From Kineosporia sp. NBRC 101731 (GTDB lineage Bacteria; Actinomycetota; Actinomycetes; Actinomycetales; Kineosporiaceae): a stretch of DNA of 64,000 nt. Positions 1-64,000 of this stretch are shown here, piece by piece (position 1 is the first letter of the stretch; every line of letters starts with the position of its first letter). The DNA is taken from contig NZ_BSTC01000007.1 of assembly GCF_030269305.1 (NCBI RefSeq), positions 186,001 to 250,000 of the forward strand, in the 5' to 3' direction. The notes beneath the pieces are model-generated. The model was not told the origin of the DNA and searched no databases. It saw only the letters and a program-made list of their open reading frames with translations. The position numbers were made by a program, and so were the translations under genes.

Positions 1-1
1 G

Positions 2-109
2 GAGGCGCTCGACGGGCTGGAGATCGTCGAGGTCGAGCAGGAATTCGTGCTGTACGACAGCTATCTCGCCCTCGATGAGGGCTGGATCGCGCAGGAGGTC
101 AGAGCATGA
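2..109 (+). CDS. C-terminal end of an unidentified protein (5' truncated by the window)
   Basis: An open frame enters from the left edge and gives 35 residues ending in DEGWIAQEVRA before a TGA. Its stop overlaps the next start as ATGA (106-109), so the two genes are very likely translated together. Codons are GC3-rich, as in its neighbours. The piece is too short to assign a family. A partner of the nucleotidyltransferase, possibly an antitoxin, is a guess from the coupling only. Confidence 0.6.
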   Translation, partial: EALDGLEIVEVEQEFVLYDSYLALDEGWIAQEVRA

Positions 110-1146
110 CGAAGAAGACGTACCTGGCCGCGGCGGCCGGGGTCGAGGTGCCCCAGGCGCCGCTGGACGAGGCCACCCGGGAGTACAACGACCTCCCGGC
201 GACGTTCCGCGCGATCGGCGCGCACGACGTCCATCAGCAGTTTCTCTTCGATCCCGCGACGCTGCACCACCGCAACGCCTACCGGGCCGGCGACCCGGAG
301 TTCAGCGATCCGGCCCGGGGCGCGGTCTGGCGGGTCGCCCGGCGCCGGGCGTTGTTCCTGGCGCTCGCGGCCATCGCGGACTCGCCGTGGGTCGAGTCGC
401 TGGTACTGCGCGGGAGCGTGGCCATGGCGCTCTGGCTCCCCGCCGCGGCCCGTGAGCCCGGTGACCTGGACTTCGTCGTGGTGCCGCCCACCCAGGCGAT
501 CGATCACGCCGCATCGGTCGCGATGCTGGCCGCGATCCCTTCCCTGATGGCCACTTTCGCGAACGGTCAAGGTGGCGGCATCGACTTCGACGCGTCGCTG
601 GCCGTGCTGGGTGACATCTGGACCTACGACCGGGTGCCGGGCCGGCGTCTGGTCCTGCCCTGGTCGGTGGCGCAGCAGCCGGATCAGCCGGATCAGCCTG
701 AGCTGTCTGGGCTGCCGGGTGGGAACATCCAGCTCGACTTCGTCTTCAACGAGGTGATGCCTCAGGAGCCCGAGCTGGTGGAACTACCCGGCGGCGGTGT
801 GGTGCAGGCGGCGTCACCGGCCCTGTCGCTGGCCTGGAAACTGCTCTGGCTGTTCACCGATACGCATCCGCAGGGCAAGGACCTCTACGACGCGGTGCTC
901 CTGGCCGAGCACTACCCACTGCCGGACGAGCTGTTGCGCTGGGCGTTCGAGCAGGCCGGGCAACCCTCGGCGGTGTGGCACGCGCGCACCCTGACGATCG
1001 GTCACCTGCCGAACGCGGCCCGTGAGGCGCAGCTGGAGCATCTGGTGCTGGAGTACCCGCAGCTGCGGGAGGTGGCGCCAGAACTGGCGGGACGGCTGGT
1101 CCGGGCGCTCAGCCCCGGATCAACCGGATCAGCTGGATCAGCCTGA
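106..1146 (+). CDS. AbiEii/AbiGii-like nucleotidyltransferase
   Basis: A 346-residue protein with the hallmarks of the AbiEii/DUF1814 branch of the polymerase-beta nucleotidyltransferases. LRGSVAMALW (about residues 104-113) gives the GS motif, GDLDFVV supplies the paired acidic residues, and NIQLDFVFNE a third acid. A later helix, GKDLYDAVLLAEHY, matches the family's lysine/Arg-Asp-Leu-Asp region. Family members transfer nucleotides to tRNA or protein and act as the toxin of type IV toxin-antitoxin systems, but many stand-alone actinobacterial members have unknown targets. The ATG overlaps the upstream stop. Two in-frame 9-bp repeats add a QPDQPDQPE linker and an STGSAGSA tail. The catalytic fold is well supported, the toxin role is not. 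Confidence 0.75.
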   Translation: MTKKTYLAAAAGVEVPQAPLDEATREYNDLPATFRAIGAHDVHQQFLFDPATLHHRNAYRAGDPEFSDPARGAVWRVARRRALFLALAAIADSPWVESLVLRGSVAMALWLPAAAREPGDLDFVVVPPTQAIDHAASVAMLAAIPSLMATFANGQGGGIDFDASLAVLGDIWTYDRVPGRRLVLPWSVAQQPDQPDQPELSGLPGGNIQLDFVFNEVMPQEPELVELPGGGVVQAASPALSLAWKLLWLFTDTHPQGKDLYDAVLLAEHYPLPDELLRWAFEQAGQPSAVWHARTLTIGHLPNAAREAQLEHLVLEYPQLREVAPELAGRLVRALSPGSTGSAGSA

Positions 1147-1150
1147 TCAG
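679..1150 (+). repeat. 9-bp CCGGATCAG repeats within and at the end of the AbiEii-like gene
   Basis: Two perfect copies of CCGGATCAG lie at 679-696. Four variant copies lie at 1115-1150 and run through the stop codon. They are in frame and lengthen a Pro/Asp/Gln linker and the C-terminal tail. They look like recent slippage products rather than regulatory sites. Confidence 0.8.
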
Positions 1151-1827
1151 GGGTGGCCGCTCCAGGCCTCGTGGTTCTCGACGTCGACCACGAACCGGAA
1201 GGTGCCGCGCGACTCGTACTCCTGCACGGGAACCAGATGCCAGGTCTCGTCCTCGGGGGCCTCGTCGGGAGAGGCGACGACCCCGACGAAGCCCGTGGGC
1301 ACGGTCTCGTGCCAGTCGCCCCAGACCTGCCGGGCGATCGGGCCGGACTTGCGCACCCAGGCCGGGCGGGGAGTTTCGGGCACCTGCTGGTCGGCGGGGG
1401 CGCTCGCCGCGATCGGGATGAGCTGGGTGCGTTCGGGGAGGGGTTCGCTGCTGTCGTTCGTGGTGGTCGCCTCGGTTGTGCTGGAGATGACGGGGGCCGT
1501 CACCACCGCGAGCTCGGCTGCGAGAACGATGGTGTAGCACTGCGAGTCAGCCTGCTGCTGGAGTGCGTGGGCCTGCTCGACCAGCGCGTCGGGGAACAGC
1601 GCCGGGAAGGTGATGGCCACGATCGCCCAGTGCCGATCTTCGTCGCTGTGCCCGTACCATCCGGTGGGAATGCGCCAGATCTCGTGGACGCGGGCGTTCA
1701 GCTGCCGGGGCACGAAGTATCCGGTGCCGGTGTCGGTGTGCACGCGCAGGATGCCTTCGGTGCCCACCTGGTCGAACGCACGGATGCTGCCCCAGGGGCT
1801 CAGGGGCGGCGGTTCGGTGGTGAGCAT
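1147..1827 (-). CDS. Hypothetical protein, possibly DUF7007-like
   Basis: A 226-residue cytoplasmic protein with no signal peptide or membrane segment. The first 80 residues (SPWGSIRAFDQV, then GYFVPRQLNARV and EDRHWAIVAITFPALF) resemble the small actinobacterial DUF7007 domain as I remember it, which I cannot confirm here. The middle (about 105-150) is Thr/Ser/Pro-rich and probably unstructured. The last 70 residues form a second module with WGDWHETVPTGFVGVVASPDE. It converges on the nucleotidyltransferase with no gap, so the two stops abut at 1146/1147. The function is unknown. Confidence 0.6.
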   Translation of the reverse strand: MLTTEPPPLSPWGSIRAFDQVGTEGILRVHTDTGTGYFVPRQLNARVHEIWRIPTGWYGHSDEDRHWAIVAITFPALFPDALVEQAHALQQQADSQCYTIVLAAELAVVTAPVISSTTEATTTNDSSEPLPERTQLIPIAASAPADQQVPETPRPAWVRKSGPIARQVWGDWHETVPTGFVGVVASPDEAPEDETWHLVPVQEYESRGTFRFVVDVENHEAWSGHP

Positions 1828-2062
1828 CGTTCCTCCGGTTTCTGCCTACGTGTACTACCCGTCACACGTCCAGCTCTGCGTGATGGGCAAGGCATTGACC
1901 GTAACCGAATTTGACTCGGATGTGCACCGGTGCTGCACATCTGGTGTCCGGTCTCACGGCCGCAACATGGCTGGTGGGAAGCGGAATGGGCCTTTCCGGG
2001 TTCGCAGTCTGTAATCGGCCGGTAAGCCGCCCGGACGGGAGAAGTCCTGGGATCGTGCGGGG
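1828..2062. other. Intergenic stretch without a gene
   Basis: The region upstream of the minus-strand hypothetical protein has no convincing reading frame on either strand. It is somewhat less GC-rich, with patches such as GTAACCGAATTTGACTC, so it may hold that gene's promoter. I see no strong hairpin. Confidence 0.4.
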
Positions 2063-2152
2063 TTGCGGATCGGGTCCGCTGATGGTTCGGTCAACGAACT
2101 GGCTCTGCGTAACCTGCCGGACGACATGCAGGCGAGGGTCAAGGAGTCGTAA
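2063..2152 (+). pseudogene. N-terminal scrap of a FitA-type ribbon-helix-helix antitoxin
   Basis: A possible TTG-started frame contains ELALRNLPDDMQARVKES and then stops at TAA. This matches the N-terminus of FitA/Phd-like ribbon-helix-helix antitoxins, whose canonical start is [T/L]IRNLPDDVHARLKERA. The rest of the antitoxin (about 60 residues) and any PIN-domain toxin are missing. The stop is followed directly by AT-rich sequence (AATTTTTTC) and the next gene, so this looks like a deletion remnant. The similarity is short, so chance resemblance is possible but unlikely given the intact LRNLPDD core. Confidence 0.5.
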
Positions 2153-2217
2153 ATTTTTTCTGGCGCAGCCACCCAGGTCTTGTCATCGGGGGGTGACAAT
2201 GCATCCATGGATTCGCT

Positions 2218-3090
2218 ATGGCTCCGCTGACGTTGCCGGCCCACCTGGGCGATGCCGTGCGCCGGTCGGACGACGTGGCGTTCCGGGCGTGGGTGGACGC
2301 GTTGCCGGCCGTCGTGGCCGCAGCCGCGCGGCGGTGGTCGTTGCAGCTGGGGGATCCCTACCAGCCCGGGGGTGCCTGTTCCTGGGTGGCGCCGGCCGGT
2401 GATCCGGCGGGCCGCCGGCTGGTGCTGAAAGTCGGTTGGCGGCACGATGAAGCACAGGACGAGGCGGCCGGTTTGCCGGCCTGGGCGGGACAGGGTGCGG
2501 TGCGGTTGTACGAAAATCTCACCGACGCGTCCACCATGATGTTGTTGCTCGAGCGCTGTGAACCCGGCACGACGCTGCGCATGCTGCCCGCGGTGGAGCA
2601 GGACGTCGTGATCGCCGGGCTGCTGAACCGGTTGTGGCGGACGCCGGCCGGTGCGCACCCGTTCCGGCCGCTGAGCCGGATGTGCGCGGACTGGGCGGAC
2701 GCGTGCGAGGCGCGGCCGACTCCGCTCGATCCCGGCCTGAGCCGGGCCGGGATCGCGCTCCTGCGCGAATTACCCTTGAGCGCAGCCAGTTCTGTGCTGT
2801 TGTGCACCGACCTGCATGCCGGCAATGTGATCGCCACGCACCGGGAACCGTGGCTGGTCATCGACCCGAAGCCGTACGTCGGCGATCCGCACTACGACGT
2901 GCTGCAGCACCTGCTCAACAACCGGGAGCAGTTGTTCACCGACCCCCGCGGCCAGGCGCACCGGATGGCCGACCTGGCCGGTCTCGACCGGGACCGGGTG
3001 GTGGCCTGGCTGTTCGCCCGCAGCGTGCGGGAGTCGTTCGATCAGGCAGAGCTTCGACCGGTCGCCACCGCCCTGGCCGCGCTGGTGTGA
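2218..3090 (+). CDS. APH(6)/hydroxyurea-type small-molecule phosphotransferase
   Basis: A 290-residue kinase of the APH_6_hur family (streptomycin 6-kinase and hydroxyurea phosphotransferase). The N-lobe has the lysine strand RRLVLKVGW (about residue 77). The C-lobe carries the catalytic loop LLCTDLHAGNV (about 197-207) and the metal-binding WLVIDPKPYVGDPHYDVLQHLL. No other in-frame start exists because a TGA lies at 2194-2196. The Shine-Dalgarno sequence is weak and distant. The gene stands alone. Environmental actinomycetes often carry such kinases, and the substrate cannot be told from sequence. The kinase fold is secure; streptomycin resistance is only one possibility. Confidence 0.85.
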   Translation: MAPLTLPAHLGDAVRRSDDVAFRAWVDALPAVVAAAARRWSLQLGDPYQPGGACSWVAPAGDPAGRRLVLKVGWRHDEAQDEAAGLPAWAGQGAVRLYENLTDASTMMLLLERCEPGTTLRMLPAVEQDVVIAGLLNRLWRTPAGAHPFRPLSRMCADWADACEARPTPLDPGLSRAGIALLRELPLSAASSVLLCTDLHAGNVIATHREPWLVIDPKPYVGDPHYDVLQHLLNNREQLFTDPRGQAHRMADLAGLDRDRVVAWLFARSVRESFDQAELRPVATALAALV

Positions 3091-3115
3091 GGGTCGGGCC
3101 CGCGACTGCCCTACC

Positions 3116-3154
3116 GGGGAGATTCCGTGCGCCCGGACCGCACGGAATTTCCCC
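3116..3154 (+). terminator. Strong hairpin after the phosphotransferase gene
   Basis: A 16-bp stem (GGGGAGATTCCGTGCG paired with CGCACGGAATTTCCCC, one G-T wobble) encloses a 7-base loop, 26 bases after the stop codon. There is no T-run, as is usual in actinomycetes. Confidence 0.7.
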
Positions 3155-3171
3155 GCCGGCGTTGTGAGGTC

Positions 3172-3192
3172 CGCCCCTTGCGCGAAGGGGCG
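3172..3192. terminator. Second short hairpin
   Basis: CGCCCCTT and AAGGGGCG form an 8-bp perfect stem around a 5-base loop. It follows the larger hairpin at 3116-3154 and lies about 130 bases before the SPFH gene. It may back up termination. Confidence 0.45.
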
Positions 3193-3322
3193 CGCGGGCC
3201 GATGCAACATCCACGCCCGGTTCCCCGTCTGACGGGAGCATGATGTCCGGACCGGGCATCTGCGCACCGGCCGGGGCAGTTACGATCGCGGCCGGGCAGA
3301 GACGGCTACACAGTCTGGAGAC

Positions 3323-4468
3323 ATGGTGGGCTTGTTCGACAAGATCCGCGGCGAGCTGGTCGACATCATCGAGTGGCTCGATGACAGCCGGGACACGATG
3401 GTGTACCGGTTCCCGCGCTACCAGAACGAGATCAAGATGGGCGCCAAGCTCATCGTGCGGGAGTCGCAGACGGCGGTCTTCGTCAACGAGGGCACCATCG
3501 CCGACGTGTTCCAGCCGGGCACCCACACGCTCGAGACGCAGAACATGCCCGTGCTGAGCACGCTCAAGGGCTGGAAGTACGGCTTCAACTCGCCGTTCAA
3601 GGCCGAGGTCTACTTCGTCAGCACCCGGCAGTTCACCGAGCTGAAGTGGGGCACGCAGAACCCCATCATGATGCGCGACGCCGACTTCGGGATGGTCCGG
3701 GTGCGTGCCTTCGGCGGGTTCTCGGCCCGCGTGGTCGACCCGGGCAAGTTCCTGAAGGAGCTCGTCGGCACCGACGGCCTGTTCAAGACCGACGAGGTCA
3801 AGGAATACCTGCGCCAGATGATCGTCGGGCGCCTGGCCGGGGCCCTGGCCCACGCGCAGGTGGCCGTGCTGGACCTGGCGGCCAACCAGGAGGCGATCGC
3901 CGCCCGCCTGGCCGGGACGCTGACCGAGGAACTGGCCCCCTCCGGCATCGCGATCCCCAAGTTCATCATCGAGAACGTCTCGCTCCCGCCCGAGGTCGAG
4001 CAGGCGATGGACAAGCGCACCCAGATGGGTGTGCTCGGTGACCTGAACAAGTACACGCAGTTCCAGACCGCCAACGCGATCGAGAACGCCTCGAACAACC
4101 CCGGTGGAGCAGGGGACGCGATGGGCATCGGTCTGGGGGTCGGGCTGGGTCAGCAGGCGGCCGCCTCGATGTACCAGCAGCAGGCCTCGCCGCCGCCCGC
4201 CCCGGCCGCCGCCGCGCCGGCCCCGCCGGTCGCCGCTCCCGCGGGGCCGCCGCCGTTGCCGACGGCCGTGCAGTGGTACATCGCGGCCAACGGCCAGCAG
4301 GTCGGCCCGCTGGACGAGTCCGGTCTGCAGAGCCAGGTCTCGGGCGGCCACCTCGCGGCGACCACCCTGGTGTGGAAAGCCGGGATGGCCGAGTGGACAG
4401 CCGCGTCCTCGGTTCCCGAGATCGCCCGCCTGCTGCCGCAGGGCCCGCCACCGCTGCCCCCGCAGTAG
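3323..4468 (+). CDS. SPFH (virion core-like, YdjI-type) protein with a C-terminal GYF_2 domain
   Basis: A 381-residue protein. Residues about 1-260 form the SPFH domain of the YdjI/'virion core protein' branch: an N-terminal FDKIRGELVDIIEW, then KLIVRESQTAVFVNEG, VFQPGTHTLET and FRAFGGFSARVVDP-like strands. A Gly/Ala/Pro-rich linker (about 255-315) leads to a GYF_2 domain (about 317-370: QWYIAANGQQVGPLDESGL to LVWKAGMAEW), a fold that usually binds proline-rich partners. There is no signal peptide. The next gene starts 40 bases downstream and encodes a zinc-ribbon membrane protein, the partner type seen next to YdjI-like proteins in many bacteria. A membrane-stress or membrane-scaffold role is inferred from the family. 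Confidence 0.85.
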   Translation: MVGLFDKIRGELVDIIEWLDDSRDTMVYRFPRYQNEIKMGAKLIVRESQTAVFVNEGTIADVFQPGTHTLETQNMPVLSTLKGWKYGFNSPFKAEVYFVSTRQFTELKWGTQNPIMMRDADFGMVRVRAFGGFSARVVDPGKFLKELVGTDGLFKTDEVKEYLRQMIVGRLAGALAHAQVAVLDLAANQEAIAARLAGTLTEELAPSGIAIPKFIIENVSLPPEVEQAMDKRTQMGVLGDLNKYTQFQTANAIENASNNPGGAGDAMGIGLGVGLGQQAAASMYQQQASPPPAPAAAAPAPPVAAPAGPPPLPTAVQWYIAANGQQVGPLDESGLQSQVSGGHLAATTLVWKAGMAEWTAASSVPEIARLLPQGPPPLPPQ

Positions 4469-4508
4469 GCACGGCCCACCACCGGACGAAACGCGAACAG
4501 GTCAGGGA

Positions 4509-5624
4509 ATGACGGACGACAGCAGTAGCAGCCCGGCGCCGCAGTACAGCCAGCAGCAGTACCCGTGTGCCTCCTGCGGCGCCCGGCTCACCTTCGCGGC
4601 GGGCACCACCGCCCTGAAGTGCCCCTACTGCGGGTTCGAGCAGGAAGTGGTCCAGGACGCCGACCGCCAGGTGCGCGAGCACTCCTTCGACCAGTGGCTG
4701 GCCACCGCGAAGGACAAGCCGGTCACCCAGATCGCCCCGCACACGGTGACCTGCTCGGGCTGCGGTGCCCGGAGCGAGACCGACAAGCTCTCGGACGCGT
4801 GCCCGTTCTGCGGTGCGGCCGTCGTGGTCGAGCCGGACGCCGACGTGATGATCACGCCGGAGGGGGTGCTGCCGTTCGCGATCACCCCGGCCAAGGCGAT
4901 GGACCTGTTCCAGGGCTGGGTGAAGAGCCGCTGGTTCGCGCCCAACTCGCTGACGGCGCTCGCGGCCCGGGAAGGCCTGCAGGGCACCTATCTGCCCTTC
5001 TGGACCTACGACAGCGACACCACGACCGTTTACCACGGCCAGCGCGGCGACCACTACTACGTGACCGAGACCTACCGTGACTCCAACGGTGACGAGCAGG
5101 AGCGCGAGGTCCGTCGCACGCGCTGGACCCCGGTCTACGGCACGGTGCAGCGGATCTTCGACGACGTCCTGGTCTCCGCGGTGAAGAACCTTCCCGTCGA
5201 CAAGGTGGACAAGCTCGACCCGTGGGACCTGCCCGTGGTGGTGCCTTACCGGCCGGAGTACCTGGCCGGCTACCAGACGATGCGCTACGAGGTGGAGCCG
5301 CCCGAGGGCCTGCAGCGGTTCCAGCAAGTCGCGCAGCGGCAGATCGAGCGGGACTGCCGCGACGACATCGGCGGTGACGAGCAGCAGGTCTCCTCGACCG
5401 ACACCGAGTGGAACTCGGTGACGTTCAAGCTGCTCCTGCTGCCGGTGTGGCTCGCGGCCTACCGCTTCGACAACCGGGTCTGGCAGGTGATGATCAACGC
5501 CCGCACCGGCGAGGTGATCGGCGACCGTCCCTACAGCGTCGCGAAGATCGTGGCGGCGGTGCTGGCCGCCCTCGTGGTGGTGGCGGCCCTGGTCCTGGCC
5601 TACACCCTGCTGAAGGGCCGGTAG
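4509..5624 (+). CDS. Zinc-ribbon protein with a C-terminal membrane anchor (YdjG-like)
   Basis: A 371-residue protein starting at an ATG preceded by CAGGG. Two treble-clef/TFIIB-like zinc ribbons are clear: CASCGARLTF...CPYCGF (about 19-43) and CSGCGAR...CPFCGA (about 81-104). A beta-rich middle (about 110-330) has GTYLPFWTYDSDTTTVYHGQRG and LPVWLAAYRF, a layout typical of bacterial YdjG/TFIIB zinc-finger proteins. One hydrophobic helix ends the protein (about 345-366), followed by LKGR. It forms an operon with the SPFH/GYF gene. The pair probably acts at the membrane, but no reaction is known. Confidence 0.8.
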   Translation: MTDDSSSSPAPQYSQQQYPCASCGARLTFAAGTTALKCPYCGFEQEVVQDADRQVREHSFDQWLATAKDKPVTQIAPHTVTCSGCGARSETDKLSDACPFCGAAVVVEPDADVMITPEGVLPFAITPAKAMDLFQGWVKSRWFAPNSLTALAAREGLQGTYLPFWTYDSDTTTVYHGQRGDHYYVTETYRDSNGDEQEREVRRTRWTPVYGTVQRIFDDVLVSAVKNLPVDKVDKLDPWDLPVVVPYRPEYLAGYQTMRYEVEPPEGLQRFQQVAQRQIERDCRDDIGGDEQQVSSTDTEWNSVTFKLLLLPVWLAAYRFDNRVWQVMINARTGEVIGDRPYSVAKIVAAVLAALVVVAALVLAYTLLKGR

Positions 5625-5764
5625 ACCCTTCGGGCAGGGGTGAACGTGTCGTTGTTCCTGATCCTCGAGTGGATCATGATCCCGTTGGGGCGCTAGGGTC
5701 GGCCGGTTGTGACGGTATTGATCACTGCCCCGACGGATGAACGTTGCTCCCACGGGGCGGCCGG

Positions 5765-6478
5765 ATGACTTCCCGGACCGACCAGATCCCTCCGGCGCCC
5801 GAACCGGACCGGCGACGGCCGGCACCCCTGCGCATGGTCTCCGGACTGGAGGAGACCGAGCGGATCACCGTGCTGGTGCGCGCGCAGGACCGCCTCAGCC
5901 GCACGGGGGTCCTGAGCCTGCTCGCGGCCGGCCCCCGGATCGAGCCGGTCCTGTCGACCGACGTCGCCGACATCGACGTGACACTGGTGGTGTCCACCTC
6001 CGTCACCAGTTCGGTGATGGAGGAACTGCGGGCGCTCGCCGGTTCCGGCCGGCCCCCGTGCGTGCTGGTGCTCGATCACCTCGGTGACGCCGACCTTTTC
6101 GCCATGGTGGAGGTCGGGGTGCGGGCTCTGGTCTGGCGCTCGGAGGCGACGGGGGAGCGGCTGCTGCAGACGATCCGCCTGGTGCGGCGGGGCGGTGTCT
6201 ACCTGCCGGCCGAGATCCAGGAGATGCTCGTGGACGCGGTGGCGCGGGTGCAGCAGACCGTCCTGGCGCCCCGGCGGCTCACCGCCTCCGGTCTGGACGC
6301 CCGGGAGATCGACGTGATCCGGCTGGTGGCCGAGGGATTCGACACCGCCGAGGTGGCGCGGCAACTGGCCTACTCCGAGCGCACGGTCAAGACCATTCTC
6401 TACGGCATGATCACCCGGCACGGACTGGCCAACCGGTCACAGGCCGTGGCCTATGCGATCCGGGCCGGCGTGCTCTGA
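5765..6478 (+). CDS. LuxR/NarL-type regulator with a degenerate receiver domain
   Basis: A 237-residue protein whose C-terminus is a LuxR helix-turn-helix: LDAREIDVIRLVAEG, then DTAEVARQLAYSERTVKTIL. The N-terminal half has the strand order of a response-regulator receiver, but the phospho-acceptor region reads DVTLVVSTSV with no aspartate at the expected site, so phosphorylation is unlikely. I chose ATG 5765, which follows CGGGGCGG. A start at 5744 would add seven residues. It is a tandem paralogue of the next gene. Such atypical regulators respond to ligands or work constitutively. Confidence 0.8.
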   Translation: MTSRTDQIPPAPEPDRRRPAPLRMVSGLEETERITVLVRAQDRLSRTGVLSLLAAGPRIEPVLSTDVADIDVTLVVSTSVTSSVMEELRALAGSGRPPCVLVLDHLGDADLFAMVEVGVRALVWRSEATGERLLQTIRLVRRGGVYLPAEIQEMLVDAVARVQQTVLAPRRLTASGLDAREIDVIRLVAEGFDTAEVARQLAYSERTVKTILYGMITRHGLANRSQAVAYAIRAGVL

Positions 6479-6572
6479 ATCCTGGTGGCCTCCGGCGATG
6501 TCCGATCGGGCAGATTCCGCCGGACGGACGGACGTGCGGGTTCCCCGGCGATGGCTGGACCCTCCGGCGCGC

Positions 6573-6594
6573 GTCAGTGTGTCGTCAGTGTGTC
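6573..6594 (+). promoter_or_regulatory. Two perfect 11-bp direct repeats upstream of the second LuxR-type gene
   Basis: GTCAGTGTGTC occurs twice head to tail, exactly one helical turn apart, about 105 bases before the next start codon. The spacing suits a regulator dimer binding one face of the DNA. Binding by either LuxR-type neighbour is a guess. Confidence 0.4.
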
Positions 6595-6696
6595 TGGTCG
6601 GTGCAAGGAAGCCCGAGGACGTACGAGGAAGGCCAGCGGCAGCACTTCCGGTTGCGTCCGTGCGCACCACGATGGCGAGCATCGCCCGGGAGAATG

Positions 6697-7401
6697 ATGA
6701 CTTCAACGCTCACGCGCACCCCCTCCGCCGCGGCGGAGCCCGAACGCCGCCGGCCCCCGGACGCCTGCGCCCGCTCGATCCGGGTCGGTCTGGTCACGGC
6801 CGACCCGCTGAGCCGGGCCGGGATCGCCAGCCTGATCGTGCAGCGCAGCGAGATGCACCTGCTGCCCGACTCACGTCGCCACGAGAGCAATCTGCTGGTC
6901 GTCGTCGACCGGGCGATCGACCTGGTCCTGCTCGGCGCACTGACCTCGTACTCGCGGGGCGGGCAACTGCCGGTCTGCGCGGTGCTGGAGGAGCCGGGCG
7001 ACCCGGGCCTGCTGGCGACGGCCGCGCAGGCCGGTCTGTACGGCGTGATCTGGCGGGACGACGCGACGGTGGCGGTGGTCGCCAAGGTGCTCCGGCGGGC
7101 TCACGCGGACGTCCGCGGCGGGACCTCGGTGGCCGATCGGCTGGCGGCGCTGGAGGCGGACCTCGCCCGCCCCGAGTCGGCCGCGCCGGATTCCGGCGTC
7201 CCGGACCTCAGCGGCCTGGGCAAACGCGAGATCATGGTGCTGCGCCTGATCGCCGACGGTCTGGGGACCGCCGACATCGCCCCGCTGATCGGCTATTCCG
7301 AGCGCACGGTCAAGGGCATCCTGTCCACGGTCATCCAGCGCCATCACCTGCGCAACCGCACCCACGCGGTCACCGCGGCCCTGCGGCAAGGCCTGATCTA
7401 G
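6697..7401 (+). CDS. LuxR/NarL-type regulator with a degenerate receiver domain (paralogue)
   Basis: A 234-residue protein, start chosen at the second of two adjacent ATGs (6694/6697) because CGGGAG lies just upstream. The receiver-like half begins SIRVGLVTADPLSRAGIASL. The position of the phospho-acceptor reads DLVLLGALTSY without a usable aspartate. The C-terminal helix-turn-helix (LGKREIMVLRLIADG, SERTVKGILSTVIQRH) matches its upstream paralogue closely. The proteins share the SERTVK recognition helix, so they may bind the same sites or form mixed dimers. The gene ends before a perfect palindrome that it shares with the convergent ROK gene. Confidence 0.8.
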   Translation: MTSTLTRTPSAAAEPERRRPPDACARSIRVGLVTADPLSRAGIASLIVQRSEMHLLPDSRRHESNLLVVVDRAIDLVLLGALTSYSRGGQLPVCAVLEEPGDPGLLATAAQAGLYGVIWRDDATVAVVAKVLRRAHADVRGGTSVADRLAALEADLARPESAAPDSGVPDLSGLGKREIMVLRLIADGLGTADIAPLIGYSERTVKGILSTVIQRHHLRNRTHAVTAALRQGLI

Positions 7402-7428
7402 CAGATCCAGCGCGATGGCGCTCCTCCC

Positions 7429-7486
7429 CTTCGTTCGTGATCATGCAAAACCTCCCCGGGGAGGTTTTGCATGATCACGAACGAAG
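7429..7486. repeat. Dispersed palindrome, copy 1 (58-bp perfect palindrome)
   Basis: Two 29-base arms match perfectly with no loop. The left arm contains TTCGTGATCATGCAAAACC, and the centre is CCTCCCCGGGGAGG. It lies between the converging ends of a LuxR-type gene and the ROK gene, where it could terminate both transcripts. Copies with the same core lie at 15109, 16252, 21105 and 30778, and a half copy at 48009. It is followed by imperfect copies of GTGGGCCCT. Confidence 0.9.
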
Positions 7487-7526
7487 AAGTGGGCCCTGGG
7501 GGAAGCGGTTCCAGGGGGAGTGGGCC

Positions 7527-8852
7527 CTAGGGGGCCGGTACCTCGTAGATCGCCCGGGCCGGCCGCACGATGGCCGGGCCGTTGCCCGGGTCTTCGTGGA
7601 AGGCCAGGGCGGCGGCCCCGACGGCCGCCGCGTCGGCGATGTGGGCGGCCAGGGTGACGTTCACGCCGTGCGGCCGGGCGGCGTAGAGGTCGGTGTGGAG
7701 TCGTTCTTCGAGCACCGTCACGTAGAGGGAACCGGCTGTGCTGAACGAGGGCCCGGCCAGCGCGAGCGAGTCGATGTCCAGCAGGTCGGCGACCGTGACC
7801 ACGGCGTCGGCCAGGTAGTGCGCGGACTCCTCGACCAGTTCCACGGCCAGGGCGTCGCCGTGCACCGCGGCCGAGGCGACCATCCCGAAGTCGCGGAACG
7901 GATCCTCGTCGTCGGTGAGCGCGATCGCGGACTCCCGGCCGGCGGCCAGCGCGGCCCGGGCCCGACGGGCCACGGCGTGGGGTGCGGCCAGATCTTCCAG
8001 AGCCGGCCCGGCGTCTCGTCCGGAGTGGCCCGGGTGGCCGGCGTGGCCGGGGTGGCCGGACGGTGGGGAGCGGTGCAGGTGCAGCCGTCCCAGCGGTCCG
8101 GGATTGCCCCCGGCCCCGCGGTGGACGGCGCCGTCGAGGATGAATCCGGCGCCGATCCCGGCGCCCATGTAGAGGGTGCAGTGGGCGGCGGCGTCGGCCG
8201 TGCGCCCGCTCCAGTGTTCCCCGACGGCGGCCGCGGTGGCGTCGGTGTCCATCACCACGGGCACTCCCAGGGCCTGGGCCAGGGCGTCGCGCACGGCATG
8301 CCCGCCCCACCGCGGGAGTGTGCGGGAGGCCCGGATCGCCCCGGCGTCCAGGTCGATCGTGCCGGGCACCGCCAGCCCGGCCCCGACCAGCTGGTCCGGG
8401 GTGATGGCGGTGGCGCGCAGCAGGGTGTTCACGTGGGCCGCGACCACGGTGACGACCTGGGTGGGGTCGTCCTGGCGGGCCCCGCGGGCCCGGACCCGCC
8501 CGACCACGGCGCCTCGCGCGTCCATAATCACCACCACGATCCAGTCCGCGCCCAGCTGGACCCCCACGGCACACCGGGCCCGCGGCGAGATCGTCAGCAT
8601 GACGCGGGGTTTGCCGCCGGTGCGCTCGCGCTGCCCGCTCTCCTGCACCAGGCCGTCGTCCAGCAGGGACCGCACCGCGTGGGTGATGGCCGCCGGGGTG
8701 AGGCCGGTGATCTCGGCCAGCTCGACCCGGCTGATCGGGGAACGGGTACGGATCAGGTCGAGGACCAGGCGCCGCGTCGAGGTCCGGGGAGCCCGGCGGG
8801 ATGGTCTCTGCGTCTCCGCCCCAGCGTCCGCTCCGTACACGGACAGAAGCAT
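7527..8852 (-). CDS. ROK-family regulator lacking the zinc-binding motif
   Basis: A 441-residue protein with a MarR/NagC-like winged helix (about 28-85: LVLDLIRTRSPISRVELAEITGL) and a ROK sugar-kinase-fold domain (AVGVQLGADW, then MGAGIGAGFILDG). ROK proteins normally carry CxCGxxGCxE about 20 residues after that glycine loop. Here the region reads HLHRSPPSGHPGHAGHPGHSG, so the cysteines are gone and a 9-bp repeat fills the site. Catalytic residues are also absent (DTDATAAA), so it is a regulator and not a kinase. It is divergent from the LacI-like gene with 63 bp between the starts. The likely target is the neighbouring glycosidase locus. Confidence 0.85.
   Translation of the reverse strand: MLLSVYGADAGAETQRPSRRAPRTSTRRLVLDLIRTRSPISRVELAEITGLTPAAITHAVRSLLDDGLVQESGQRERTGGKPRVMLTISPRARCAVGVQLGADWIVVVIMDARGAVVGRVRARGARQDDPTQVVTVVAAHVNTLLRATAITPDQLVGAGLAVPGTIDLDAGAIRASRTLPRWGGHAVRDALAQALGVPVVMDTDATAAAVGEHWSGRTADAAAHCTLYMGAGIGAGFILDGAVHRGAGGNPGPLGRLHLHRSPPSGHPGHAGHPGHSGRDAGPALEDLAAPHAVARRARAALAAGRESAIALTDDEDPFRDFGMVASAAVHGDALAVELVEESAHYLADAVVTVADLLDIDSLALAGPSFSTAGSLYVTVLEERLHTDLYAARPHGVNVTLAAHIADAAAVGAAALAFHEDPGNGPAIVRPARAIYEVPAP
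8023..8059 (-). repeat. 9-bp GTGGCC repeat replacing the ROK zinc motif
   Basis: Four GTGGCC cores sit exactly 9 bases apart (8025, 8034, 8043, 8052). Read on the minus strand they encode the His/Gly/Pro run GHPGHAGHPGH where other ROK proteins have their zinc-binding cysteines. Confidence 0.75.
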
Positions 8853-8915
8853 TACACGGTTCCCGGTCCCACCTCGCCAGGTTGACGGCGGGCCGGGCGT
8901 GCCATCCTGGTCGGC

Positions 8916-9779
8916 ATGACGTCGCTGGAGAGGTCCGGCCCCGGTCCCCGGGTCGGCATGGCGCTGCTGCCGATCAACGACGACGGCGGCCTGGAACCCT
9001 TCTACGCCGATCTGCTGGCCGGCATGGAGGAAGAGCTGGATCGTCACGACGGCACGGTCTTCCTGCACGTCGTGCCCGACCTGGACGCCGAGATCCTGGC
9101 CTACCGGCGGTGGGTGGCCGAAGGGCTGGTCGATGCGGTGGTCGTCTCCGACCTGGTCGACGGTGATCCCCGCCAGGCCGTCTGTGCCGGGCTCGGCCTG
9201 CCCGCCGTCCACATCGGCGGCGATCCGGCCTCGGGTGAGTCCGGGCAATGGGTGGTCGGTTACGACAACGCCAGGGCCATGTGCGCGGCGGTGGATCACC
9301 TCACCGGGCTGGGGCACCGGCGCATCGCCTGGGTCTCCGGGCCCGACCGGTACCGGCACACCCGCGACCGGGCCGCCGCGTTCGCGCAGGCCGTGGCCGC
9401 CGCCGGGGGCGAGGGCACCCGGTGGGAGGGCGACTACGGTGCGGCCGCCGGGGCCGCCCTCACCGGTGAGTTGCTCGCGGCCGACCCACGCCCCACGGCC
9501 ATCGTGTACGACAACGACCTGATGGCCGTGGCCGGCCTGAAAGCCGCTCAGCGTCTGGGTCTTCAGGTGCCGCGCGACCTTTCGATCCTGGCCTGGGACG
9601 ACTCGGCCAACAGCCGGATCTGCCACCCGCCGCTGTCGGTGGTGAGCCGCGACGTACACGAACTCGGGGTCCTCACCGCCGGCCTGCTGCTGCGGGCCGT
9701 GCGCGGTGAGGCCCCCACCCTCGAGTCGCCGCCGGTCGCCCAGGTCGTGGCCCGCGCCTCGACCGCCCCGCCGGTTTAG
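8916..9779 (+). CDS. LacI/GalR-type ligand-binding domain without a DNA-binding domain
   Basis: A 287-residue protein consisting only of the periplasmic-binding-fold sensor of LacI/GalR regulators: PRVGMALLPINDDGG..FYADLLAGMEEEL, VDAVVVSDLV, VGYDNARAMCAAVDHLTGLGHRRIAWVSG, TAIVYDNDLMAVAGLKAAQRLGLQVPRDLSILAWDDS. The helix-turn-helix and hinge (about 60 residues) are absent, and the 63 bases upstream cannot encode them in any frame. There is no signal peptide, so it should be cytoplasmic. It converges on the GH36 gene with overlapping stops. It may sense a sugar and act through a partner, for example the divergent ROK protein, or it may be a decaying regulator with an intact sensor. Confidence 0.8.
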   Translation: MTSLERSGPGPRVGMALLPINDDGGLEPFYADLLAGMEEELDRHDGTVFLHVVPDLDAEILAYRRWVAEGLVDAVVVSDLVDGDPRQAVCAGLGLPAVHIGGDPASGESGQWVVGYDNARAMCAAVDHLTGLGHRRIAWVSGPDRYRHTRDRAAAFAQAVAAAGGEGTRWEGDYGAAAGAALTGELLAADPRPTAIVYDNDLMAVAGLKAAQRLGLQVPRDLSILAWDDSANSRICHPPLSVVSRDVHELGVLTAGLLLRAVRGEAPTLESPPVAQVVARASTAPPV

Positions 9780-11908
9780 GACTGCACGGCGGTGGCGTGC
9801 AGGACGAGGGCCTGGGCCGGCCAGAGGGTGGGGATCTGGAGCCCGACGACGTCGAGTACCCGCCCGGTCAGCACCACCTCGCCGTGGGACAGCCAGCCGG
9901 GGGTGATCCAGCCCCAGCGCGAGGGCCCGATCTCGTCGCGCACCCGCACCCGGTAGTGACGCTGGGGATCGAGGCCGTGCAGACGCACCGGTTCGGGGCG
10001 GGCGTCTTCCAGCGAGGCCACCGTGGCCACGGTCCAGACCCCGGCACTGCGGTCGCCGGCGACCACCCCGCGCACGCGCAGCGCCGGGTCGCGGACATCG
10101 GCGTGCACCACGGTTCCGGTGTGCAACAGTCCCCGCAGCTCCCGGTACAGACCCGCGAAACGCTGGAGTTGCTCGACCTGCTCCGGGTCGCACTCCAGCA
10201 CGTTCCACTCGAACCCGGCCGAGCCCATCAGACTCGTGGCCAGCCGGTACGAAAGGTCCACGGTACGGCCGGAACTGTGCGCGGTGGGCGGGCCCACGTG
10301 CGCGCCGATCAGCTCCGGCGGCAGGAGCAGTTCGGTCCAGCGCTGGATGTCCTGGCGCTCCACCGCGTCGTTGGAGTCGCTGGCCCACACCCGGTCGGTC
10401 ACCTCGATCACGCCGAGGTCGCACCGCGCCCCGCCGGAGGAACACGACTCGATCTCCAGCCCCGGATGACGGCTCTTCAGCTCGGCCATCAGCCGCAGGG
10501 CCGCCGTGGTCTGGGCGTGCACGCCCGGGCGACCCTCGTGCCGGGCATCCACCAGGTCGCGGTTGTGGTCCCACTTGATGAACGCCAGGCCCAGGTCGGC
10601 GACCAGGGCGCTCATCCGCTCCAGCACGTGGGAGTAGGCCTGCGGGTGGGCCAGATCGAGCACGTACTGGGTGCGCCAGGAGAGGTCTTCGGGGGAAGGC
10701 ACCTGGGACGCGTCGTGCAGCAGCCACTGCGGGTGGGCGCGGGCCAGATCAGAGTCCAGGCTCACCATCTCGGGCTCGAACCACAGCCCGAACTGCATCC
10801 CGAGCTCACGCACCCGGTCGGCCAGGGGCTCCAGCCCGTCGGGCCAGACGCTGCGGTCGACCTCCCAGTCGCCCAGGCCTCGGGTGTCGTCGCGCCGGGC
10901 CGGGAACCAGCCGTCGTCCAGCACGAACCGCTCCACGCCGATCTCGGCCGCCCGCTCGGCCAACCGTGCGACGGTGGCCGGGTCGTGGTCGAAATAGACG
11001 GCCTCCCAAGTATTCAGTACCAGAGGACGAGGTGACTGAGGATGGTGGGGACGTGAACGCAGGTACGTGTGGAACCGTTCGGTGATCCCGTCCAGGCCCA
11101 CCGGCGACCAGGCGAACCACGCCGTCGGGGAGGTGTACTCCTCACCGGCGCCCAGCCGGATCTCGCCCGGGCGCAGCAGTTCCCCGGCCCCCAGCAGGGT
11201 GGGGTTGTCGGGCAGCCGGTCGGTGCGGTAGGTGACATCGGCGCTCCAGGCCAGGTGCACGGCCCAGACCTCGCCGGAACGAGACCTCGCCGGGCCGTCG
11301 GAAAGGGCCAGCAGCCAGGGCTGGTCGTGCCCGGGCCGGCCCCGCCGGGTCTGGCGGGCCAGCGATCCCCGGCCCAGCGGCGATCGCTGCGGCGACTTCT
11401 CCCGGGTCCACCGCCCGGAGAACGTGGTGACGTCGTCGGCCCGGGTGGGCACCGGCACAGTGGCCTCGAGCCACTGCACCTCCACCTCGACCTGCGCCGT
11501 CAGCGTGTGCTCAACCCCCAGCAGCCCACCGGGTTCCAGGTGCAGCCGGTTGGTCAGGCGCAACCCGGCGGCGGGATCGTGCAACCGGGCGATGATTTCG
11601 TGATCGGTGACGCTGACGTCGACCGGCTGCCAGCGGGGGATCAGCGGCACCCCGGCCCGCACCAGCAGCAGACCCGGGCGACCCGGCCAGCCGTCCGGCT
11701 CGACCGGCAGCAGCCCCGGCCGCCAGGTCGCGTCGAGCGTGCCCGGGCGGGTCTGGCGCTCGTCGGCGTCGGTCAGTGCGGCCAGGTCATCGGCGGTCAG
11801 GGGGCCGGGGTCGGCGCCCCAGTGCTGCACGACCGGCGGGGCGTCCTGCGGGTGGCGGACGAGGACGGCGACTCCGTCACGGCGAATGAGGGACGAGGGG
11901 GTCGGCAT
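9776..11908 (-). CDS. Alpha-galactosidase, glycoside hydrolase family 36
   Basis: A 710-residue cytoplasmic enzyme of the usual GH36 length. An N-terminal beta-sandwich (about 1-290) leads into a TIM barrel beginning RPLVLNTWEAVYFDHD. The nucleophile is Asp447 in FIKWDHNRD. The acid/base is Asp511 in WASDSNDAVERQ. The substrate loop ESCSSGGARCDLG (about 487-499) is typical of the family. It would remove alpha-1,6-galactose side groups from galactomannan or raffinose-type oligosaccharides. There is no signal peptide, so its substrates must be imported. The gene lies 68 bases after the second ROK gene and is probably co-transcribed with it. The GTG and ATG codons further upstream would only add low-complexity residues. 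Confidence 0.93.
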   Translation of the reverse strand: MPTPSSLIRRDGVAVLVRHPQDAPPVVQHWGADPGPLTADDLAALTDADERQTRPGTLDATWRPGLLPVEPDGWPGRPGLLLVRAGVPLIPRWQPVDVSVTDHEIIARLHDPAAGLRLTNRLHLEPGGLLGVEHTLTAQVEVEVQWLEATVPVPTRADDVTTFSGRWTREKSPQRSPLGRGSLARQTRRGRPGHDQPWLLALSDGPARSRSGEVWAVHLAWSADVTYRTDRLPDNPTLLGAGELLRPGEIRLGAGEEYTSPTAWFAWSPVGLDGITERFHTYLRSRPHHPQSPRPLVLNTWEAVYFDHDPATVARLAERAAEIGVERFVLDDGWFPARRDDTRGLGDWEVDRSVWPDGLEPLADRVRELGMQFGLWFEPEMVSLDSDLARAHPQWLLHDASQVPSPEDLSWRTQYVLDLAHPQAYSHVLERMSALVADLGLAFIKWDHNRDLVDARHEGRPGVHAQTTAALRLMAELKSRHPGLEIESCSSGGARCDLGVIEVTDRVWASDSNDAVERQDIQRWTELLLPPELIGAHVGPPTAHSSGRTVDLSYRLATSLMGSAGFEWNVLECDPEQVEQLQRFAGLYRELRGLLHTGTVVHADVRDPALRVRGVVAGDRSAGVWTVATVASLEDARPEPVRLHGLDPQRHYRVRVRDEIGPSRWGWITPGWLSHGEVVLTGRVLDVVGLQIPTLWPAQALVLHATAVQS

Positions 11909-11976
11909 GGTGCTCCTTGATGTGCTGGTGGGACGGGGATTTCGGGGAGGTGCAGGCACCTTCCGGACGTTCGTTC

Positions 11977-13197
11977 TTACGTGTTCATCGGCAGAACCTT
12001 CTGCCGCGCAGCGACCACCGGCTCGGCGTGCACCAGCGGTGACCGCAGCACCACCAGCGCACCACCCACGGCCGCCGCGGTCCCGGCATCGGGGGAGACC
12101 AGAACCCGCACCGGCCGCAACAACCGGGCCAGCGCCCCGCGCTCGGCCGCCCGGTTCGCCGCCTCGGCGTACAGCGGCCCCGCCGTCACCAGGGCCGGCC
12201 CGGACAGCACCACGGTGTCGAGGTCGAACAGGTTCATCAGGGTCACCACGGCGTCGGCCAGACGCTCGGCCGAGGCCCGCAGCAGATCCGCGGCCGCCCC
12301 GTCGCCCTGCCCGGAGGCCACGACCAGCTTCTCGAAGTCGGACAGGGTGTCGTCCAGGCGCCCCGACAACCGCAGCCGGGTCCGCACCCGCCGATCGGTC
12401 ATCGCCCGGGCCACCACCGCCGTCGGCCCGGCCGTGACCTCCGCACAGCCCCGGTTCCCGCAGCCGCACACCGGCCCCGCCGGATCCAGCGGAACATGGC
12501 CGATCTCCACCGGATTGGCGGTCGGGCCACCGAAGGACTCGGCCCCCAGCACCACCCCGCCCCCGATGCCCCCACCCATCCAGACGACCCCGAAGGTGTC
12601 CACGTCCAGCGACCCCGTCCACTGCTCACTGACCGCCGCCGCCGTCGCGTCGTTCTCCAGCAGCACCGGTAGGGCGAGCAGCTCGGCCAGCGTCGTGGTC
12701 AGCGGGAACCGCTGCCAGGCCGGCGTCGGCTGGGAGGTCAGGACCATGCCGCGCTCGCGGTCCTGCGGACCGTGCGTGACCAGCCCCAGTCCGAGTACCC
12801 GTTCGCGGGGCACCGCCGTCGCGGTCAGCAGGTGCTCGACGTGGGCGGCCAGCGCGGTCAGGGTGACCTGCGGAGGGCCGTCACCGACGCCCGGTGAGTG
12901 GGTGCCGGCCAGCCGGCGGCCGGTGAAGTCGGTGACGACAGTGGTCGTCGTGGACCGCGAGAGCTGGACGCCCACGGCGTACCAGGCGTCGGCCGCGAGC
13001 TCCAGGAGACGCCGCGGGGAGCCGATCGCGCCGGGGCGCCGGCCGGTCTCCCGCACCAGCCCACCGGCCAGCAGATCACGGACGATGTTGGTGATCGTCG
13101 CGGCGGTCAGCCCGGCCCGCTGCGCCAGCTCCACGCGGCTGACCGGACCGGCGGTACGGATCAGATCGAGGACGAGGGCGGGCGTCGTGGTGGCCAA
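11977..13197 (-). CDS. ROK-family transcriptional repressor
   Basis: A 406-residue protein with an N-terminal winged helix (about 5-60: ALVLDLIRTAGPVSRVELAQRAGLTAATITNIVRD) and a ROK domain holding WMGGGIGGGVVLG and the intact zinc motif CGCGNRGCAE (about 236-245). This domain normally binds a sugar or sugar phosphate and releases DNA. It is divergently transcribed from the binding-protein operon across a 196-bp region with a candidate operator, and lies upstream of the GH36 gene. It is the most likely direct repressor of both. It differs from the nearby ROK protein mainly by keeping the zinc site. Confidence 0.9.
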   Translation of the reverse strand: MATTTPALVLDLIRTAGPVSRVELAQRAGLTAATITNIVRDLLAGGLVRETGRRPGAIGSPRRLLELAADAWYAVGVQLSRSTTTTVVTDFTGRRLAGTHSPGVGDGPPQVTLTALAAHVEHLLTATAVPRERVLGLGLVTHGPQDRERGMVLTSQPTPAWQRFPLTTTLAELLALPVLLENDATAAAVSEQWTGSLDVDTFGVVWMGGGIGGGVVLGAESFGGPTANPVEIGHVPLDPAGPVCGCGNRGCAEVTAGPTAVVARAMTDRRVRTRLRLSGRLDDTLSDFEKLVVASGQGDGAAADLLRASAERLADAVVTLMNLFDLDTVVLSGPALVTAGPLYAEAANRAAERGALARLLRPVRVLVSPDAGTAAAVGGALVVLRSPLVHAEPVVAARQKVLPMNT

Positions 13198-13294
13198 GGG
13201 ACTCCCTCGGGAGAGGTTTCGCGGAGATTCACGGCAGGTCAGGGGCGCGCTCGTCGCCGGTGACCGGCGTCGTCGCGGTGTCCCGGGACCTATA

Positions 13295-13325
13295 TTGACA
13301 TACTAAATTTACCAACGTAAGAATT
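13295..13325 (+). promoter_or_regulatory. Promoter and candidate ROK operator of the oligosaccharide operon
   Basis: TTGACA at 13295-13300 and TAAGAA at 13318-13323 are 17 bases apart, a good sigma-70-type promoter in an unusually AT-rich patch. The -10 region overlaps an inverted repeat, TTACCAACGTAA (TTAC/GTAA) within AATTTACCAACGTAAGAATT. A repressor sitting there would block transcription. The promoter lies about 70 bases before the binding-protein start. Confidence 0.6.
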
Positions 13326-13393
13326 GCGCCAACCGCAATGCAGCGGGAGACGAGCCGCCCCTGAGACGTGGCGGTGGACGGAAAGGACCAAGG

Positions 13394-15097
13394 ATGTTCC
13401 TTACGGCGAAGAGGGCTCGCTCCCGCAAGGGCCGGGCCCTGGGCTTGACAGCGGGACTGGCCGTGGCCGGCCTGCTCGCGACCGGATGCTCGGGCAGTAG
13501 CGGTAACGGCAGCGGATCCGGGGGCGGCACCACCACCCTGGTCGCCTACACCGGTCAGTCCGGCGACTACCAGATCAACTTCAACCCGTTCTCGCCGACC
13601 CAGATCGGTGGCGGCGCGGCGATCTACGAGCAGCTGTTCTTCATCAACAAGGCCGGTTCCGGTGACCCGGAACCGCTGCTGGGCACCGACTACGCCTGGA
13701 ACGACGAGGGCACGCAGCTGTCGGTCACCCTGCGCGACGGGGTGAAATGGACCGACGGGGAGGCTTTCACCGCCGACGACGTGGTGTTCACCTTCGGCCT
13801 GCTGAAGAAGCACGCCGCCCTCAACTCGATCGGCTACGACGGTTCGGCCACGGCGACCGACGACACCCACGTCGTCTTCACCTTCGACAAGCCGGCCTAC
13901 ACCCAGGGCCCGGACGTGCTCGGCAACACCTACATGGTGCCCGAGCACCTGTGGAAGGACGTCAACCCCGAGACCGACGTGATGGAGAAGCCGGTCGGCA
14001 CCGGACCTCTCAAGCTCGGTGACTTCAAGGCCCAGGCCTTCACCTACGTGGCCAACGAGGACTACTGGGGCGGCGCCCCGGCCATCAAGACGGTCCGGTT
14101 CCTGTCGCTGTCCGGTAACACCGCGGGTGCCGACGGCGTCGCGGCGGGCACGATCGACTGGCAGACCGGCCCGGTGCCCAACATCGACAAGGTCGCCGAG
14201 ACCTACCCGGGCTACGACTCGGCCACCGTCAACCAGAGCCAGACGGCCCTGCTCACCTGCTCCAGTGCGGACATGGGCTGCACCGGCCCGCAGACCGACC
14301 CGGCCGTGCGCCGCGCGATCTATCACGCGATCGACCGTAAGCAGCTGAACGCGCTGGCCTTCCAGAACACCTCGAGCGAGATCTCGCCCACGTTCGTGCT
14401 GACCTCGAACCAGAAGGACCTGATCTCCTCCTCGATCGAGCAGCCCGTGGCCCCGGACACGGCCGACGTCGCCGCGGCCACCTCGGAGCTCGAGGGCGCC
14501 GGCTGGAGCAAGGGCAGCGACGGCATCTACGCCAAGGGCGGGGAGAAGCTGTCGCTCACGGTCGAGGTGGTGACCGGCTGGACCGACTACATCACCGCCG
14601 TGCAGACCATGGCCCAGCAGCTCAAGAAGGCCGGCATCGAACTGAAGGTGGCCCAGTCGTCCTGGAACGAGTGGACCGAGAAGAAGACCCAGGGCAAGTA
14701 CGAGCTGGCCATCGACTCCCTGTACCAGGGCTCGGCGCCCGACCCGTACTACGTCTACAACAACTTCTTCGCCTCCTCGGCCGGGGCCAAGGTGGGGAAG
14801 ACGTCGGGCAACAACGTCTCCCGCTTCTCCGACCCGGACGTCGACGCGGCGATCAAGGCGCTGCGCCAGCTCCCGCAGGACGACAAGGCGGCCCGGCAGC
14901 CGTTCCTGGACACGATCGAGACGAAGATCGTCGAGGACATGCCCTACATCCCGGTGCTCACCGGCGGCACGACCAGCGAGTGGAGCACCAAGAAGTTCAC
15001 CGGCTGGCCCAGCGACGACAACATGTACGCGGTGCCCGCCGTCTGGTCGAAGAACGACTTCGCGGCCATCATCAAGAACCTGAAGCCGGCCTCCTAG
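13394..15097 (+). CDS. Family-5 solute-binding lipoprotein of an oligosaccharide/peptide ABC transporter
   Basis: A 567-residue extracellular lipoprotein. The signal peptide has a basic start and hydrophobic core, then a lipobox ending LLATGC (Cys33), followed by a Gly/Ser linker. The mature part is SBP_bac_5: WNDEGTQLSVTLRDGVKWTDGEAFTADDVVFTF, then KPVGTGPLKLGDF and NEDYWGG. Family 5 includes dipeptide binders but also cello- and manno-oligosaccharide binders. Here two permeases, two ATPases and three glycosidases follow, so beta-linked oligosaccharides are the likely cargo. The start has GGAAAGGA upstream. A dispersed palindrome follows the stop. Confidence 0.88.
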   Translation: MFLTAKRARSRKGRALGLTAGLAVAGLLATGCSGSSGNGSGSGGGTTTLVAYTGQSGDYQINFNPFSPTQIGGGAAIYEQLFFINKAGSGDPEPLLGTDYAWNDEGTQLSVTLRDGVKWTDGEAFTADDVVFTFGLLKKHAALNSIGYDGSATATDDTHVVFTFDKPAYTQGPDVLGNTYMVPEHLWKDVNPETDVMEKPVGTGPLKLGDFKAQAFTYVANEDYWGGAPAIKTVRFLSLSGNTAGADGVAAGTIDWQTGPVPNIDKVAETYPGYDSATVNQSQTALLTCSSADMGCTGPQTDPAVRRAIYHAIDRKQLNALAFQNTSSEISPTFVLTSNQKDLISSSIEQPVAPDTADVAAATSELEGAGWSKGSDGIYAKGGEKLSLTVEVVTGWTDYITAVQTMAQQLKKAGIELKVAQSSWNEWTEKKTQGKYELAIDSLYQGSAPDPYYVYNNFFASSAGAKVGKTSGNNVSRFSDPDVDAAIKALRQLPQDDKAARQPFLDTIETKIVEDMPYIPVLTGGTTSEWSTKKFTGWPSDDNMYAVPAVWSKNDFAAIIKNLKPAS

Positions 15098-15108
15098 CCA
15101 AACCCCTT

Positions 15109-15149
15109 CCGTGATCATGCAAAACCTCCCCGGAATTGCATGATCACGG
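15109..15149. repeat. Dispersed palindrome, copy 2
   Basis: Arms CCGTGATCATGCAA (15109-15122) and TTGCATGATCACGG (15136-15149) match perfectly around a 13-base loop that keeps AACCTCCCCGG from the left arm. The right arm has lost its inner part. It sits between the binding-protein and first permease genes, so it may dampen transcription and let the binding protein be made in excess. Confidence 0.85.
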
Positions 15150-15191
15150 ACGGGAGGGTTGTACCTCAGTCGCCCGGAAGGCGGTCTCGGC

Positions 15192-16181
15192 GTGAACTAC
15201 GTGCTGCGCAAACTCCTGTTCTATGCGGTCGCCGTCTGGGCGGCCATCACCCTCAACTTCGCGATTCCCCGCCTGCTGCCGGGCAATCCGGTGGACATCC
15301 TGCTGGCCAAGCTCCAGCAGCGCGGCGGGACGATCACCCCGCAGTCGCGGGAGGCCTACGCTGCCCTGCTCGGCGGTGACACCGACGACTCGCTGCTGCA
15401 CCAGTACTGGACCTACCTGGTCAATCTCGCGCACGGCGATCTCGGCACCTCGGTCACGTACTTCCCGACCAAGGTCACCGACGTCATCTCGACCTCGATG
15501 CCGTGGACGATCACCCTGGTCGGGATCGCCACCGTCATCGCCGCGATCCTCGGGGTCGGGCTCGGCGCCGTGGTCGGCTGGAGGCCGGGCACCTGGCTCG
15601 ACTCGGCCGTCCCGGCCACCACGATCCTCGCTGCGGTGCCGTACTTCTGGCTCGCCCTGGTGCTGGTCTACCTGCTGGCCCGGGTGCTCGGCTGGTTCCC
15701 CTCACAGGGCGGCTACGACGTCGTCCTCGATCCGGGGTTCAACGGGTCGTTCATCCAGTCCGCCCTGCTCTACGGGTTCCTGCCGGCCCTGACCATCGTG
15801 CTGGCCTCGCTCGGCGGCTGGATGCTGGGCATGCGCAACATGATGGTCTCCACCCTGTCGGAGGACTACGTGCTCACGGCCCGGGCCAAGGGCCTGCCCG
15901 AGCGCACGATCATGCGCAACTACGCGGCCCGCAACGCGGTTCTGCCCTCGATCGCCGGCTTCGCCATCTCCCTGGGGTTCGTGGTCTCCGGGTCGGTCGT
16001 CACCGAGCAGGTGTTCTCCTACCCGGGTATCGGCTCGAAACTGCTGTCGGCCGTGCAGAACAACGACTACGCCCTGATGCAGGGCATCTTCCTCTACATC
16101 ACGCTGGCCGTGCTCGGCGCCAACCTGGTCGTCGACCTGCTGTACGGCCTCATCGACCCGCGCACCCGCGCGAAGGGCTGA
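15192..16181 (+). CDS. ABC transporter permease, DppB type
   Basis: A 329-residue inner-membrane permease of the BPD_transp_1 family. It starts MNYVLRKLLFYAVAVWAAITLNFAIPRLLPGNPVD, the conserved DppB/OppB opening, and has about six membrane segments. The EAA loop is seen around VLTARAKGLPERTIMRNYAARNAVLP (about residues 229-254). I chose GTG 15192 because GGAAGG lies 10 bases upstream. The longer frame from 15159 would begin next to the palindrome without a usable ribosome site. It pairs with the downstream DppC-type permease. Confidence 0.9.
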   Translation: MNYVLRKLLFYAVAVWAAITLNFAIPRLLPGNPVDILLAKLQQRGGTITPQSREAYAALLGGDTDDSLLHQYWTYLVNLAHGDLGTSVTYFPTKVTDVISTSMPWTITLVGIATVIAAILGVGLGAVVGWRPGTWLDSAVPATTILAAVPYFWLALVLVYLLARVLGWFPSQGGYDVVLDPGFNGSFIQSALLYGFLPALTIVLASLGGWMLGMRNMMVSTLSEDYVLTARAKGLPERTIMRNYAARNAVLPSIAGFAISLGFVVSGSVVTEQVFSYPGIGSKLLSAVQNNDYALMQGIFLYITLAVLGANLVVDLLYGLIDPRTRAKG

Positions 16182-16194
16182 GAGGAGAATCAGG

Positions 16195-17334
16195 GTGAGC
16201 ACATCGCATCCGGAGACACCCGCCTCCGGCACCTCGCCGGAACCCCTTGCCCGTGATCATGCAAACCTTCCCCGGGAAACTCTGCATGATCACGAAGAAA
16301 GGGGGGTCGCGGTAACCCCCACAACATCCACCGCGTCCACCACCGCGTCCACCACCGCGTCGGCCGCTGCGGCACCGGCCGCCCCTACCGGGCCCGGCGG
16401 GCCGCTCGCGGCTGCGGCCACCGCTCCGACGGCGAATCCGATGCCCCGGGGCCGTCGTTCCCTGCTGCCGACCATGACCCCCTGGCTGGCGGTCGGTCTC
16501 ACGCTCGTCGTGGCGATCGGCCTGTTCGGGGCGTTCGGCCCGTTCTTCGTCGGTGACCCCGACGCCATCAACGACATCGGCCTGTCCGGCCCGTCGGGGG
16601 CCAATCTCCTGGGCACCACCCAGACCGGTCAGGACGTGCTCTCCCAGCTGGCCTTCGCCACCCGGGGATCACTGCAGATCGGCCTGCTGGTCGGGGTGAT
16701 GGCCACCGTGCTGTCGGCGTTCTTCGGCATCTACGGCGCCTACCTGGGCGGCTACGCCGACGAGGCGTTCTCGTTGCTGTCCAACGTCTTCCTGGTCATT
16801 CCCGGTCTGCCGCTGGTGATCGTGATCTCCGGGTTCGTGCCGCCCGAAGACCGGGGGCTGTGGACCATCGCGCTCGTCCTGGCCCTGACCAGCTGGGCGG
16901 CCTCGTCCCGGGTGCTCCGGGCCCAGACCCTGTCGGTGCGCAACCGCGACTACGTGGCCGCGGCACAACTGGCGGGGGAGCGGCCCTGGCGGGTGATCGC
17001 GGTCGAGATCCTGCCGAACCTGCTGCCCGTGCTGGCTTCCCAGTTCGTCTACGCGGTCATCGCGGCCATCCTCGGTGAGGCCGGCCTGTCGTTCCTGGGC
17101 CTGGGGGCGTCGAACTCCTCGACCCTGGGCACCATGCTCTTCTACGCCCAGAACGGTTTCGCCCTGCCGCTGGGCGCCTGGTGGTGGTTCGTGCCGCCGG
17201 GTCTGATCATCGCCCTGTTCGGGATGGGCCTGTCCCTGATCAACTTCTCGATCGACGAGATCATCGACCCCAAGCTGAAGAACGCCCGCACCTCCCGGCG
17301 CAGGCTCCGCAGCGCGGCCAAGGAGGGGCGATGA
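16195..17334 (+). CDS. ABC transporter permease, DppC type, with an N-terminus containing a dispersed palindrome
   Basis: A 379-residue permease. The core from about residue 95 is ordinary DppC/OppC: membrane segments, LLGTTQTGQDVLSQL, and the EAA loop AAAQLAGERPWRVIAVEILPN. The first 80 residues are unusual. A palindrome at 16252-16294 is read in frame as RDHANLPRETLHDHEERG, followed by a Thr/Ala run made by 12-bp repeats (TTASTTASAAA). The GTG start at 16195 has a strong GAGAGGAG site, so this tail is probably translated. No good ribosome site exists nearer the first membrane helix. The 3' end overlaps the next gene as ATGA. Confidence 0.88.
   Translation: MSTSHPETPASGTSPEPLARDHANLPRETLHDHEERGVAVTPTTSTASTTASTTASAAAAPAAPTGPGGPLAAAATAPTANPMPRGRRSLLPTMTPWLAVGLTLVVAIGLFGAFGPFFVGDPDAINDIGLSGPSGANLLGTTQTGQDVLSQLAFATRGSLQIGLLVGVMATVLSAFFGIYGAYLGGYADEAFSLLSNVFLVIPGLPLVIVISGFVPPEDRGLWTIALVLALTSWAASSRVLRAQTLSVRNRDYVAAAQLAGERPWRVIAVEILPNLLPVLASQFVYAVIAAILGEAGLSFLGLGASNSSTLGTMLFYAQNGFALPLGAWWWFVPPGLIIALFGMGLSLINFSIDEIIDPKLKNARTSRRRLRSAAKEGR
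16252..16294. repeat. Dispersed palindrome, copy 3, inside a coding sequence
   Basis: CGTGATCATGCA (16252-16263) and TGCATGATCACG (16283-16294) match perfectly. The middle (AACCTTCCCCGGGAAACTC) is partly paired. It lies in frame within codons 20-34 of the DppC-type permease gene. Confidence 0.85.
16331..16361 (+). repeat. 12-bp CCGCGTCCACCA repeats in the permease N-terminus
   Basis: Two perfect copies and a partial third encode the Thr/Ala-Ser run that follows the palindrome in the DppC-type permease. Confidence 0.75.
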
Positions 17335-18224
17335 CGACCACCGCCGAACCGACCACCGAGCCGGTCACCACCCGGCGCCCGGTGCTGACCGTCACCGACC
17401 TCACCGTCGTCTACGAGACCGAGCAACCGTTCACCGCCGTCCGGTCGGCCTCCCTGCAACTGCACCGCGGCGAGATCCTCGGCCTGGCGGGGGAATCCGG
17501 CTGCGGCAAGACCACCCTGGCCTACGCCGTGAACCGGCTGCACCAGCCCCCGGCCCGGATCGCGTCCGGGTCGGTGGTCTTCCACGACCGCGACAGCGGC
17601 GACATCGACCTGCTGGGCCTGAAGGACGAGGCGCTGCGCACGTTCCGCTGGTCGCAGCTGTCGATGGTCTTCCAGGGGGCGATGAACTCCCTGAACCCGG
17701 TGCGCACCGTGGGTTATCAGCTCGACGACACGCTCAAGGCCCACGTCCCGTCGATGACCCGGGCCCAGCGCAAGGAGCGTGCGGCGGAGGTGCTCACCCG
17801 GGTCGGGGTCGACCCGGTGCGGTTGCGGTCCTACCCGCACGAGCTGTCGGGCGGCATGCGGCAGCGCACCATGATCGCGATGGCCATGTTGCTGCAGCCC
17901 CAGATCATGATCATGGACGAGCCGACCACCGCTCTCGACGTGGTGGTGCAGCGCGAGATCCTGCGCGAGATCCTGCGTCTGCGGGACGAACTCGACTTCG
18001 CCGTGCTCTTCATCACCCACGACCTGCCGCTGCTGCTGGAGATCGCCGACCGGATCGCGGTGATGTACCGCGGGGAGATCGTCGAGCTGGAGACGGCCCA
18101 GCAGCTGCACGCGGCGGCGCAGCATCCCTACACCCGCAAACTCCTGGGCTCCTTCCCGAGCCTCACCGGTGAGCGCAGCGACTTCGTCCGTTCCGGGCGC
18201 GCAGATGAGGGGTTCTCGGCATGA
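17331..18224 (+). CDS. ABC transporter ATP-binding protein, DppD type
   Basis: A 297-residue ATPase. The Walker A motif is GESGCGKTT (about 54-62), the signature is LSGGMRQR, Walker B is IMIMDEPTTALD, and the switch histidine is in LFITHD. The C-terminal AQHPYTRKLLGSFPSL is the oligopeptide_HPY extension typical of DppD/OppD. The ATG overlaps the permease stop and follows AGGAGGGG. It works with the next ATPase as a heterodimer to power the permease pair. Confidence 0.92.
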   Translation: MTTTAEPTTEPVTTRRPVLTVTDLTVVYETEQPFTAVRSASLQLHRGEILGLAGESGCGKTTLAYAVNRLHQPPARIASGSVVFHDRDSGDIDLLGLKDEALRTFRWSQLSMVFQGAMNSLNPVRTVGYQLDDTLKAHVPSMTRAQRKERAAEVLTRVGVDPVRLRSYPHELSGGMRQRTMIAMAMLLQPQIMIMDEPTTALDVVVQREILREILRLRDELDFAVLFITHDLPLLLEIADRIAVMYRGEIVELETAQQLHAAAQHPYTRKLLGSFPSLTGERSDFVRSGRADEGFSA

Positions 18225-19114
18225 CCAGCGTGCACGTCAGCGACCTGACCAAGGACTACCGGATCCGCGACGGCCTGAAGCGGCGCCGGCTGCGGGCCGT
18301 CGACCACGTCAGCTTCGACCTGAAACCCGGCCGCACGGTGGCCCTGGTCGGGGAGTCCGGCTCGGGCAAGTCGACCATCGCCAAATTGCTCACCCGGCTG
18401 GAACGTCCGACCTCGGGACGCATCGAGGTGCGTGAGGACGACGGCTCCGCGGTGCCGAACGCGCTGTACCGGCGGCACGTGCAGATGGTGTTCCAGGACC
18501 CGTTCGCCTCGCTCAACCCGTTCCACTCCGTCGCCCACCACATCGCCCGCCCGCTGCGGCTGCACGGGCGCACCCAGGGCGGCGCAGCCACCCGGGCCGA
18601 GGTGCTGTCGATGCTGGAGCGCGTCAACCTCACCCCGGCGGCCGACATGGCCGACCGCCGCCCGCACGAACTGTCCGGCGGCCAGCGTCAGCGGGTGGCC
18701 ATCGCCCGCGCCCTGGCCCCCGGCGCCCAGGTGCTCATCGCCGACGAACCGGTCTCGATGCTCGACGTCTCGATCCGCCTGGGGGTGCTGAACCTGCTGG
18801 GCCGCCTGCAGCGCGAAAGCGACCTGGCGGTGCTCTACATCACCCACGACCTGGCCACGGCCCGGCACTTCTCCGACGAAATCCTGGTGCTGCACCACGG
18901 GCGCGTGGTCGAGCGGGGCCCGGCCGACGCCGTGATCCTCGACCCGCACCACGACTACACCAAGCTGCTGGCGCTGTCGGCCCCCGACCCCAACCGGGTC
19001 GGTGCGGTCGTTCACTCCACCGCCCCCGACCGGGAGTCTATCGACGACTCCGTCTGCTACGACCACGATCTGGGTGAGTGGGTACCCAGCGGCACGCAGA
19101 AGGTCGCGGCATGA
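18221..19114 (+). CDS. ABC transporter ATP-binding protein, DppF type
   Basis: A 297-residue ATPase. Walker A is GESGSGKST, the Q-loop is MVFQDPFASLNPFH, the signature is LSGGQRQRVAIARAL, Walker B is VLIADEPVSMLD, and the switch histidine is in YITHD. It starts in an ATGA overlap with the DppD-type gene and ends in an ATGA overlap with the GH42 gene. Transporter and first glycosidase are therefore translationally coupled. Confidence 0.92.
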   Translation: MTSVHVSDLTKDYRIRDGLKRRRLRAVDHVSFDLKPGRTVALVGESGSGKSTIAKLLTRLERPTSGRIEVREDDGSAVPNALYRRHVQMVFQDPFASLNPFHSVAHHIARPLRLHGRTQGGAATRAEVLSMLERVNLTPAADMADRRPHELSGGQRQRVAIARALAPGAQVLIADEPVSMLDVSIRLGVLNLLGRLQRESDLAVLYITHDLATARHFSDEILVLHHGRVVERGPADAVILDPHHDYTKLLALSAPDPNRVGAVVHSTAPDRESIDDSVCYDHDLGEWVPSGTQKVAA

Positions 19115-21135
19115 GGCTCGCCGACGGGCTCGTCTACGGCGGCGACTACAACCCCGAACAGTGGACGCGCGACACCTGGGTCGAGGACGTGGCCCTCATG
19201 CGGGTGGCCGGGGTCAACCTGGTCACGCTCGGCGTGTTCTCCTGGGGGCTCATCGAGACCGCCGACAACGTCTTCGATCTGGGCTGGCTGGACGAGGTCG
19301 TCGGCCTGCTGCACGAGAACGGCATCGGGATCGACCTGGCCACCCCGACCGCGGCGCCGCCGAGCTGGCTGCACACCGCTCACCCGGAGATTCTGCCGTT
19401 CGACGCCGACCTCTACCAGCAGCCGCCCGGTGGCCGGAACGCCTGGTGTCCCAGCTCGCCGGTGTTCCGCGCGTACGCCCTGCGGATCGCCGAACGGCTG
19501 GCGCGCCGCTACGGGGACCACCCGGCGGTGCGGCTCTGGCACGTCGGCAACGAGCTCGGTGGCGGGAATGCGCGCTGCTACTGCGACGTCTCGGCGGTCG
19601 CCTTCCGGGAATGGCTGGCGCAGCGGCACGGCACCGTCGAGGCGGTGAACCAGGCCTGGGGCACGACGTTCTGGGGACACCGGTTCAATTCCTTCGAGGA
19701 GATCCTGCCACCGCGCGGTAAGCACGGCGCCCCCAACCCGGGCCTGTTCCTGGACTACGAGCGCTACTCCTCCGACGCCCTGCTGGCGCACTACCGGGCC
19801 GAGCGGGAGGTGATCCAGCAGTTCTCCGACCGCCCGGTGACGACCAACCTGATGGTCGGGCCGGGCGCCCAGATCGTCGACTACGCCCGCTGGGCCCCGC
19901 ACACCGACATCGTCGCCAACGACCACTACACGCTGGTCGACGACCCCGACCGGGCCATTGAACTGGCGTGTTCGGGCGACCGGATGCGGGGGATGTCGCC
20001 CGGCCGCAGGCCCTGGCTGCTGATGGAGCACTCCACCGGCGGGCCGAGCTGGCAGCAGCGCAACCGGGCCAAGGACCCGGGCGAGATCGCCCGCAACGCC
20101 CTGGCCCACGTGGCCCGCGGATCCGACGGGGCGATGTTCTTCCAGTGGCGGGCCTCCACCGCCGGGGCCGAGCAGTTCCACTCGGCCATGCTGCCGCACG
20201 CCGGCACCCGGTCACGGGTCTGGCAGGAGGTGGTCGAGCTCGGGGGCCACCTGCGGTCGCTGGCCGAGGTGGCCGGGTCACGGGTGGAGCCGGCCCGGGT
20301 GGCGATGGTCGTCGACGACGAGTCGGGCTGGTACCTGCAGCACGGCCTGAAACCGCACCGCGGCCTGCGGTACGGCGACGAGTTGCGGGCCTGGCACAAG
20401 GCTCTGTGGCAGCGGCAGGTGCTGGTCGACCTGGTGCCGGCCACCGGTCCGCAGTCCGATCTGGCCTCCTACGACCTGGTGCTCGTGCCCGGATTGATCC
20501 TGGTGGACGACGAGGTCGCCGCGCGGTTGTCGGCGGTGCCGGCCCGCGGGGGGACGCTGCTGGTCACCTACCTGTCCGGGGTCTGCGACCCGACCGGCCG
20601 GGTCCGCACCGGCGGCTACCCGGGCGCCTTCCGCGACGTGCTGGGGATCTTCACCGACGAGTTCTACCCGCTCCAGACCTCGCAGGAGGTGCCGCTGGAC
20701 GACGGCGGGGTGGTGCGGGACTGGACCGAGCGGGTGCAGCTCGACGGGGCGTCGGCCGTGATCTCCTACGCGGGTAGCTCGCTGGCCGGTGGCCCGGCGG
20801 TGACCCGGCGCGCGGTGGGTGAGGGCGCGGCCTGGTACGTGTCGGCCGCACTGCCGGGGAGCAGCATCGACGCGATCACCGCCCGGCTGATCACCGAGAC
20901 CGGCCTGACCCGCACCGTGCAGGCGCCGGCCGGGCTCGAGGCGGTGCGCCGCATCGGCGACGACGCCTCGTACCTGTTCCTGATCAACCACCTCGACACC
21001 GACGTGGAGGTCGCGGCCGGCGGGCTGGACCTGCTCACGGACGAAAAGGTCGGCCCGTCCACCCTGGTCCCCGCCGGAGGCGTCCGGGTGGTGCGCGAAT
21101 CCTCTGTTCGTGATCATGCAAAACCTCCCCGGTGA
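19111..21135 (+). CDS. Beta-galactosidase, glycoside hydrolase family 42
   Basis: A 674-residue cytoplasmic enzyme. It opens with the GH42 signature VYGGDYNPEQW. The acid/base is Glu148 in HVGNELGG and the nucleophile Glu306 in LLMEHSTGG. Cys113, Cys156 and Cys158 (NAWC, RCYC) match the family's structural zinc site. The trimerisation and C-terminal beta domains follow. It would release terminal beta-galactose, or act on beta-galactan or galacto-oligosaccharides. The start overlaps the upstream stop (ATGA). The last residues, VRDHAKPPR, are encoded by a truncated dispersed palindrome whose sequence also supplies the stop codon, so the original C-terminus may have been altered. Confidence 0.92.
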   Translation: MRLADGLVYGGDYNPEQWTRDTWVEDVALMRVAGVNLVTLGVFSWGLIETADNVFDLGWLDEVVGLLHENGIGIDLATPTAAPPSWLHTAHPEILPFDADLYQQPPGGRNAWCPSSPVFRAYALRIAERLARRYGDHPAVRLWHVGNELGGGNARCYCDVSAVAFREWLAQRHGTVEAVNQAWGTTFWGHRFNSFEEILPPRGKHGAPNPGLFLDYERYSSDALLAHYRAEREVIQQFSDRPVTTNLMVGPGAQIVDYARWAPHTDIVANDHYTLVDDPDRAIELACSGDRMRGMSPGRRPWLLMEHSTGGPSWQQRNRAKDPGEIARNALAHVARGSDGAMFFQWRASTAGAEQFHSAMLPHAGTRSRVWQEVVELGGHLRSLAEVAGSRVEPARVAMVVDDESGWYLQHGLKPHRGLRYGDELRAWHKALWQRQVLVDLVPATGPQSDLASYDLVLVPGLILVDDEVAARLSAVPARGGTLLVTYLSGVCDPTGRVRTGGYPGAFRDVLGIFTDEFYPLQTSQEVPLDDGGVVRDWTERVQLDGASAVISYAGSSLAGGPAVTRRAVGEGAAWYVSAALPGSSIDAITARLITETGLTRTVQAPAGLEAVRRIGDDASYLFLINHLDTDVEVAAGGLDLLTDEKVGPSTLVPAGGVRVVRESSVRDHAKPPR

Positions 21136-21140
21136 TCATG
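21105..21140. repeat. Dispersed palindrome, copy 4 (right arm truncated)
   Basis: The left arm GTTCGTGATCATGCAAAACC and the CTCCCCGG centre are intact, but the right arm is replaced by GGTGATCATG. The GH42 stop codon (21133-21135) is inside it. It lies between the GH42 and GH2 genes. Confidence 0.75.
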
Positions 21141-21187
21141 AAATCGTTCCCGAAGTCAGCCATGACCACCCAGCCCGGGAGGGCCTC

Positions 21188-23728
21188 GTGAAACACCAGA
21201 GCGTGACCAGCGGATGGACCGTCACCGCGACCGCGGGGGAGGTGCCCGAACGGGCGACCGGAACGCATCCGGCCGCCGTGCCCGGATGCGTCCACACCGA
21301 CCTGCTCGCCGCCGGGGCGATCGACGAGCCGTACGACGACGCGCACGAGAGCGACCTGGAGTGGTTCCACCGCACCGACTGGCGCTACGACACGACCCTC
21401 GACCTCGCCGCTCCCGCCCCCGGTGAGCGGGTCGACCTGGTCTTCGACGGTATCGACACCGTGGCCGGAGTGCGCCTGGGCGGCACCGCCCTCGGCGAGA
21501 CCGCCAACATGCACCGCAGCTACCGCTTCGACGTCACCTCCCTGATAACAGGCTCTGAGCTGGCCCTGGAGGTCAACCTCACGTCGGCCACGACCTGGGC
21601 CGAGGCACTGCGCGAGAAGCTCGGCAACCGTCCGGCCGTGAACGTGCCCCGCCCGTTCAACTTCGTCCGCAAGATGGCCTGCTCGTTCGGCTGGGACTGG
21701 GGTCCGGACCTGCGCACGGCCGGTCTGTGGAAACCTGTGCGGATCGAACGGTGGACGACCGCCCGACTCGCGCAGGTGCGTCCTGTGGTAGGAGTGGTCG
21801 CCGACGGGACCGGAACGGTCGAGGTGCACCTCGACATCGAGCGCTCCGGTCTGGAAACCGCTTCTGCCGTGCAGGTTCGGGCGCAGATCCGCGGGATCAC
21901 GGCCACGGCGACGATCCCGGCCGGCGAGAACAGCGCCGTGCTGGCGCTGCGGGTGCCCGATGCGCCGTTGTGGTGGCCGGTCGGTCACGGGGAACAGCCA
22001 CTGGCGGAGCTGAGCGTCGAACTGACCGCCGACGACGAGATGCTGGACGCGTGGAACCGGCGGATCGGTTTCCGCACCGTCGAGGTCGACACCGGTGACG
22101 ACGAACACGGCACCGCCTTCACCGTTCTCGTCAACGGTAAGCCGATCGCCGTGCGGGGCGCGAACTGGATCCCCGACGACCACTTCGTCACCCGGATCAC
22201 CCGCGAGCGCGTGGCCCGGCGCCTGGACCAGGCGCTGGGGGCGCACCTGAACCTGCTGCGGGTCTGGGGCGGGGGGATCTACGAGTCCGAGGACTTCTAC
22301 GAACTGTGTGACGAGCGAGGGCTTCTGGTCTGGCAGGACTTCCTGCTGGCCTGTGCGGCCTATCCGGAGGAGGAGCCGCTGCGCTCGGAGATCGAGGCCG
22401 AGGCGCGCGAGAACGTCGTGCGGCTGATGCCGCACGCGTCGCTCCTGCTGTGGAACGGTGGCAACGAGAACCTCTGGGGCCACGAGGACTGGGGGTGGAA
22501 GGCGCAGCTGGACGGGCAGACCTGGGGGCACGCCTACGCGACGCAGCTGTTCGCCGACGTGGTCGCCGAGCTGGACCCGACGAGGCCTTACAGCGCCAAC
22601 AGCCCGTTCACGCCGCGGCGCACGCCGGAGCAGTCGCACCCCAACGATCCCGACCGCGGCACGCACCACCAGTGGGACGTCTGGAACCGGCTGGACTGGT
22701 CCGTGTACAGCGACGAGATTCCGCGGTTCTGCTCGGAGTTCGGTTACCAGGGGCCGCCGGCCTGGAAAACGCTGACCGATCACGTGCACGCCGCCGACGG
22801 CGGGCCGCTCACGGCGGTGGCCGACGCCTGCGCCGACCCGGTGTTCCTGATCCATCAGAAGGCCGACGACGGCACCGGCAAGCTCGGGCGTGGCATGGCC
22901 CCGCACACCGGTGTTCCGGAGAACTTCGAGGACTGGCACTGGGCCGCTCAGCTCAACCAGGCGCGGGCGATCCGGCACGCGGTGGAGCACTACCGGTCGT
23001 GGTGGCCGCGCACGGCCGGGTGGATCGTCTGGCAGATCAACGATTGCTGGCCGGTCGTCTCCTGGGCCCTGGTCGACAGCCAGGAGCGGCCCAAGCCGGT
23101 GTATTTCGCGCTGCGCCGGGCCAATGCGCCGCGGGCCCTGTACCTGATGGCGGACGACGAGGACCTGACGCTGGTCGCGGTCAACGACAGCGACGAGCCC
23201 TGGACGGGGACGGCCGAGGTGCGCCGCGAGACGCTGGCGGGGGAGGGGTACGTCACCCTGATCACGGATCTGACGGTGGCGCCCCGGTCGGTGGAGTTCG
23301 AGCCGGTGTCCGCCGACGTGGCCACGCCGGACGACCCGGCCGGCGAGGTGGTGGTGGCCGAGTTCGGGGGTGCGCGAACCGTTCACACGTTCGTGGAAGA
23401 CGTCGACCTGGAGCTGGACCCCGACCCGCTGGAGGTCTCGGCCCAGCGGGTCGAGGGTGGCTACCGGATCGATGTGCTGGCGCGGAGTTTCGCCGACGGC
23501 ATCACCGTGCTTCCCGATCGCCTGGCGGCGGACGCGCAGGTGGACGACGGTGTCGTCAGCCTGCCGGCCGGGGCCCGGACGAGTTTCCTGATCACCACCT
23601 CCGCTGATCTCGACCCGCAGGCTCTGACCCGATCGCCCGTGCTGCGCACGGCCAACGAGCTGCGAGGCGTCGCGGTGCGCCCGGCGCCCGAGGCGACCGG
23701 CCCGTCGACCCACATGTCCACTTCCTGA
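21188..23728 (+). CDS. Beta-mannosidase, glycoside hydrolase family 2
   Basis: An 846-residue enzyme of the GH2 beta-mannosidase type: a sugar-binding N-domain (GCVHTDLLAAGAIDEPYDD, then FGWDWGPDLRTAGLWKPVRIE), an immunoglobulin-like domain, and a TIM barrel with RGANWIPDD and LLRVWGGGIYE. The acid/base is Glu427 in WNGGNENLWG and the nucleophile Glu517 in RFCSEFGYQGPP. I chose GTG 21188, 10 bases after GGGAGGG; an upstream ATG at 21110 would translate the palindrome. It removes mannose from the non-reducing end of manno-oligosaccharides. Cytoplasmic, no signal peptide. Confidence 0.93.
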   Translation: MKHQSVTSGWTVTATAGEVPERATGTHPAAVPGCVHTDLLAAGAIDEPYDDAHESDLEWFHRTDWRYDTTLDLAAPAPGERVDLVFDGIDTVAGVRLGGTALGETANMHRSYRFDVTSLITGSELALEVNLTSATTWAEALREKLGNRPAVNVPRPFNFVRKMACSFGWDWGPDLRTAGLWKPVRIERWTTARLAQVRPVVGVVADGTGTVEVHLDIERSGLETASAVQVRAQIRGITATATIPAGENSAVLALRVPDAPLWWPVGHGEQPLAELSVELTADDEMLDAWNRRIGFRTVEVDTGDDEHGTAFTVLVNGKPIAVRGANWIPDDHFVTRITRERVARRLDQALGAHLNLLRVWGGGIYESEDFYELCDERGLLVWQDFLLACAAYPEEEPLRSEIEAEARENVVRLMPHASLLLWNGGNENLWGHEDWGWKAQLDGQTWGHAYATQLFADVVAELDPTRPYSANSPFTPRRTPEQSHPNDPDRGTHHQWDVWNRLDWSVYSDEIPRFCSEFGYQGPPAWKTLTDHVHAADGGPLTAVADACADPVFLIHQKADDGTGKLGRGMAPHTGVPENFEDWHWAAQLNQARAIRHAVEHYRSWWPRTAGWIVWQINDCWPVVSWALVDSQERPKPVYFALRRANAPRALYLMADDEDLTLVAVNDSDEPWTGTAEVRRETLAGEGYVTLITDLTVAPRSVEFEPVSADVATPDDPAGEVVVAEFGGARTVHTFVEDVDLELDPDPLEVSAQRVEGGYRIDVLARSFADGITVLPDRLAADAQVDDGVVSLPAGARTSFLITTSADLDPQALTRSPVLRTANELRGVAVRPAPEATGPSTHMSTS

Positions 23729-23751
23729 AACATCCTGAACCAGGAGCAGAA

Positions 23752-25146
23752 ATGACCGAACCCCGGCGATTCCCGACCGATTTCCTCTGGGGAGCAGCAA
23801 CGTCCTCGTACCAGATCGAGGGTGCGGTGGAGGCCGACGGCCGCGGGCCGTCCATCTGGGACACGTTCTCCCGCATCCCGGGCGCGGTGGTGAACGGTGA
23901 GAACGGTGACGTGGCCATCGACCACTACCACCGGGTCGCCGACGACGTGAAGCTCATGGGCGACCTGGGGCTGAACGCCTACCGGTTCTCGGTGGCCTGG
24001 CCCCGGGTGCAGCCCACCGGTTCCGGGCCGGCCAACCAGGCGGGCCTGGACTTCTACCGGCGTCTGACCGACCAGCTGCTGGACGCCGGGATCGCCCCGG
24101 CGCTCACCCTGTACCACTGGGACCTGCCGCAGCCGTTGCAGGACGCCGGGGGATGGCCGAACCGCGACACCGCCTACCGGTTCGCCGAGTACGCCGGTCT
24201 GGTGGCCGACGCACTGGGCGACCGGGTGAATCTCTGGATCACCCTGAACGAGTCGTGGTGTGCCGCCTACCTGGGCTACCTGTCCGGTGAGCACGCCCCC
24301 GGCATCAAGGACCCGGCCCAGGCCCTGGCCTCGGTGCACACGCTCAACCTGGCCCACGGCCTGGGCGCCGCCGCGATCCACGAGCACGCCGGTCCGGACG
24401 CGAAAGTGGCGATCGCCCATAACATTCAGGTCAACCAGGCCGCGACCGCCGCACCGCAGGACGTGGCCGTCAAGACCAAGCTCGACCTGGTGAACAACGA
24501 GATCCTGCTGGCCCCGCAGCTCGACGGCGCCTACCCCGAGGGTCTCTTCGAGGCCACCGCGGCGTTCACCGACTGGTCGTTCGTGCAGGACGGCGACCTG
24601 GAGATCATCCACGCCCCGCTGGACGCCCTGGGCCTGAACTACTACTCGACCTCCACCGTGCGGGCGGGTGAGGATCCCGACCGCGACCCGTTCCAGCCGA
24701 CCCTGGTGGACGGCGTGGCCCGGGTGCGGCCCGAGGGGGAGTACACCGAGATGGGCTGGCTGGTCGAACCGCAGGGCCTGACCGACCTGCTGCTCGACAT
24801 GCATCGCCGCCGGCCCGGCCTGCCGCTGTACATCACCGAGAACGGCGCGGCCTTCGACGACGTGGTGGCGGACGACGGCCGGGTCCACGACGAGCGGCGC
24901 ACCGCCTACCTGCACGCCCACCTCGAGGCAGTCGGCCGGGCCCTGGACGCCGGTGCGAACGTGCGCGGGTACTTCGCCTGGTCGCTGACCGACAACTTCG
25001 AGTGGTCGTACGGTTACGGGAAGCGCTTCGGGCTGGTGCACGTCGACTACGCCACGCAGACCCGCACGATCAAGGACTCCGGGCACTGGTACAGCGGGGT
25101 GACCACCACCGGTCTCCTGCCGGCCCCGGTGGATCCTCTCGGGTGA
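23752..25146 (+). CDS. Beta-glucosidase/beta-mannosidase, glycoside hydrolase family 1
   Basis: A 464-residue enzyme of standard GH1 length. It starts RRFPTDFLWGAATSSYQIEGA. The acid/base is Glu167 in WITLNESWC and the nucleophile Glu363 in YITENGAAF. The late WSLTDNFEWSYGYGKRFGLVHVD is the family's glycone-binding region. It would hydrolyse short beta-1,4-linked glucosides or mannosides. It is the last gene of the operon and ends just before a strong terminator. Cytoplasmic location fits processing of imported oligosaccharides. Confidence 0.94.
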   Translation: MTEPRRFPTDFLWGAATSSYQIEGAVEADGRGPSIWDTFSRIPGAVVNGENGDVAIDHYHRVADDVKLMGDLGLNAYRFSVAWPRVQPTGSGPANQAGLDFYRRLTDQLLDAGIAPALTLYHWDLPQPLQDAGGWPNRDTAYRFAEYAGLVADALGDRVNLWITLNESWCAAYLGYLSGEHAPGIKDPAQALASVHTLNLAHGLGAAAIHEHAGPDAKVAIAHNIQVNQAATAAPQDVAVKTKLDLVNNEILLAPQLDGAYPEGLFEATAAFTDWSFVQDGDLEIIHAPLDALGLNYYSTSTVRAGEDPDRDPFQPTLVDGVARVRPEGEYTEMGWLVEPQGLTDLLLDMHRRRPGLPLYITENGAAFDDVVADDGRVHDERRTAYLHAHLEAVGRALDAGANVRGYFAWSLTDNFEWSYGYGKRFGLVHVDYATQTRTIKDSGHWYSGVTTTGLLPAPVDPLG

Positions 25147-25162
25147 CGACGTTCTGACGCGG

Positions 25163-25196
25163 GCCTGCCCCGGGGGGTGAGAGCCCCGGGGCAGGC
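25163..25196 (+). terminator. Terminator of the glycosidase operon
   Basis: GCCTGCCCCGGGG and CCCCGGGGCAGGC form a perfect 13-bp stem around an 8-base loop, 16 bases after the GH1 stop, followed by GTTGTTC. Confidence 0.85.
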
Positions 25197-25248
25197 GTTG
25201 TTCGATGCTGATCGGTTCGGTTCGCTTCTGTCCGGGTCATGGCGCGTG

Positions 25249-25383
25249 ATGCCCGAGTTCGACGACGTCGCCCGGCTGGCCGCGGCCACGGGCCGGGCGG
25301 AACGGCAGGTGCTGGAGGAGGTCTGTCGGGCCGCGGCCGATGAAGGTCTGTGGGCCGGTGCGGAGCCGGCCGGTTTCTGGCCG
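25249..25383 (+). pseudogene. Probable C-terminal remnant of larC (nickel-pincer cofactor protein)
   Basis: An open frame contains MPEFDDVARLAAATGRAERQ followed by VLEEVCRAAADEGLW. This resembles the C-terminal PEYEDxxRxAxxTGxPxxxV segment of LarC, with coding-type third positions throughout. The larger part of LarC (about 350 residues) is absent. The frame runs on to a stop at 25504-25506 through sequence that looks non-coding. I assign it from the short motif, so it could instead be part of an unrelated small protein. The rest of this gap (25197-25508) shows nothing else. Confidence 0.4.
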
Positions 25384-25508
25384 ACGGGTGCGGCCCCCCC
25401 GGTGAGGGCGGGGGGCGCTGCGCGGGTGCCACGTCGGGATGCGGGGTACTGTAACAGTGCTGCCCCGGACCCGGCGGTTCGTCCGCAGGCCCGTGAAAGC
25501 AGCTGAAC

Positions 25509-26573
25509 ATGAGCAATCTGGAGACTCGACCGGTCCGGGTGCGACAGGTCTCGGCGTACGCCGAGCTGTCCCGGCAGATCCGCGACGCCGGGTTGCTCCG
25601 GCGGCGTTATACCTATTACTGGGGCTGGGCCATCGGCCTGGTGGCAGCGTTCTTCGCCTGTTGGACAGCTGTTCTCGCGCTGGGAAATACCTGGTGCCAG
25701 TTGCTGGTCGCGGTGCTGTTGGGAGTTGTCCTGACCCAGTTCGGATTCCTGGGTCACGATGCCGCCCACCGGCAGATCTTCGTCTCCTCCCGATGGAACG
25801 AGTGGGCGGCCCGGGTGCTGTCCGGTGCCTTCGCCGGGTTGAGCTACGGCTGGTGGTCGCACAAGCACAACCGTCACCACAGCGGCCCGAACCAGGAGAA
25901 CCGTGACCCCGACATCGCTCCCGGGCCGATCGCCATGACCCCGGCGGTGGCCCGGGCCCGCACCGGGGGGTCCGCCTGGTTCACCCGGCACCAGGGGCAC
26001 CTGTTCTTCCCGCTCCTCCTGCTGGAGGGGGCCAATCTGCATGTCAGCGGTGTGCGGGAACTGCTGTCGAACCGGGCGCTGCCGCACCGGCGGCTGGAGT
26101 GCGCGATCATCCTGACCCGGTTCGTCCTCTACCTGGGCGTGCTCCTGAGCGTGCTGCCGCCCGGAAAAGCGGCGGCCTTCCTCGCTGTTCAGCTCGGCGT
26201 GTTCGGGCTCCTGCTGGGCGCCTCGTTCGCGCCCAACCACAAGGGCATGCCGATCGTGCCGAGGGACACCCGGATCGACTTTCTCCAGCGGCAGGTCCTG
26301 ATGTCCCGCAACGTGCACGGCGGTCTGGTCACGGACATCGCGATGGGTGGGCTGAACTACCAGATAGAGCACCACCTGTTCCCCAGCATGCCCCGGCCCA
26401 ACCTGCGCCGGGCCCGGCCGGTGGTGCGGGCGTTCTGCCGCAGCCGGCAGGTCGCCTACACCGAGACCAGCCTGATCGGCTCATACCGCATCGTCGTGAA
26501 GTACCTCAATTCCGTCGGCCGGCCCGACCGTGACCCGTTCGCCTGCCCCCTGGTCCGGCAGTACCGCGACTGA
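25509..26573 (+). CDS. Membrane fatty-acid desaturase, front-end/acyl-lipid type
   Basis: A 354-residue membrane enzyme with the three histidine boxes of di-iron desaturases: HDAAH (83-87), HKHNRHH (118-124) and QIEHH (285-289). The glutamine in the third box is typical of front-end (delta-6 type) and DesA3-like enzymes. Four membrane helices flank the boxes. It would insert a double bond in acyl chains of lipids or acyl-CoA, using a ferredoxin or similar donor that is not encoded next to it. Such enzymes tune membrane fluidity. The gene is monocistronic. Confidence 0.9.
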   Translation: MSNLETRPVRVRQVSAYAELSRQIRDAGLLRRRYTYYWGWAIGLVAAFFACWTAVLALGNTWCQLLVAVLLGVVLTQFGFLGHDAAHRQIFVSSRWNEWAARVLSGAFAGLSYGWWSHKHNRHHSGPNQENRDPDIAPGPIAMTPAVARARTGGSAWFTRHQGHLFFPLLLLEGANLHVSGVRELLSNRALPHRRLECAIILTRFVLYLGVLLSVLPPGKAAAFLAVQLGVFGLLLGASFAPNHKGMPIVPRDTRIDFLQRQVLMSRNVHGGLVTDIAMGGLNYQIEHHLFPSMPRPNLRRARPVVRAFCRSRQVAYTETSLIGSYRIVVKYLNSVGRPDRDPFACPLVRQYRD

Positions 26574-26723
26574 ACCGAGACATTCCGCAATGTGCCGGTC
26601 ACGGTAGGCCGAGTAGGGTCGAGGACGTACGAACGTACGTACGCAAGGCTCCGGTCCTTTGGCGGCCCCAAAGAGAAATGGTGCTGCCATGTTTGATGTT
26701 CTGCGACCGGCCGCGGTCCGGTC

Positions 26724-27458
26724 ATGAAGGTTCCAGGTGCGGACACCGCCTGGGTCCATGGCCTGATCGCTCGGGAATCACCCGATTCGGAGGTGTCGAG
26801 TGGGTCGATCGCCTGGCTGCAGTGTCTGTGCCGGGCGGCCACCCGGGCCCTACCGGTGACCGGCGCCGCGATCAGCGTGATGGTCGCGGGCGGCACCCAG
26901 GGGCTGGCGGCCGCCTCGGACACCCGCAGCGAACTGGTCGAGGAACTGCAGTTCACCCTCGGCGAGGGACCCTGCCTGGACGCGCGCTCGCAGGGTCGGC
27001 CGGTGCTGGTCCCGGACCTGGCCGGGGAATCCGGGGCGCGCTGGCCGGCCTATACCTCGGCAGCGATGGAGCACGGGGTGGAGGCAGTTTTCGCGTTCCC
27101 GATGCGGATCGGTGCGGTGCGTCTAGGAGTGCTGGACATGTACCGTGCCCGCCCCGGGGTGCTCCCACCCGATGCCTTCGATCTGGCCCAGGTATTCACC
27201 GGGGTTGCCCTGACCGGTCTGCTGGACGCGCACGAGGTGATGGGCGCAGACCGGCTTGCCTATGAGATCAGCCAGGTCTCGCGCTACCGGGTGGAGGTGT
27301 ACCACGCGCAGGGCATGCTCCAGGTCCAGCTCGGGGTCGGCCCCGAGTCTGCGCTTCTGCGCCTGCGGGCCGAGGCCTATCTCCAGGGACGGCGGCTGGG
27401 CGATGTCGCTCGCGACATCGTCGACCGTAAACTCACTCTCGAACGGGATGAAGCATGA
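26724..27458 (+). CDS. GAF-ANTAR RNA-binding regulator
   Basis: A 244-residue protein. The GAF domain spans about 25-165 (AAISVMVAGG, FTLGEGPCLDARSQGRPVLVPDL, FAFPMRIGAVRLGVLDMYR). The ANTAR domain spans about 185-240 (VEVYHAQGMLQVQLGVGPESAL, LRAEAYLQGRRLGDVARDIV). ANTAR domains bind paired RNA hairpins and prevent transcription termination. The ligand of the GAF domain is unknown. It lies 40 bases before a second GAF-ANTAR gene, so the two probably form an operon. The ATG is preceded only by a weak ribosome site. Confidence 0.88.
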   Translation: MKVPGADTAWVHGLIARESPDSEVSSGSIAWLQCLCRAATRALPVTGAAISVMVAGGTQGLAAASDTRSELVEELQFTLGEGPCLDARSQGRPVLVPDLAGESGARWPAYTSAAMEHGVEAVFAFPMRIGAVRLGVLDMYRARPGVLPPDAFDLAQVFTGVALTGLLDAHEVMGADRLAYEISQVSRYRVEVYHAQGMLQVQLGVGPESALLRLRAEAYLQGRRLGDVARDIVDRKLTLERDEA

Positions 27459-27498
27459 CAGGACCAGCCGATCCGGTGAATGAGGGGGCGAGCAGCCG

Positions 27499-28227
27499 AT
27501 GAGCTCGATCGCTCCAGAACGTCTGGCCGATGTGTTCGTCGAGTTGGCCGACACTCTCGTGGACGATTTCGACCTGGTGGAATTCCTGCAGATGGTGACC
27601 GCTCGCGCGTCGGAGCTCACCGGGGCGCGCGCGGCCGGACTGCTGCTGGCCGACGCCGACGACCGGCTGCACTTCATGGCCGCCTCCGACGAGCGCGTCC
27701 ACCTGCTGGATCTCTTCCAGATCCAGGCCGACGAGGGCCCGTGCCGCGACTGCTTCCGGCAGGGTATTCCGGTGGGCGATGCTGACCTGGAACGCGCCGG
27801 CACCCGCTGGCCGAGGTTCGCCCCCGCCGCGCGAACGGCGGGCTTCGCCTCGGTCCAGGCTTTCCCGTTGCGGCGGCGTCAGCAGGTCATCGGCAGCATG
27901 GGGCTTTTCAGCGCCGCTGCGGTGGCGATGTCCCCAGGCGATGTGCGGGTGGTGCAGGCGCTGGTCGACGTGGCCACCATCGGTATCCTGCAGGAACGGC
28001 AGGTGCGCCGCGGCCAGGTCCTGACCGAGCAGTTGCAGGGGGCCCTGAACAGCCGGATCGTCATCGAACAGGCCAAGGGCGTCATTGCCCAGTCCACCGG
28101 GGTCACGATCGACCGGGCGTTCACGCTGCTACGGACGTACTGCCGCACTCACCACCTGCGTCTGAGCGACATGGCCCGGACGATCGTCAACGATCCCGCT
28201 CGGGTTCCTGATTTCGGGAGCGGCTGA
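27499..28227 (+). CDS. GAF-ANTAR RNA-binding regulator (second copy)
   Basis: A 242-residue protein with a GAF domain (about 20-165: ASELTGARAAGLLLADADDRLHFMAASDE, DEGPCRDCFRQG, QAFPLRRRQQVIGSMGLF) and an ANTAR domain (about 172-230: LQGALNSRIVIEQAKGVIAQ, FTLLRTYCRTHHLRLSDMA). It is closer to the common actinobacterial type than the upstream copy. Its last 41 bases overlap the 3' end of the convergent STAS gene. Confidence 0.9.
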   Translation: MSSIAPERLADVFVELADTLVDDFDLVEFLQMVTARASELTGARAAGLLLADADDRLHFMAASDERVHLLDLFQIQADEGPCRDCFRQGIPVGDADLERAGTRWPRFAPAARTAGFASVQAFPLRRRQQVIGSMGLFSAAAVAMSPGDVRVVQALVDVATIGILQERQVRRGQVLTEQLQGALNSRIVIEQAKGVIAQSTGVTIDRAFTLLRTYCRTHHLRLSDMARTIVNDPARVPDFGSG

Positions 28228-28729
28228 GCGGGTCGTGGCCCGAAAGGGCGGCCCGGAGCGACGCGATCTCCTCGTGCAGCGCTTTCACCTCGGCGTCGTC
28301 AGGAACCGGGGCCCAGGAGTCCGGTTCTCCGTCCTCCGGGGGAAAACGACGCCAGGAGTCGTCCGGTGCCGATGGGGCGGGAGAGCGGCCGAGCATCTGC
28401 GCCAGTCGCGGTTGCGATCTCAGGAAACGGCCTGCCGGGGCGGAGATCTGGGCCAGGCGCAGCACCGCACCCCGGAAAGTCTGGAGGCGGTGGGCTTCGA
28501 CCAGCGGCTCTATCCCGTCGCGATCGAGCCAGGTCACGCCGGAGAGATCGACAACGATCTCTTCCGGTCCGTCTTCGCAGGCGAGACTGAGCAGATGCAA
28601 GCGCATGACCGGTACACCGGCGGCGCGAAGGTCACCGGAGAAGCTCACAGTGACAGACCGGTCCCGGAGGACCAGCGGTTGTACGACCCGATCGACGGCG
28701 GACAGAACCGCCCGGCTGGATGAGGACAT
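28187..28729 (-). CDS. STAS-domain protein (anti-sigma-factor-antagonist type)
   Basis: A 180-residue protein. Residues about 20-110 fit a STAS fold (VTVSFSGDLRAAGVPVMRLHLLSL, EEIVVDLSGVTWLDRDGIEPLVEAH). The usual phosphorylated Ser/Thr in DxSGVxxxDSxG is replaced by Asp-Arg-Asp (LDRDG), so serine phosphorylation is unlikely. A Pro-rich linker and a short acidic/coiled tail (AEVKALHEEIASLRAAL) follow. It converges on and overlaps the GAF-ANTAR gene by 41 bp. A role in partner-switching is inferred from the fold. Confidence 0.75.
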   Translation of the reverse strand: MSSSSRAVLSAVDRVVQPLVLRDRSVTVSFSGDLRAAGVPVMRLHLLSLACEDGPEEIVVDLSGVTWLDRDGIEPLVEAHRLQTFRGAVLRLAQISAPAGRFLRSQPRLAQMLGRSPAPSAPDDSWRRFPPEDGEPDSWAPVPDDAEVKALHEEIASLRAALSGHDPLSRSRNQEPERDR

Positions 28730-28861
28730 GACCCTGTTTTTCCAAGAGACGCCGTGGTCGTCGCCACCGGGTCCAGGGCAGCTTGATCGACCGGTTTCAT
28801 CCTACGGGGTGAATCGGCATCCTGACAGTCATCTCACCGGGCGGTTCTGCCGGTCCCCCCG

Positions 28862-29716
28862 TCAGACGCCCGGAACCTCGTCACGCCAGGAGTGCTGCGG
28901 GACGAATCCCAGCAGGTCCCGGGCCCCGTCGATCGCCAGCAGTGTCTCGAACTCCTTCAGGTCCCGGCGGATCTCGACGCCGGGGAACTGCGCGGCCAGC
29001 AGGTCGGCGGAGGGCCGGTCCATCAGGGTGTCCGCCGCGGCGATGATGACGTTCTGCGAGCCGGTCGTCTCCACCTCCAGCGCCAGACGGAACGCGGTCG
29101 CGGCGTCGCGCGCGTCGATGTACCCCCACAGGTTCCAGCGCCGCGCCGCCGGGTCGGCCCAGTACCCGGGCACGTTCGCGTACATCTCGGGGACGAACAC
29201 GTTGGACAGCCGCAGACCGACGAACGGGATGCCCGACCACTGCGACACCTGGGCGGCCACGTCTTCGCTCAGCACCTTCGACAGGGCGTAGGTCGAGGTT
29301 GGGTGCGGGAAGTGGGCCTCGTCCACCGGCGCGTACAGCGGCGGGACGTCGAACGGCAGCCCGAGGGTCGTCTCGCTGGAGGCCCACGCCACTTTCCGCA
29401 GCCCGAGCCGCTGGGCGGCCAGGAAGACGTTGTTGTTGGCGGCCAGGTTCCGGTTCAGGGTGTCGGGTGCCGACTCCATGCCGGGCTGCGGGATGTTGCC
29501 CAGGTGCACGACCGCCGAGCAGCCACCCAGAGCCTCCACGGCCTGGCCGTAGTCGGTCAGCTCGGCGCGCATCACGTCCACGCCCAGTCCGGCGCGTTCG
29601 CCGAAGGGGCCCTGCGCGTCCGTGGCCCGCACGGTGTAGCCGTGGGCCAGCAGGTCTCTCACGACGGCCCGGCCCACCTTGCCCAGGGCTCCGGTGACGG
29701 CAACGGTCTCGGTCAT
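28862..29716 (-). CDS. NAD(P)-dependent epimerase/dehydratase (extended SDR)
   Basis: A 284-residue protein with the Rossmann motif TGALGKVGRAVVRDL (about 8-22), AVVHLGNIPQPG, and STYALSKVLSEDVA providing the catalytic Tyr-X3-Lys. The serine lies in WASSETTLG. The C-terminal domain is short. It resembles uronate dehydrogenase-like or general nucleotide-sugar epimerases; the substrate cannot be fixed. The start at 29716 lies inside the end of an SDR remnant, with a stop/start overlap. Confidence 0.85.
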   Translation of the reverse strand: MTETVAVTGALGKVGRAVVRDLLAHGYTVRATDAQGPFGERAGLGVDVMRAELTDYGQAVEALGGCSAVVHLGNIPQPGMESAPDTLNRNLAANNNVFLAAQRLGLRKVAWASSETTLGLPFDVPPLYAPVDEAHFPHPTSTYALSKVLSEDVAAQVSQWSGIPFVGLRLSNVFVPEMYANVPGYWADPAARRWNLWGYIDARDAATAFRLALEVETTGSQNVIIAAADTLMDRPSADLLAAQFPGVEIRRDLKEFETLLAIDGARDLLGFVPQHSWRDEVPGV

Positions 29717-29937
29717 GGCACGTCCTTGGTCTGGAGGGTGAAAGGCGCTGACGGGGAGGTCGTGCCGTGGACGCGGTGCCCGGTCGCGATGGACTTCCCG
29801 GGCCACCCCGGCTCGACCGCGATGGCCGCGTCGCCCGACACCGGGCCGGGGCTGACGGTGGTGACCGTGACCCCGGACCCGGCGACGGCGGTCCCTCCCC
29901 CCACCAGCACGACCCGCCCGTGAAGTTCGAGATCCAT
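29713..29937 (-). pseudogene. Short-chain dehydrogenase remnant with a large internal deletion
   Basis: A 74-codon frame begins MDLELHGRVVLVGGGTAVAG, a decayed SDR N-terminus (normally GRVxLVTGGxxGIG). It jumps directly to SGVTVTTVSPGPVSGDAA, the segment that in intact SDRs sits about 140 residues later (GVTVNTVSPGPV). The intervening catalytic SYK region is gone. It overlaps the start of the downstream epimerase by 4 bases and may serve as a translated leader. Confidence 0.6.
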
Positions 29938-29984
29938 GCCGGGCACGCTACCGGCCGGCCCGCGGGCCGGCCGTACGACCCGTC

Positions 29985-30266
29985 TCAGGGCGTCTCGGCG
30001 GCCCCCAGCAGCTTCTCGCACCGGGCGATCTCGGCGGCCCGCCACTCGCGCATCCCGCTGCTCCACTGGCTGATCTGGAGGCTGAGCACCGCCAGGGCCT
30101 GGTGCTCCGAGAGGTCGAAGCGCTCCGACAGTCTCACCCGGGCCTCGCCGGCGTCGGTGCAGGCCTCGACCGTGGCGAAGACCTCGTCCCGTCGGCTCAC
30201 GGCCAGTTCCATCGCCTGCAGGATGTGTAGCCGCTGCCGGGCCTCGTCGATGTCCTCGTCACTCAC
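29985..30266 (-). CDS. Stand-alone GyrA/ParC-like coiled-coil mini-protein
   Basis: A 93-residue protein from a GTG. Residues about 8-75 match the small segment of type IIA topoisomerase A subunits next to the C-gate: RLHILQAMELAVSRRDEVF, then DAGEARVRLSERFDLSEHQA and LAVLSLQISQWSSGM. In GyrA this reads about HILEGLxxALxxIDEVI...Arx.L...F.LSexQAxAILdmrL. Everything else of GyrA, including the tyrosine domain, is absent, so it cannot cut DNA. It may be a dimerising module or gyrase-binding modulator. A divergent TPR gene and an inverted repeat lie upstream. Confidence 0.7.
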   Translation of the reverse strand: MSDEDIDEARQRLHILQAMELAVSRRDEVFATVEACTDAGEARVRLSERFDLSEHQALAVLSLQISQWSSGMREWRAAEIARCEKLLGAAETP

Positions 30267-30330
30267 GGTGTCACTCTTGCGGGCAGATACCCGTCCCGTC
30301 CACCTGGGACGAGCAAACTTTGTCACCCCG

Positions 30331-30357
30331 TTGCGCACCGTGTTCCATCGTGCGCAA
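30331..30357. promoter_or_regulatory. Inverted repeat between divergent genes
   Basis: TTGCGCAC (30331-30338) and GTGCGCAA (30350-30357) form a perfect 8-bp dyad with an 11-base spacer, placed between the divergent GyrA-like and TPR genes. It has the size of a dimeric repressor site. Confidence 0.5.
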
Positions 30358-30423
30358 ATTCTGACCTCGGGTCCCCCGGAAGAGGGGCGGAATCCCGCAC
30401 GGCCCGCTGTGGTTGTAGGCACC

Positions 30424-30762
30424 GTGAGTGAGCAGAACGAGATCTTCGAAGACAACTCCCACGACGTCTACCGCCGGGCCGTGGCTCTCATGGAGCAGGG
30501 GCGCCCGATCGATGCTGCGCGGATCGCTGCCCCGCTGGAGCAGCACGACGGTGTCCCCGAGTCCGTGCTCGAGCTGCTGGCCCGGGCCTACTTCAACTCC
30601 GCCCAGCTGGGCAGCGCCGAGCGGGTGCTGCGCCGGCTGATCGATCAGTCCCCGGCCAACGGCTGGGCGCACCGCACGCTGGCTCGTACCCTCGCCCGCC
30701 GGCGCGCGGACAGCGAGTCGGCCCGGTACCACCGCATCGCGGACGGCTTCGGCGTCGCCTGA
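30424..30762 (+). CDS. Small tetratricopeptide-repeat protein
   Basis: A 112-residue protein from GTG 30424. Two to three TPR-like helical pairs are visible: YRRAVALMEQGRPIDAARIAAPL, SVLELLARAYFNSAQLGSAERVLRRL and GWAHRTLARTLARRRADSESA. It matches a common actinobacterial family of short TPR proteins of unknown role. It is cytoplasmic and monocistronic, followed by a dispersed palindrome shared with the converging AAA+ gene. Confidence 0.8.
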   Translation: MSEQNEIFEDNSHDVYRRAVALMEQGRPIDAARIAAPLEQHDGVPESVLELLARAYFNSAQLGSAERVLRRLIDQSPANGWAHRTLARTLARRRADSESARYHRIADGFGVA

Positions 30763-30777
30763 GCCCGTTTTCTCGTT

Positions 30778-30820
30778 CGTGATCATGCGAACTTTCCCGG
30801 GGACAGTTCGCATGATCACG
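30778..30820. repeat. Dispersed palindrome, copy 5
   Basis: CGTGATCATGCGAACT (30778-30793) and AGTTCGCATGATCACG (30805-30820) match perfectly around an 11-base loop. The inner arm differs from copy 1 (GCGAACT instead of GCAAAAC), yet both arms changed together, so the pairing is maintained. It lies between the converging TPR and AAA+ genes. Confidence 0.88.
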
Positions 30821-30835
30821 GCCTGGCCGGGGCAG

Positions 30836-32248
30836 TCAGGCCGCGGCGCCGGTCAGCTGGACGATGCCGCGCAGCAGGTCGTCATGTGTGATCGGGCCGG
30901 CCGGGCCGCCCCGGGCCTCGGTCATCGCCTTCTCCAGCTGGGCCCGGCGCAGCACCTCGGCCAGGTCGGCGCCGGACAGCCCGGCCGAGCGCGCGGCCAG
31001 TTCCGGCACGCAGACGTCGTCGGCGAACAGCCGGAAGGCGTCGGTGGTGTGCCGGCGCTCCAGCGCCCGGATCTGGTGGGCCAGGATGTCGGCCCGGGCG
31101 CCGGGGCCGGGCAGCGGCACGGCCAGTTTCACGTCGAAACGACCGGACCGGATGAGTGAATCGTCGACCCGTTCGGGGAAGTTCGTGGTCGCCACGACGA
31201 TCACGTGGGGGTTGGCGTCGATCAGGTCGTTCATCTCCTGCTTGAAGATCCCGGCGACCGAGTTGATGGCCTGGTCGGCGGAACCCTGCGGGCTGCCCGC
31301 GTAACTGACGATGCTGTCGAACTCGTCGAACAGCAGCACCGTGGGCTCGGTGTAGCGGCGCGCCTGCGCGAAGACCCGGGCGATGTTGCGTTCGGAGGAA
31401 CCCATCCAGCGGTCGAGGATGTCGTTGCTGCGGACCTCTTTCAGTGTTCCGCCGATCTCGTGGGCCAGGGCCCGGGCCAGCGTGGTCTTGCCGGTGCCGG
31501 GAGGGCCCCACATCAGGATGCCCTGGGGCCGGCGCGCTCCCCAGCGAGCCATCACCTCGGGATGACGGAAGGAGTCGGCGACGTCGTGCAACTGGGCCAC
31601 CACGTCGTCCAGGCCACCCAGATCGGCGAGGCGGACGTCGTCGTCCAGCGGCCCACGGCGGTCGGGGGCCGGCGCTCCGGGCCAGTTCGCCCGGCCCCCG
31701 AAGGGCTGGGGGTTCTCTCGCGGCGGCACCGGGTCGAGCCGGAAGGTGCGGCCGCTCAGGAAGTTTCCTGAACCGGAACGACGTGCGGCCACCGTGACCA
31801 TCAGGCGCAGAAGGGCGGCCAGAACCGGTGCGGTGAGCTCGCTGCGCGGTAGGGAAGTGACGACCCGATCGGTGACCCGCCCGTCGAGCAGCGCCCGGCC
31901 GGTGCGGACGGAGGCGGTGAGCCCCTCGTGCGTGAGCGTCTCCCCGGGAGTCTCACCCAGGCCGCCGAACAAACGCCCCAGCGTCTCGAAAACCGGTGCC
32001 ACGTAATCGGTGCCGATCATGAACTGATGCAGAGGCCCGTCGAAGCCCGGCTCCTGGGACGTGATCCGGCCCTCCAGGCGGACCTGGTTGCCTTCCGGGG
32101 TCACGGTCAGGCCCAGCCGCGGCCACCCGGTGCCCGCATCGTGGAGCACCGGGCGCGGCAGCGGCCCGGACGCGGCCAGCACCTGCGTGATCACCGCACC
32201 GGCGGCGTCCACGTCGAAGCGGCCCCCGGCGGCCTCGAAAGTGTCCAT
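30836..32248 (-). CDS. AAA+ ATPase (26S-proteasome/FtsH-like, single AAA domain)
   Basis: A 470-residue protein. The N-terminal half (about 1-215) has no recognised domain. The AAA domain follows: Walker A GPPGTGKTT, pore-loop-like RWMGSSERNIARVF, Walker B VLLFDEFDSI, sensor 1 VVATTNFP, and arginine finger region RSGRFDVKLAVPLP. The C-terminal lid has GLSGADLAEVLRRAQLEKAM. I chose the ATG at 32248; upstream in-frame codons are Arg/Pro-rich and unlike coding sequence. It probably remodels or unfolds a protein partner bound by its N-domain. The partner is unknown. It diverges from a small hypothetical gene. Confidence 0.85.
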   Translation of the reverse strand: MDTFEAAGGRFDVDAAGAVITQVLAASGPLPRPVLHDAGTGWPRLGLTVTPEGNQVRLEGRITSQEPGFDGPLHQFMIGTDYVAPVFETLGRLFGGLGETPGETLTHEGLTASVRTGRALLDGRVTDRVVTSLPRSELTAPVLAALLRLMVTVAARRSGSGNFLSGRTFRLDPVPPRENPQPFGGRANWPGAPAPDRRGPLDDDVRLADLGGLDDVVAQLHDVADSFRHPEVMARWGARRPQGILMWGPPGTGKTTLARALAHEIGGTLKEVRSNDILDRWMGSSERNIARVFAQARRYTEPTVLLFDEFDSIVSYAGSPQGSADQAINSVAGIFKQEMNDLIDANPHVIVVATTNFPERVDDSLIRSGRFDVKLAVPLPGPGARADILAHQIRALERRHTTDAFRLFADDVCVPELAARSAGLSGADLAEVLRRAQLEKAMTEARGGPAGPITHDDLLRGIVQLTGAAA

Positions 32249-32367
32249 CTGATCACGATAGACCGGATCGGCGAGCCCGCAGCAGCACGCGGGCCCGGAT
32301 GGCTCAGGTCCGGGTCCGCCGGGCCGAGGGGGAATCGACATTTTCGGGCCGGTCAGGGTGGTGGTGC

Positions 32368-32661
32368 GTGAGCTTCGGCACGGATCTGGAGGACAGCGTC
32401 GATCCGGAGCGCTGTGTCGAGGCGTGGCTCGGCCACGCCGATGACCTCGACCTGGTCCCGGCGGCGCTCGAGCTGGACCGGATCCGCGACCAGCTGGTGC
32501 AAGGTCTGGTGCCGTTGGCCGTCGATCCCCAGCCGGCGCTGGATGCCGCCCTTCTCCTGGTGCGCCGCGGCGACCAGGCCGGTGCGGCCCTCCTGCTGCG
32601 CGGTGCCGCACCGGAACTGCCCGTCATCCCGGCGCCGGACCCGCCTGGGCTCTACCTGTAG
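32368..32661 (+). CDS. Small hypothetical protein
   Basis: A 97-residue acidic protein from GTG 32368 (SFGTDLEDSVDPERCVEAWL). It contains two amphipathic helices rich in Leu/Ala (LELDRIRDQLVQGLV, ALDAALLLVRRGDQAGAALLL). Third positions are strongly GC, which supports coding. A longer frame from 32299 exists but lacks coding character at its start. It is divergent from the AAA+ gene, and its stop lies in a 17-bp repeat array. Unknown function; a partner of the AAA+ protein is possible. Confidence 0.55.
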   Translation: MSFGTDLEDSVDPERCVEAWLGHADDLDLVPAALELDRIRDQLVQGLVPLAVDPQPALDAALLLVRRGDQAGAALLLRGAAPELPVIPAPDPPGLYL

Positions 32662-32703
32662 CCGGGCACTACCTGTAGCCGGGCACTATCTGTAGCCGGG
32701 CAC
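32653..32703. repeat. Three 17-bp repeats carrying the stops of two converging genes
   Basis: TACCTGTAGCCGGGCAC is present at 32653, 32670 and 32687 (last copy with one change). The plus-strand hypothetical gene stops in copy 1 and the minus-strand DUF2264 gene stops at the junction of copies 2 and 3. Confidence 0.85.
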
Positions 32704-34620
32704 GGTCAGGTCGTCGGTCCAGCCGTCCGCCCACAGCACGGTGGCGTCGTCGGCCGGGGTGGTGCCCGGAACCAGGACGGGCGGGCTCTGCGCGGGGTTG
32801 AGGGCGAGCGCCACGGTGTAACGAGAACCCTTGCGGGGCAGAGAAACCTGTGCCCAGGGGAGGTGGGTGAGGGGGTCGAACGGGGTGGCGTCCAGTGCCG
32901 TCGAGTCGCCGGTGGTGTCAAGGCCCTCCAGCACGACGAGCCGGGAGGGGCGGTCCGGCGCGACGGCCCAGCCCGAGAGTCGCAGCGTGGCCTGCCGTTC
33001 GGGATCATCGGGAGGGCCGGGATCATCGGGAGGGCCGGGATCGTCGAGCAGGCGCACGGTGCGCACCTCCCAGTCGCCGTGCACGAGCGAGGCGACGCTC
33101 AGCCGGGGGCCGGGCCGGACAGTGCCGGGCCGTCCGGCGCCGTGGTCGTGCGTCAGGGGATCGGGGTCGATCCACGACGCTCTCCAGGAGGACGATCCGT
33201 ATAGCGTTCCCCCGGGCAGGGTCTGGATGCGCCCACGGTCGAAACCGGTGCGCGAGGTGGGGTGGCCGTCACGGTCGACGAGCACCACCGACTGGTCGGG
33301 CAGGACCCGCTCGTCCGGGCGGGGGATCACCGGGCCGGTCGCCGTGGAGTAGGCCAGGCGGGCGTACCAGGGGGCGTCGGTGAGCAGATCGCCGGGCCGG
33401 GCGTGATCGGTGCCGTGGTTGACGACCCTCACGATGCCGTCGTGCCGGCGACCCGAGACCAGCCAGCCGGCGGCCGCGACGACGAATGCGGTGTCGTCCT
33501 TCTCGACGGGCAGCGGCTCTTCGGGGGTGGTCCAGGCCGGGTGGTCGGCGGGCAGGCTCAGGCCGAGAAAAGCCTTGGACGCCCCGTAGGGGGATGCCGG
33601 ACCGGAGGAGGTCTGGGCGATTCGGGGCCAGGGGGCGTGCCACCCCAGCGACAGCAGACCACGCTCGTCGGGTACGCCCGCCTCGACGAAGTGCCGGGCC
33701 ACGCCGGAGGCCGCCCGCCGCAGCAGCCCGGGCGAGCTGGACGGCACCCCGGCGCGAGCTCCCGCCCAGAACGGGGCGGCCGCGGCGAACCGGTAGGTGA
33801 GGCTTCGTCCCTGCAGCAGTGGTGACCCGTCCGCACCGACGAGACCAGCCGCGTCCTCAAGAAAGTGGTCGGCCCGCTGCACGTACGCCCCGCGCCGGGC
33901 ATCGGCGGCCGGATCACCGGCCGCCAGTTCGCTCCACAGCAGCGGGTACAGCTGAAGGGCCCAGCCGGCGTAGTGGTCGAACGCCCGCGTGGTGCCGTCC
34001 GACGACCAGCCGTGCTCCCGCACCAGCGAGTCGGTGAAGGCCAGGTCGGCACTCAGGTCGTCGGGCGACCACGGGGCGCCGACCGTTTTCAGGAACTGGT
34101 TGACGACGATGCGGAACCAGACCGAGTGGTCGGCCGGATACACCGCTCCGACCGCACCCGACAGCCAGTCCACGGTCTGCTCCCGGGTGCGGTCGGGAAG
34201 AACGTCCCACAGCCAGGGCCGGGTCAGGTGCAGCACCAGCGCGATCGACGCCGCCTCCACCTTGGCCTGGTCGTGCTCGTCCAGACGCACCCACCGCTGC
34301 GGCGAGGCCGGGTCCACCCCGGCGGCCAGCCCCTGCGCGTACTGGCCGAGGAAGCCGTGCGGGTCGGAACCGCACTCGCCGGCGATCCGGAATCCCGCGG
34401 CCAGGAAGGTGCGGGCGAACCCCTCGAGCAGGTCGACGCGATGCCCGTTGCGGCCCGCAGGCCCGGGCAGGTCGATCCCGGACCGGTCCGGGGTGAGGAA
34501 CGGCCGCACCGACAGCAGCATCTCGTCGGCCAGCAGGGCCCACGAGCGCCGGGTCCAGCCGGTGAAGGGGGACAGGTCGCGGTCTTCCAGCTGCTGCAAC
34601 CTCCTGGAGAGACTGTTCAC
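32686..34620 (-). CDS. DUF2264 family protein
   Basis: A 644-residue protein matching the DUF2264 family, which has an alpha/alpha-toroid-like first half and beta-rich second half. Recognisable parts are SPFTGWTRRSWALLADEML (about 16-34), DLLEGFARTFLAAGFRIAGE, WLWDVLPDRTREQTVDWL, NQFLKTVGAPWS, and FDHYAGWALQLYPLLW. Members often sit in sugar-use loci, and a glycoside-processing role is suspected but unproven. There is no signal peptide. I chose GTG 34620 with TTGGTC-type spacing rather than the longer open frame. The second half contains PPDDPGPPDDPE from an 18-bp repeat at 33001-33048. Confidence 0.8.
   Translation of the reverse strand: MNSLSRRLQQLEDRDLSPFTGWTRRSWALLADEMLLSVRPFLTPDRSGIDLPGPAGRNGHRVDLLEGFARTFLAAGFRIAGECGSDPHGFLGQYAQGLAAGVDPASPQRWVRLDEHDQAKVEAASIALVLHLTRPWLWDVLPDRTREQTVDWLSGAVGAVYPADHSVWFRIVVNQFLKTVGAPWSPDDLSADLAFTDSLVREHGWSSDGTTRAFDHYAGWALQLYPLLWSELAAGDPAADARRGAYVQRADHFLEDAAGLVGADGSPLLQGRSLTYRFAAAAPFWAGARAGVPSSSPGLLRRAASGVARHFVEAGVPDERGLLSLGWHAPWPRIAQTSSGPASPYGASKAFLGLSLPADHPAWTTPEEPLPVEKDDTAFVVAAAGWLVSGRRHDGIVRVVNHGTDHARPGDLLTDAPWYARLAYSTATGPVIPRPDERVLPDQSVVLVDRDGHPTSRTGFDRGRIQTLPGGTLYGSSSWRASWIDPDPLTHDHGAGRPGTVRPGPRLSVASLVHGDWEVRTVRLLDDPGPPDDPGPPDDPERQATLRLSGWAVAPDRPSRLVVLEGLDTTGDSTALDATPFDPLTHLPWAQVSLPRKGSRYTVALALNPAQSPPVLVPGTTPADDATVLWADGWTDDLTVPGYR
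33001..33048 (-). repeat. 18-bp in-frame repeats in the DUF2264 gene
   Basis: GGGATCATCGGGAGGGCC occurs twice in tandem plus a partial third copy (GGGATCGTCGAG), encoding a DDPGPP loop. Confidence 0.8.
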
Positions 34621-34670
34621 CGGTTCACGATAGATCCGCGAGGGTCCGTGGGACCGGATCTGTCGTGAAC

Positions 34671-34686
34671 CGGACCTTGGTCCGGC
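34671..34686. promoter_or_regulatory. DosR/DevR-like dyad upstream of the first PPOX gene
   Basis: CCGGACCTTGGTCCGG has GGAC and GTCC half-sites four bases apart, the same spacing as the mycobacterial DosR box (GGGACTWWAGTCCC). It lies about 75 bases before the PPOX gene and between it and the DUF2264 gene. The assignment depends on the DevS-like kinase nearby and needs testing. Confidence 0.4.
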
Positions 34687-34760
34687 GTGGCCGTGCCCGA
34701 CGACGGGACGACGGACCAAAGACCCTGGTGGGAGTTCTCCTGCGGGCGCAGGGTCGGAGC

Positions 34761-35246
34761 ATGGACAACCTGGCGGACGCCCTTGAGTCGGAACAGCCGC
34801 GGCCGACGAAGCCCCTGGACATCAGCAGCTGCTGGCAGCGGTTGCGCGGGGTCGAGGTCGGGCACCTGGCCGTCGTGGTCGACGGAAACCCCGAGATCTT
34901 TCCGGTGAACTTCGTCGTCGAGCGCGAGTCCGTGGTGTTCCGCACCGCCGAGGGGACCAAGCTGCGGGCGGTGACGCAGGGCCGGGTGGCCTTCGAGGTC
35001 GATGGCTACGACGCCGGGCCGGACGAGGCCTGGAGCGTCATCATCAAGGGCACGGCCTCCGAGATCAGAGAACTGGAAGACCTGGTCGACGCCGCCGGCC
35101 TGCCGCTGGCCCCCCTCAGCGGTACGCCGAAGACCCGGTTCGTCCGGATCGAGGTGGAGGAGATCACCGGCCGCCGGTTCCCGGTCGTCGACCCGGCCAT
35201 GTGGCGCAACCCGTTCACCCTCCGGCGCCGTTCCCCGCAGGACTGA
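34761..35246 (+). CDS. Pyridoxamine 5'-phosphate oxidase-fold protein (PPOX, copy 1)
   Basis: A 161-residue split-barrel flavoprotein of the Pyridox_ox_2 type. VGHLAVVVDGNPEIFPVNFVVE (about 33-54) and VVFRTAEGTKLRAV form the barrel core, and AWSVIIKGTASEI the flavin-side strand. It is clearly related to a second copy at 41317-41775. Such proteins bind FMN, F420 or haem, and in mycobacteria several belong to the hypoxia regulon. The substrate is unknown. The ATG follows GGTCGGAG. Confidence 0.82.
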   Translation: MDNLADALESEQPRPTKPLDISSCWQRLRGVEVGHLAVVVDGNPEIFPVNFVVERESVVFRTAEGTKLRAVTQGRVAFEVDGYDAGPDEAWSVIIKGTASEIRELEDLVDAAGLPLAPLSGTPKTRFVRIEVEEITGRRFPVVDPAMWRNPFTLRRRSPQD

Positions 35247-35394
35247 TCTGGATGGATCACGGCCCGGGCACGAAGGGCGGAGCGGTCCGACACTGAGATC
35301 CGGCGAGATCGTCAAGAGACGCCTGCGACAGGTGCGTGGCCCCTATCATGCTGGGGCCACCTCTCACGCTCGCAGAACTCTCTGGGGATCGCGC

Positions 35395-37128
35395 ATGAGC
35401 TCAGACCACCGCGATCCCGAGGCCGCCCGGGTCACGGCCGCGTCCCTCACGTTTCCCGACCTTCCGCGCCTCGAGCTGGACGAGCTGCTCGGTCAGCTCG
35501 TGGACCGGGCCAACGAGGTGATGGGAACCCAGGGGCGTCTGCGGGGCCTGTTGCGGGCGAACCAGTTGATCATCACCGACCTGGACCTCCCGTCGGTGCT
35601 GCGTCATGTCACCGAGGCCGCCCGCGACCTGATCGGAGCCCGGTATGCGGCTCTGGGGGTGATCGGTGACAGCGGTCTTCTCCAGGAGTTCGTGCACGTC
35701 GGGATGCCCGCCGAGGCCATCCCGGGGATCGGGCACCTGCCGGAGGGCAAGGGTCTGCTGGGTGCCCTGATCGAGAACCCCGAACCGATCCGGCTGGAGC
35801 ACATCGCCGACGACCCGCGTTCTTCCGGATTCCCGGCCGGGCACCCGCCGATGCACAGCTTTCTCGGCGTCCCCATCGAGATCCGGGGCGAGGTGTTCGG
35901 CAACCTGTACCTGACCGAGAGCACCCGGGGAGCCTTCAGCGCGGAGGACGAGCAACTCGCGCAGGCGCTGGCCGCCACGGCCGCCGTGGCGATCGAGAAC
36001 GCCCGCCTGTACGCGTCCGCGCACGTGCGCGGGGAGTGGCTACAGGCGTCTGCCGCGCTCACCCGTCATCTTCTCAGCCCCGATACCGACGACGCGGGAG
36101 CCCTGCACCTCGTGGCCCAGAGCAGCCGAGAGGTCTCCGGTGCCGACCTCGTCGTTCTCGCTCTGCCCGAGGCCGACCGGGAGTCCCTGTTCATCGAGGT
36201 CGCCGTGGGCGAGGGCACGCAGGGGCTCCAGGGCTGGCCGCTCGCCCTGGACAACACCATCAGCGGGCGTGTCTTCGTGACCAAGGAGCCGCTGCGCCTG
36301 CGTGACCCCGGCGAGGCGGGCTTCGTTCTGCCGACCCCGCCGGGGAAGGAGATCGGCCCCGTGATGGCGGTGCCGCTCCTGGGGTCAACCGGAGTTCTCG
36401 GCGTGCTGTCGGCATTCAAACAGGCTGGAAAAAGAGAGTTCTCGGCGGAAGACCTGACCTCGGCGAGTGGTTTCGCCAATCAGGCCGCCGTAGCCATCGA
36501 GCTCGCCGAGGCCCGGGCCGAACAGCACCGGGCGGCCATGCTGGACGAGCGGGCCCGGATCGCGGCCGACCTGCACGACCATGTGATCCAGCGGCTCTTC
36601 GGGGCCGGGTTGTCCCTGCAGTCGCTGGTTCCGCGTGATCTGCCGGCCCCGGCCGGCGACCGCATCGCCGGGGTGATCGACGAGCTGGACAAGAGCATCT
36701 CGCAGATCCGGACCACCATCTTCCAGCTCCAGCGCACCCCGGGCAGCGTCCAGGGTCCACGCGCCCGGCTCCTGGACGTCGTGGCCGAGAGCGGGGCCGC
36801 GCTCGGGTTCGAGCCCGGGCTGCGCTTCTCGGGCCTGCTCGACGCCCTGCGCGGTGCCGTCGTCGACGATCTGGTCGCCGTCGTGCGCGAAGGGCTGAGC
36901 AATGTCGCCCGTCATGCCCGTGCGCGCCAGGTCGAGATCGAGGTCACGGTGGCATCGGGCCGGCTGACACTCCGGATCGAGGACGACGGTGTCGGCCTGC
37001 GCGGTGAGCACGTCGGCAGTGGCCTGGTGAACCTGCGCGAGCGCGCCGAACGCCACGGCGGGCAGGTGTCGCTGCAGGCCGCCGGCACCCTGGGCGTGAC
37101 CTTGCTCTGGACCGTGTCCGTCTCCTGA
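35395..37128 (+). CDS. DevS/DosT-like GAF histidine kinase
   Basis: A 577-residue cytoplasmic kinase with the DevS layout: GAF-A (about 60-205), GAF-B (about 225-370), dimerisation helix with LDERARIAADLHDHVIQ and an HATPase domain (VREGLSNVARHARA, IEDDGVGL). The phospho-histidine is His394. In GAF-A, FPAGHPPMHSFLGVP places His150 where DevS/DosT have the haem-ligating histidine (His149 in DevS). It is therefore likely to sense oxygen, NO or redox state. No response regulator gene is adjacent. The neighbours (PPOX, Usp, phosphoketolase) fit a hypoxia response. Confidence 0.88.
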   Translation: MSSDHRDPEAARVTAASLTFPDLPRLELDELLGQLVDRANEVMGTQGRLRGLLRANQLIITDLDLPSVLRHVTEAARDLIGARYAALGVIGDSGLLQEFVHVGMPAEAIPGIGHLPEGKGLLGALIENPEPIRLEHIADDPRSSGFPAGHPPMHSFLGVPIEIRGEVFGNLYLTESTRGAFSAEDEQLAQALAATAAVAIENARLYASAHVRGEWLQASAALTRHLLSPDTDDAGALHLVAQSSREVSGADLVVLALPEADRESLFIEVAVGEGTQGLQGWPLALDNTISGRVFVTKEPLRLRDPGEAGFVLPTPPGKEIGPVMAVPLLGSTGVLGVLSAFKQAGKREFSAEDLTSASGFANQAAVAIELAEARAEQHRAAMLDERARIAADLHDHVIQRLFGAGLSLQSLVPRDLPAPAGDRIAGVIDELDKSISQIRTTIFQLQRTPGSVQGPRARLLDVVAESGAALGFEPGLRFSGLLDALRGAVVDDLVAVVREGLSNVARHARARQVEIEVTVASGRLTLRIEDDGVGLRGEHVGSGLVNLRERAERHGGQVSLQAAGTLGVTLLWTVSVS

Positions 37129-37148
37129 GGCTCCTGAGGCTCCTGAGG
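37122..37148 (+). repeat. Three 9-bp CTCCTGAGG repeats over the kinase stop codon
   Basis: Perfect tandem copies start at 37122, 37131 and 37140. The TGA of the kinase lies in the first, so each copy offers another stop in the same frame. Confidence 0.8.
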
Positions 37149-37312
37149 AAAGGTCGGGAGCGGGGCCCGCGGCGCGAAAGAAGGGACGTTCGCCTCTGCT
37201 GCCACGAGTCCCCGCCCCAGAACCTGGGACCGGCAGGCGAGCGGTTCCTGGACGGAGACGGTGAAGCATCCACCGCCCGGCCCCGGGTCGTGACCGGGAT
37301 GACGAGGTGGCC

Positions 37313-37783
37313 ATGTCCAGACAGAGCAGCGTGGTGGTGGGCTGGGACGGGCGGCCACAGTCCGGGCACGTGCTCGAGGTCGCCGCGGACGAGGCCTCCC
37401 GTCAGGGACTGCGGCTGGCGATCGTCACCCTCGTGCCCTCACCAGATCCGACGGACCCGGCAGACCCGACGGGCCCCGAACCGCGGTGGCCCGGGCAGGA
37501 GGCCGTGGACGCCTGTGACCAGGCCCGCCGGGCCCTGGCCCAGGCCCGGTCGATGCTGGCGCAGACCTACGCAGACCTCGAGGTCTCGACCCACTACCTG
37601 CACCGCGCCTATGTCCACGACGATGTCGAGCCGTTCGCCTCCGCGCGCCTGCTGGTGGTGGGTGAGTATCCCGGCCCGGCGCCCGGGCGCTCATCCGCCC
37701 CGTTGATCGACTGCCTGGTCAGGGCGACGGGTTGCCAGGTCGTCCGGGTCCGGCCGGCATCCGACCGCTCCCGCGCGGGCTGA
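37313..37783 (+). CDS. Universal-stress-protein-like protein (diverged)
   Basis: A 156-residue protein. The first strand and helix (VVVGWDGRPQSGHVLEVAADEASRQGLRLAIVTLVPS) match the Usp fold, where the early aspartate contacts ATP. The C-terminal ATP-binding G-2X-G-9X-G-S/T motif is not clear (LLVVGEYPGPAPGRSSAPL), so nucleotide binding is doubtful. A 9-bp repeat adds DPTDPADPTGPEP after the first strand. The start could also be GTG 37307. Usp proteins often belong to DosR-type regulons, which fits the preceding kinase. Confidence 0.65.
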   Translation: MSRQSSVVVGWDGRPQSGHVLEVAADEASRQGLRLAIVTLVPSPDPTDPADPTGPEPRWPGQEAVDACDQARRALAQARSMLAQTYADLEVSTHYLHRAYVHDDVEPFASARLLVVGEYPGPAPGRSSAPLIDCLVRATGCQVVRVRPASDRSRAG

Positions 37784-37965
37784 GGCTGTCGGTCGGTCGG
37801 TCGGGCCGGCCGGCGAACCAGGCCACGCCGGTGCAGTGATTCGGGACGTTCGGCGGTGTCGCCGGGGACCTGTGCGGAGGAGGGTGGGACCCGTCCGCGA
37901 TCAGGCAACCCGGGCAGTGTGGCCCGGCCCTGCTGATGCGACCCACGAGTTCGAGGAGCAGCGAC

Positions 37966-40389
37966 GTGAGCCTCATCGACGTGAACCGCCGACCAGGAAA
38001 CGATCTGGTGGAACGCCTCGCCCGTCCGGCCCCGGAGGAGGTCCGGGAGCTGGATGCCTGGTGGCGGGCGAACAACTACCTGACCGTCGGGCAGATCTAC
38101 CTGATGGCCAATCCCCTGCTGCGTGAACCGCTGCGGCCCGAGCACATCAAGCCGCGGCTGCTCGGGCACTGGGGCACCAGTCCCGGTCTGTCGTTCATCT
38201 ACGCCCATGCCTCCCGGCTGATCCGTCACACCGGTCAGGAGATGCTCTACCTGGCCGGTCCGGGACACGGCGGGCCGGCCCTGGTCGCGGCGGGATACCT
38301 GGAAGGCACCTACTCCCAGACCTATCCGCGGATCGGTCAGGACGCCGACGGCCTGCACCGGCTGTTCCGTCAGTTCTCGGCCCCCGGCGGCATCCCCAGC
38401 CATGTCTCGGTGACGACCCCCGGATCCATTCACGAGGGTGGCGAGCTCGGCTACGTGCTGGTGCACGCGTTCGGGGCGGTGATGGACAACCCCGACCTCA
38501 TCGCCCTGGCGGTCGTGGGTGACGGCGAGGCCGAGACCGGACCGCTGGAGGGAGCCTGGAAGGGCATTTCCTTCCTGAACCCGGCCCGCGACGGCGCCGT
38601 GCTGCCGATCCTGCACCTGAACGGAGCGAAGATCTCCGGTCCGACCGTGCTGGGCCGTAAGGACCCGGCCGAGGTGCGCTCACTCCTGCAGGGTCACGGC
38701 TACGAGGTGATCGAGGTCGAGGGCTCCGACCTCCCCGGTATGCATGACCGGTTCGCCGAGGCCCTGGCCCGGGCCTGGGCGAGCATCCGGGGCATCCAGG
38801 CGGCGGCCCGGGAAGGTTCCTGGGACGGCGTGCGTCCCCACTGGCCCCTCATCGTCCTGCGGACGCCGAAGGGCTGGACCGGTCCGGACGTCGTCGACGG
38901 CGTCCAGATCCAGGGGACGTACCGCTCCCACCAGGTGCCGTTGTCCGGTGTCCGGGACAATCCCGAGCACCTGGCCCTGCTGGAGACCTGGTTGCGTTCC
39001 TACCGGCCGCAGGAGCTCTTCGACGACGACGGCGCGCCGACCGAGCTGGTCCGGCGGGCCAACCCGGAGGGCGACCTGCGGATGAGCGCCACCCCGCACG
39101 CCAACGGCGGCCTGCTCACGCAAGACCTCGATCTGCCGGACTTCCGTGCCTTCGCCGTCGATGTCCCGTCGCCGGCCAGCGTGTACCTGGAGTCGACCCG
39201 GAAGTTCGGGGAGATGATGCGGGAGATCTACCGGGACAACCCCGACCGCTTCCGGTTGTTCTGCCCGGACGAGACGAACTCCAACCGGCTCGGCGCGGTC
39301 TTCGAGGTCAGCGACCGCGCGTTCGCCGAACGCACCACGCCGTACGACGTCTCGCTGTCCGTGGACGGGCGGGTGATGGAGGTCCTGTCCGAGCACAACT
39401 GCCACGGCTGGCTGGAGGCCTACACCCTCACCGGCCGGCACGGCGTCTTCGCCTCCTACGAGGCGTTCGCCATGGTGAGTGCCTCCCAGACGATCCAGCA
39501 CAGCAAGTGGCTGGAGGAAGCGGCCGCCCTGCCCTGGCGAGCGCCGGTACCCAGCCTGAACATCCTGCTCACCTCGACGGCCTGGCGCAACGATCACAAC
39601 GGTTTCAGCCACCAGGGTCCGGGGCTCATCCAGAACGTCATCACCTCCCGCGGCAATGTCGCCCGGGTCTATCTGCCGCCGGACGCCAACTGTCTGCTCT
39701 CGGTCGCCGATCACTGTCTGCGCTCGCGCTCGTACGTCAACCTGATCGTCATCGACAAGCAGCCGCAGCTGCAGTACCTGACGATGGACGAGGCGATCGA
39801 GCACTGCACCCGCGGCGCGGGCGTCTGGTCGTGGGCCGGTACCGACGACGGCCGCGCCGACCCGGACATCGTCCTGGCCTGCGCCGGTGATGTCGTGACC
39901 ATGGAAACGGTAGCTGCCGCAGCTATTCTGAGAGAGAAGCTGCCGCACCTGCGCACCCGGGTGGTGAACGTCGTGGACCTGATGACGCTGGCCCGGCGCC
40001 GGGACCATCCGCACGGTATGGACGAGACCCTGTTCAAGGAGCTGTTCACCGATCATGTGGACGTCGTGTTCGCCTTCCACGGGTATCCCGGTGCGATTCA
40101 TCAGCTGGTGCACGGGCGCCCGGACGCGGACCGGTTCCGGGTGCGCGGTTTCATCGACGAGGGAACGACCACGACGCCCTTCGACATGGTCGTGCGCAAC
40201 CGGGTCTCGCGTTATCACCTGGTGATGGACGCACTGAACAACGCCCGGCGCACACCGCCGGGGGCCAGCGAGCTGAAGGCCTGGTGTCAGGCCCGGCTGG
40301 ACGAGCACGCGGACTACGTGGTCGAGCACCTGGAAGACCTGCCCGAGGTCCGGAACTGGACCCTGGACAGCCGGATCACGGAAGGCTGA
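37966..40389 (+). CDS. xfp: Xylulose-5-phosphate/fructose-6-phosphate phosphoketolase
   Basis: An 807-residue thiamine-diphosphate enzyme of normal length. Typical regions include LGHWGTSPGLSFIYAH, the substrate loop GPGHGGPA, the ThDP/magnesium motif GDGEAETGPLEGAW, and NGFSHQGPG. It splits xylulose-5-P or fructose-6-P with phosphate to acetyl-phosphate plus a triose or tetrose phosphate. This gives ATP (via acetate kinase, not here) without oxidation. GTG 37966 follows GAGGAG. It lies within the low-oxygen set next to the DevS-like kinase and ahead of adhE, which could use acetyl-CoA made from its product. Confidence 0.95.
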   Translation: MSLIDVNRRPGNDLVERLARPAPEEVRELDAWWRANNYLTVGQIYLMANPLLREPLRPEHIKPRLLGHWGTSPGLSFIYAHASRLIRHTGQEMLYLAGPGHGGPALVAAGYLEGTYSQTYPRIGQDADGLHRLFRQFSAPGGIPSHVSVTTPGSIHEGGELGYVLVHAFGAVMDNPDLIALAVVGDGEAETGPLEGAWKGISFLNPARDGAVLPILHLNGAKISGPTVLGRKDPAEVRSLLQGHGYEVIEVEGSDLPGMHDRFAEALARAWASIRGIQAAAREGSWDGVRPHWPLIVLRTPKGWTGPDVVDGVQIQGTYRSHQVPLSGVRDNPEHLALLETWLRSYRPQELFDDDGAPTELVRRANPEGDLRMSATPHANGGLLTQDLDLPDFRAFAVDVPSPASVYLESTRKFGEMMREIYRDNPDRFRLFCPDETNSNRLGAVFEVSDRAFAERTTPYDVSLSVDGRVMEVLSEHNCHGWLEAYTLTGRHGVFASYEAFAMVSASQTIQHSKWLEEAAALPWRAPVPSLNILLTSTAWRNDHNGFSHQGPGLIQNVITSRGNVARVYLPPDANCLLSVADHCLRSRSYVNLIVIDKQPQLQYLTMDEAIEHCTRGAGVWSWAGTDDGRADPDIVLACAGDVVTMETVAAAAILREKLPHLRTRVVNVVDLMTLARRRDHPHGMDETLFKELFTDHVDVVFAFHGYPGAIHQLVHGRPDADRFRVRGFIDEGTTTTPFDMVVRNRVSRYHLVMDALNNARRTPPGASELKAWCQARLDEHADYVVEHLEDLPEVRNWTLDSRITEG

Positions 40390-40516
40390 GCCCGCCGGCA
40401 GGAGGCCGGTCCGCGGCGCTGAACCCGTGGGCCGGACCCCTGCCGGGGGAGCATTCCCCGGAAAGGCTATGGCCCGGACGGCCCGGACAGTTCGGATGGT
40501 CGTCCGGACAGACGAA

Positions 40517-40545
40517 AGCGGTGGGTGACGAGGTCACCCACCGCT
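40517..40545. terminator. Bidirectional terminator between phosphoketolase and DoxX genes
   Basis: AGCGGTGGGTGAC and GTCACCCACCGCT form a perfect 13-bp stem with a GAG loop, between two converging genes. Confidence 0.85.
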
Positions 40546-40572
40546 GCCCGGGAGCCGTTCCGTCCTCTTCCG

Positions 40573-41187
40573 TCATCGCAGCCAGGGGTAGCGTTCGACG
40601 AGGGGAAGGGCGTTCCAGATCCGGCCCAGACCCCAGGTGTTCCCCGCGTAGGTGAGGGCGCTGATGATGAGGACGAGCGCGAAAATGATGTGGTAGTCGA
40701 TGAGCGGGTTGGTGGACATGCTGGGCGCGCCGCCACTGGTGTGCTGGGCCAGTGGCCATTCGGCGGCCCACATCATGAGCATCATGATGGTGCCGCTGGT
40801 CGCGGCGATCCGCAGGGCCACCCCGGCGATCACGGCGATCCCGACACCGGCGAGACCGATCATGAACGCCCAGTCCGCCCAGGTGGCGCCGGCCCAGTCG
40901 CGGAACATCGACTGGAACGGGCCGACCTCGACGTTGGACAGGAAACCCCGGGTCGGTGAGCCGCCGTCGATCCAGGCCTTGGCGCCCGGGGTGGCGTAGT
41001 GCCATCCGAAGGTCTTGTCCAGGAACGCCCAGAGGAAGACGAATCCGGTGGCGATGCGGGTGACGGCCAGGACGGGGGCCGCGCGGGTGGTCATCACGGC
41101 GCCGTGCGCGGGGGCGGTGCGGGCGGCCTCCGGCGGAGGCAGCTGGTGATTGTCGTTCGCCGGGCGGGTGCTGAAGTGCAGAGCCAT
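40573..41187 (-). CDS. DoxX-family membrane protein
   Basis: A 204-residue membrane protein with four helices: VLAVTRIATGFVFLWAFLDK, WAFMIGLAGVGIAVIAGVAL, SGTIMMLMMWAAEW, and YHIIFALVLIISALTYAG. The long loop FGWHYATPGAKAWIDGGSPTRGFL is typical of actinobacterial DoxX proteins related to the DoxD subunit of thiosulfate:quinone oxidoreductase. The ATG follows GAGGAG. It may work with quinones or thiols in membrane redox defence. It ends at a terminator shared with the phosphoketolase gene. Confidence 0.85.
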   Translation of the reverse strand: MALHFSTRPANDNHQLPPPEAARTAPAHGAVMTTRAAPVLAVTRIATGFVFLWAFLDKTFGWHYATPGAKAWIDGGSPTRGFLSNVEVGPFQSMFRDWAGATWADWAFMIGLAGVGIAVIAGVALRIAATSGTIMMLMMWAAEWPLAQHTSGGAPSMSTNPLIDYHIIFALVLIISALTYAGNTWGLGRIWNALPLVERYPWLR

Positions 41188-41316
41188 GATCGTCTCCTCG
41201 ATCGAAGAAACCGGCTGACGAAATGAGACTTTCAGGTCACTCGACGGACCGGAGCGGCCGGTGGGCACCCGTTCGCGGGACGAAGGTCACCGATGCCGCC
41301 GCCGGGCCCGGCCGGA

Positions 41317-41775
41317 TCACTCCCGCGGGACCCGCCGGGAACCCGTCAGGGGGCCCTTCCAGATGTCGGACCCGATCGTGACGAACCGGCGTCCGCTGAT
41401 CTCGTCGGGCACGATCCGCAGGAACCGGTTCTTCGGTGCGCCGTGCAGCGGGTTCAGCGGGAGGTCGTCCACGGCCAGGAGCTCGTCGAGGTGCACCAGT
41501 TCCTCGGCCCGGCCCCGCAGCACCACACTCCAGGCCTGACCGGTGCCGGGAGCAAAGCCGTCGGCCTCGAAGGCGACGTCGCCCCCGAGCGCCGCGGAGA
41601 GCTTCGTCCCGTCCGCGGTGCGGACCAGGACACAGCCGTGGTCCACCGCGTAGTTGATGGGGAAGATGTCGGGCCGGCCGGCCACGACCACGGCCAGCCG
41701 CCCGAGGTCGCTCGAGCGCAGGTACTCCCAGCAACTGCTCGGGGAGAGATGTTCGGGGGCCGGCGAGCTCGTCAT
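41317..41775 (-). CDS. Pyridoxamine 5'-phosphate oxidase-fold protein (PPOX, copy 2)
   Basis: A 152-residue paralogue of the protein at 34761. The shared blocks are LGRLAVVVAGRPDIFPINYAV, VLVRTADGTKLSAAL, AWSVVLRGRAEELVHLDEL and DEISGRRFVTIG. The cofactor is not certain. It is upstream of DoxX in the same direction with 129 bases between them. The two PPOX copies bracket the kinase, Usp and phosphoketolase genes, which suggests an old duplication with the set between them. Confidence 0.82.
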   Translation of the reverse strand: MTSSPAPEHLSPSSCWEYLRSSDLGRLAVVVAGRPDIFPINYAVDHGCVLVRTADGTKLSAALGGDVAFEADGFAPGTGQAWSVVLRGRAEELVHLDELLAVDDLPLNPLHGAPKNRFLRIVPDEISGRRFVTIGSDIWKGPLTGSRRVPRE

Positions 41776-41953
41776 GGGTTCACGGTCCCCCCGGGCCGGA
41801 CGTCGTGTCAGAGGCGTAGGTCCCAGGACCGCCGCCCGGCACATCCCTTGAGGTCCGTTGACCCTACGAAAAGTCTCTATTAACGCAAAACGTCTATGCT
41901 GGTCACGGCGCGTCACCGCACGGGCGGTGGCCTCATCGACCGGGGGTTGATCG

Positions 41954-43252
41954 GTGGCTCGGATCTTCATCACCTACCGCAGTGAGGATCCGGGATGGTC
42001 CGTCGTGCTCGACCGGGAACTGTCGATCGTCTTCGGCCCCGACCAGGTATTCCGGGCGAGTCGGACGATGCAGATGGGAGAGTCGTTCCCGGAACGGATC
42101 CGGCTCGGCGTCACCAACGCGTCCGTCCTGCTCGCCGTGATCGGCCCACGCTGGCTCGAACAACGCGAAGGAGGACTGCGCCGCATCGACGAGCCCGGTG
42201 ACTGGGTGCGCCGGGAGATCCGGCTGGCCCTGGAGAACGGGCTCCTGATCGTGCCGGTGCTGGTCGACGGGGTGCGGCCCCTGTCACCCGACGAACTGCC
42301 CGATGACATCCGGGCCATCGCCGACCGGCAGTACATCCGCCTCAGCCACAAAGAGGCAGACTCCGACATCGGCCTGCTGGTCGAGCGGTTGCGGCAGCGG
42401 GTGCCCGGGCTGCAGATGCACCAGAAGACGCAGGACCGCCCGCATACAGGCGGCCAGACGTCCGTCGGTGGCTCGGTCGAGCAGACCGCCCCGGGCCAAA
42501 GTGTTTCCTTGTGGCTGGTTCTGACTGGCCTGGCGTTACTCCTGCTCTCCCTCTGGCTGCCCTGGGTGGATCACGAGCGGGCGGTGGAGCTCGGCTGGGA
42601 CGAGTGGGAGTACTCGGTGCTCTTCCCCCGCGGTGTCCTCGCGCTCGCCGGTCTGGGCACGGCCCTCTACTGGCTCCTGCGCGGGACGTTCGAAGCAGTC
42701 GCCATGGGGCTGGTCGCGCTCGCCGGTGTGGTTGCCGTCTTCGATCCCCTCTGGGTCCGGCGTCAGCTCCTGGACAATGAATACCCCTTCGTCATCGGAA
42801 TGGGTGTCTGGGTGGCTGTTCTCTCGGGCGTGGTGCTCCTGGTAGCCGTGGGCCTCTGGGTTCGGGGCCGACCCGCGTCCGAACCCCGGCACGCACGCAA
42901 CCCGTCCACGGTCGCGACCGGTGGAATCTTGATCCTGATGGGCCAGTTCCTGCAGGTGACAGGTAAGAACCACTGGTTCACCGTCCCGGTCGCCATCGCC
43001 GTCCTGATCATCGTCGCGGCGGTTCTGGTTCCGCCGAGCATCCCGGAGTCCGTGCGGATCGCGGTGTTGTCAGGTTTCACCGCCTTCGCCGTCGTCTCGG
43101 TGGTCGCGGCCGTCAACTATGTCGCGCTGCACCCTCAAGGTGATGCGTCGCTGACCGACGCGATGGGCCGGATCGTGCTCAACGTCGTCATCGCGCTGGG
43201 GCTGTGGGTGGCTCTCAGCCGACCGGTACCGGCCCGGGTGCCCGCCGCCTAG
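41954..43252 (+). CDS. TIR-domain protein with multiple membrane helices
   Basis: A 432-residue protein. Residues 1-140 form a TIR_2 domain: ARIFITYRSEDPGWSVVLDRELS, VFRASRTMQMGESFPERI, VLLAVIGPRWL, and DWVRREIRLALENGLLIVPVLVDG. Glu88 in VRREI lies where NAD-cleaving TIR domains carry their catalytic glutamate. A linker (about 150-180) leads to about eight hydrophobic helices (181-430). Bacterial TIR proteins often act in phage defence or NAD depletion, and membrane forms are less studied. The GTG start has an AT-rich upstream region. No partner gene is adjacent. Confidence 0.82.
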   Translation: MARIFITYRSEDPGWSVVLDRELSIVFGPDQVFRASRTMQMGESFPERIRLGVTNASVLLAVIGPRWLEQREGGLRRIDEPGDWVRREIRLALENGLLIVPVLVDGVRPLSPDELPDDIRAIADRQYIRLSHKEADSDIGLLVERLRQRVPGLQMHQKTQDRPHTGGQTSVGGSVEQTAPGQSVSLWLVLTGLALLLLSLWLPWVDHERAVELGWDEWEYSVLFPRGVLALAGLGTALYWLLRGTFEAVAMGLVALAGVVAVFDPLWVRRQLLDNEYPFVIGMGVWVAVLSGVVLLVAVGLWVRGRPASEPRHARNPSTVATGGILILMGQFLQVTGKNHWFTVPVAIAVLIIVAAVLVPPSIPESVRIAVLSGFTAFAVVSVVAAVNYVALHPQGDASLTDAMGRIVLNVVIALGLWVALSRPVPARVPAA

Positions 43253-43517
43253 CCGGCCTCGCCCGGCCCTGATGCCTCCGGCAAGCCGTTTCCCGTTGCC
43301 CTCCACCCCGGGACCTGGGAAACGCGCGGGTGGGCAATAGGAAACCCCTGGTGCAGTGCCGATTCCGGGACCACGATCGGTATCAGAAGCCGCCACCCTC
43401 CAGGACCGGGTGGGCAGCACCGGTACAGGGAGAGCGGGTCGTGATGAACGATTGCCTGCCGAGAAAAAGCACGACGACGTATTATTTCGGCCTGACCGCA
43501 GGTCACGGGGAGAGCTC

Positions 43518-44816
43518 ATGCACCCAGAATCCGGCCCGGCGTCCATCGGCGCGCAGATCCGGCGCCGGCGACTGGCGTCCGGTCTCTCCCTGGGCGGTCT
43601 CGCCGACCGCGTCCACTACAGCAAGGGCTACCTCAGCAAGATCGAGAACGGTTCCAAGCGGCCCGGCCCCGACCTGGTCCGACTCTGCGACGCCGCTCTC
43701 GGTGCCGGGGGAGAGCTCCGCCGTCTGGCCGAAACCGTCTCCACCTCAGAGCTTTCCGAAGCTTGCCGAGCTTCTGATCCAGACGGTGGCGTAGACGTGG
43801 CCGACGACGGCAGGCCCGGTCCCACCCTCGGCCGCCGCGAGGTCCTGGCCATCGGTGGTTCCCTTCCCCTTCTGGCCGCAGCCGGCCCCGAACGGCTGGC
43901 CACGGTGGCCGCCGACGGATCGATCACGACCGGGTTCACCGCGATGCTCGCCGAGCTGCGCAAGCTCGGCCAGAACCAGCCCCCGGGCCTGCTGCTGCCG
44001 ATCCTCGACATCCAGGTGCAGACGCTGCTGGCGCTGGCCCGGGCCGCCCGGGCGGACGACCGGGGCGCGCTGCTGATGCTCACGTCACGCTTCGCCGAGT
44101 ACACCGGGTGGATGGCTCAGGAGTCCGGCGACGACCGGGCCATGGTCCGCTGGACCGATCTGGCCGTGAGTTGCGCCGACGCGGCCGGCGACCGGGAACT
44201 GGCGGCCTACGCCCACATCCGGCACGCCAACGCGGCCCTGTACCGCGACGACGCCGTGTCCACCGTCGCCCTCGCCACCCGGGCCGAGCACGAGGCGCCG
44301 GCCGGTGGCCCGTCCTCGACGCGTGTGGGGGCCCTGGCCCTGCAGCGTCAGGCCCAGGGACTGGCGTTGCAGGGCCGGTACGACGACTGCCGGCGGGCCC
44401 TCGACCGGGCCGACGTCCTCTTCGACCGGGCCATCGGTGTCAACACCCCGCTGGGGCCGACGACGGTCGCCAACCCCAGCGACCTCGTGCTCGGCTGGTG
44501 CCTGCACGACCTGGGCCGCTCGCGCGAGGCGGTCCCGGTGCTCGAACGGCATCTGGCGCGGGTGCCGCAGCACGCCCGCCGGGCCCGGGCCCGGGTGAAG
44601 GGCCGCCTGGCCCTGGCCGCAGCCGGTGCCGGTGACCCGGACACCGCCTGCACGCTCGCGCACCAGGTACTGGACGACGCCGAGTACGTCGACTCCGCCA
44701 CCGTGCGGCACGACCTACGGCACCTGGGCCGGGCGCTCAACCGCTGGCGGGCCCGGCCCGAGGTACAGGCCGTCTCGCCGCGACTGGCCCAGGCGCTGCG
44801 CACCGCCGCGTCCTGA
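43518..44816 (+). CDS. XRE-type regulator with a C-terminal TPR region
   Basis: A 432-residue protein. The N-terminal helix-turn-helix (about 8-66: IGAQIRRRRLASGLSLGGLADRVHYSKGYLSKIENGSKRPGPDLVRLC) is followed by a twin-arginine-like GRREVLAIGGSLPLLAAAG segment. An all-helical TPR-like region (130-430) then has ALALQRQAQGLALQGRYDDCRRAL and LGWCLHDLGRSREAV. This layout is very common in actinomycetes, where some members sense peptides or regulate secondary metabolism. ATG 43518 follows GGGGAGAG. The regulated genes are unknown. Confidence 0.85.
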   Translation: MHPESGPASIGAQIRRRRLASGLSLGGLADRVHYSKGYLSKIENGSKRPGPDLVRLCDAALGAGGELRRLAETVSTSELSEACRASDPDGGVDVADDGRPGPTLGRREVLAIGGSLPLLAAAGPERLATVAADGSITTGFTAMLAELRKLGQNQPPGLLLPILDIQVQTLLALARAARADDRGALLMLTSRFAEYTGWMAQESGDDRAMVRWTDLAVSCADAAGDRELAAYAHIRHANAALYRDDAVSTVALATRAEHEAPAGGPSSTRVGALALQRQAQGLALQGRYDDCRRALDRADVLFDRAIGVNTPLGPTTVANPSDLVLGWCLHDLGRSREAVPVLERHLARVPQHARRARARVKGRLALAAAGAGDPDTACTLAHQVLDDAEYVDSATVRHDLRHLGRALNRWRARPEVQAVSPRLAQALRTAAS

Positions 44817-45070
44817 CCTGCGGGCCCCGGCCCGGTCGTTCCCTTCGAACCACCTTCTGTGCTTCCCCCTGCCCGGAAACGGTTCCGGTCCGTGGTGGGA
44901 GCGTCACCGGCAGGACGTCGCGGCCCGGTACGCCTCGGTGAACCCCTTTCTGCCGGATGAGGGTGACATGGGAAAGCTCTCCCGCCAGGTGAAGGACGAG
45001 CCGAACCCCTAGGGCAATTGAACGACAGGTGTTGGTTGAAGGTTCTGTCCAGGGCCGGTTCGTGCCGTAT
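44817..45070. other. Intergenic region with a coding-like scrap
   Basis: No complete gene. A short frame ending at 45012 (WWERHRQDVAARYASVNPFL...DEPNP, then TAG) has coding-like third positions, but no start codon lies upstream of it in the gap. It may be a gene end left by deletion. Confidence 0.3.
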
Positions 45071-45087
45071 CCCGTCACCGTGACGGG
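45071..45087. promoter_or_regulatory. Perfect dyad upstream of adhE
   Basis: CCCGTCACCGTGACGGG is a perfect 8-bp inverted repeat with one central base, about 110 bases before the adhE start. It is a good operator candidate. It does not match the Rex consensus, which has a wider spacer. Confidence 0.5.
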
Positions 45088-45196
45088 ACCTGCGCCGGTC
45101 GGGTCGGGACCACCGACTCCTGTGGCCGGGGCGGGGTGGCGACAGGCTTGTCGTGTACCAACAGACGGCGAGTCACAACATCATCTGAGGTGAACA

Positions 45197-47839
45197 ATGA
45201 CCGCGGAGCAGCTCCCTGCCGCAGTCCCGACCGAAAACCAGCGCGACGTAGCGGTCATGGTTGAAACCCTGGTCGAGGCTGGGCTGAAGGCCCTTGACGA
45301 GTACGGTGCCTTCGATCAGGAGACGATCGACCACATCGTCAAGAAGGCCTCCGTCGCGGCGCTGGACCGGCACGCCGCCCTGGCGCAGCTCGCGGTGGAG
45401 GAGACGGGCCGCGGTGTCTTCGAGGACAAGGCCGTCAAGAACATCTTCGCCTGTGAGCACGTCACGCACAGCATGGCGAAACTTCGCACCGTCGGCGTGA
45501 TCAGCCAGGACGACATCACCGGGATCACCGAGATCGCCGACCCGGTGGGCGTGATCGCCGGGATCACGCCGGTCACCAACCCCACGTCGACGGCGATCTT
45601 CAAGGCTCTGCTGGCCCTGAAGACCCGTAACCCGATCGTGTTCGCGTTCCACCCCTCGGCCCAGCAGTGCAGCGTCGAGGCGGCCCGCATCGTGCGTGAC
45701 GCCGCGGTCGCGGCCGGGGCACCCGAGCACTGCATCCAGTGGATCGACCGGCCCTCGGTCGAGGCGACCACGGCTCTCATGCACCACCCGGGCATCTCCA
45801 CGATCCTCGCGACCGGTGGCAACGCCATGGTCCGGGCGGCGTACTCGGCGGGCAAGCCGGCTCTCGGTGTCGGTGCGGGCAACGTGCCCGCCTGGATCGA
45901 GAAGAGCGCCAAGCTGAAGCGGGCCGTCAACGACATCGTGCTGTCCAAGTCGTTCGACAACGGCATGATCTGCGCGTCCGAGCAGGCCGTCATCCTCGAC
46001 GAGGAGATCTACGACGCCGCCCTGGCCGAGTTCGGTCACCTGCACGCCTACCGGGCCACCAAGGACGAGAAGCGGAAGCTGGAGAAGTTCATCTTCGGCG
46101 CGACCGCCTACGGGAAGTCTTGCAGCGGAGCCAAGCTCAACCCCGACGTGGTGGGCAAGCCGCCGGTCTGGATCGCCGAGCAGGCCGGCTTCACGGTACC
46201 CGCCGACACCTCGATCATCCTCGCCGAGGTCGGCGAGGTCGGCCCGAACGAGCCGCTGACCCGGGAGAAGCTGTGCCCGGTCCTGGCCGTACTGCGGGTC
46301 GGCTCCCGTGAGGAGGGACTGCAGGCCTCCACGCAGATGGTGGAGTTCCACGGCCTCGGCCACAGCGCCGTGATCCACACCCAGGACGAGGACCTGGTCG
46401 TCGAGTTCGGCAAGCGGGTCAAGGCCGTGCGGGTGATCTGGAACTCGCCGTCCTCGCAGGGCGGCATCGGCGACATGTACAACTCCTTCGTCCCTTCGCT
46501 CACCCTCGGCTGCGGCAGCTACGGGCACAACTCGGTGTCGAACAACGTCTCCGCGGTCAACCTGATCAACATCAAGCGGATCGGAAGGCGCACCAACAAC
46601 ATGCAGTGGTTCAAGGTGCCCTCGCGGATCTACTTCGAGCCGCACGCCATCCGCTACCTCTCGGACATGCCCGACGTGCACCGGGTCACGATCGTCACCG
46701 ACCCCACCATGACCCGCCTGGGCTTCGTCGAGCGCATCGACCGGGTGCTCCAGCAGCGCCCGAACCGGGTCGTGCTGCAGATCATCGACGACGTGGAACC
46801 CGAACCGCAGATGACGACCGTCGACCGGGGCGCGGAACTGATGCGCTCCTTCCGGCCGGACACGATCATCGCGCTCGGTGGCGGATCGGCGATGGACGCG
46901 GCCAAGGTGATGTGGCTGCGCTACGAGCACCCCGAGGTCGACTTCGAGGACATGCGGGAGAAGTTCTTCGACATCCGCAAGCGGGCCTTCGCCTTCCCCG
47001 CGCTCGGTGAGAAGGCCCAGCTGGTCTGTGTGCCGACCACCTCCGGAACCGGCGCTGAGGTGACCCCGTTCGCGGTCATCACCGATCAGCGCACCGGGAA
47101 GAAGTACCCGCTCGCCGACTACGCCCTCACCCCGACCGTCGCGATCGTCGACCCGGCGCTGACGGCGAGCATGCCGCGCAAGATCGCCGCCGACAGTGGT
47201 TTCGACGCCCTCACGCACGCCATCGAGGCCTACGTGTCGGTGTACGCCAACGACTTCACCGACGGTCTGGCCCTGCACGCGATCCGGCTGATCTTCGAGA
47301 ACCTCGAGCAGTCCGTGCTGAACGGTGAGAGCGAAGCTCGCGAGCGCATGCACAATGCCGCGACCATCGCCGGAATGGCCTTCGGCAGTGCGTTCCTCGG
47401 TATCGTGCACGCCATGTCGCACACGCTCGGCGCCACGTTCCACGTCGCGCACGGTCGTACCAACGCGGTGCTGCTGCCGCACGTGATCCGCTACAACGGC
47501 TCGGCCCCGACGAAGCTGTCGGGCTGGCCGAAGTACGAGAGCTACCGGGCGCCGGAGCGGTTCGCCGACATCGCCCGCATGCTCGGCCTGAGCGCGTCCA
47601 CGCCTGAGGAGGCCGTGGAGGTACTGGCCACGGCGGTCGAGAAGCTGCGCACCACGGTCGGTATCGAGTCGTCGTTCGCCGAGATCGGCATCGACGAGCA
47701 GGCCTTCCTGGCCTCGCTGCCGCAGCAGGCACTCAACGCCTACGAGGACCAGTGTGCGCCGGCCAACCCGCGCATGCCGATGCTCGACGACATGCAGCAG
47801 CTGATGCGCGCGGCCTACTACGGCGAGAACAAGAGCTGA
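45197..47839 (+). CDS. adhE: Bifunctional acetaldehyde-CoA/alcohol dehydrogenase
   Basis: An 880-residue fusion of normal AdhE length. The N-terminal aldehyde dehydrogenase half (about 1-430) has GVIAGITPVTNPTST, the NAD loop and the active cysteine in FDNGMICASEQAV. The C-terminal iron alcohol dehydrogenase half has GGGSAMDAAKVMWL, metal ligands in GFDALTHAIEAYVS and the histidines in IVHAMSHTLGATFHVAHG. It reduces acetyl-CoA to ethanol and regenerates NAD+ under low oxygen. It is monocistronic with a strong terminator. It complements the nearby phosphoketolase and DevS-like kinase. Confidence 0.96.
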   Translation: MTAEQLPAAVPTENQRDVAVMVETLVEAGLKALDEYGAFDQETIDHIVKKASVAALDRHAALAQLAVEETGRGVFEDKAVKNIFACEHVTHSMAKLRTVGVISQDDITGITEIADPVGVIAGITPVTNPTSTAIFKALLALKTRNPIVFAFHPSAQQCSVEAARIVRDAAVAAGAPEHCIQWIDRPSVEATTALMHHPGISTILATGGNAMVRAAYSAGKPALGVGAGNVPAWIEKSAKLKRAVNDIVLSKSFDNGMICASEQAVILDEEIYDAALAEFGHLHAYRATKDEKRKLEKFIFGATAYGKSCSGAKLNPDVVGKPPVWIAEQAGFTVPADTSIILAEVGEVGPNEPLTREKLCPVLAVLRVGSREEGLQASTQMVEFHGLGHSAVIHTQDEDLVVEFGKRVKAVRVIWNSPSSQGGIGDMYNSFVPSLTLGCGSYGHNSVSNNVSAVNLINIKRIGRRTNNMQWFKVPSRIYFEPHAIRYLSDMPDVHRVTIVTDPTMTRLGFVERIDRVLQQRPNRVVLQIIDDVEPEPQMTTVDRGAELMRSFRPDTIIALGGGSAMDAAKVMWLRYEHPEVDFEDMREKFFDIRKRAFAFPALGEKAQLVCVPTTSGTGAEVTPFAVITDQRTGKKYPLADYALTPTVAIVDPALTASMPRKIAADSGFDALTHAIEAYVSVYANDFTDGLALHAIRLIFENLEQSVLNGESEARERMHNAATIAGMAFGSAFLGIVHAMSHTLGATFHVAHGRTNAVLLPHVIRYNGSAPTKLSGWPKYESYRAPERFADIARMLGLSASTPEEAVEVLATAVEKLRTTVGIESSFAEIGIDEQAFLASLPQQALNAYEDQCAPANPRMPMLDDMQQLMRAAYYGENKS

Positions 47840-47885
47840 CCATGGTGGACGCCGATCCTGGCGGCCGCTGAGAGTGGCAGTGGTG

Positions 47886-47920
47886 CGGGTGGCCCGGTCC
47901 GATCAGGACCGGGCCACCCG
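47886..47920 (+). terminator. Terminator of adhE
   Basis: CGGGTGGCCCGGTCC and GGACCGGGCCACCCG form a 15-bp perfect stem with a 5-base loop, 46 bases after the stop. It is followed by imperfect copies of GGCGGTTGTCAC up to about 47963. Confidence 0.88.
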
Positions 47921-48008
47921 GCGGTTGTCACGGGGGTTGTCCCGGCGGTTGTCACGGCGGTGACGAACGTGCCCCGGGTGGGGGTGGGGAGTATGACCCC
48001 GCCCCTTT

Positions 48009-48020
48009 GTTCGTGATCAC
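48009..48020. repeat. Half copy of the dispersed palindrome
   Basis: GTTCGTGATCAC matches only the outer end of the repeat. It directly abuts the SDR remnant that follows. It may be a solo end left after a deletion. Confidence 0.45.
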
Positions 48021-48226
48021 GCCGCGACCTGCCCGCCGCGAACACCGTCGTGCCGGCCGTCATGCTCGCCCAGGTCACCGAGTCCGTCTCGGCCGGTGTG
48101 CCCCTGGGGCGGCTCGGCACCGCCCCCGAGGTGGCTGAGGTGGTCGCGTTCCTGGCCTTCCCGGCGGCGGGTTACGTCACCGGCGAGAACATCGTGGTCG
48201 GCGGTGGGAGTGGGCTGACGGGGTGA
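48017..48226 (+). pseudogene. C-terminal remnant of a short-chain dehydrogenase (FabG-like)
   Basis: The frame reads ANTVVPAVMLAQVTESVSAG, then VPLGRLGTAPEVAEVVAFL and YVTGENIVVGGGSGLTG before TGA. This is the standard C-terminus of SDR enzymes (PLGRxGxPEEVAxxxxFLxSxxAxYxTGxxxxVDGG). The N-terminal 180 residues with the NAD site and catalytic SYK are missing. A stop lies just upstream of 48017. It could be translated from ATG 48062 but could not be active. Confidence 0.7.
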
Positions 48227-48264
48227 GAAGACTGCCCGGTTCGGCGTGAGGTTGAATACCCGGC

Positions 48265-48867
48265 ATGGAGATGAGTGATCGGGCCACGTCGTTCTCGGTG
48301 AGCCTGCCGGACTGGGTGGCGGGCGAGATCCGCGACGTACCGGCGCACCTGCCCACGGCCCAGGAACGGATGGCGCTGGTGCACCGGCTGGCCGACCGCA
48401 ATCACCGGGAGGGCAGCGGCGGCCCGTTCGCGGCGCTGGTCGCCGAACGGGACACCGGCCGGGTGCTGGCGGTAGGCGTCAACGTCGTCCTGCTCAGCGG
48501 CCTGTCCTCGGTGCACGCCGAGGTGGTGGCCCTGAGCCTGGCCCAGCAGGTGGCCGGCAACTGGGACCTGGGCGCGGCCGGCCGTCCCGCCACCGAACTG
48601 GTGGTCAACTGGCGGCCCTGCACGATGTGTCTGGGGGCCACGTTGTGGTCCGGCGTCGGGCATCTGGTGATCGCCGGCGAGGGCCCCGAGTGCGAGCAGC
48701 TGACCGGGTTCGACGAGGGGCCGGTGCGCGAGGACTGGCGTGATCAGTTCGCCGCGCGAGGCCTCACGATCGAGTCGGACGTGCTGCGGGACGGGGCGAT
48801 CCGGACCTTCGGCGAGTACGGCTCGGGGAGCCCGCTGGTCTACAACGCCCGTCAGGGAAACCGGTAG
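48265..48867 (+). CDS. Nucleoside/cytidine-deaminase-family protein
   Basis: A 200-residue zinc deaminase of the TadA/guanine-deaminase branch. The zinc and catalytic motifs are VHAEVVAL (His-Ala-Glu, about 90-97) and RPCTMCLGA (about 117-125). FAALVAERDTGRVLAVGVNVV precedes them. It would deaminate a base or nucleoside such as guanine or cytosine. The exact substrate is not visible. It is a lone gene that converges on the MFS gene across a terminator. The start could also be ATG 48271. Confidence 0.88.
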   Translation: MEMSDRATSFSVSLPDWVAGEIRDVPAHLPTAQERMALVHRLADRNHREGSGGPFAALVAERDTGRVLAVGVNVVLLSGLSSVHAEVVALSLAQQVAGNWDLGAAGRPATELVVNWRPCTMCLGATLWSGVGHLVIAGEGPECEQLTGFDEGPVREDWRDQFAARGLTIESDVLRDGAIRTFGEYGSGSPLVYNARQGNR

Positions 48868-48869
48868 GC

Positions 48870-48905
48870 GCACGGTCTTCCGGAGCGGGAACCGGAAGGC
48901 CGTGC
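48870..48905. terminator. Terminator between deaminase and MFS genes
   Basis: GCACGGTCTTCCGG and CCGGAAGGCCGTGC form a 14-bp stem (one T-G wobble) with an 8-base loop between the converging genes. Confidence 0.85.
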
Positions 48906-48933
48906 CCTTCAGAGCCCTTCAGTGCCCTTCAGA
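48904..48933. repeat. Three 10-bp GCCCTTCAGA repeats over the MFS stop
   Basis: Copies begin at 48904, 48914 and 48924. The stop codon of the minus-strand exporter (48929-48931) is in the last copy. Confidence 0.75.
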
Positions 48934-50152
48934 CCGTAGAGGGTTCCGGCTGCGCGACGGCCCGCTCGCGAACGCGTTCGGCCCACCGCACCGTGGCCGG
49001 TACGGCCAGGCCGGTCACCGCGAACAGGGCACCGACCACCCACCAGCCGGGACGGCCCCACTGGATGCACAGGGCGATGAGCAGCGCCGGCCCGATGCTC
49101 ACTCCCAGCCCGAGGCCCATACCGAACAGTCCCTGGTACTGGCCCACCGCATGCGCCGGGGCCAGGGTGAAGGAGAGTTCGAAACCGCCTGCTGAGTGCC
49201 AGATCTCCCCGATCGTGTGGACGACGACCGCGGTCAGCAGCAGGAGCATCGCCAACCAGGTCGCCGCCCCCGCCATCAGGGAGATGGCCGCACAGGAGAT
49301 GAAGAAGGCGAAACCGGCCTTCCGGAAGGCGTTCGCGCCGGCGCCGGGGGTGTCGACGCCCGATCCCACCCGGACCTGGAAGAGAACGACGATCGCGGTG
49401 TTGACGAGCATGACCGCCGACACCGTCCAGTGCGGGGTGTCCGTGCGGCTGACCAGCCACAGCGGGACGGCTGCGGTGAGCACCCGGTACTGCACGGCCA
49501 TCAGGCCGTCGAGCACGGTGAGAACCAGGTAAGGACGATCGCGCAAGGCGATCCAGCGCGGGCCGGCCCCGGACGGGCGGGGGGCGACCCGGGGCAGGAA
49601 GAGCACGATCGCCGCGCAGGCGGCGTAGGACAGGGCACTGCCGGCGATCAGCAGGACGTAGGCGTTGTCGGTGTCGACCGCGACCCCCCAGCCGGCGAAC
49701 AGGGCACCGGCCGCGATCCCGAGGTTCGTCACCGAGCGCAGGTAGCCCCGGAACTTCGCCGGCCGGTCCCCGCCGTACTCCTGGATCAGGGGACTGCGGG
49801 CGGCCGGCCCGGCGGTCTGGGCGATGCTGCCCAGACTGACGAAGATCAGGAACGACCAGAAGTCGTTCGCGACGCACAGGCCTGCCATCGCCACCGCGCC
49901 GATCAGCAGGGTGGCGGTGTAGACGCTGCGGGCGCCGAGCCGGTCGGCCAGGTGTCCGGCGGGAATGCCCGACAGCAGGGCGACCGCGCCGGCGGCGCTC
50001 AGGCCGGCCCCGATCTGCCCGGCCGACAGGTCCACGATCCGGGTGAAGTAGAGAACCCCTGCGGTCAGGTAGATCCCGTACCCGGTCATGTTCACCAGGG
50101 TCGCGACGGCGAGCAGGCGAGGTGCACCCTTGTCGGGGAGCAACGCGGACAT
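48929..50152 (-). CDS. MFS transporter, probable exporter of the biosynthetic operon
   Basis: A 407-residue membrane protein with 12 predicted helices. The MFS signature after helix 2 is AGHLADRLGARSVYTATLL (about 66-84). ARSPLIQEYGGDRPAKFRGYLRSVTNLG in the first half also fits. The family includes drug and metabolite exporters. It is the last gene of the seven-gene minus-strand operon, 48 bases after the KAS III gene, so export of that operon's product or self-resistance is likely. Confidence 0.85.
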   Translation of the reverse strand: MSALLPDKGAPRLLAVATLVNMTGYGIYLTAGVLYFTRIVDLSAGQIGAGLSAAGAVALLSGIPAGHLADRLGARSVYTATLLIGAVAMAGLCVANDFWSFLIFVSLGSIAQTAGPAARSPLIQEYGGDRPAKFRGYLRSVTNLGIAAGALFAGWGVAVDTDNAYVLLIAGSALSYAACAAIVLFLPRVAPRPSGAGPRWIALRDRPYLVLTVLDGLMAVQYRVLTAAVPLWLVSRTDTPHWTVSAVMLVNTAIVVLFQVRVGSGVDTPGAGANAFRKAGFAFFISCAAISLMAGAATWLAMLLLLTAVVVHTIGEIWHSAGGFELSFTLAPAHAVGQYQGLFGMGLGLGVSIGPALLIALCIQWGRPGWWVVGALFAVTGLAVPATVRWAERVRERAVAQPEPSTV

Positions 50153-50200
50153 ATGCGTACCTTTCGGAAAGTCGGGCGGATGGTTATTGTGCCGTGCGGT

Positions 50201-51292
50201 TCACCGCGCCAGGACCATGTCCCGGCCCATGTCCCGGCCCACGTCCCGCCCCATGTCCCGGGCCAGTGGCCTGACATCCGAACGCGGGCCCGCCGGAGGG
50301 TGCATGCTCCAGCGCCCGAGGGTGACCCCGAGGTTCATGCCCCCGCCGAACCCGGCCAGCAGCAACAGGTCGCCCGGGGCGATCCGCCCGGCGCGGGCGG
50401 CCTCGTCGAGCGTGACCGGGATGGACGCGGAACCGGTGTTCCCGTAATGGCCCACGGTCAGGTGCAGGTTCGCCGCCCCCAGACCGAGCGTGCGCGACAG
50501 GTCGTTCAGCATGACGCCGTTGGCCTGGTGCGGCACCAGATGCTCGACGTCGGTGGCGGCGATCCCGCTGCTGGACAGGAGGTCGTGGATGGCGGCCGGC
50601 ACCTGACGGCCCACGAAGTCGCGCACACCCCGCCCGTCCATCTTGAAGTAGTGGTCACCGTCGCGCAGGGTGCTTTCCGTTGCCGGCCGGCGGCTGCCCC
50701 CGGCCGGGACACTGATCAGCGTGTGCTCGTCCCCGTGCCCGCGCAGATGCGTCCGGATCAGCCCGTGGGCGGGCGGGACCGGGCCGAGCACGACCGCCCC
50801 GGCCCCGTCGCCGAACAGGACGGCGGTCTTACGGTCGGAGTAGTCCAGGATCCGGGAGTAGATGTCGGCGCCGATCACCAGGGCGTGCCCGGTACCACCG
50901 CCGGTCCGCAGCAGCCCCTCGGCCATGGCCAGCGCGTAGACGAACCCGCTGCAGACGGCGTTGACGTCGACGGCGGCGGCGTTACGGGCCCCGACCAGGT
51001 GCTGAACGATGCTGGCGGTGGCCGGCTGGGGGTGATCGGGGGTGGAGGTGGCGACGATGATGTGATCCAGGTCGGAGGCGCAGATGCCGGCCGCCGTCAG
51101 GGCCCGGTCGGCGGCGGCAGCGGCCAGGTCCGAGGTCGCCTGACCGGGCGCGGCCCGGCGGCGCTCGCGGATGCCGGTCCGGCTCTCGATCCAGCCGGGA
51201 TCGACGCCGGCGGCCACCGCGATCTCGGCGTTACTCACGATCCGCTCGGGCAGGTAGGAACCGGTGCCGCGGATTCCGATGTTCGCAGACAT
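50201..51292 (-). CDS. Beta-ketoacyl-ACP synthase III-like enzyme
   Basis: A 363-residue thiolase-fold enzyme. The catalytic triad is complete: Cys114 in NAVCSGFVYA, His255 in VPHQANGV and Asn285 in GHYGNTGSAS. It starts IGIRGTGSYLPERIVSN, as FabH does. KAS III enzymes condense an acyl-CoA with malonyl-ACP or malonyl-CoA; secondary-metabolism members use unusual starters or form esters. No acyl carrier protein gene is in the operon. The C-terminus carries RDMGRDVGRDMGRDM, made by a 12-bp repeat. It starts 10 bases after the ATP-grasp gene. Confidence 0.92.
   Translation of the reverse strand: MSANIGIRGTGSYLPERIVSNAEIAVAAGVDPGWIESRTGIRERRRAAPGQATSDLAAAAADRALTAAGICASDLDHIIVATSTPDHPQPATASIVQHLVGARNAAAVDVNAVCSGFVYALAMAEGLLRTGGGTGHALVIGADIYSRILDYSDRKTAVLFGDGAGAVVLGPVPPAHGLIRTHLRGHGDEHTLISVPAGGSRRPATESTLRDGDHYFKMDGRGVRDFVGRQVPAAIHDLLSSSGIAATDVEHLVPHQANGVMLNDLSRTLGLGAANLHLTVGHYGNTGSASIPVTLDEAARAGRIAPGDLLLLAGFGGGMNLGVTLGRWSMHPPAGPRSDVRPLARDMGRDVGRDMGRDMVLAR
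50216..50263 (-). repeat. Four 12-bp repeats at the KAS III 3' end
   Basis: CATGTCCCGGCC appears twice perfectly and twice with changes (CACGTCCCGCCC, CATGTCCCGGGC). On the minus strand they encode the RDMG tail. Confidence 0.8.
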
Positions 51293-51302
51293 ACGTCGTC
51301 CT

Positions 51303-52556
51303 CTATTCGGTGTGCGCGTCGGCAGCGATGTCGAAGCGGATGGATTCGGTCAGTTTGATCGCCAGTTGCTTTGCCTGTGCTGTGGTTTCGGCCCCCACGA
51401 CGATCAGGCCGATCCGGTCGGCGGAACGGTGCAGGGCGGGCACGACATCGCCCGGGCCGGCGTTCAGCTCGCTGTAGAGCACCGCGGGGTGCTCACGTAC
51501 CTCGTCCCAGCCGTGAACGGCCTCGATCCGCCCGGGCGGGGGCGCCAGGTAACGCACCGCGGCACCCCGGGTCGGGGTCAGCGGGCCGGGCCGGTCCCGG
51601 CGTCCCAGCAGGTCGTCGAAGACCTGACCGAACAGCTCCAGGCCGGGGATCGCGTGGGCGAGCATGGTGTGGATGAAGTCGCCCCCGAACCGGGTGTGCA
51701 CCTCGCCGAGCACCACCCCGTCCCGGGTCAGCCACAGCTCGACGTGAAAGCCCCCGGCGCGCAGCCCGAGTTCCCGTAGGGCGGCCGTGACCGTGTGCTC
51801 GATCTCCTCCTGGCGGCCGGGCGGGAGATCGGCGGGCAGGGCGTGGGCGATCTCGACGAAGTACGGCGGGTCCACCTTCTCCTTCTCGGTCACGGCCAGG
51901 ATCACCGGGCGGCCGTCGAGGAAGATGCCCTCGACGCTGTACTCAGGGCCGTCGACGAACTCCTCGACCAGGAACGGGGCCGTGCCGGGCAGCAGGTCCA
52001 GCGCTGCGGGGAGCCCGGCGGTGTCGAACACCTGGCTCACGCCGATGCTGCCCATCGCGTCCCGCGGTTTGACGATCCACGGACCGGTGCCCGATCGCAG
52101 GAAGTCCTCGGCGTCGGCCTGGTCCGCGCACAGGCGCACGGCCGGCTGGGCGAATCCCGCGGCGGCCAGGGCGGCCCGGCCGATGTCCTTGGTCCGCACC
52201 CGGTGAACGGCCTCGACCGGGTTGCCGACGGCTCCGAGGGCCTGCGCGGTCTCGGCCACCGTCACCTGAGCCATCTCCTGGAGGGCGAACACCGCGTCGA
52301 TCCGGTGGCCGGAACCGACCTGGTTGCGCGCCCATTCGACAGTCTCCCCGGCGGGCAGGAAACTCACCGGGGCGGTGGCGCCGGCCGCCGCGACGACGGC
52401 GGGAGTGGCCAGCAGCGCCTCCTGCGCGTTGGTGACGTAGGTGTGGATTCCTCGCGCGCGGGCCTGCCCGAGCGCCTGCAGGGCCATGTCGGTGCTCATG
52501 GCCACGGCCCGGGCGCCGCCGACGAAGAGCAGGGTCGGGGGTGTCTCGTCACTCAT
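51303..52556 (-). CDS. ATP-grasp ligase (biotin-carboxylase-like, amino-acid ligase type)
   Basis: A 417-residue ATP-grasp enzyme. The N-domain opens TLLFVGGARAVAMSTDMALQAL. The ATP-binding part has GPWIVKPRDAMGSIGVSQVFD, FLVEEFVDGPEYSVEGIFL, GGFHVELWLTRDG, and the metal site VLGEVHTRFGGDFIHTM. This layout is typical of L-amino-acid ligases that join a carboxylate to an amine. With the oxoamine synthase upstream, it could attach an amino acid to the ketone product. GGAGAG precedes the ATG. The gap before it (52557-52643) is filled by a repeat array. Confidence 0.85.
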   Translation of the reverse strand: MSDETPPTLLFVGGARAVAMSTDMALQALGQARARGIHTYVTNAQEALLATPAVVAAAGATAPVSFLPAGETVEWARNQVGSGHRIDAVFALQEMAQVTVAETAQALGAVGNPVEAVHRVRTKDIGRAALAAAGFAQPAVRLCADQADAEDFLRSGTGPWIVKPRDAMGSIGVSQVFDTAGLPAALDLLPGTAPFLVEEFVDGPEYSVEGIFLDGRPVILAVTEKEKVDPPYFVEIAHALPADLPPGRQEEIEHTVTAALRELGLRAGGFHVELWLTRDGVVLGEVHTRFGGDFIHTMLAHAIPGLELFGQVFDDLLGRRDRPGPLTPTRGAAVRYLAPPPGRIEAVHGWDEVREHPAVLYSELNAGPGDVVPALHRSADRIGLIVVGAETTAQAKQLAIKLTESIRFDIAADAHTE

Positions 52557-52600
52557 CAGGTCTCTCCGGAAGGTGTGGGGGTGATGACCGGGACGCGGTC

Positions 52601-52648
52601 GGGAAGGTCAGGAAGGTCGGGAAGGTCAGGAAGGTCGGGAAGGTCAGG
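52601..52648. repeat. Repeat array of GGGAAGGTCAGGAAGGTC
   Basis: The 18-bp unit, itself two near-identical 9-mers, occurs about 2.7 times. The carboxylase stop codon (52644-52646) is inside it. Confidence 0.85.
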
Positions 52649-54626
52649 GAAGGACGGGGCCCGTGTCCGGGATTGGCTCCAGGTCGATCAGGACCTGGTC
52701 GGCCGCGACGACGTCACCGACGGTGCAGCGGATCCCGGCGATCACCCCGGAACGTGGCGCCGGCAGCGGAGTCTCCATCTTCATGGCCTCCACCACGGCG
52801 ACGACGTCGCCGGCGCTGATCGTGTCGCCGACGGCCACGGGCAGGGCGACGACGGCGCCCGGCATGCCCGATCGCACGACGTCGCCGGCGGTGTCCGCGG
52901 CGTGGACGGTGAAGGACGGGACGCCCAGGGCGACCCGGTACCCGTCCACGACGATCTCGTACCCGGAAGGGGTGCGCAGGCCGCTCCAGTCGCAGGTGTC
53001 GGCCGTCCCTTCGTGCAGGCCGTTGCGCCGGGTCACCGTGACGTCGATCCGGCGCCCGTCCACCTCGACGCAGACCCCGTCGGCGTCGACGCGGACGATG
53101 TTCGCCGGGGTGTGGGTGTCGTGGCCCTCCACGGTGACGACGCGGCCCAGGGGCGCGGCCGGGTCGAGGTCCTGGCGGTCGAGCGGCCCGACGGACCCGT
53201 TCCACGGTGACGTGGCGAGGTCGCCGCCGGAGGTGGCCTGGACGGCCGCCACGCAGGCGGCGGCCGTCGCGGTCCGGCTCCGGGTGAACTGGTCGATCGC
53301 GTCGACCAGATGGGTGTCGACCAGGCCCGCCACCACCCGGGGGTGATCCAGCAACTCGCCCACGAACCCCAGGTTGGTCGTCAGCCCGACGACCCGGGTG
53401 TCGCGGACCGCCTGCCGGAGCCGGCGCAGGGCGGAGGACCGGTCCGGGCCCCGGGCGATGAGTTTGGCGATCATCGGGTCGTAGAACGACGACACCACCC
53501 CGGTCCGGTCGAAGGCCGCCTCCACCCGGATCTTCCCGGGCCAGCGCACCACCCGGGCCGTGCCGGGGGCGGGCTGGAATCCGGCGTCGGGGTCCTCGGC
53601 ATACACCCGGCACTCGATGGCGTGACCGGTGACACCGATCCGGTCCTGGGTCAGCGGCAGCGGCTCGCCCGCGGCGACCCGCAGCTGCCACTCGACCAGG
53701 TCTACCCCGGTGATCTCCTCGGTGACCGGATGTTCCACCTGCAGGCGGGTGTTGGCCTCCAGGAAGTAGAAGTGGCCGTCCGGGTCGAGGATGAACTCGA
53801 AGGTGCCGGCATTGACGTATCCGATCGACGCCGCCCCCCGTACGGCCGCGGCCAGGAGGGTGTCGCGCACGCTCGCGGGCAGATCGGCGGCGGGCGCCTC
53901 CTCGACGATCTTCTGGTGACGTCGCTGCAGGGAACACTCACGCTCGTACAGGTGCACCACGTGGCCGAAGGTGTCACCGAACACCTGGACCTCGATGTGG
54001 CGGGGCCGGGAGACGTAGCGCTCGGCCAGGAGCCGTCCGTCACCGAAGCTGCTGCGGGCGAGCCGGACCGATTCGGCGACGGCCGCGGCCAGTTCCCCGG
54101 GCTCGGTGACCACCCGCATCCCCTTGCCCCCACCGCCGGCCACGGGCTTGAGGATCACCGGGTACCCGATCCGCCCGGCGTCGGCCGCCAGGACCTCCGG
54201 CGACTCGGTGGCCAGCGGTGATCCGGGAAGGATCGGGACCCCGGCCTGCCCCATCAGGGCACGGGCCGTGGCCTTGTCGCCCATCGCGCAGATCGTGTCC
54301 GGGCCGGGGCCGATGTAGACCAGGCCCGCGTCGGTCACGGCGGCCGCGAAATCAGGGTTCTCCGAGAGGAACCCGTAACCGGGATGAACGCTGTCGCAGC
54401 CGGTCGCGAGCGCCGCCTCCACCAGCCGCGGGATGCTCAGGTAGCTGTCGGTGGCCGGCCCGGGCCCGATCCGGACCACGTCGACGGCCCCGGTCAGGTG
54501 TGCGGCCGTGGCGTCGGCGTCGGAGTGCACCGCCACGTACTCCACGCCCAGCCGGCGGCAGGTACGGGCGACCCGCCGGGCGATCTCCCCACGGTTGGCG
54601 ATCAGAACGCGTTTCAGCATCGTCAT
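52644..54626 (-). CDS. Acyl-CoA carboxylase alpha subunit (biotin carboxylase and carrier)
   Basis: A 660-residue protein. The biotin carboxylase part (about 1-450) has KRVLIANRGEIARRVARTCR, HPGYGFLSENPDFA, VAGGGGKGMRVV, ERECSLQRRHQKIVEEAPA and EANTRLQVEHPVTE. The C-terminal carrier has VVEAMKMETPL with biotinyl-Lys616. The length fits the MccA/AccA3 type. The start overlaps the beta subunit stop (TGATG), so the subunits are made in equal amounts. It supplies the carboxyl group for malonyl- or similar CoA. Confidence 0.93.
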   Translation of the reverse strand: MTMLKRVLIANRGEIARRVARTCRRLGVEYVAVHSDADATAAHLTGAVDVVRIGPGPATDSYLSIPRLVEAALATGCDSVHPGYGFLSENPDFAAAVTDAGLVYIGPGPDTICAMGDKATARALMGQAGVPILPGSPLATESPEVLAADAGRIGYPVILKPVAGGGGKGMRVVTEPGELAAAVAESVRLARSSFGDGRLLAERYVSRPRHIEVQVFGDTFGHVVHLYERECSLQRRHQKIVEEAPAADLPASVRDTLLAAAVRGAASIGYVNAGTFEFILDPDGHFYFLEANTRLQVEHPVTEEITGVDLVEWQLRVAAGEPLPLTQDRIGVTGHAIECRVYAEDPDAGFQPAPGTARVVRWPGKIRVEAAFDRTGVVSSFYDPMIAKLIARGPDRSSALRRLRQAVRDTRVVGLTTNLGFVGELLDHPRVVAGLVDTHLVDAIDQFTRSRTATAAACVAAVQATSGGDLATSPWNGSVGPLDRQDLDPAAPLGRVVTVEGHDTHTPANIVRVDADGVCVEVDGRRIDVTVTRRNGLHEGTADTCDWSGLRTPSGYEIVVDGYRVALGVPSFTVHAADTAGDVVRSGMPGAVVALPVAVGDTISAGDVVAVVEAMKMETPLPAPRSGVIAGIRCTVGDVVAADQVLIDLEPIPDTGPVLP

Positions 54627-56230
54627 CACATCCTGAAGACACCGAAACGGGTCTCCTGCTTGGGTGCGCCGGCGGCCAGGGCCAGGCACACGGTGAGCCA
54701 GCTGCGGGTGTCGACCGGGTCGACGACGGCGTCGACCCAGAGGCGGGCGGCGAAGTACAGAGGCTGTGACTGCTTCTCGTAGGAGTCGAGAATCGGCCGC
54801 TTGATGGCCTCCTCCTCCTCGGCCGACAGGCTTCGTCCCTCCTTGGCCAGCTGATCGCCGCGGATCTGGGCCATCACCGAGGCCGTCTGCTCGGCCCCCA
54901 CCACGGTGGATTTAGCGCTCGGCCACATGGCCATCAGCGTCGGGCCCATCGAACGGCCGCACATGGCGAAGTTCCCGGCGCCGAAACTGCCGCCGATGAC
55001 GAGACTGAATTTCGGGACCCGGGCGCAGGAGACGGCGTTGACGAGTTTCGCACCGTGCTTGGTGATGCCGGCGGCCTCGTACTCGGCCCCCACCATGAAC
55101 CCGTTGATGTTGTGCAGGAACAGCAGGGGGATGTCCCGCTGGGCACAGATCTCGATGAAGTTGGCGGCTTTCTGGGCGCTCTCGGGGAAGAGGACACCGT
55201 CGTTGATCAGAATCCCGACCGGGTAGCCGCCGATGTCACCCGTGCCGCAGACCATGGTGGGGCCGAAGCGGCTGCGGTACTCGGAGAACTCGCTGCCGTC
55301 CAGCAGCCGGGCCAGTATCTCCCGGGCCGGGATCTGCTCACGCAGGCCGGCGCTGATGATGCCGGGCAGTTCCGCCGGGTCGTACAGAGGTGGACGGGGT
55401 GGACGCGGTGGGGCCGTCGTCGTCGGGGAACCGGTGCGGGCGGCGATCTCCCGCACCAGTTCCAGGGCGTGGTCGTCGTTCTCGGCGAGGTGATCGGCGA
55501 CGCCGGTGACCCGGGTGTGCAGGTCGGCGCCGCCGAGCGTCTGCGCGTCGACCACCTCTCCCGTCGCGGCCCGGACCAGGGCCGGGCCGCCGAGGAACAC
55601 CGTGCCGGTACCGCGCACGATCACCGTCTCGTCACACATGGCCGGCACGTAGGCGCCGCCGGCCGTGCACGAGCCCATCACGGCCGCGATCTGGGGCAGT
55701 CCCATCGCCGACATCTCGGCGATGTTGCGGAACATCCGGCCCAGGTGGTGCTCGTCCGGGAACAGGTCTTCCTGCAGCGGCAGGTAGACCCCGCCGGAGT
55801 CGACCAGGTAGATGCACGCCAGGCCGTTCTCCCGGGCAATGTCCTGGGCCCGCAGATGTTTACGGACCCCGAGGGGGAAGTAGGTGCCGCCCTTGACCGT
55901 GGCGTCGTTGGCGATCACCATGGTCGGCCGGCCGCAGACCACCCCGATCCCGGTGACCAGGGCCGCCGACGGCACGGCCTGGTCGTAGACGTCGTGCGCG
56001 ACCAGCTGACCGACCTCCAGGAACGGTGTGCCCGGGTCGAGGAGCCGGCTGATCCGCTGCCGGGCGGTCAGCTTGCCACGGCCGGTGTGCCGGGCCTGTG
56101 AGCGGTCGTCGCCCCCGGCCACGGCCGCCGCGCGGGCGCCGGCAATGACGCGGCGTTGCTGCTCGAAGGCGTCGGCGTTGCGCCGGAACCTCGCCGAGCC
56201 GGTGTCGATATGGGTGTCCAGCGTGGTCAT
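54626..56230 (-). CDS. Acyl-CoA carboxylase beta subunit (methylcrotonyl-CoA carboxylase-like)
   Basis: A 534-residue carboxyltransferase. ANDATVKGGTYFPLGVRKHL, ACIYLVDSGGVYLPLQED, IAAVMGSCTAGGAYVPAM and TVFLGGPALVRAATGEVVDAQTLGG match the MCC beta type more closely than the acetyl-CoA or propionyl-CoA type. The second oxyanion region is INGFMVGAEYEAAGITKHGAKLV. The substrate may be methylcrotonyl-CoA or another branched acyl-CoA. It lies 11 bases after the oxoamine synthase gene. A 9-bp repeat gives PPRPPRPP near residue 275. Confidence 0.92.
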   Translation of the reverse strand: MTTLDTHIDTGSARFRRNADAFEQQRRVIAGARAAAVAGGDDRSQARHTGRGKLTARQRISRLLDPGTPFLEVGQLVAHDVYDQAVPSAALVTGIGVVCGRPTMVIANDATVKGGTYFPLGVRKHLRAQDIARENGLACIYLVDSGGVYLPLQEDLFPDEHHLGRMFRNIAEMSAMGLPQIAAVMGSCTAGGAYVPAMCDETVIVRGTGTVFLGGPALVRAATGEVVDAQTLGGADLHTRVTGVADHLAENDDHALELVREIAARTGSPTTTAPPRPPRPPLYDPAELPGIISAGLREQIPAREILARLLDGSEFSEYRSRFGPTMVCGTGDIGGYPVGILINDGVLFPESAQKAANFIEICAQRDIPLLFLHNINGFMVGAEYEAAGITKHGAKLVNAVSCARVPKFSLVIGGSFGAGNFAMCGRSMGPTLMAMWPSAKSTVVGAEQTASVMAQIRGDQLAKEGRSLSAEEEEAIKRPILDSYEKQSQPLYFAARLWVDAVVDPVDTRSWLTVCLALAAGAPKQETRFGVFRM

Positions 56231-56241
56231 CGGTCGTCCCG

Positions 56242-57459
56242 TCAGGCCGGCTGTTCAGCGGGCACGTTGAGCTCTTTCAGCAGGTTGGCGAACTCTTCGA
56301 TCTGCGCGGCGCTCATGTTCGCCCGCAGCATCAGGCGCAGTCCGGCCCGGCCCCGCCCGATGATCGGGAAGAAGATCGGCGAGGCGTAGTAGCCACGGTC
56401 GAGCAGCGCGGCGGCCAGGTTGACGGTCGCGGTCTCCGAGCCGACCTGGACGAACCGGATGGGCAGGCCGTCGCCGCTCAGGTCGGTCTGGACCATGCTG
56501 TCGAAGAGGTCGACGTTGGCCTGGAGACGTCGCTGCAGCTGGGCCAGCTCGTCGGTGCGGTGCAACTGGGCCGAGGCGATGACCGCACCCAGGCCGGCCG
56601 TGTTGATGCGCTGCGACCACATCAGCGGACCGTTGCGGATCGCGGTGTCGTACCGGGCCTGGGATCCGGTCGGGCCGAGGAAGATCGCTCCGCCGGAGGC
56701 CCCGAAACCCTTGTTCAGCGAGGTGATGACCACGGTGCGGTCGTTGATCTGGCCCAGTTCCTCCAGGACGGCCCCGCGGCCGTTGGTACCGAGCGTCGAG
56801 ATCGAGTGGGCCTCGTCGAACACCAGGAACAGACCGTAGCGTTCCTGCAGGCGAAGGAGCTCGGGGATCGGCGCCCGGCCCCCGGTGCTGTAGACGCCGT
56901 CGGCGACGTAGGCGACCCGGGGGTGGGTGCGGCACAGCTCCTCGAGCGCCTCGACGTCGTTGTGCGCGATCGTCACCACCTCGGCCTCGTCGGCCACGGA
57001 GGCCTTCATGGCGTTCAGGCAGAAGTGTGCGTTCTTGTCGAACACCATCAGTGGGGCGATGTTCTCGGTGAAGAGACCGGATGCGATCAGCGGCAGGGTG
57101 ACCCAGGACGCGACGGCGCACGACGCGGTCGTCACCGCGGTCACGCCGAACAGGTCGGACAGCTCGTCCTCGGCGGCCCGCAGCGAGCCGAACCGGATCC
57201 GCATCCGCGAGGTCGAGGTGTTCAGGGAACCCTCGGCCAGCACCCCGTCGGCGGCGGCCTGGACGATCTGCGGGTGGGTGTCGAGGCCCAGGTAGGAGTA
57301 GGAGGACATGTTGACGAACTCGTGACCGTCACTCAGGCGACGGTGCCGGCCGTCGCCCAGTCCCGCGACGACCAGGTCGAACATGCCGGCCTGATCGGTG
57401 ACGTTCCAGAAGTCGTCGCTGATGCGGGCCGACTTCGCGATGTTCATGTACGTGTGCAC
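56242..57459 (-). CDS. Alpha-oxoamine synthase (PLP-dependent)
   Basis: A 405-residue fold-type-I PLP enzyme. It shows the family's FVNMSSYSYLGLDTHP opening (about 48-63), the stacking histidine His145 in FDKNAHFCLNAM, DEAHS (215-219) and the PLP lysine Lys250 in TSLNKGFGASGG. Members (KBL, AONS, ALAS, SPT, CqsA) decarboxylatively join an amino acid and an acyl-CoA to make an alpha-amino ketone. It has no biotin- or haem-pathway neighbours. It sits in an operon with KAS III, carboxylase and ATP-grasp genes, so a specialised metabolite is likely. Confidence 0.9.
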   Translation of the reverse strand: MHTYMNIAKSARISDDFWNVTDQAGMFDLVVAGLGDGRHRRLSDGHEFVNMSSYSYLGLDTHPQIVQAAADGVLAEGSLNTSTSRMRIRFGSLRAAEDELSDLFGVTAVTTASCAVASWVTLPLIASGLFTENIAPLMVFDKNAHFCLNAMKASVADEAEVVTIAHNDVEALEELCRTHPRVAYVADGVYSTGGRAPIPELLRLQERYGLFLVFDEAHSISTLGTNGRGAVLEELGQINDRTVVITSLNKGFGASGGAIFLGPTGSQARYDTAIRNGPLMWSQRINTAGLGAVIASAQLHRTDELAQLQRRLQANVDLFDSMVQTDLSGDGLPIRFVQVGSETATVNLAAALLDRGYYASPIFFPIIGRGRAGLRLMLRANMSAAQIEEFANLLKELNVPAEQPA

Positions 57460-57498
57460 GGAGTTTTCCCCTTGTGACGGTGATCAGGAAAGAAGTGA

Positions 57499-58419
57499 TC
57501 AGGAATAGGTGTAGAAGCCGCGACCGGTCTTGCGGCCGAGGATCCCCGACTCGACCATGCGCAGCAGCGTGGGAGGCGGGGCGTAGAGCGGTTCCTTGAA
57601 CTCGTCGAAGAGGGCCCGGGCGATCGCGACGACGACGTCCAGGCCGACGAGGTCCGCGAGCCGCAGCGGGCCGACGGGATGGTTGCAGCCCAGTTCCATG
57701 GCCCGGTCGACGAGTTCGGCGGTCACGAAACCGTTCTCCACCATCCGCACGGCGGCCAGGAGGTACGGGATCAGGAGGGCATTGACGACGAAGCCGCTGC
57801 GGTCGGAGACCTGGATGGCCTGCTTGCCGAGGGTCTGGCCGACGAAGGCCTCGACCCGGTCGGTCACGTCGTCGGTGGTGAACAGCGTCGGGATGATCTC
57901 GACCAGTGGCAGCGCCACCACCGGGTTGAAGAAGTGCACGCCGATGACCTGCTCCGGGCGGTTGGTCGCCGCGGCGAGCTGGGTCACGCTGATGGCCGAG
58001 GTGGTCGAGGCCAGGACGGCGTCGGGGCCGAGCACGGCGTCGAGCTCGGCGAAGAGCTTCAGCTTGAGGGCCTTGTCCTCGGGTATCGCCTCGATGACGA
58101 GCTGGCGGTCGGCCAGGAGTGACAGGTCCCCGGTCACGTGGATCCGGTCCAGAGCCGCGTCCCGCTGGGCGGCGGTGATCGTTCCCTTGGCCACCCGGCG
58201 CTCCAGGGTGGCACCCAGCCGCTGCGGGGCGGACCGCACCGAGGACTCCCGGGAGACCGCGAGGGTCACCGAGACTCCCTGCAGGGCAAGGAGTTCGCAG
58301 ATGCCGCTACCCATGGTCCCGGATCCGACCACGCCGACGCGCTCGAAACCGACCCCTGCGGCAGTCCTGGGTGAACCCAGAACCGGCCGCCTTTCCAGCG
58401 TTCCTGTCCGTGAATGCAT
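57499..58419 (-). CDS. 3-hydroxyacyl-CoA dehydrogenase (3-hydroxybutyryl-CoA type)
   Basis: A 306-residue enzyme. The NAD motif is VGVVGSGTMGSGICE (about 28-42). The catalytic part has STTSAISVTQLAAATNRPEQVIGVHFFNPV and VNALLIPYLLAAVRMVENG. The C-terminal GCNHPVGPLRLADLVGLDVV fits too. It interconverts 3-hydroxyacyl- and 3-ketoacyl-CoA. The ATG follows GGGGAG. It is the first gene of the operon, 39 bases before the oxoamine synthase. It may reduce the KAS III product. Confidence 0.92.
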   Translation of the reverse strand: MHSRTGTLERRPVLGSPRTAAGVGFERVGVVGSGTMGSGICELLALQGVSVTLAVSRESSVRSAPQRLGATLERRVAKGTITAAQRDAALDRIHVTGDLSLLADRQLVIEAIPEDKALKLKLFAELDAVLGPDAVLASTTSAISVTQLAAATNRPEQVIGVHFFNPVVALPLVEIIPTLFTTDDVTDRVEAFVGQTLGKQAIQVSDRSGFVVNALLIPYLLAAVRMVENGFVTAELVDRAMELGCNHPVGPLRLADLVGLDVVVAIARALFDEFKEPLYAPPPTLLRMVESGILGRKTGRGFYTYS

Positions 58420-58583
58420 CTGATCTCCCCATATCGGCGTTGCCGGCCGGAGAAAGATTCGCACGGGCAGAAGCGGTCCCGAGTAATCGAGACGCTGATT
58501 TGCGGGCGGGGGGAGTAAGACTCGCGCCCAGGGGTAGGTGAACGTTCTCGACGGTGGACGAAATGCGTTGCGGTAAAAGAGGT

Positions 58584-59033
58584 TCAGAGACTGCTGGAAG
58601 CGGTGGTCGGTTGACCCACGTTCCCGGCCAGCACGTCGGCGACGGTGAACCGGCCCAGATGGGAGGCCAGGGCATCGGCCACGCCGTGGTCGAGCTGGGC
58701 GAGGGCCTTCTGCACGCCGCGCCCGACGGCACACGTCGGATCGGGGCCGTGCAGACCCAGAACCGGGTCGTCGCCCTGCAGGAGGCTCCAGACGCGGCTC
58801 AGGGGAATGGATTCCGGTGGCACCACGAGTTCCCAGCCGCCGTTCACCCCGGGTTGCGAGCGAACGAACCCGGCTGCTCGCAGCGGGCCCAGGACGCGCC
58901 GGACGTAGACGGCGTTGACCCGGGTGGAGCCGGAGAGCTCCGCGGAGTTGACGGGCGCGCCGTCGGTACGCCCGGCCAGATAGGTCAGCACGTGGACCGC
59001 GACGGCGAACTGGGTGTTGGTGGATCGGGCCAT
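58584..59033 (-). CDS. Rrf2-family transcriptional regulator (YwnA-like)
   Basis: A 149-residue protein with a winged helix (about 1-80): TQFAVAVHVLTYLAGRTDG, NSAELSGSTRVNAVYVRRVLGPLRAAGFV and PGVNGGWELVVPP. It has only one conserved-area cysteine (PTCAVGRG, about 100) and no three-cysteine cluster, so an iron-sulfur centre is unlikely. YwnA/HypR-like members respond to thiol stress and often regulate an adjacent NAD(P)-binding gene. That fits the decayed gene on the other side of a clear operator. Confidence 0.88.
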   Translation of the reverse strand: MARSTNTQFAVAVHVLTYLAGRTDGAPVNSAELSGSTRVNAVYVRRVLGPLRAAGFVRSQPGVNGGWELVVPPESIPLSRVWSLLQGDDPVLGLHGPDPTCAVGRGVQKALAQLDHGVADALASHLGRFTVADVLAGNVGQPTTASSSL

Positions 59034-59054
59034 GGCCCCATCTTGCCATTTCGC

Positions 59055-59092
59055 AATCATCATGGCTACGGTTAATTGCAATCATGATGATT
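59055..59092. promoter_or_regulatory. Operator candidate for the Rrf2 regulator
   Basis: AATCATCATG (59055-59064) and CATGATGATT (59083-59092) are a perfect 10-bp inverted repeat separated by 18 bases. CAATCAT also occurs as a direct repeat (59054 and 59079). The site fills the 73-bp gap between the divergent Rrf2 gene and the decayed oxidoreductase and is unusually AT-rich. Confidence 0.7.
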
Positions 59093-59106
59093 ACAGATTG
59101 GATGTC

Positions 59107-59651
59107 ATGAGCCTCGCGATCACCGGTGCCTCCGGCGCCTTCGGACGGGCCGCCGCCGAGTACCTCCTCCACCACACCGAACCGGGGCGGGTCGTCCCTG
59201 ACCACCCGCAGGCCGGACGCCCTGAGCGATCTCGCCGACCGGGGCGCCGACGTCCGGTACGCCGACTTCAACGACCCGGCCTCGCTCGATGCGGCCTTCC
59301 GGGGCGTCGAGCGTCTGCTGCTGGTCTCGATCGACACGGCACGAGAACCGGGCCTACGACGTGACCGGGCCGCAGGCCCTGACCGCCGACGACCTGGCCG
59401 CCCTGGCGACCCGGCGCAGCGGCCGGGAGGTGGAGGTGGTGCACCTGGACGACGACGCCTACGCCGATGCCCTGCGCTCGGCCGGTCTGCCCGATCCGGT
59501 CGCGCACCTGCTGGCCACGTTCGGGGCGGCCACCCGCGGGGGATACCTGTCCGCGATCACCCCGGTGGTCGCCGATCTGACCGGTCGCGCGCCCACCGGG
59601 CTGGCCGATCTGCTCGACGGGCAGAAAGCGCTCCCCCTGGGGGAACAGTGA
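59107..59651 (+). pseudogene. Decayed NmrA-like/quinone-oxidoreductase gene
   Basis: The frame from ATG 59107 starts MSLAITGASGAFGRAAAEYL, a normal NAD(P)-binding N-terminus. The reading frame then shifts near 59200 to TRRPDALSDLADRGADVRYA and LDAAFRGVERLLLVS. It shifts again near 59345, after which NRAYDVTGPQALTADDLAAL and DAYADALRSAGLPDPVAHLL give the C-terminus. About 140 residues between the pieces are missing. The end overlaps the next start as GTGA. An intact gene would encode about 280 residues. Confidence 0.8.
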
Positions 59652-60910
59652 CGGAGAGCCGCCGGCGACGGGTGCTCGTCCTGGTGGTCCTGGCCGCGTG
59701 CGTCGCCCTCGGGCCGCTGTCCACCGACGTCTACGTACCCGGATTGCCCGACCTGGCCGGCGATCTGGGGGCATCGGCCTCCGCGGTGCAGCTGACCGTC
59801 ACGGCCTGCCTGGTCGGGCTGGCCGCCGGCCAGTTACTGGCTGGTCCGCTGAGCGACGCCCGGGGCCGGCGCGGCCCGCTGCTGTTCGGGCTCGCGCTCT
59901 ACACCCTGGCCGGGTTGCTGTGTGCGGCCGCCCCCACGGTCGCCCTGCTGGTGGTGCTGCGGGCCGTCCAGGGGATCGGTGGTGCCTTCGCGGTCGTCAT
60001 CGCCTATGCCTACGTCCGCGACCGGTACAACGGAGGCCAGGCCGCGGCCTACTTCTCCCTGATGCTGTCGGTCACCGGACTGGCCCCGGTGCTCGCCCCG
60101 CTGGCCGGCGGCCTCGTCCTCGAGGTGTCCGGCTGGAGGGAGATCTTCATCGGGCTGGGCGGTCTCAGCGCCCTGGTGCTGGCCGGTGCGCTGCGCCTGC
60201 CGGAGAGCCACCCGGCCTCACGGCGCAGCCACGCCGGGGCGCGCGATATCGGGAAGGTGTACCGCCGCCTGCTGAAAGACCCCGTCCTGATGGGGTACAC
60301 GCTGACGAATGCGCTGGTCTTCGCGGCGATGTTCGCCTACATCGCCGGATCGCCCTTTGTGCTGCAACAGCTGCACGGCCTGTCGGTACAGCAGTACAGC
60401 GTGGTGTTCGCCGTCAACGGGGCCGGGATCATGGCCGCGGCCCAGATCGGCGGGGCTCTGGTGCGACGATTCGGTGCCCACACCCTGCTGGGTGCGGGCG
60501 TCGTCCTCTCGTTCACCGGTTCGGCCCTGACACTCGTGGTCGCGCTCGCGGGAGCCGGGGTGTGGCCGACCCTCGTCGCCCTGTTCCTGATGGTGGCCGG
60601 GGTGGGGCTGGTCCTGCCCAACGTCCCGGCGCTGGCCCTGGAACACCACGGAGCGAGCGCCGGTGCGGCCGCGGCCCTGCTCGGCTGCGCCCAGTTCCTC
60701 CTCGGAGGCCTGGCCGCCCCGCTGGTCGGGATCGGGGGATCGCGCAGCGCAGTCCCGATGGCCGTGGTGATGGCCGGTTTCACCGTGGCGGCGGTGCTGA
60801 CGTTCGCCTGGTGCACCCGCACCCGCACCCGCACCCGGTCGGGCCGGGGATCCGGCGGTGGCGAAAGGCACGTCGCACCGGTTGTTCTGGCCGCTTCCGA
60901 GGTGACCTGA
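59648..60910 (+). CDS. MFS drug-resistance transporter, Bcr/CflA type
   Basis: A 420-residue membrane protein with 12 helices. The Bcr/CflA opening is ALGPLSTDVYVPGLPDLAGDL. AGQLLAGPLSDARGRRGPLLFG is the MFS motif A, and VLRAVQGIGGAFAVVIAYAYVRD motif C-like. GTG 59648 overlaps the pseudogene stop. The tail TRTRTRTRSGRGS comes from a 6-bp repeat at 60815-60838. Such proteins export chloramphenicol, bicyclomycin or other drugs. It may have been co-regulated by the Rrf2 protein. Confidence 0.88.
   Translation: MTESRRRRVLVLVVLAACVALGPLSTDVYVPGLPDLAGDLGASASAVQLTVTACLVGLAAGQLLAGPLSDARGRRGPLLFGLALYTLAGLLCAAAPTVALLVVLRAVQGIGGAFAVVIAYAYVRDRYNGGQAAAYFSLMLSVTGLAPVLAPLAGGLVLEVSGWREIFIGLGGLSALVLAGALRLPESHPASRRSHAGARDIGKVYRRLLKDPVLMGYTLTNALVFAAMFAYIAGSPFVLQQLHGLSVQQYSVVFAVNGAGIMAAAQIGGALVRRFGAHTLLGAGVVLSFTGSALTLVVALAGAGVWPTLVALFLMVAGVGLVLPNVPALALEHHGASAGAAAALLGCAQFLLGGLAAPLVGIGGSRSAVPMAVVMAGFTVAAVLTFAWCTRTRTRTRSGRGSGGGERHVAPVVLAASEVT
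60815..60838 (+). repeat. Four 6-bp ACCCGC repeats at the MFS 3' end
   Basis: The last copy reads ACCCGG. They encode the Thr-Arg tail of the Bcr/CflA transporter. Confidence 0.7.
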
Positions 60911-61023
60911 CCAGCCGAGGCGACCTGGTCGACGAGGCCGAGGCCACCGGCGACCTGATCGCCACGGTCGGCTTCGTGCCGGCGTTCGGGGTGGATCGGA
61001 TGAGCTGAGCGGAATCAGCTCGT

Positions 61024-61569
61024 TCAGTGCGACTGGTCGGTGACGACCACCAGCAGGGCCCGCGCGATGAGAGGGTCTTTGAGCAGTGCGAAGGTGGCGG
61101 CCGGGGTGTCGCTGCGCAGCGGTGGCCCGGACGCCGGCCGGGATTCGCGGGCGATCAGGGCCAGTGCCGCGTCCGAGGTCATCCGGGTCAGATGCATACG
61201 CCATTCCGCGAACGAACGGCTCTCCCGCCGGCCGCGGTGCACGACCGTCAGATCGGTGTGGAGCATGTCGGCCCGGATGCGCTCGTACGTCTGCTCCACC
61301 GCCTCCTGCGGCCCCTCCAGCAACTGCACGAAGAACGCGGCCCGGAACGGCTCGTCACCGACGGGTTCGTCGTGGATGTGCAGGAGGATCCCGGTGATGT
61401 CGGCCTGTGCGTTCCTCTCCCGGCTGCGGCCCAGGAACGCTTCCATCTCGGCCTCGGTGAGATCCACCACGGCCTGGCTGACGTAAAGAAGTTCGTACAA
61501 CGGAGATGACCCCTCTGGCGTCGTGGGCGTCGCAGCGGTTCCGGACGGGTGCGGGGTCTTCCACACCAT
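61024..61569 (-). CDS. BLUF-domain blue-light photoreceptor
   Basis: A 181-residue protein. After a 23-residue Pro/Thr-rich lead, the BLUF domain spans about 24-120. The flavin-network residues are present: Tyr29 in LYELLYVSQ, Asn53 in RNAQADITGILL and Gln82 in FFVQLLEGP, with the later FAEWRM supplying Trp and Met. No effector domain (EAL, GGDEF) is attached, and the C-terminal 60 residues are probably a cap helix and tail. It likely signals through a partner protein. A start at TTG 61500 would remove the lead. Confidence 0.9.
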   Translation of the reverse strand: MVWKTPHPSGTAATPTTPEGSSPLYELLYVSQAVVDLTEAEMEAFLGRSRERNAQADITGILLHIHDEPVGDEPFRAAFFVQLLEGPQEAVEQTYERIRADMLHTDLTVVHRGRRESRSFAEWRMHLTRMTSDAALALIARESRPASGPPLRSDTPAATFALLKDPLIARALLVVVTDQSH

Positions 61570-61603
61570 GGCTGTTCCTGGATATCACATCTGCGGCAGA
61601 ACG

Positions 61604-61648
61604 CAGCGCTCCCGCACCAGCCGGCGTACTGCTGGTACGGGAGCGCTG
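61604..61648 (-). terminator. Terminator of the pectate lyase gene
   Basis: Arms of 18 bases (CAGCGCTCCCGCACCAGC and GCTGGTACGGGAGCGCTG, one mismatch) enclose a 9-base loop. It lies 33 bases after the lyase stop and separates it from the BLUF gene. Confidence 0.85.
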
Positions 61649-61680
61649 AAAGGGCCTATGTCGGCGGATCTACATCGGCG

Positions 61681-63042
61681 TCAGAAGGCGCCGATGTTCT
61701 TGGTCGTGGCCGTGCTCGCGTCGCTGGCCTTGCCGTACAGCGGGCTGGTGGTGGCGAGGTGCAGGCTGGCCAGCACCGGCAGGCTGCCGTCGGACTGCCG
61801 CGCCGTGGCCCAGCCGGTGGTGGCGAGACTCTGGAAGTCCTTGCCCGCCAGGGAGGTCGAGAGGTTCCAGGAGTTGTTCTTCTGCGTGGTGCCGGTCATG
61901 TTGCTCAGCAGGGTGCCGCCGTAGGCGATGTTGTCGTGCAGGTTGCCCAGGCCCACCGCGGCACCGGAGGAGGTGATGCCCAGCATGTTGTAGTCGGGGT
62001 GATTGGAGAAGCTGGTGTTGTGGTAGAAGTCGAGTGCGACCGGGTGGTGGTTGGCGTAGAAGCCGGCGGAGCGGTTGTTGAAGGCCACCGAGTACCGCAC
62101 GGTGTGCTTCGCGGCGCTCGCCGAGTAGACACCGCCGTAGCCGCCGGCCTTGATGCCGCTGCCGTTACCCGCGGCCGTCGTGGTGCCGGGGATGAAACCG
62201 TTGCTCCAGGCCCACGAGTTCTCGATGAGGACCGGGGAGAAGGCGTTGATCAGGTCGAAGCCGTCGTCCGAGTTCGACCAGGCCCGGTCGCCGCGAAAGA
62301 CGTTGCCCGTCTTGCCCGCGGGCACGTGGGCGCCGAAGCCGTCGGCGCTCTCGCCGGCCCCGTTCGAGGTGTGCAGGTCGTAGTTGTCGTGGGAGTCGCT
62401 GTTGAGCACCAGGTTCCCGCTGCCGTCCTTGATGAACAGTCCGGGGCCCATGTGGTGGTGCAGGTTCAGCTGCTCGAACGTGTTGTTGCTACCGGTGATG
62501 TAGACGCCCCACGACTCGTGGTTCAGGTTGTTGTTCTGGGGAACCCCGGTGATCTCCAGCCCCTTGAGACGGATGTAGCTGCCGGTGACGTTGAAGCCCT
62601 TGATCCGGCAGTCGTCCTTCATCCCGGAGAAGCTGAAGACCGGTGTCTCGCCCGGGTAGGCCAGGTAGTTGATGGTCTTGCCCGAGCTGCCGCTCTTGTT
62701 CAGCGTGATCCCGTCCACCAGGGCGGTCTGGCTGGAGCAGGCCTTGGTCGCCGCGGTGTACTTGTAGGTGCCCGCCCGGAAGTAGGCGGTGTCACCGGCC
62801 GTGAGCACCGACTGGGCCTTGGCGATCGTCTTGAACGGGGCCGCCGCGGTACCGGCGGCACTGTCGCTGCCGCCCGGGGCCACGTAGTACGTGGTGCCGG
62901 TCGCCGCGGCGGTCACGGTGGACTTCGTCGACGGGTTCACGGCGTAGGCCGTGGCGCCACCGGCCAGGAGAGCAGCGGTGACCGAGACGACCGGGACGAG
63001 GCGCAGCTTGCGCCGGCTGCCGGGATTGCGGGAGAGCTTCAT
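61681..63042 (-). CDS. Secreted pectate lyase, polysaccharide lyase family 9
   Basis: A 453-residue secreted protein with a signal peptide (RKLRLVPVVSVTAALLAGGATAYA; cleavage near 34) and a right-handed beta-helix. The calcium and catalytic residues match PL9: Asp234 in ESADGFGAH, Asp259, Asp260 and Asp263 in SNSDDGFDL, and Lys298 in GNGSGIKAGG. The spacing (25, 1, 3, 35) is close to that of Pel9A. It would cleave polygalacturonate, so plant cell-wall pectin is a likely substrate. It is monocistronic. Confidence 0.9.
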   Translation of the reverse strand: MKLSRNPGSRRKLRLVPVVSVTAALLAGGATAYAVNPSTKSTVTAAATGTTYYVAPGGSDSAAGTAAAPFKTIAKAQSVLTAGDTAYFRAGTYKYTAATKACSSQTALVDGITLNKSGSSGKTINYLAYPGETPVFSFSGMKDDCRIKGFNVTGSYIRLKGLEITGVPQNNNLNHESWGVYITGSNNTFEQLNLHHHMGPGLFIKDGSGNLVLNSDSHDNYDLHTSNGAGESADGFGAHVPAGKTGNVFRGDRAWSNSDDGFDLINAFSPVLIENSWAWSNGFIPGTTTAAGNGSGIKAGGYGGVYSASAAKHTVRYSVAFNNRSAGFYANHHPVALDFYHNTSFSNHPDYNMLGITSSGAAVGLGNLHDNIAYGGTLLSNMTGTTQKNNSWNLSTSLAGKDFQSLATTGWATARQSDGSLPVLASLHLATTSPLYGKASDASTATTKNIGAF

Positions 63043-63505
63043 GGGTGTGGCGGGCCTTCCTGCTGACCAGACGCAGAAGTCAGGAAAACCGAAGGTCGGC
63101 CCGGTTCACGAGTTCGGCGAGGTATTTAGGTTCGGGATAATGCTTGCTTGACGCCTGGTTTCGGTATGGATTCCCTGTGAATTCCAGCGCGGTCCGTTCT
63201 TCGCTCCAGGGTCGTCGCCGAGATTAAAGTCGCCGAATTTGCGTGTCAAACCCCAACGGTTATGGCACTGAAATCCGAAGCTCAAATCTTTGTTTCGTGC
63301 CGTCCCGATCGTGATCGGTGTGCGCAGGGCCACGATGGCCGGGTGTCGCGCCCGGTCCCGCGGGCAGAACGCCGGCAGCACACGGAACGTGCCATCGTAA
63401 TTACCTGCTGTGCATCATCTCTGGTGCGCTGCCCCCAGCTCCGGGCCGATCTGTAGGGTGGCGCCCGGCGGTTCTGCGTGATCAGGGCCGGGGGAGCGGT
63501 TGAAA
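63043..63505. other. Intergenic region, AT-richer
   Basis: About 460 bases between divergent genes without a credible gene. Frames such as the one at 63106-63381 on the minus strand have poor codon bias. The section from about 63120 to 63290 is distinctly less GC-rich and may hold promoters for the lyase and secretion genes. I see no clear dyad. Confidence 0.4.
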
Positions 63506-63826
63506 GTGGCTGGGGTGGCTGTGACGGACCATGTGAAGATCGAGCTCGACGTGCTGCAGATGACGGCCACGCGACTGGGCCAGGTGGCGGGCGAGCTGAA
63601 GAACTCCCGGTCGGCTGCCGACCAGGACGGCCGGGTCGTGGCCCACGCCGACCTGGCCTCGGCGCTGGGGGAGTTCTCGGACAACTGGCGCGTGCACCGG
63701 GAGAACCTGATCACCGCCGTCGAGGGGGCCCACGGCTTCGTCGCCAAGGCGGTCACCGCCTACCGGGAGCTGGACCTCCAGCTCACCGAAGCGGTGACGA
63801 TCCCCGAGGGGCAGGGCGGGAAGTGA
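63506..63826 (+). CDS. WXG100/ESX-like small secretion substrate or chaperone
   Basis: A 106-residue all-helical protein (VKIELDVLQMTATRLGQVAGELKN, LASALGEFSDNWRVHRENLITAVEGAHGFVAKAVTAYRELD). FSDNW stands in the position of the WXG turn, as in the DUF6317/ESX-type relatives paired with larger toxins. GTG 63506 fits GGGGAG best; TTG 63500 is also possible. Its stop overlaps the next start (GTGA), so the two products probably form a pair for type VII export. Confidence 0.7.
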   Translation: MAGVAVTDHVKIELDVLQMTATRLGQVAGELKNSRSAADQDGRVVAHADLASALGEFSDNWRVHRENLITAVEGAHGFVAKAVTAYRELDLQLTEAVTIPEGQGGK

Positions 63827-64000
63827 GCCGGCCGCTGGACTGGGCACCCCTGACCGACTCCGACCCGGTCCCGGGTGACCAGGGCGAGATCCAGGTCGTC
63901 GCCCGGCGCTACCGCGACTTCGCCGCCGAGCTCGAGCAGCAGGCGGCGGCCCTGAACCGGCTGGCCCACGCCGAGGGCTGGGACGCCATCGGGGGCCGCG
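63823..64000 (+). CDS. N-terminus of a putative type VII-secreted protein (cut by window)
   Basis: GTG 63823 begins a frame of 59 codons to the edge. RPLDWAPLTDSDPVPGD is followed by a helix, VVARRYRDFAAELEQQAAALNRL, and then EGWDAIGGR. This is the usual start of long actinobacterial polymorphic toxins and other type VII substrates with an N-terminal WXG-like domain. The C-terminal effector is outside the window. It is coupled to the upstream small gene. Confidence 0.65.
   Translation, partial: MSRPLDWAPLTDSDPVPGDQGEIQVVARRYRDFAAELEQQAAALNRLAHAEGWDAIGGR

Follow-up and report, generated by a model that had tools for sequence, protein, structure and literature searches.

Kineosporia sp. NBRC 101731 carries a compact seven-gene operon in which an alpha-oxoamine synthase (AOS) is encoded beside a biotin-dependent carboxylase, and which most likely joins an amino acid and a specially prepared acyl-CoA into a small amino-ketone that is then exported, probably as a dipeptide. 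With moderate confidence, drawn from sequence comparison, we interpret it as a specialised-metabolite operon without NRPS or PKS modules, the core of which would be an AOS reaction in which an alpha-amino acid and a carboxylated acyl-CoA condense with loss of CO2. Coordinates refer to the analysed window, a 64,000-nucleotide stretch of contig NZ_BSTC01000007.1.

Operon layout and gene integrity

All seven genes lie on the minus strand. From the upstream end, they encode a 3-hydroxyacyl-CoA dehydrogenase (HBDH, 306 aa; 57499..58419; NCBIfam PRK07819, 396 bits, cut-off 319), the AOS (56242..57459; PRK07505, 511 bits, cut-off 342), a biotin-dependent carboxyltransferase beta subunit (534 aa; 54626..56230; PDB 3u9r, 656 bits) that resembles 3-methylcrotonyl-CoA carboxylase (MCC) and falls in a separate clade, an alpha subunit combining biotin carboxylase and biotin carrier (661 aa; 52644..54629; Pfam Biotin_carb_N/C, CPSase_L_D2, Biotin_lipoyl), an ATP-grasp ligase of the L-amino acid ligase (LAL) type (417 aa; 51303..52556; Pfam ATP-grasp_4 and LAL_C2), a KAS III (363 aa; 50201..51292; TIGR00747, 300 bits, cut-off 292) and an MFS transporter, a putative exporter (407 aa; 48929..50152; Pfam MFS_1). 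All are open frames with no internal stops, spaced by 39, 11, −4, 87, 10 and 48 bases, the −4 gap being a GTGA overlap. An earlier note, made from the letters alone, had described seven intact genes with gaps of at most 87 bases and one overlap, and both this layout and its enzyme assignments agree with the frames and with the Pfam and NCBIfam profiles of all seven. Its statement that the catalytic residues are intact also holds, with Lys250 and Asp215 present in the AOS, Cys114/His255/Asn285 in the KAS III, Lys617 in the biotin carrier and His162/Glu174 in the HBDH; the roles of these residues are those usual in their families. No dehydratase was found among the operon genes.

An Rrf2-type regulator directly upstream (58584..59063, minus strand; Pfam Rrf2) is a possible regulator of the operon; it had no match of ≥80 bits in the other AOS loci searched. 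A second MFS gene in the window (59672..60910) is 29–34% identical to the cluster MFS of ligase-less loci and 52–53% identical to other genes in loci L061 and L022, and was treated as unrelated to the operon.

Conservation across genomes

Three Amycolatopsis loci (L013, L017 and L021) have exactly this seven-gene order, and the operon is therefore more than a chance arrangement. Loci with such an AOS, 29 with the window counted in and found by a scan that relied on exact short peptides, range over Kitasatospora, Streptomyces, Microtetraspora, Amycolatopsis, Actinomadura, Nocardia, Rhodococcus, Chromobacterium and Burkholderiaceae. In 25 of the 29 the AOS gene run also includes the carboxylase pair, and in 27 an MFS-like gene, whereas HBDH adjoins the AOS or lies in its run in 12 (one in broken frames, broken genes being kept unmended), the ligase is present in eight, and KAS III is confined to four, the window and three related Amycolatopsis. 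These counts point to a core of AOS, carboxylase and exporter, with KAS III, HBDH and ligase as additions in some lineages. They bear out the expectation that the genes would be conserved together elsewhere. The MFS protein of six of the seven other ligase loci is 63–76% identical to that of the window (31% in the seventh, L020); this link between ligase and MFS type mostly tracks one clade of the AOS tree and is thus not independent evidence. No AOS more than 37% identical was found in five other sampled genomes of the genus, a patchy distribution as expected for secondary metabolism.

Two Actinomadura loci and one from Nocardia crassostreae (L023, L024 and L035) have an acyl-CoA dehydrogenase in place of the carboxylase. 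In L035, its best NCBIfam match is glutaryl-CoA dehydrogenase Acd, at 58 bits and far below the cut-off of 470; six other acyl-CoA dehydrogenases outrank the best glutaryl one in PDB, and an Asp aligns with the usual catalytic Glu of acyl-CoA dehydrogenases.

Family placement of the AOS

The AOS scores above the PRK07505 subfamily cut-off and far below those of the classical families (bioF 138 of 426 bits, KBL 105 of 460, SPT 100 of 500, CqsA-type 90 of 428, ALAS 76 of 339). In phylogenies, it grouped at 99/97 with its cluster homologues and Alb29, with the KtmB-type, aldolase-type and BioF/KBL sequences outside; the tree omitted the near-copies L011, L028, L033 and L036 and 17 of the 25 aldolase-type sequences, and trees were built without L030 (its carboxyltransferase split in two), L045 (disrupted frames over its whole length) and L063 (an AOS fragment). 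Both results reject a BioF/KBL-type enzyme; grouping with biotin or glycine-catabolism enzymes was an outcome that the earlier note had named as counting against its cluster reading. Among the characterised AOSs found, Alb29 comes closest, with 51% identity over 391 positions, and it has the LN[ST]S..R stretch in common with the window AOS; it sits on a long branch, inside an open fork in one tree and separated from the cluster rows at only 78/53 in the other. A scan for AOS residues marking a dicarboxylate acyl pocket returned five weak positions, including Ser360, which is Glu in Alb29 and in L138.

Another 25 loci with an AOS of 41–45% identity (L037–L044, L046–L060, L064 and L065), first taken as ketomemicin (ktm) clusters, proved to be a separate aldolase-type group on the basis of gene content and of distinct ktm-like loci in three of five Salinispora genomes. 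Pfam, applied within this group to L048 and L043 while the others were compared by similarity groups, identified a cupin, an HpcH aldolase, an OCD-type dehydrogenase, MaoC and an M24 peptidase, with a weak, below-cut-off CP-ATP-grasp match.

A divergent MCC-like carboxylase

Both carboxylase subunits are nearest in sequence to MCC among PDB matches. The alpha subunit matched MCC alpha best (3u9s, 510 bits), and the carboxyltransferase scored 656 bits to MCC beta (3u9r), against 419 for geranyl-CoA carboxylase and 245 for the highest-scoring canonical propionyl type (1vrg), on which we rejected a canonical propionyl-type enzyme. Scores near that of MCC were also obtained with 9tps (639 bits, named propionyl-CoA carboxylase beta) and 4q0g AccD1 (629 bits, named probable acetyl-/propionyl-CoA carboxylase).

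The cluster carboxyltransferases form a group of their own. In a tree without second-tier matches (43–47% identity, same genomes) or geranyl-CoA carboxylases, 23 of them split cleanly (SH-aLRT 100) from 29 enzymes of other genomes of the class, which were the best-scoring MCC-like loci, MCC-like by sequence only, in a search that scored a few first candidates per genome and gave lower-bound tallies. The window carboxyltransferase is 53–58% identical to these 29, 52 group-specific positions set the two groups apart, and the MCC-like motif GNYxMCGRAYxPRFLW is altered in all 23 readable cluster sequences; the cluster group may have a new acyl-CoA substrate. A search of the window's genome yielded no second MCC-like carboxyltransferase; the next best there is 36% identical, and five other Carboxyl_trans matches are known as matches to that family only.

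Proposed pathway

The carboxylase, at 25 of 29 loci against 12 for HBDH and four for KAS III, is placed next to the AOS step. KAS III is the likely source of a 3-ketoacyl-CoA, in the simplest case acetoacetyl-CoA, which HBDH would likely reduce to the 3-hydroxyacyl-CoA. This HBDH is an extra copy, the genome having three further matches at E ≤ 1e-30 (the best 55% identical, one with an internal stop). A crotonase encoded elsewhere in the genome would then dehydrate the product, the MCC-like carboxylase would convert the enoyl-CoA into a dicarboxylic mono-CoA thioester, and the AOS would condense this with an amino acid into an amino-keto acid. Gamma-carboxylation is predicted from MCC likeness, which is not proof of it. 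The ligase has the domains that define L-amino acid ligases, an ATP-grasp domain with LAL_C2, and its best PDB match is the L-amino acid ligase BL00235 (75 bits); it would likely attach an amino acid to the amino-ketone through an amide bond, and we infer a pseudo-dipeptide that the putative MFS exporter would carry out of the cell.

A more specific version is tentative. A neofunctionalised MCC might carboxylate crotonyl-CoA, formed by KAS III, HBDH and a dehydratase, at the gamma position to glutaconyl-CoA, and the AOS might join this to an amino acid to give 6-amino-5-oxo-hex-3-enoic acid, an electrophilic amino-enone exported free where the ligase is absent and as a masked dipeptide where the LAL-type ligase is present. 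In the two Actinomadura and N. crassostreae, a dehydrogenase acting on glutaryl-CoA might yield the same acyl donor without a carboxylase.

Alternative interpretations

The earlier note had placed carboxylation first, before Claisen extension. In this order the carboxylase would make malonyl- or methylmalonyl-CoA for KAS III, and the reduced 3-hydroxyacyl-CoA would pass to the AOS to give a hydroxylated amino-ketone with no extra carboxyl. Every enzyme needed for this sits in one operon, the KAS III exceeds the FabH cut-off, FabH enzymes normally use malonyl-ACP, and two of the MCC-like PDB chains carry acetyl/propionyl-type names. We nevertheless consider this route unlikely: the carboxyltransferase, being nearest MCC beta and not the canonical propionyl type, is an unlikely source of malonyl-CoA, it accompanies the AOS at 21 loci without KAS III, and the five further Carboxyl_trans matches, as family members, also weigh against it. 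The order is probably wrong, given a carboxyltransferase that is MCC-like yet set apart in its own clade. What stands of the earlier pathway is a conserved operon around a non-biotin, non-KBL AOS with a ligase and a putative exporter; what does not is the sequence of steps.

A role in primary metabolism, with an MCC operon for leucine or isovalerate breakdown that has acquired neighbouring genes, draws on the carboxyltransferase being the sole MCC-like one found in the genome; the 52 diagnostic changes and the constant partnership with the AOS make it very improbable. Equally little weight falls on a ketomemicin-like operon, in which a succinyl-type CoA and an amino acid, for instance arginine, would yield a ketomethylene pseudo-peptide. 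An AOS and an ATP-grasp ligase also occur together in ktm (available text of PMC11943689), but the operon lacks the aldolase, MaoC dehydratase, zinc-type dehydrogenase and PGM1-type ligase that all occur in the ktm-like Salinispora locus L096, and its AOS is just 42% identical to the KtmB-type enzyme of that locus. Against the specialised-metabolite reading itself stand the missing dehydratase, the near-MCC scores of 9tps and 4q0g AccD1, the absence of a second MCC-like carboxyltransferase from the genome search, the three loci without carboxylase and the narrow distribution of KAS III; in its favour we count the seven intact, packed genes, the family placement of the AOS, the precedents of ktm and dyn (PMC11943689, PMC9239090), the patchy AOS within the genus, the carboxylase–AOS linkage, the separate carboxyltransferase clade and the extra HBDH copy.

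Comparison with known systems

Alb29, the AOS of the albogrisin pathway of Streptomyces albogriseolus (PDB 8XHA), falls with the cluster AOSs at 99/97, on the long, loosely placed branch described above. The nearest Alb29-like locus found, L138 (AOS 59% identical to Alb29), from a search that likewise scored few candidates per genome, encodes a P450, an N-monooxygenase and a PreATP-grasp protein; the 19 kb analysed there contained no carboxylase match. MCC is the best PDB match for both carboxylase subunits; the operon differs from it in its separate carboxyltransferase group and its AOS partner.

The ktm pathway is NRPS-independent (available text of PMC11943689) and, like the operon, pairs a stand-alone AOS with an ATP-grasp ligase. 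Its acyl-CoA supply uses an aldolase, a dehydratase and a dehydrogenase, in contrast to KAS III, HBDH and carboxylase here, and the L096 ligase combines PreAtp-grasp with PGM1_C rather than ATP-grasp_4 with LAL_C2. Pfam found no ktm-kind aldolase, MaoC dehydratase, dehydrogenase or amidinotransferase among the operon genes, although it missed the amidinotransferase in L096 too, and the KtmB label of L096–L098 is based on gene content. With the AOS outside the KtmB clade, the supply genes absent and the ligase of a different family, ktm membership was rejected and is largely refuted. Dynaplanin biosynthesis (dyn) also relies on a stand-alone AOS, whose small gene cluster in rare actinomycetes antiSMASH missed (available text of PMC9239090). 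The second essential dyn gene encodes a GNAT acetyltransferase (PMC9239090), and the operon, compared by gene content, has no GNAT. antiSMASH did detect ktm (available text of PMC11943689); the earlier note's suggestion was that standard cluster finders might overlook the present operon.

In CC-licensed PMC papers, judged by titles and the starts of abstracts, we found no description of such an operon, and its enzyme set differs from the described pathways compared here. Stand-alone AOS pathways yield pseudopeptides and metabolic inhibitors of the arphamenine/ketomemicin type and dynaplanins (for dynaplanin, available text of PMC9239090). The natural deletions and swaps among the loci (with or without ligase, KAS III and HBDH; carboxylase or acyl-CoA dehydrogenase) make the chemistry testable gene by gene. 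Beside the stand-alone AOS pathways already known, ktm and dyn, this family forms a further branch fed by a carboxylase, with members in both Actinomycetota and Pseudomonadota.

Operon organization

Seven adjacent minus-strand genes (window 48929..58419) encode a 3-hydroxyacyl-CoA dehydrogenase (HBDH), an alpha-oxoamine synthase (AOS), the beta (CT) and alpha (BC) components of a biotin-dependent carboxylase, an ATP-grasp ligase, KAS III and an MFS transporter. The compact operon claimed in an earlier note is borne out, with intergenic gaps of 39, 11, -4, 87, 10 and 48 bases, no internal stops in any of the seven genes, and the expected active-site residues present. The operon's G+C content (0.707) nearly equals the window average (0.701), and an Rrf2-type regulator lies directly upstream; the source genome comprises 8.26 Mb on 88 contigs.

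Near the operon, the plus strand encodes an AdhE-type bifunctional acetaldehyde-CoA/alcohol dehydrogenase (window 45197..47839; PRK13805, 1384 bits, cut-off 951), whose sole match of at least 80 bits among the compared loci is 31% identical (locus L051). A TIR-domain protein (TIR_2; plus strand, window 41954..43252) adjoins an NsdA-family regulator (window 43518..44816).

Conservation of the gene set

Scanning one genome per species (84,980 species) with short exact AOS peptides, an approach that misses relatives lacking those peptides, gave 53 loci, with AOSs 55–78% identical to the window AOS in 28 and 41–45% in 25. The window and the 28 closer loci make 29 with this AOS. The genes are kept together elsewhere, as the cluster reading of the earlier note calls for: the carboxylase pair lies within the AOS gene run at 25 of the 29 loci (two, L030 and L045, with broken frames), an MFS-like gene at 27, HBDH at 12 (one broken), the ligase at eight and KAS III at four. 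The full seven-gene order occurs in the window and three Amycolatopsis loci, which represent one further lineage because they group together in the AOS tree. Other arrangements are XRE regulator-HBDH-AOS-MFS-CT-BC (seven loci; Kitasatospora, Streptomyces, Microtetraspora), AOS-MFS-CT-BC (Chromobacterium, Burkholderiaceae, Rhodococcus and one Actinomadura), MFS-AOS-CT-BC (two Nocardia neocaledoniensis) and AOS-CT-BC-ligase-MFS (one Kitasatospora, L020).

Two Actinomadura and Nocardia crassostreae carry acyl-CoA dehydrogenase-AOS-ligase-MFS, with the dehydrogenase replacing carboxylase, HBDH and KAS III. This swap looks derived, since the AOS tree places the three loci with Amycolatopsis (97/93), and would make sense if the dehydrogenase supplied an equivalent, putative acyl donor. 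The N. crassostreae locus (L024:1764-13745) holds two different AOS genes in one plus-strand run with an FAD oxidoreductase, epimerase, aminotransferase, UDP-glucose-type dehydrogenase, acyl-CoA dehydrogenase, ligase and MFS gene.

Genome samples show the AOS to be rare. Of 394 genomes sampled from the class, at least three carry it at E <= 1e-90, its own among them, and the matches in the other two are just 41–43% identical; none of five other Kineosporia genomes had an AOS more than 37% identical. Searching with Alb29, the AOS of the albogrisin pathway, in a genus taken for Streptomyces gave matches in at least 6 of 392 genomes, five with AOS, MFS, CT and BC genes (three taken as the same as L016, L018 and L019). 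The sixth (L138:1414-17998), with no carboxylase match over 19 kb, encodes an Alb29-like AOS (59% identical to Alb29) along with a P450, a lysine/ornithine N-monooxygenase, an MFS protein, a PreATP-grasp protein and two more PLP enzymes, and is possibly an albogrisin-type cluster.

AOS phylogeny

The window AOS scored 511 bits against NCBIfam PRK07505 (cut-off 342) and, in keeping with the earlier note, falls outside the biotin and glycine-enzyme families. Assignments as bioF (138 bits, cut-off 426), KBL (105, 460), SPT (100, 500), CqsA type (90, 428) or ALAS (76, 339) were rejected. Its nearest solved structures are Alb29 chains (417–420 bits): 8XHA, so named in PMC11906848, and three further PDB chains that are probably Alb29, judging from near-identity. 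Identity to the window AOS is 75–78% for Amycolatopsis L013 and Kitasatospora L014, 62% for Chromobacterium L026, 51% for Alb29, 42% for the KtmB type (KtmB being the AOS of the ketomemicin, ktm, pathway) and 26% for a KBL.

In maximum-likelihood trees, cluster AOSs and Alb29 formed a single clade, whose support (99/97) covers the joint clade and not the place of the long-branched Alb29 relative to cluster AOSs. The clade is separate from KtmB-type sequences, the aldolase-type group (the 25 more distant loci) and a BioF/KBL outgroup, in which KBL sequences exceed their family cut-off and the BioF-like ones, partial proteins, fall below theirs. Cluster AOSs and Alb29 share an LN[ST]S..R stretch, unlike the KtmB type (WLVTS) and aldolase type (LDHC), which weakly hints at an amino acid substrate other than that of ktm. 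Alb29 is reported to use L-glutamate (PMC11906848).

Carboxylase relationships

Against PDB, the window CT scored highest with methylcrotonyl-CoA carboxylase (MCC) beta (3u9r, 656 bits), nearly matched by chains named propionyl-CoA carboxylase beta (9tps, 639) and probable acetyl-/propionyl-CoA carboxylase AccD1 (4q0g, 629); scores were lower for geranyl-CoA carboxylase (419) and for the canonical propionyl type (1vrg, 245). For BC, MCC alpha is the closest match. CT matches at E <= 1e-120 occurred in at least 114 of 197 genomes of the class, its own included, and a search of its own genome gave no second MCC-like CT (next best, 36%). When 23 cluster CTs were put in one tree with the 29 MCC-like CTs of other genomes that scored highest (53–58% identical), the two groups split cleanly (SH-aLRT 100), with 52 positions at least 85% conserved within each group and different between them, including Tyr168->Arg, Asn344->Asp, His357->Asn, Gln373->His and Trp434->Ala. 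The MCC-like stretch GNYxMCGRAYxPRFLW, which reads GNFAMCGRSMGPTLMA in the window CT, is altered in all 23 readable cluster CTs. These differences suggest that cluster CTs carboxylate an enoyl-CoA other than 3-methylcrotonyl-CoA. MCC carboxylates the gamma carbon, and by analogy the cluster CT may act there too.

Proposed pathway and comparison with known systems

KAS III and HBDH, the latter with three other matches in the genome (best, 55% identical), would provide a dedicated supply of 3-hydroxyacyl-CoA, to be dehydrated by an enzyme encoded outside the operon. The carboxylase product would pass to the AOS, most simply as its acyl donor because the smallest carboxylase-bearing form is AOS, carboxylase and exporter; its condensation with an amino acid, which loses its carboxyl, would then give an amino-keto acid, and to this the suitably placed ligase, of LAL type, could add an amino acid. 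The interpretation in the earlier note stands in outline, with the AOS operon kept as a unit and ligation and export probable; its order of steps, carboxylation before Claisen extension, is revised.

Elsewhere, a second AOS cluster (L037-L044, L046-L060, L064, L065; Streptomyces, Kitasatospora, Micromonospora, Salinispora) encodes a cupin, AOS, HpcH aldolase, OCD-type dehydrogenase, weak CP-ATP-grasp-like protein, MaoC protein and often an M24 peptidase. This aldolase-type cluster is distinct from the ktm-like loci, which occur in three of five of the same Salinispora genomes. Of these, L096 encodes a PGM1-type ligase, zinc-type dehydrogenase, HpcH aldolase and MaoC protein; at least the aldolase, AOS and MaoC genes recur at L097 and L098. 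Pfam did not recognize the amidinotransferase expected at L096. A 384-residue gene without Pfam match (L096:2014-3165, minus strand) lies beside the ktm-like operon.

No published description of an AOS-carboxylase operon was found in a search of CC-licensed PMC papers, which is no proof of novelty. An AOS and a GNAT protein suffice for the dynaplanin pathway (PMC9239090), and PMC11943689 lists six genes for ktm: aldolase, AOS, dehydratase, ATP-grasp ligase, amidinotransferase and dehydrogenase. None of the ktm-like partner genes of L096 is in the operon, and the idea of AOS plus ligase is its sole likeness to ktm; the operon is a new variant among stand-alone AOS pathways.
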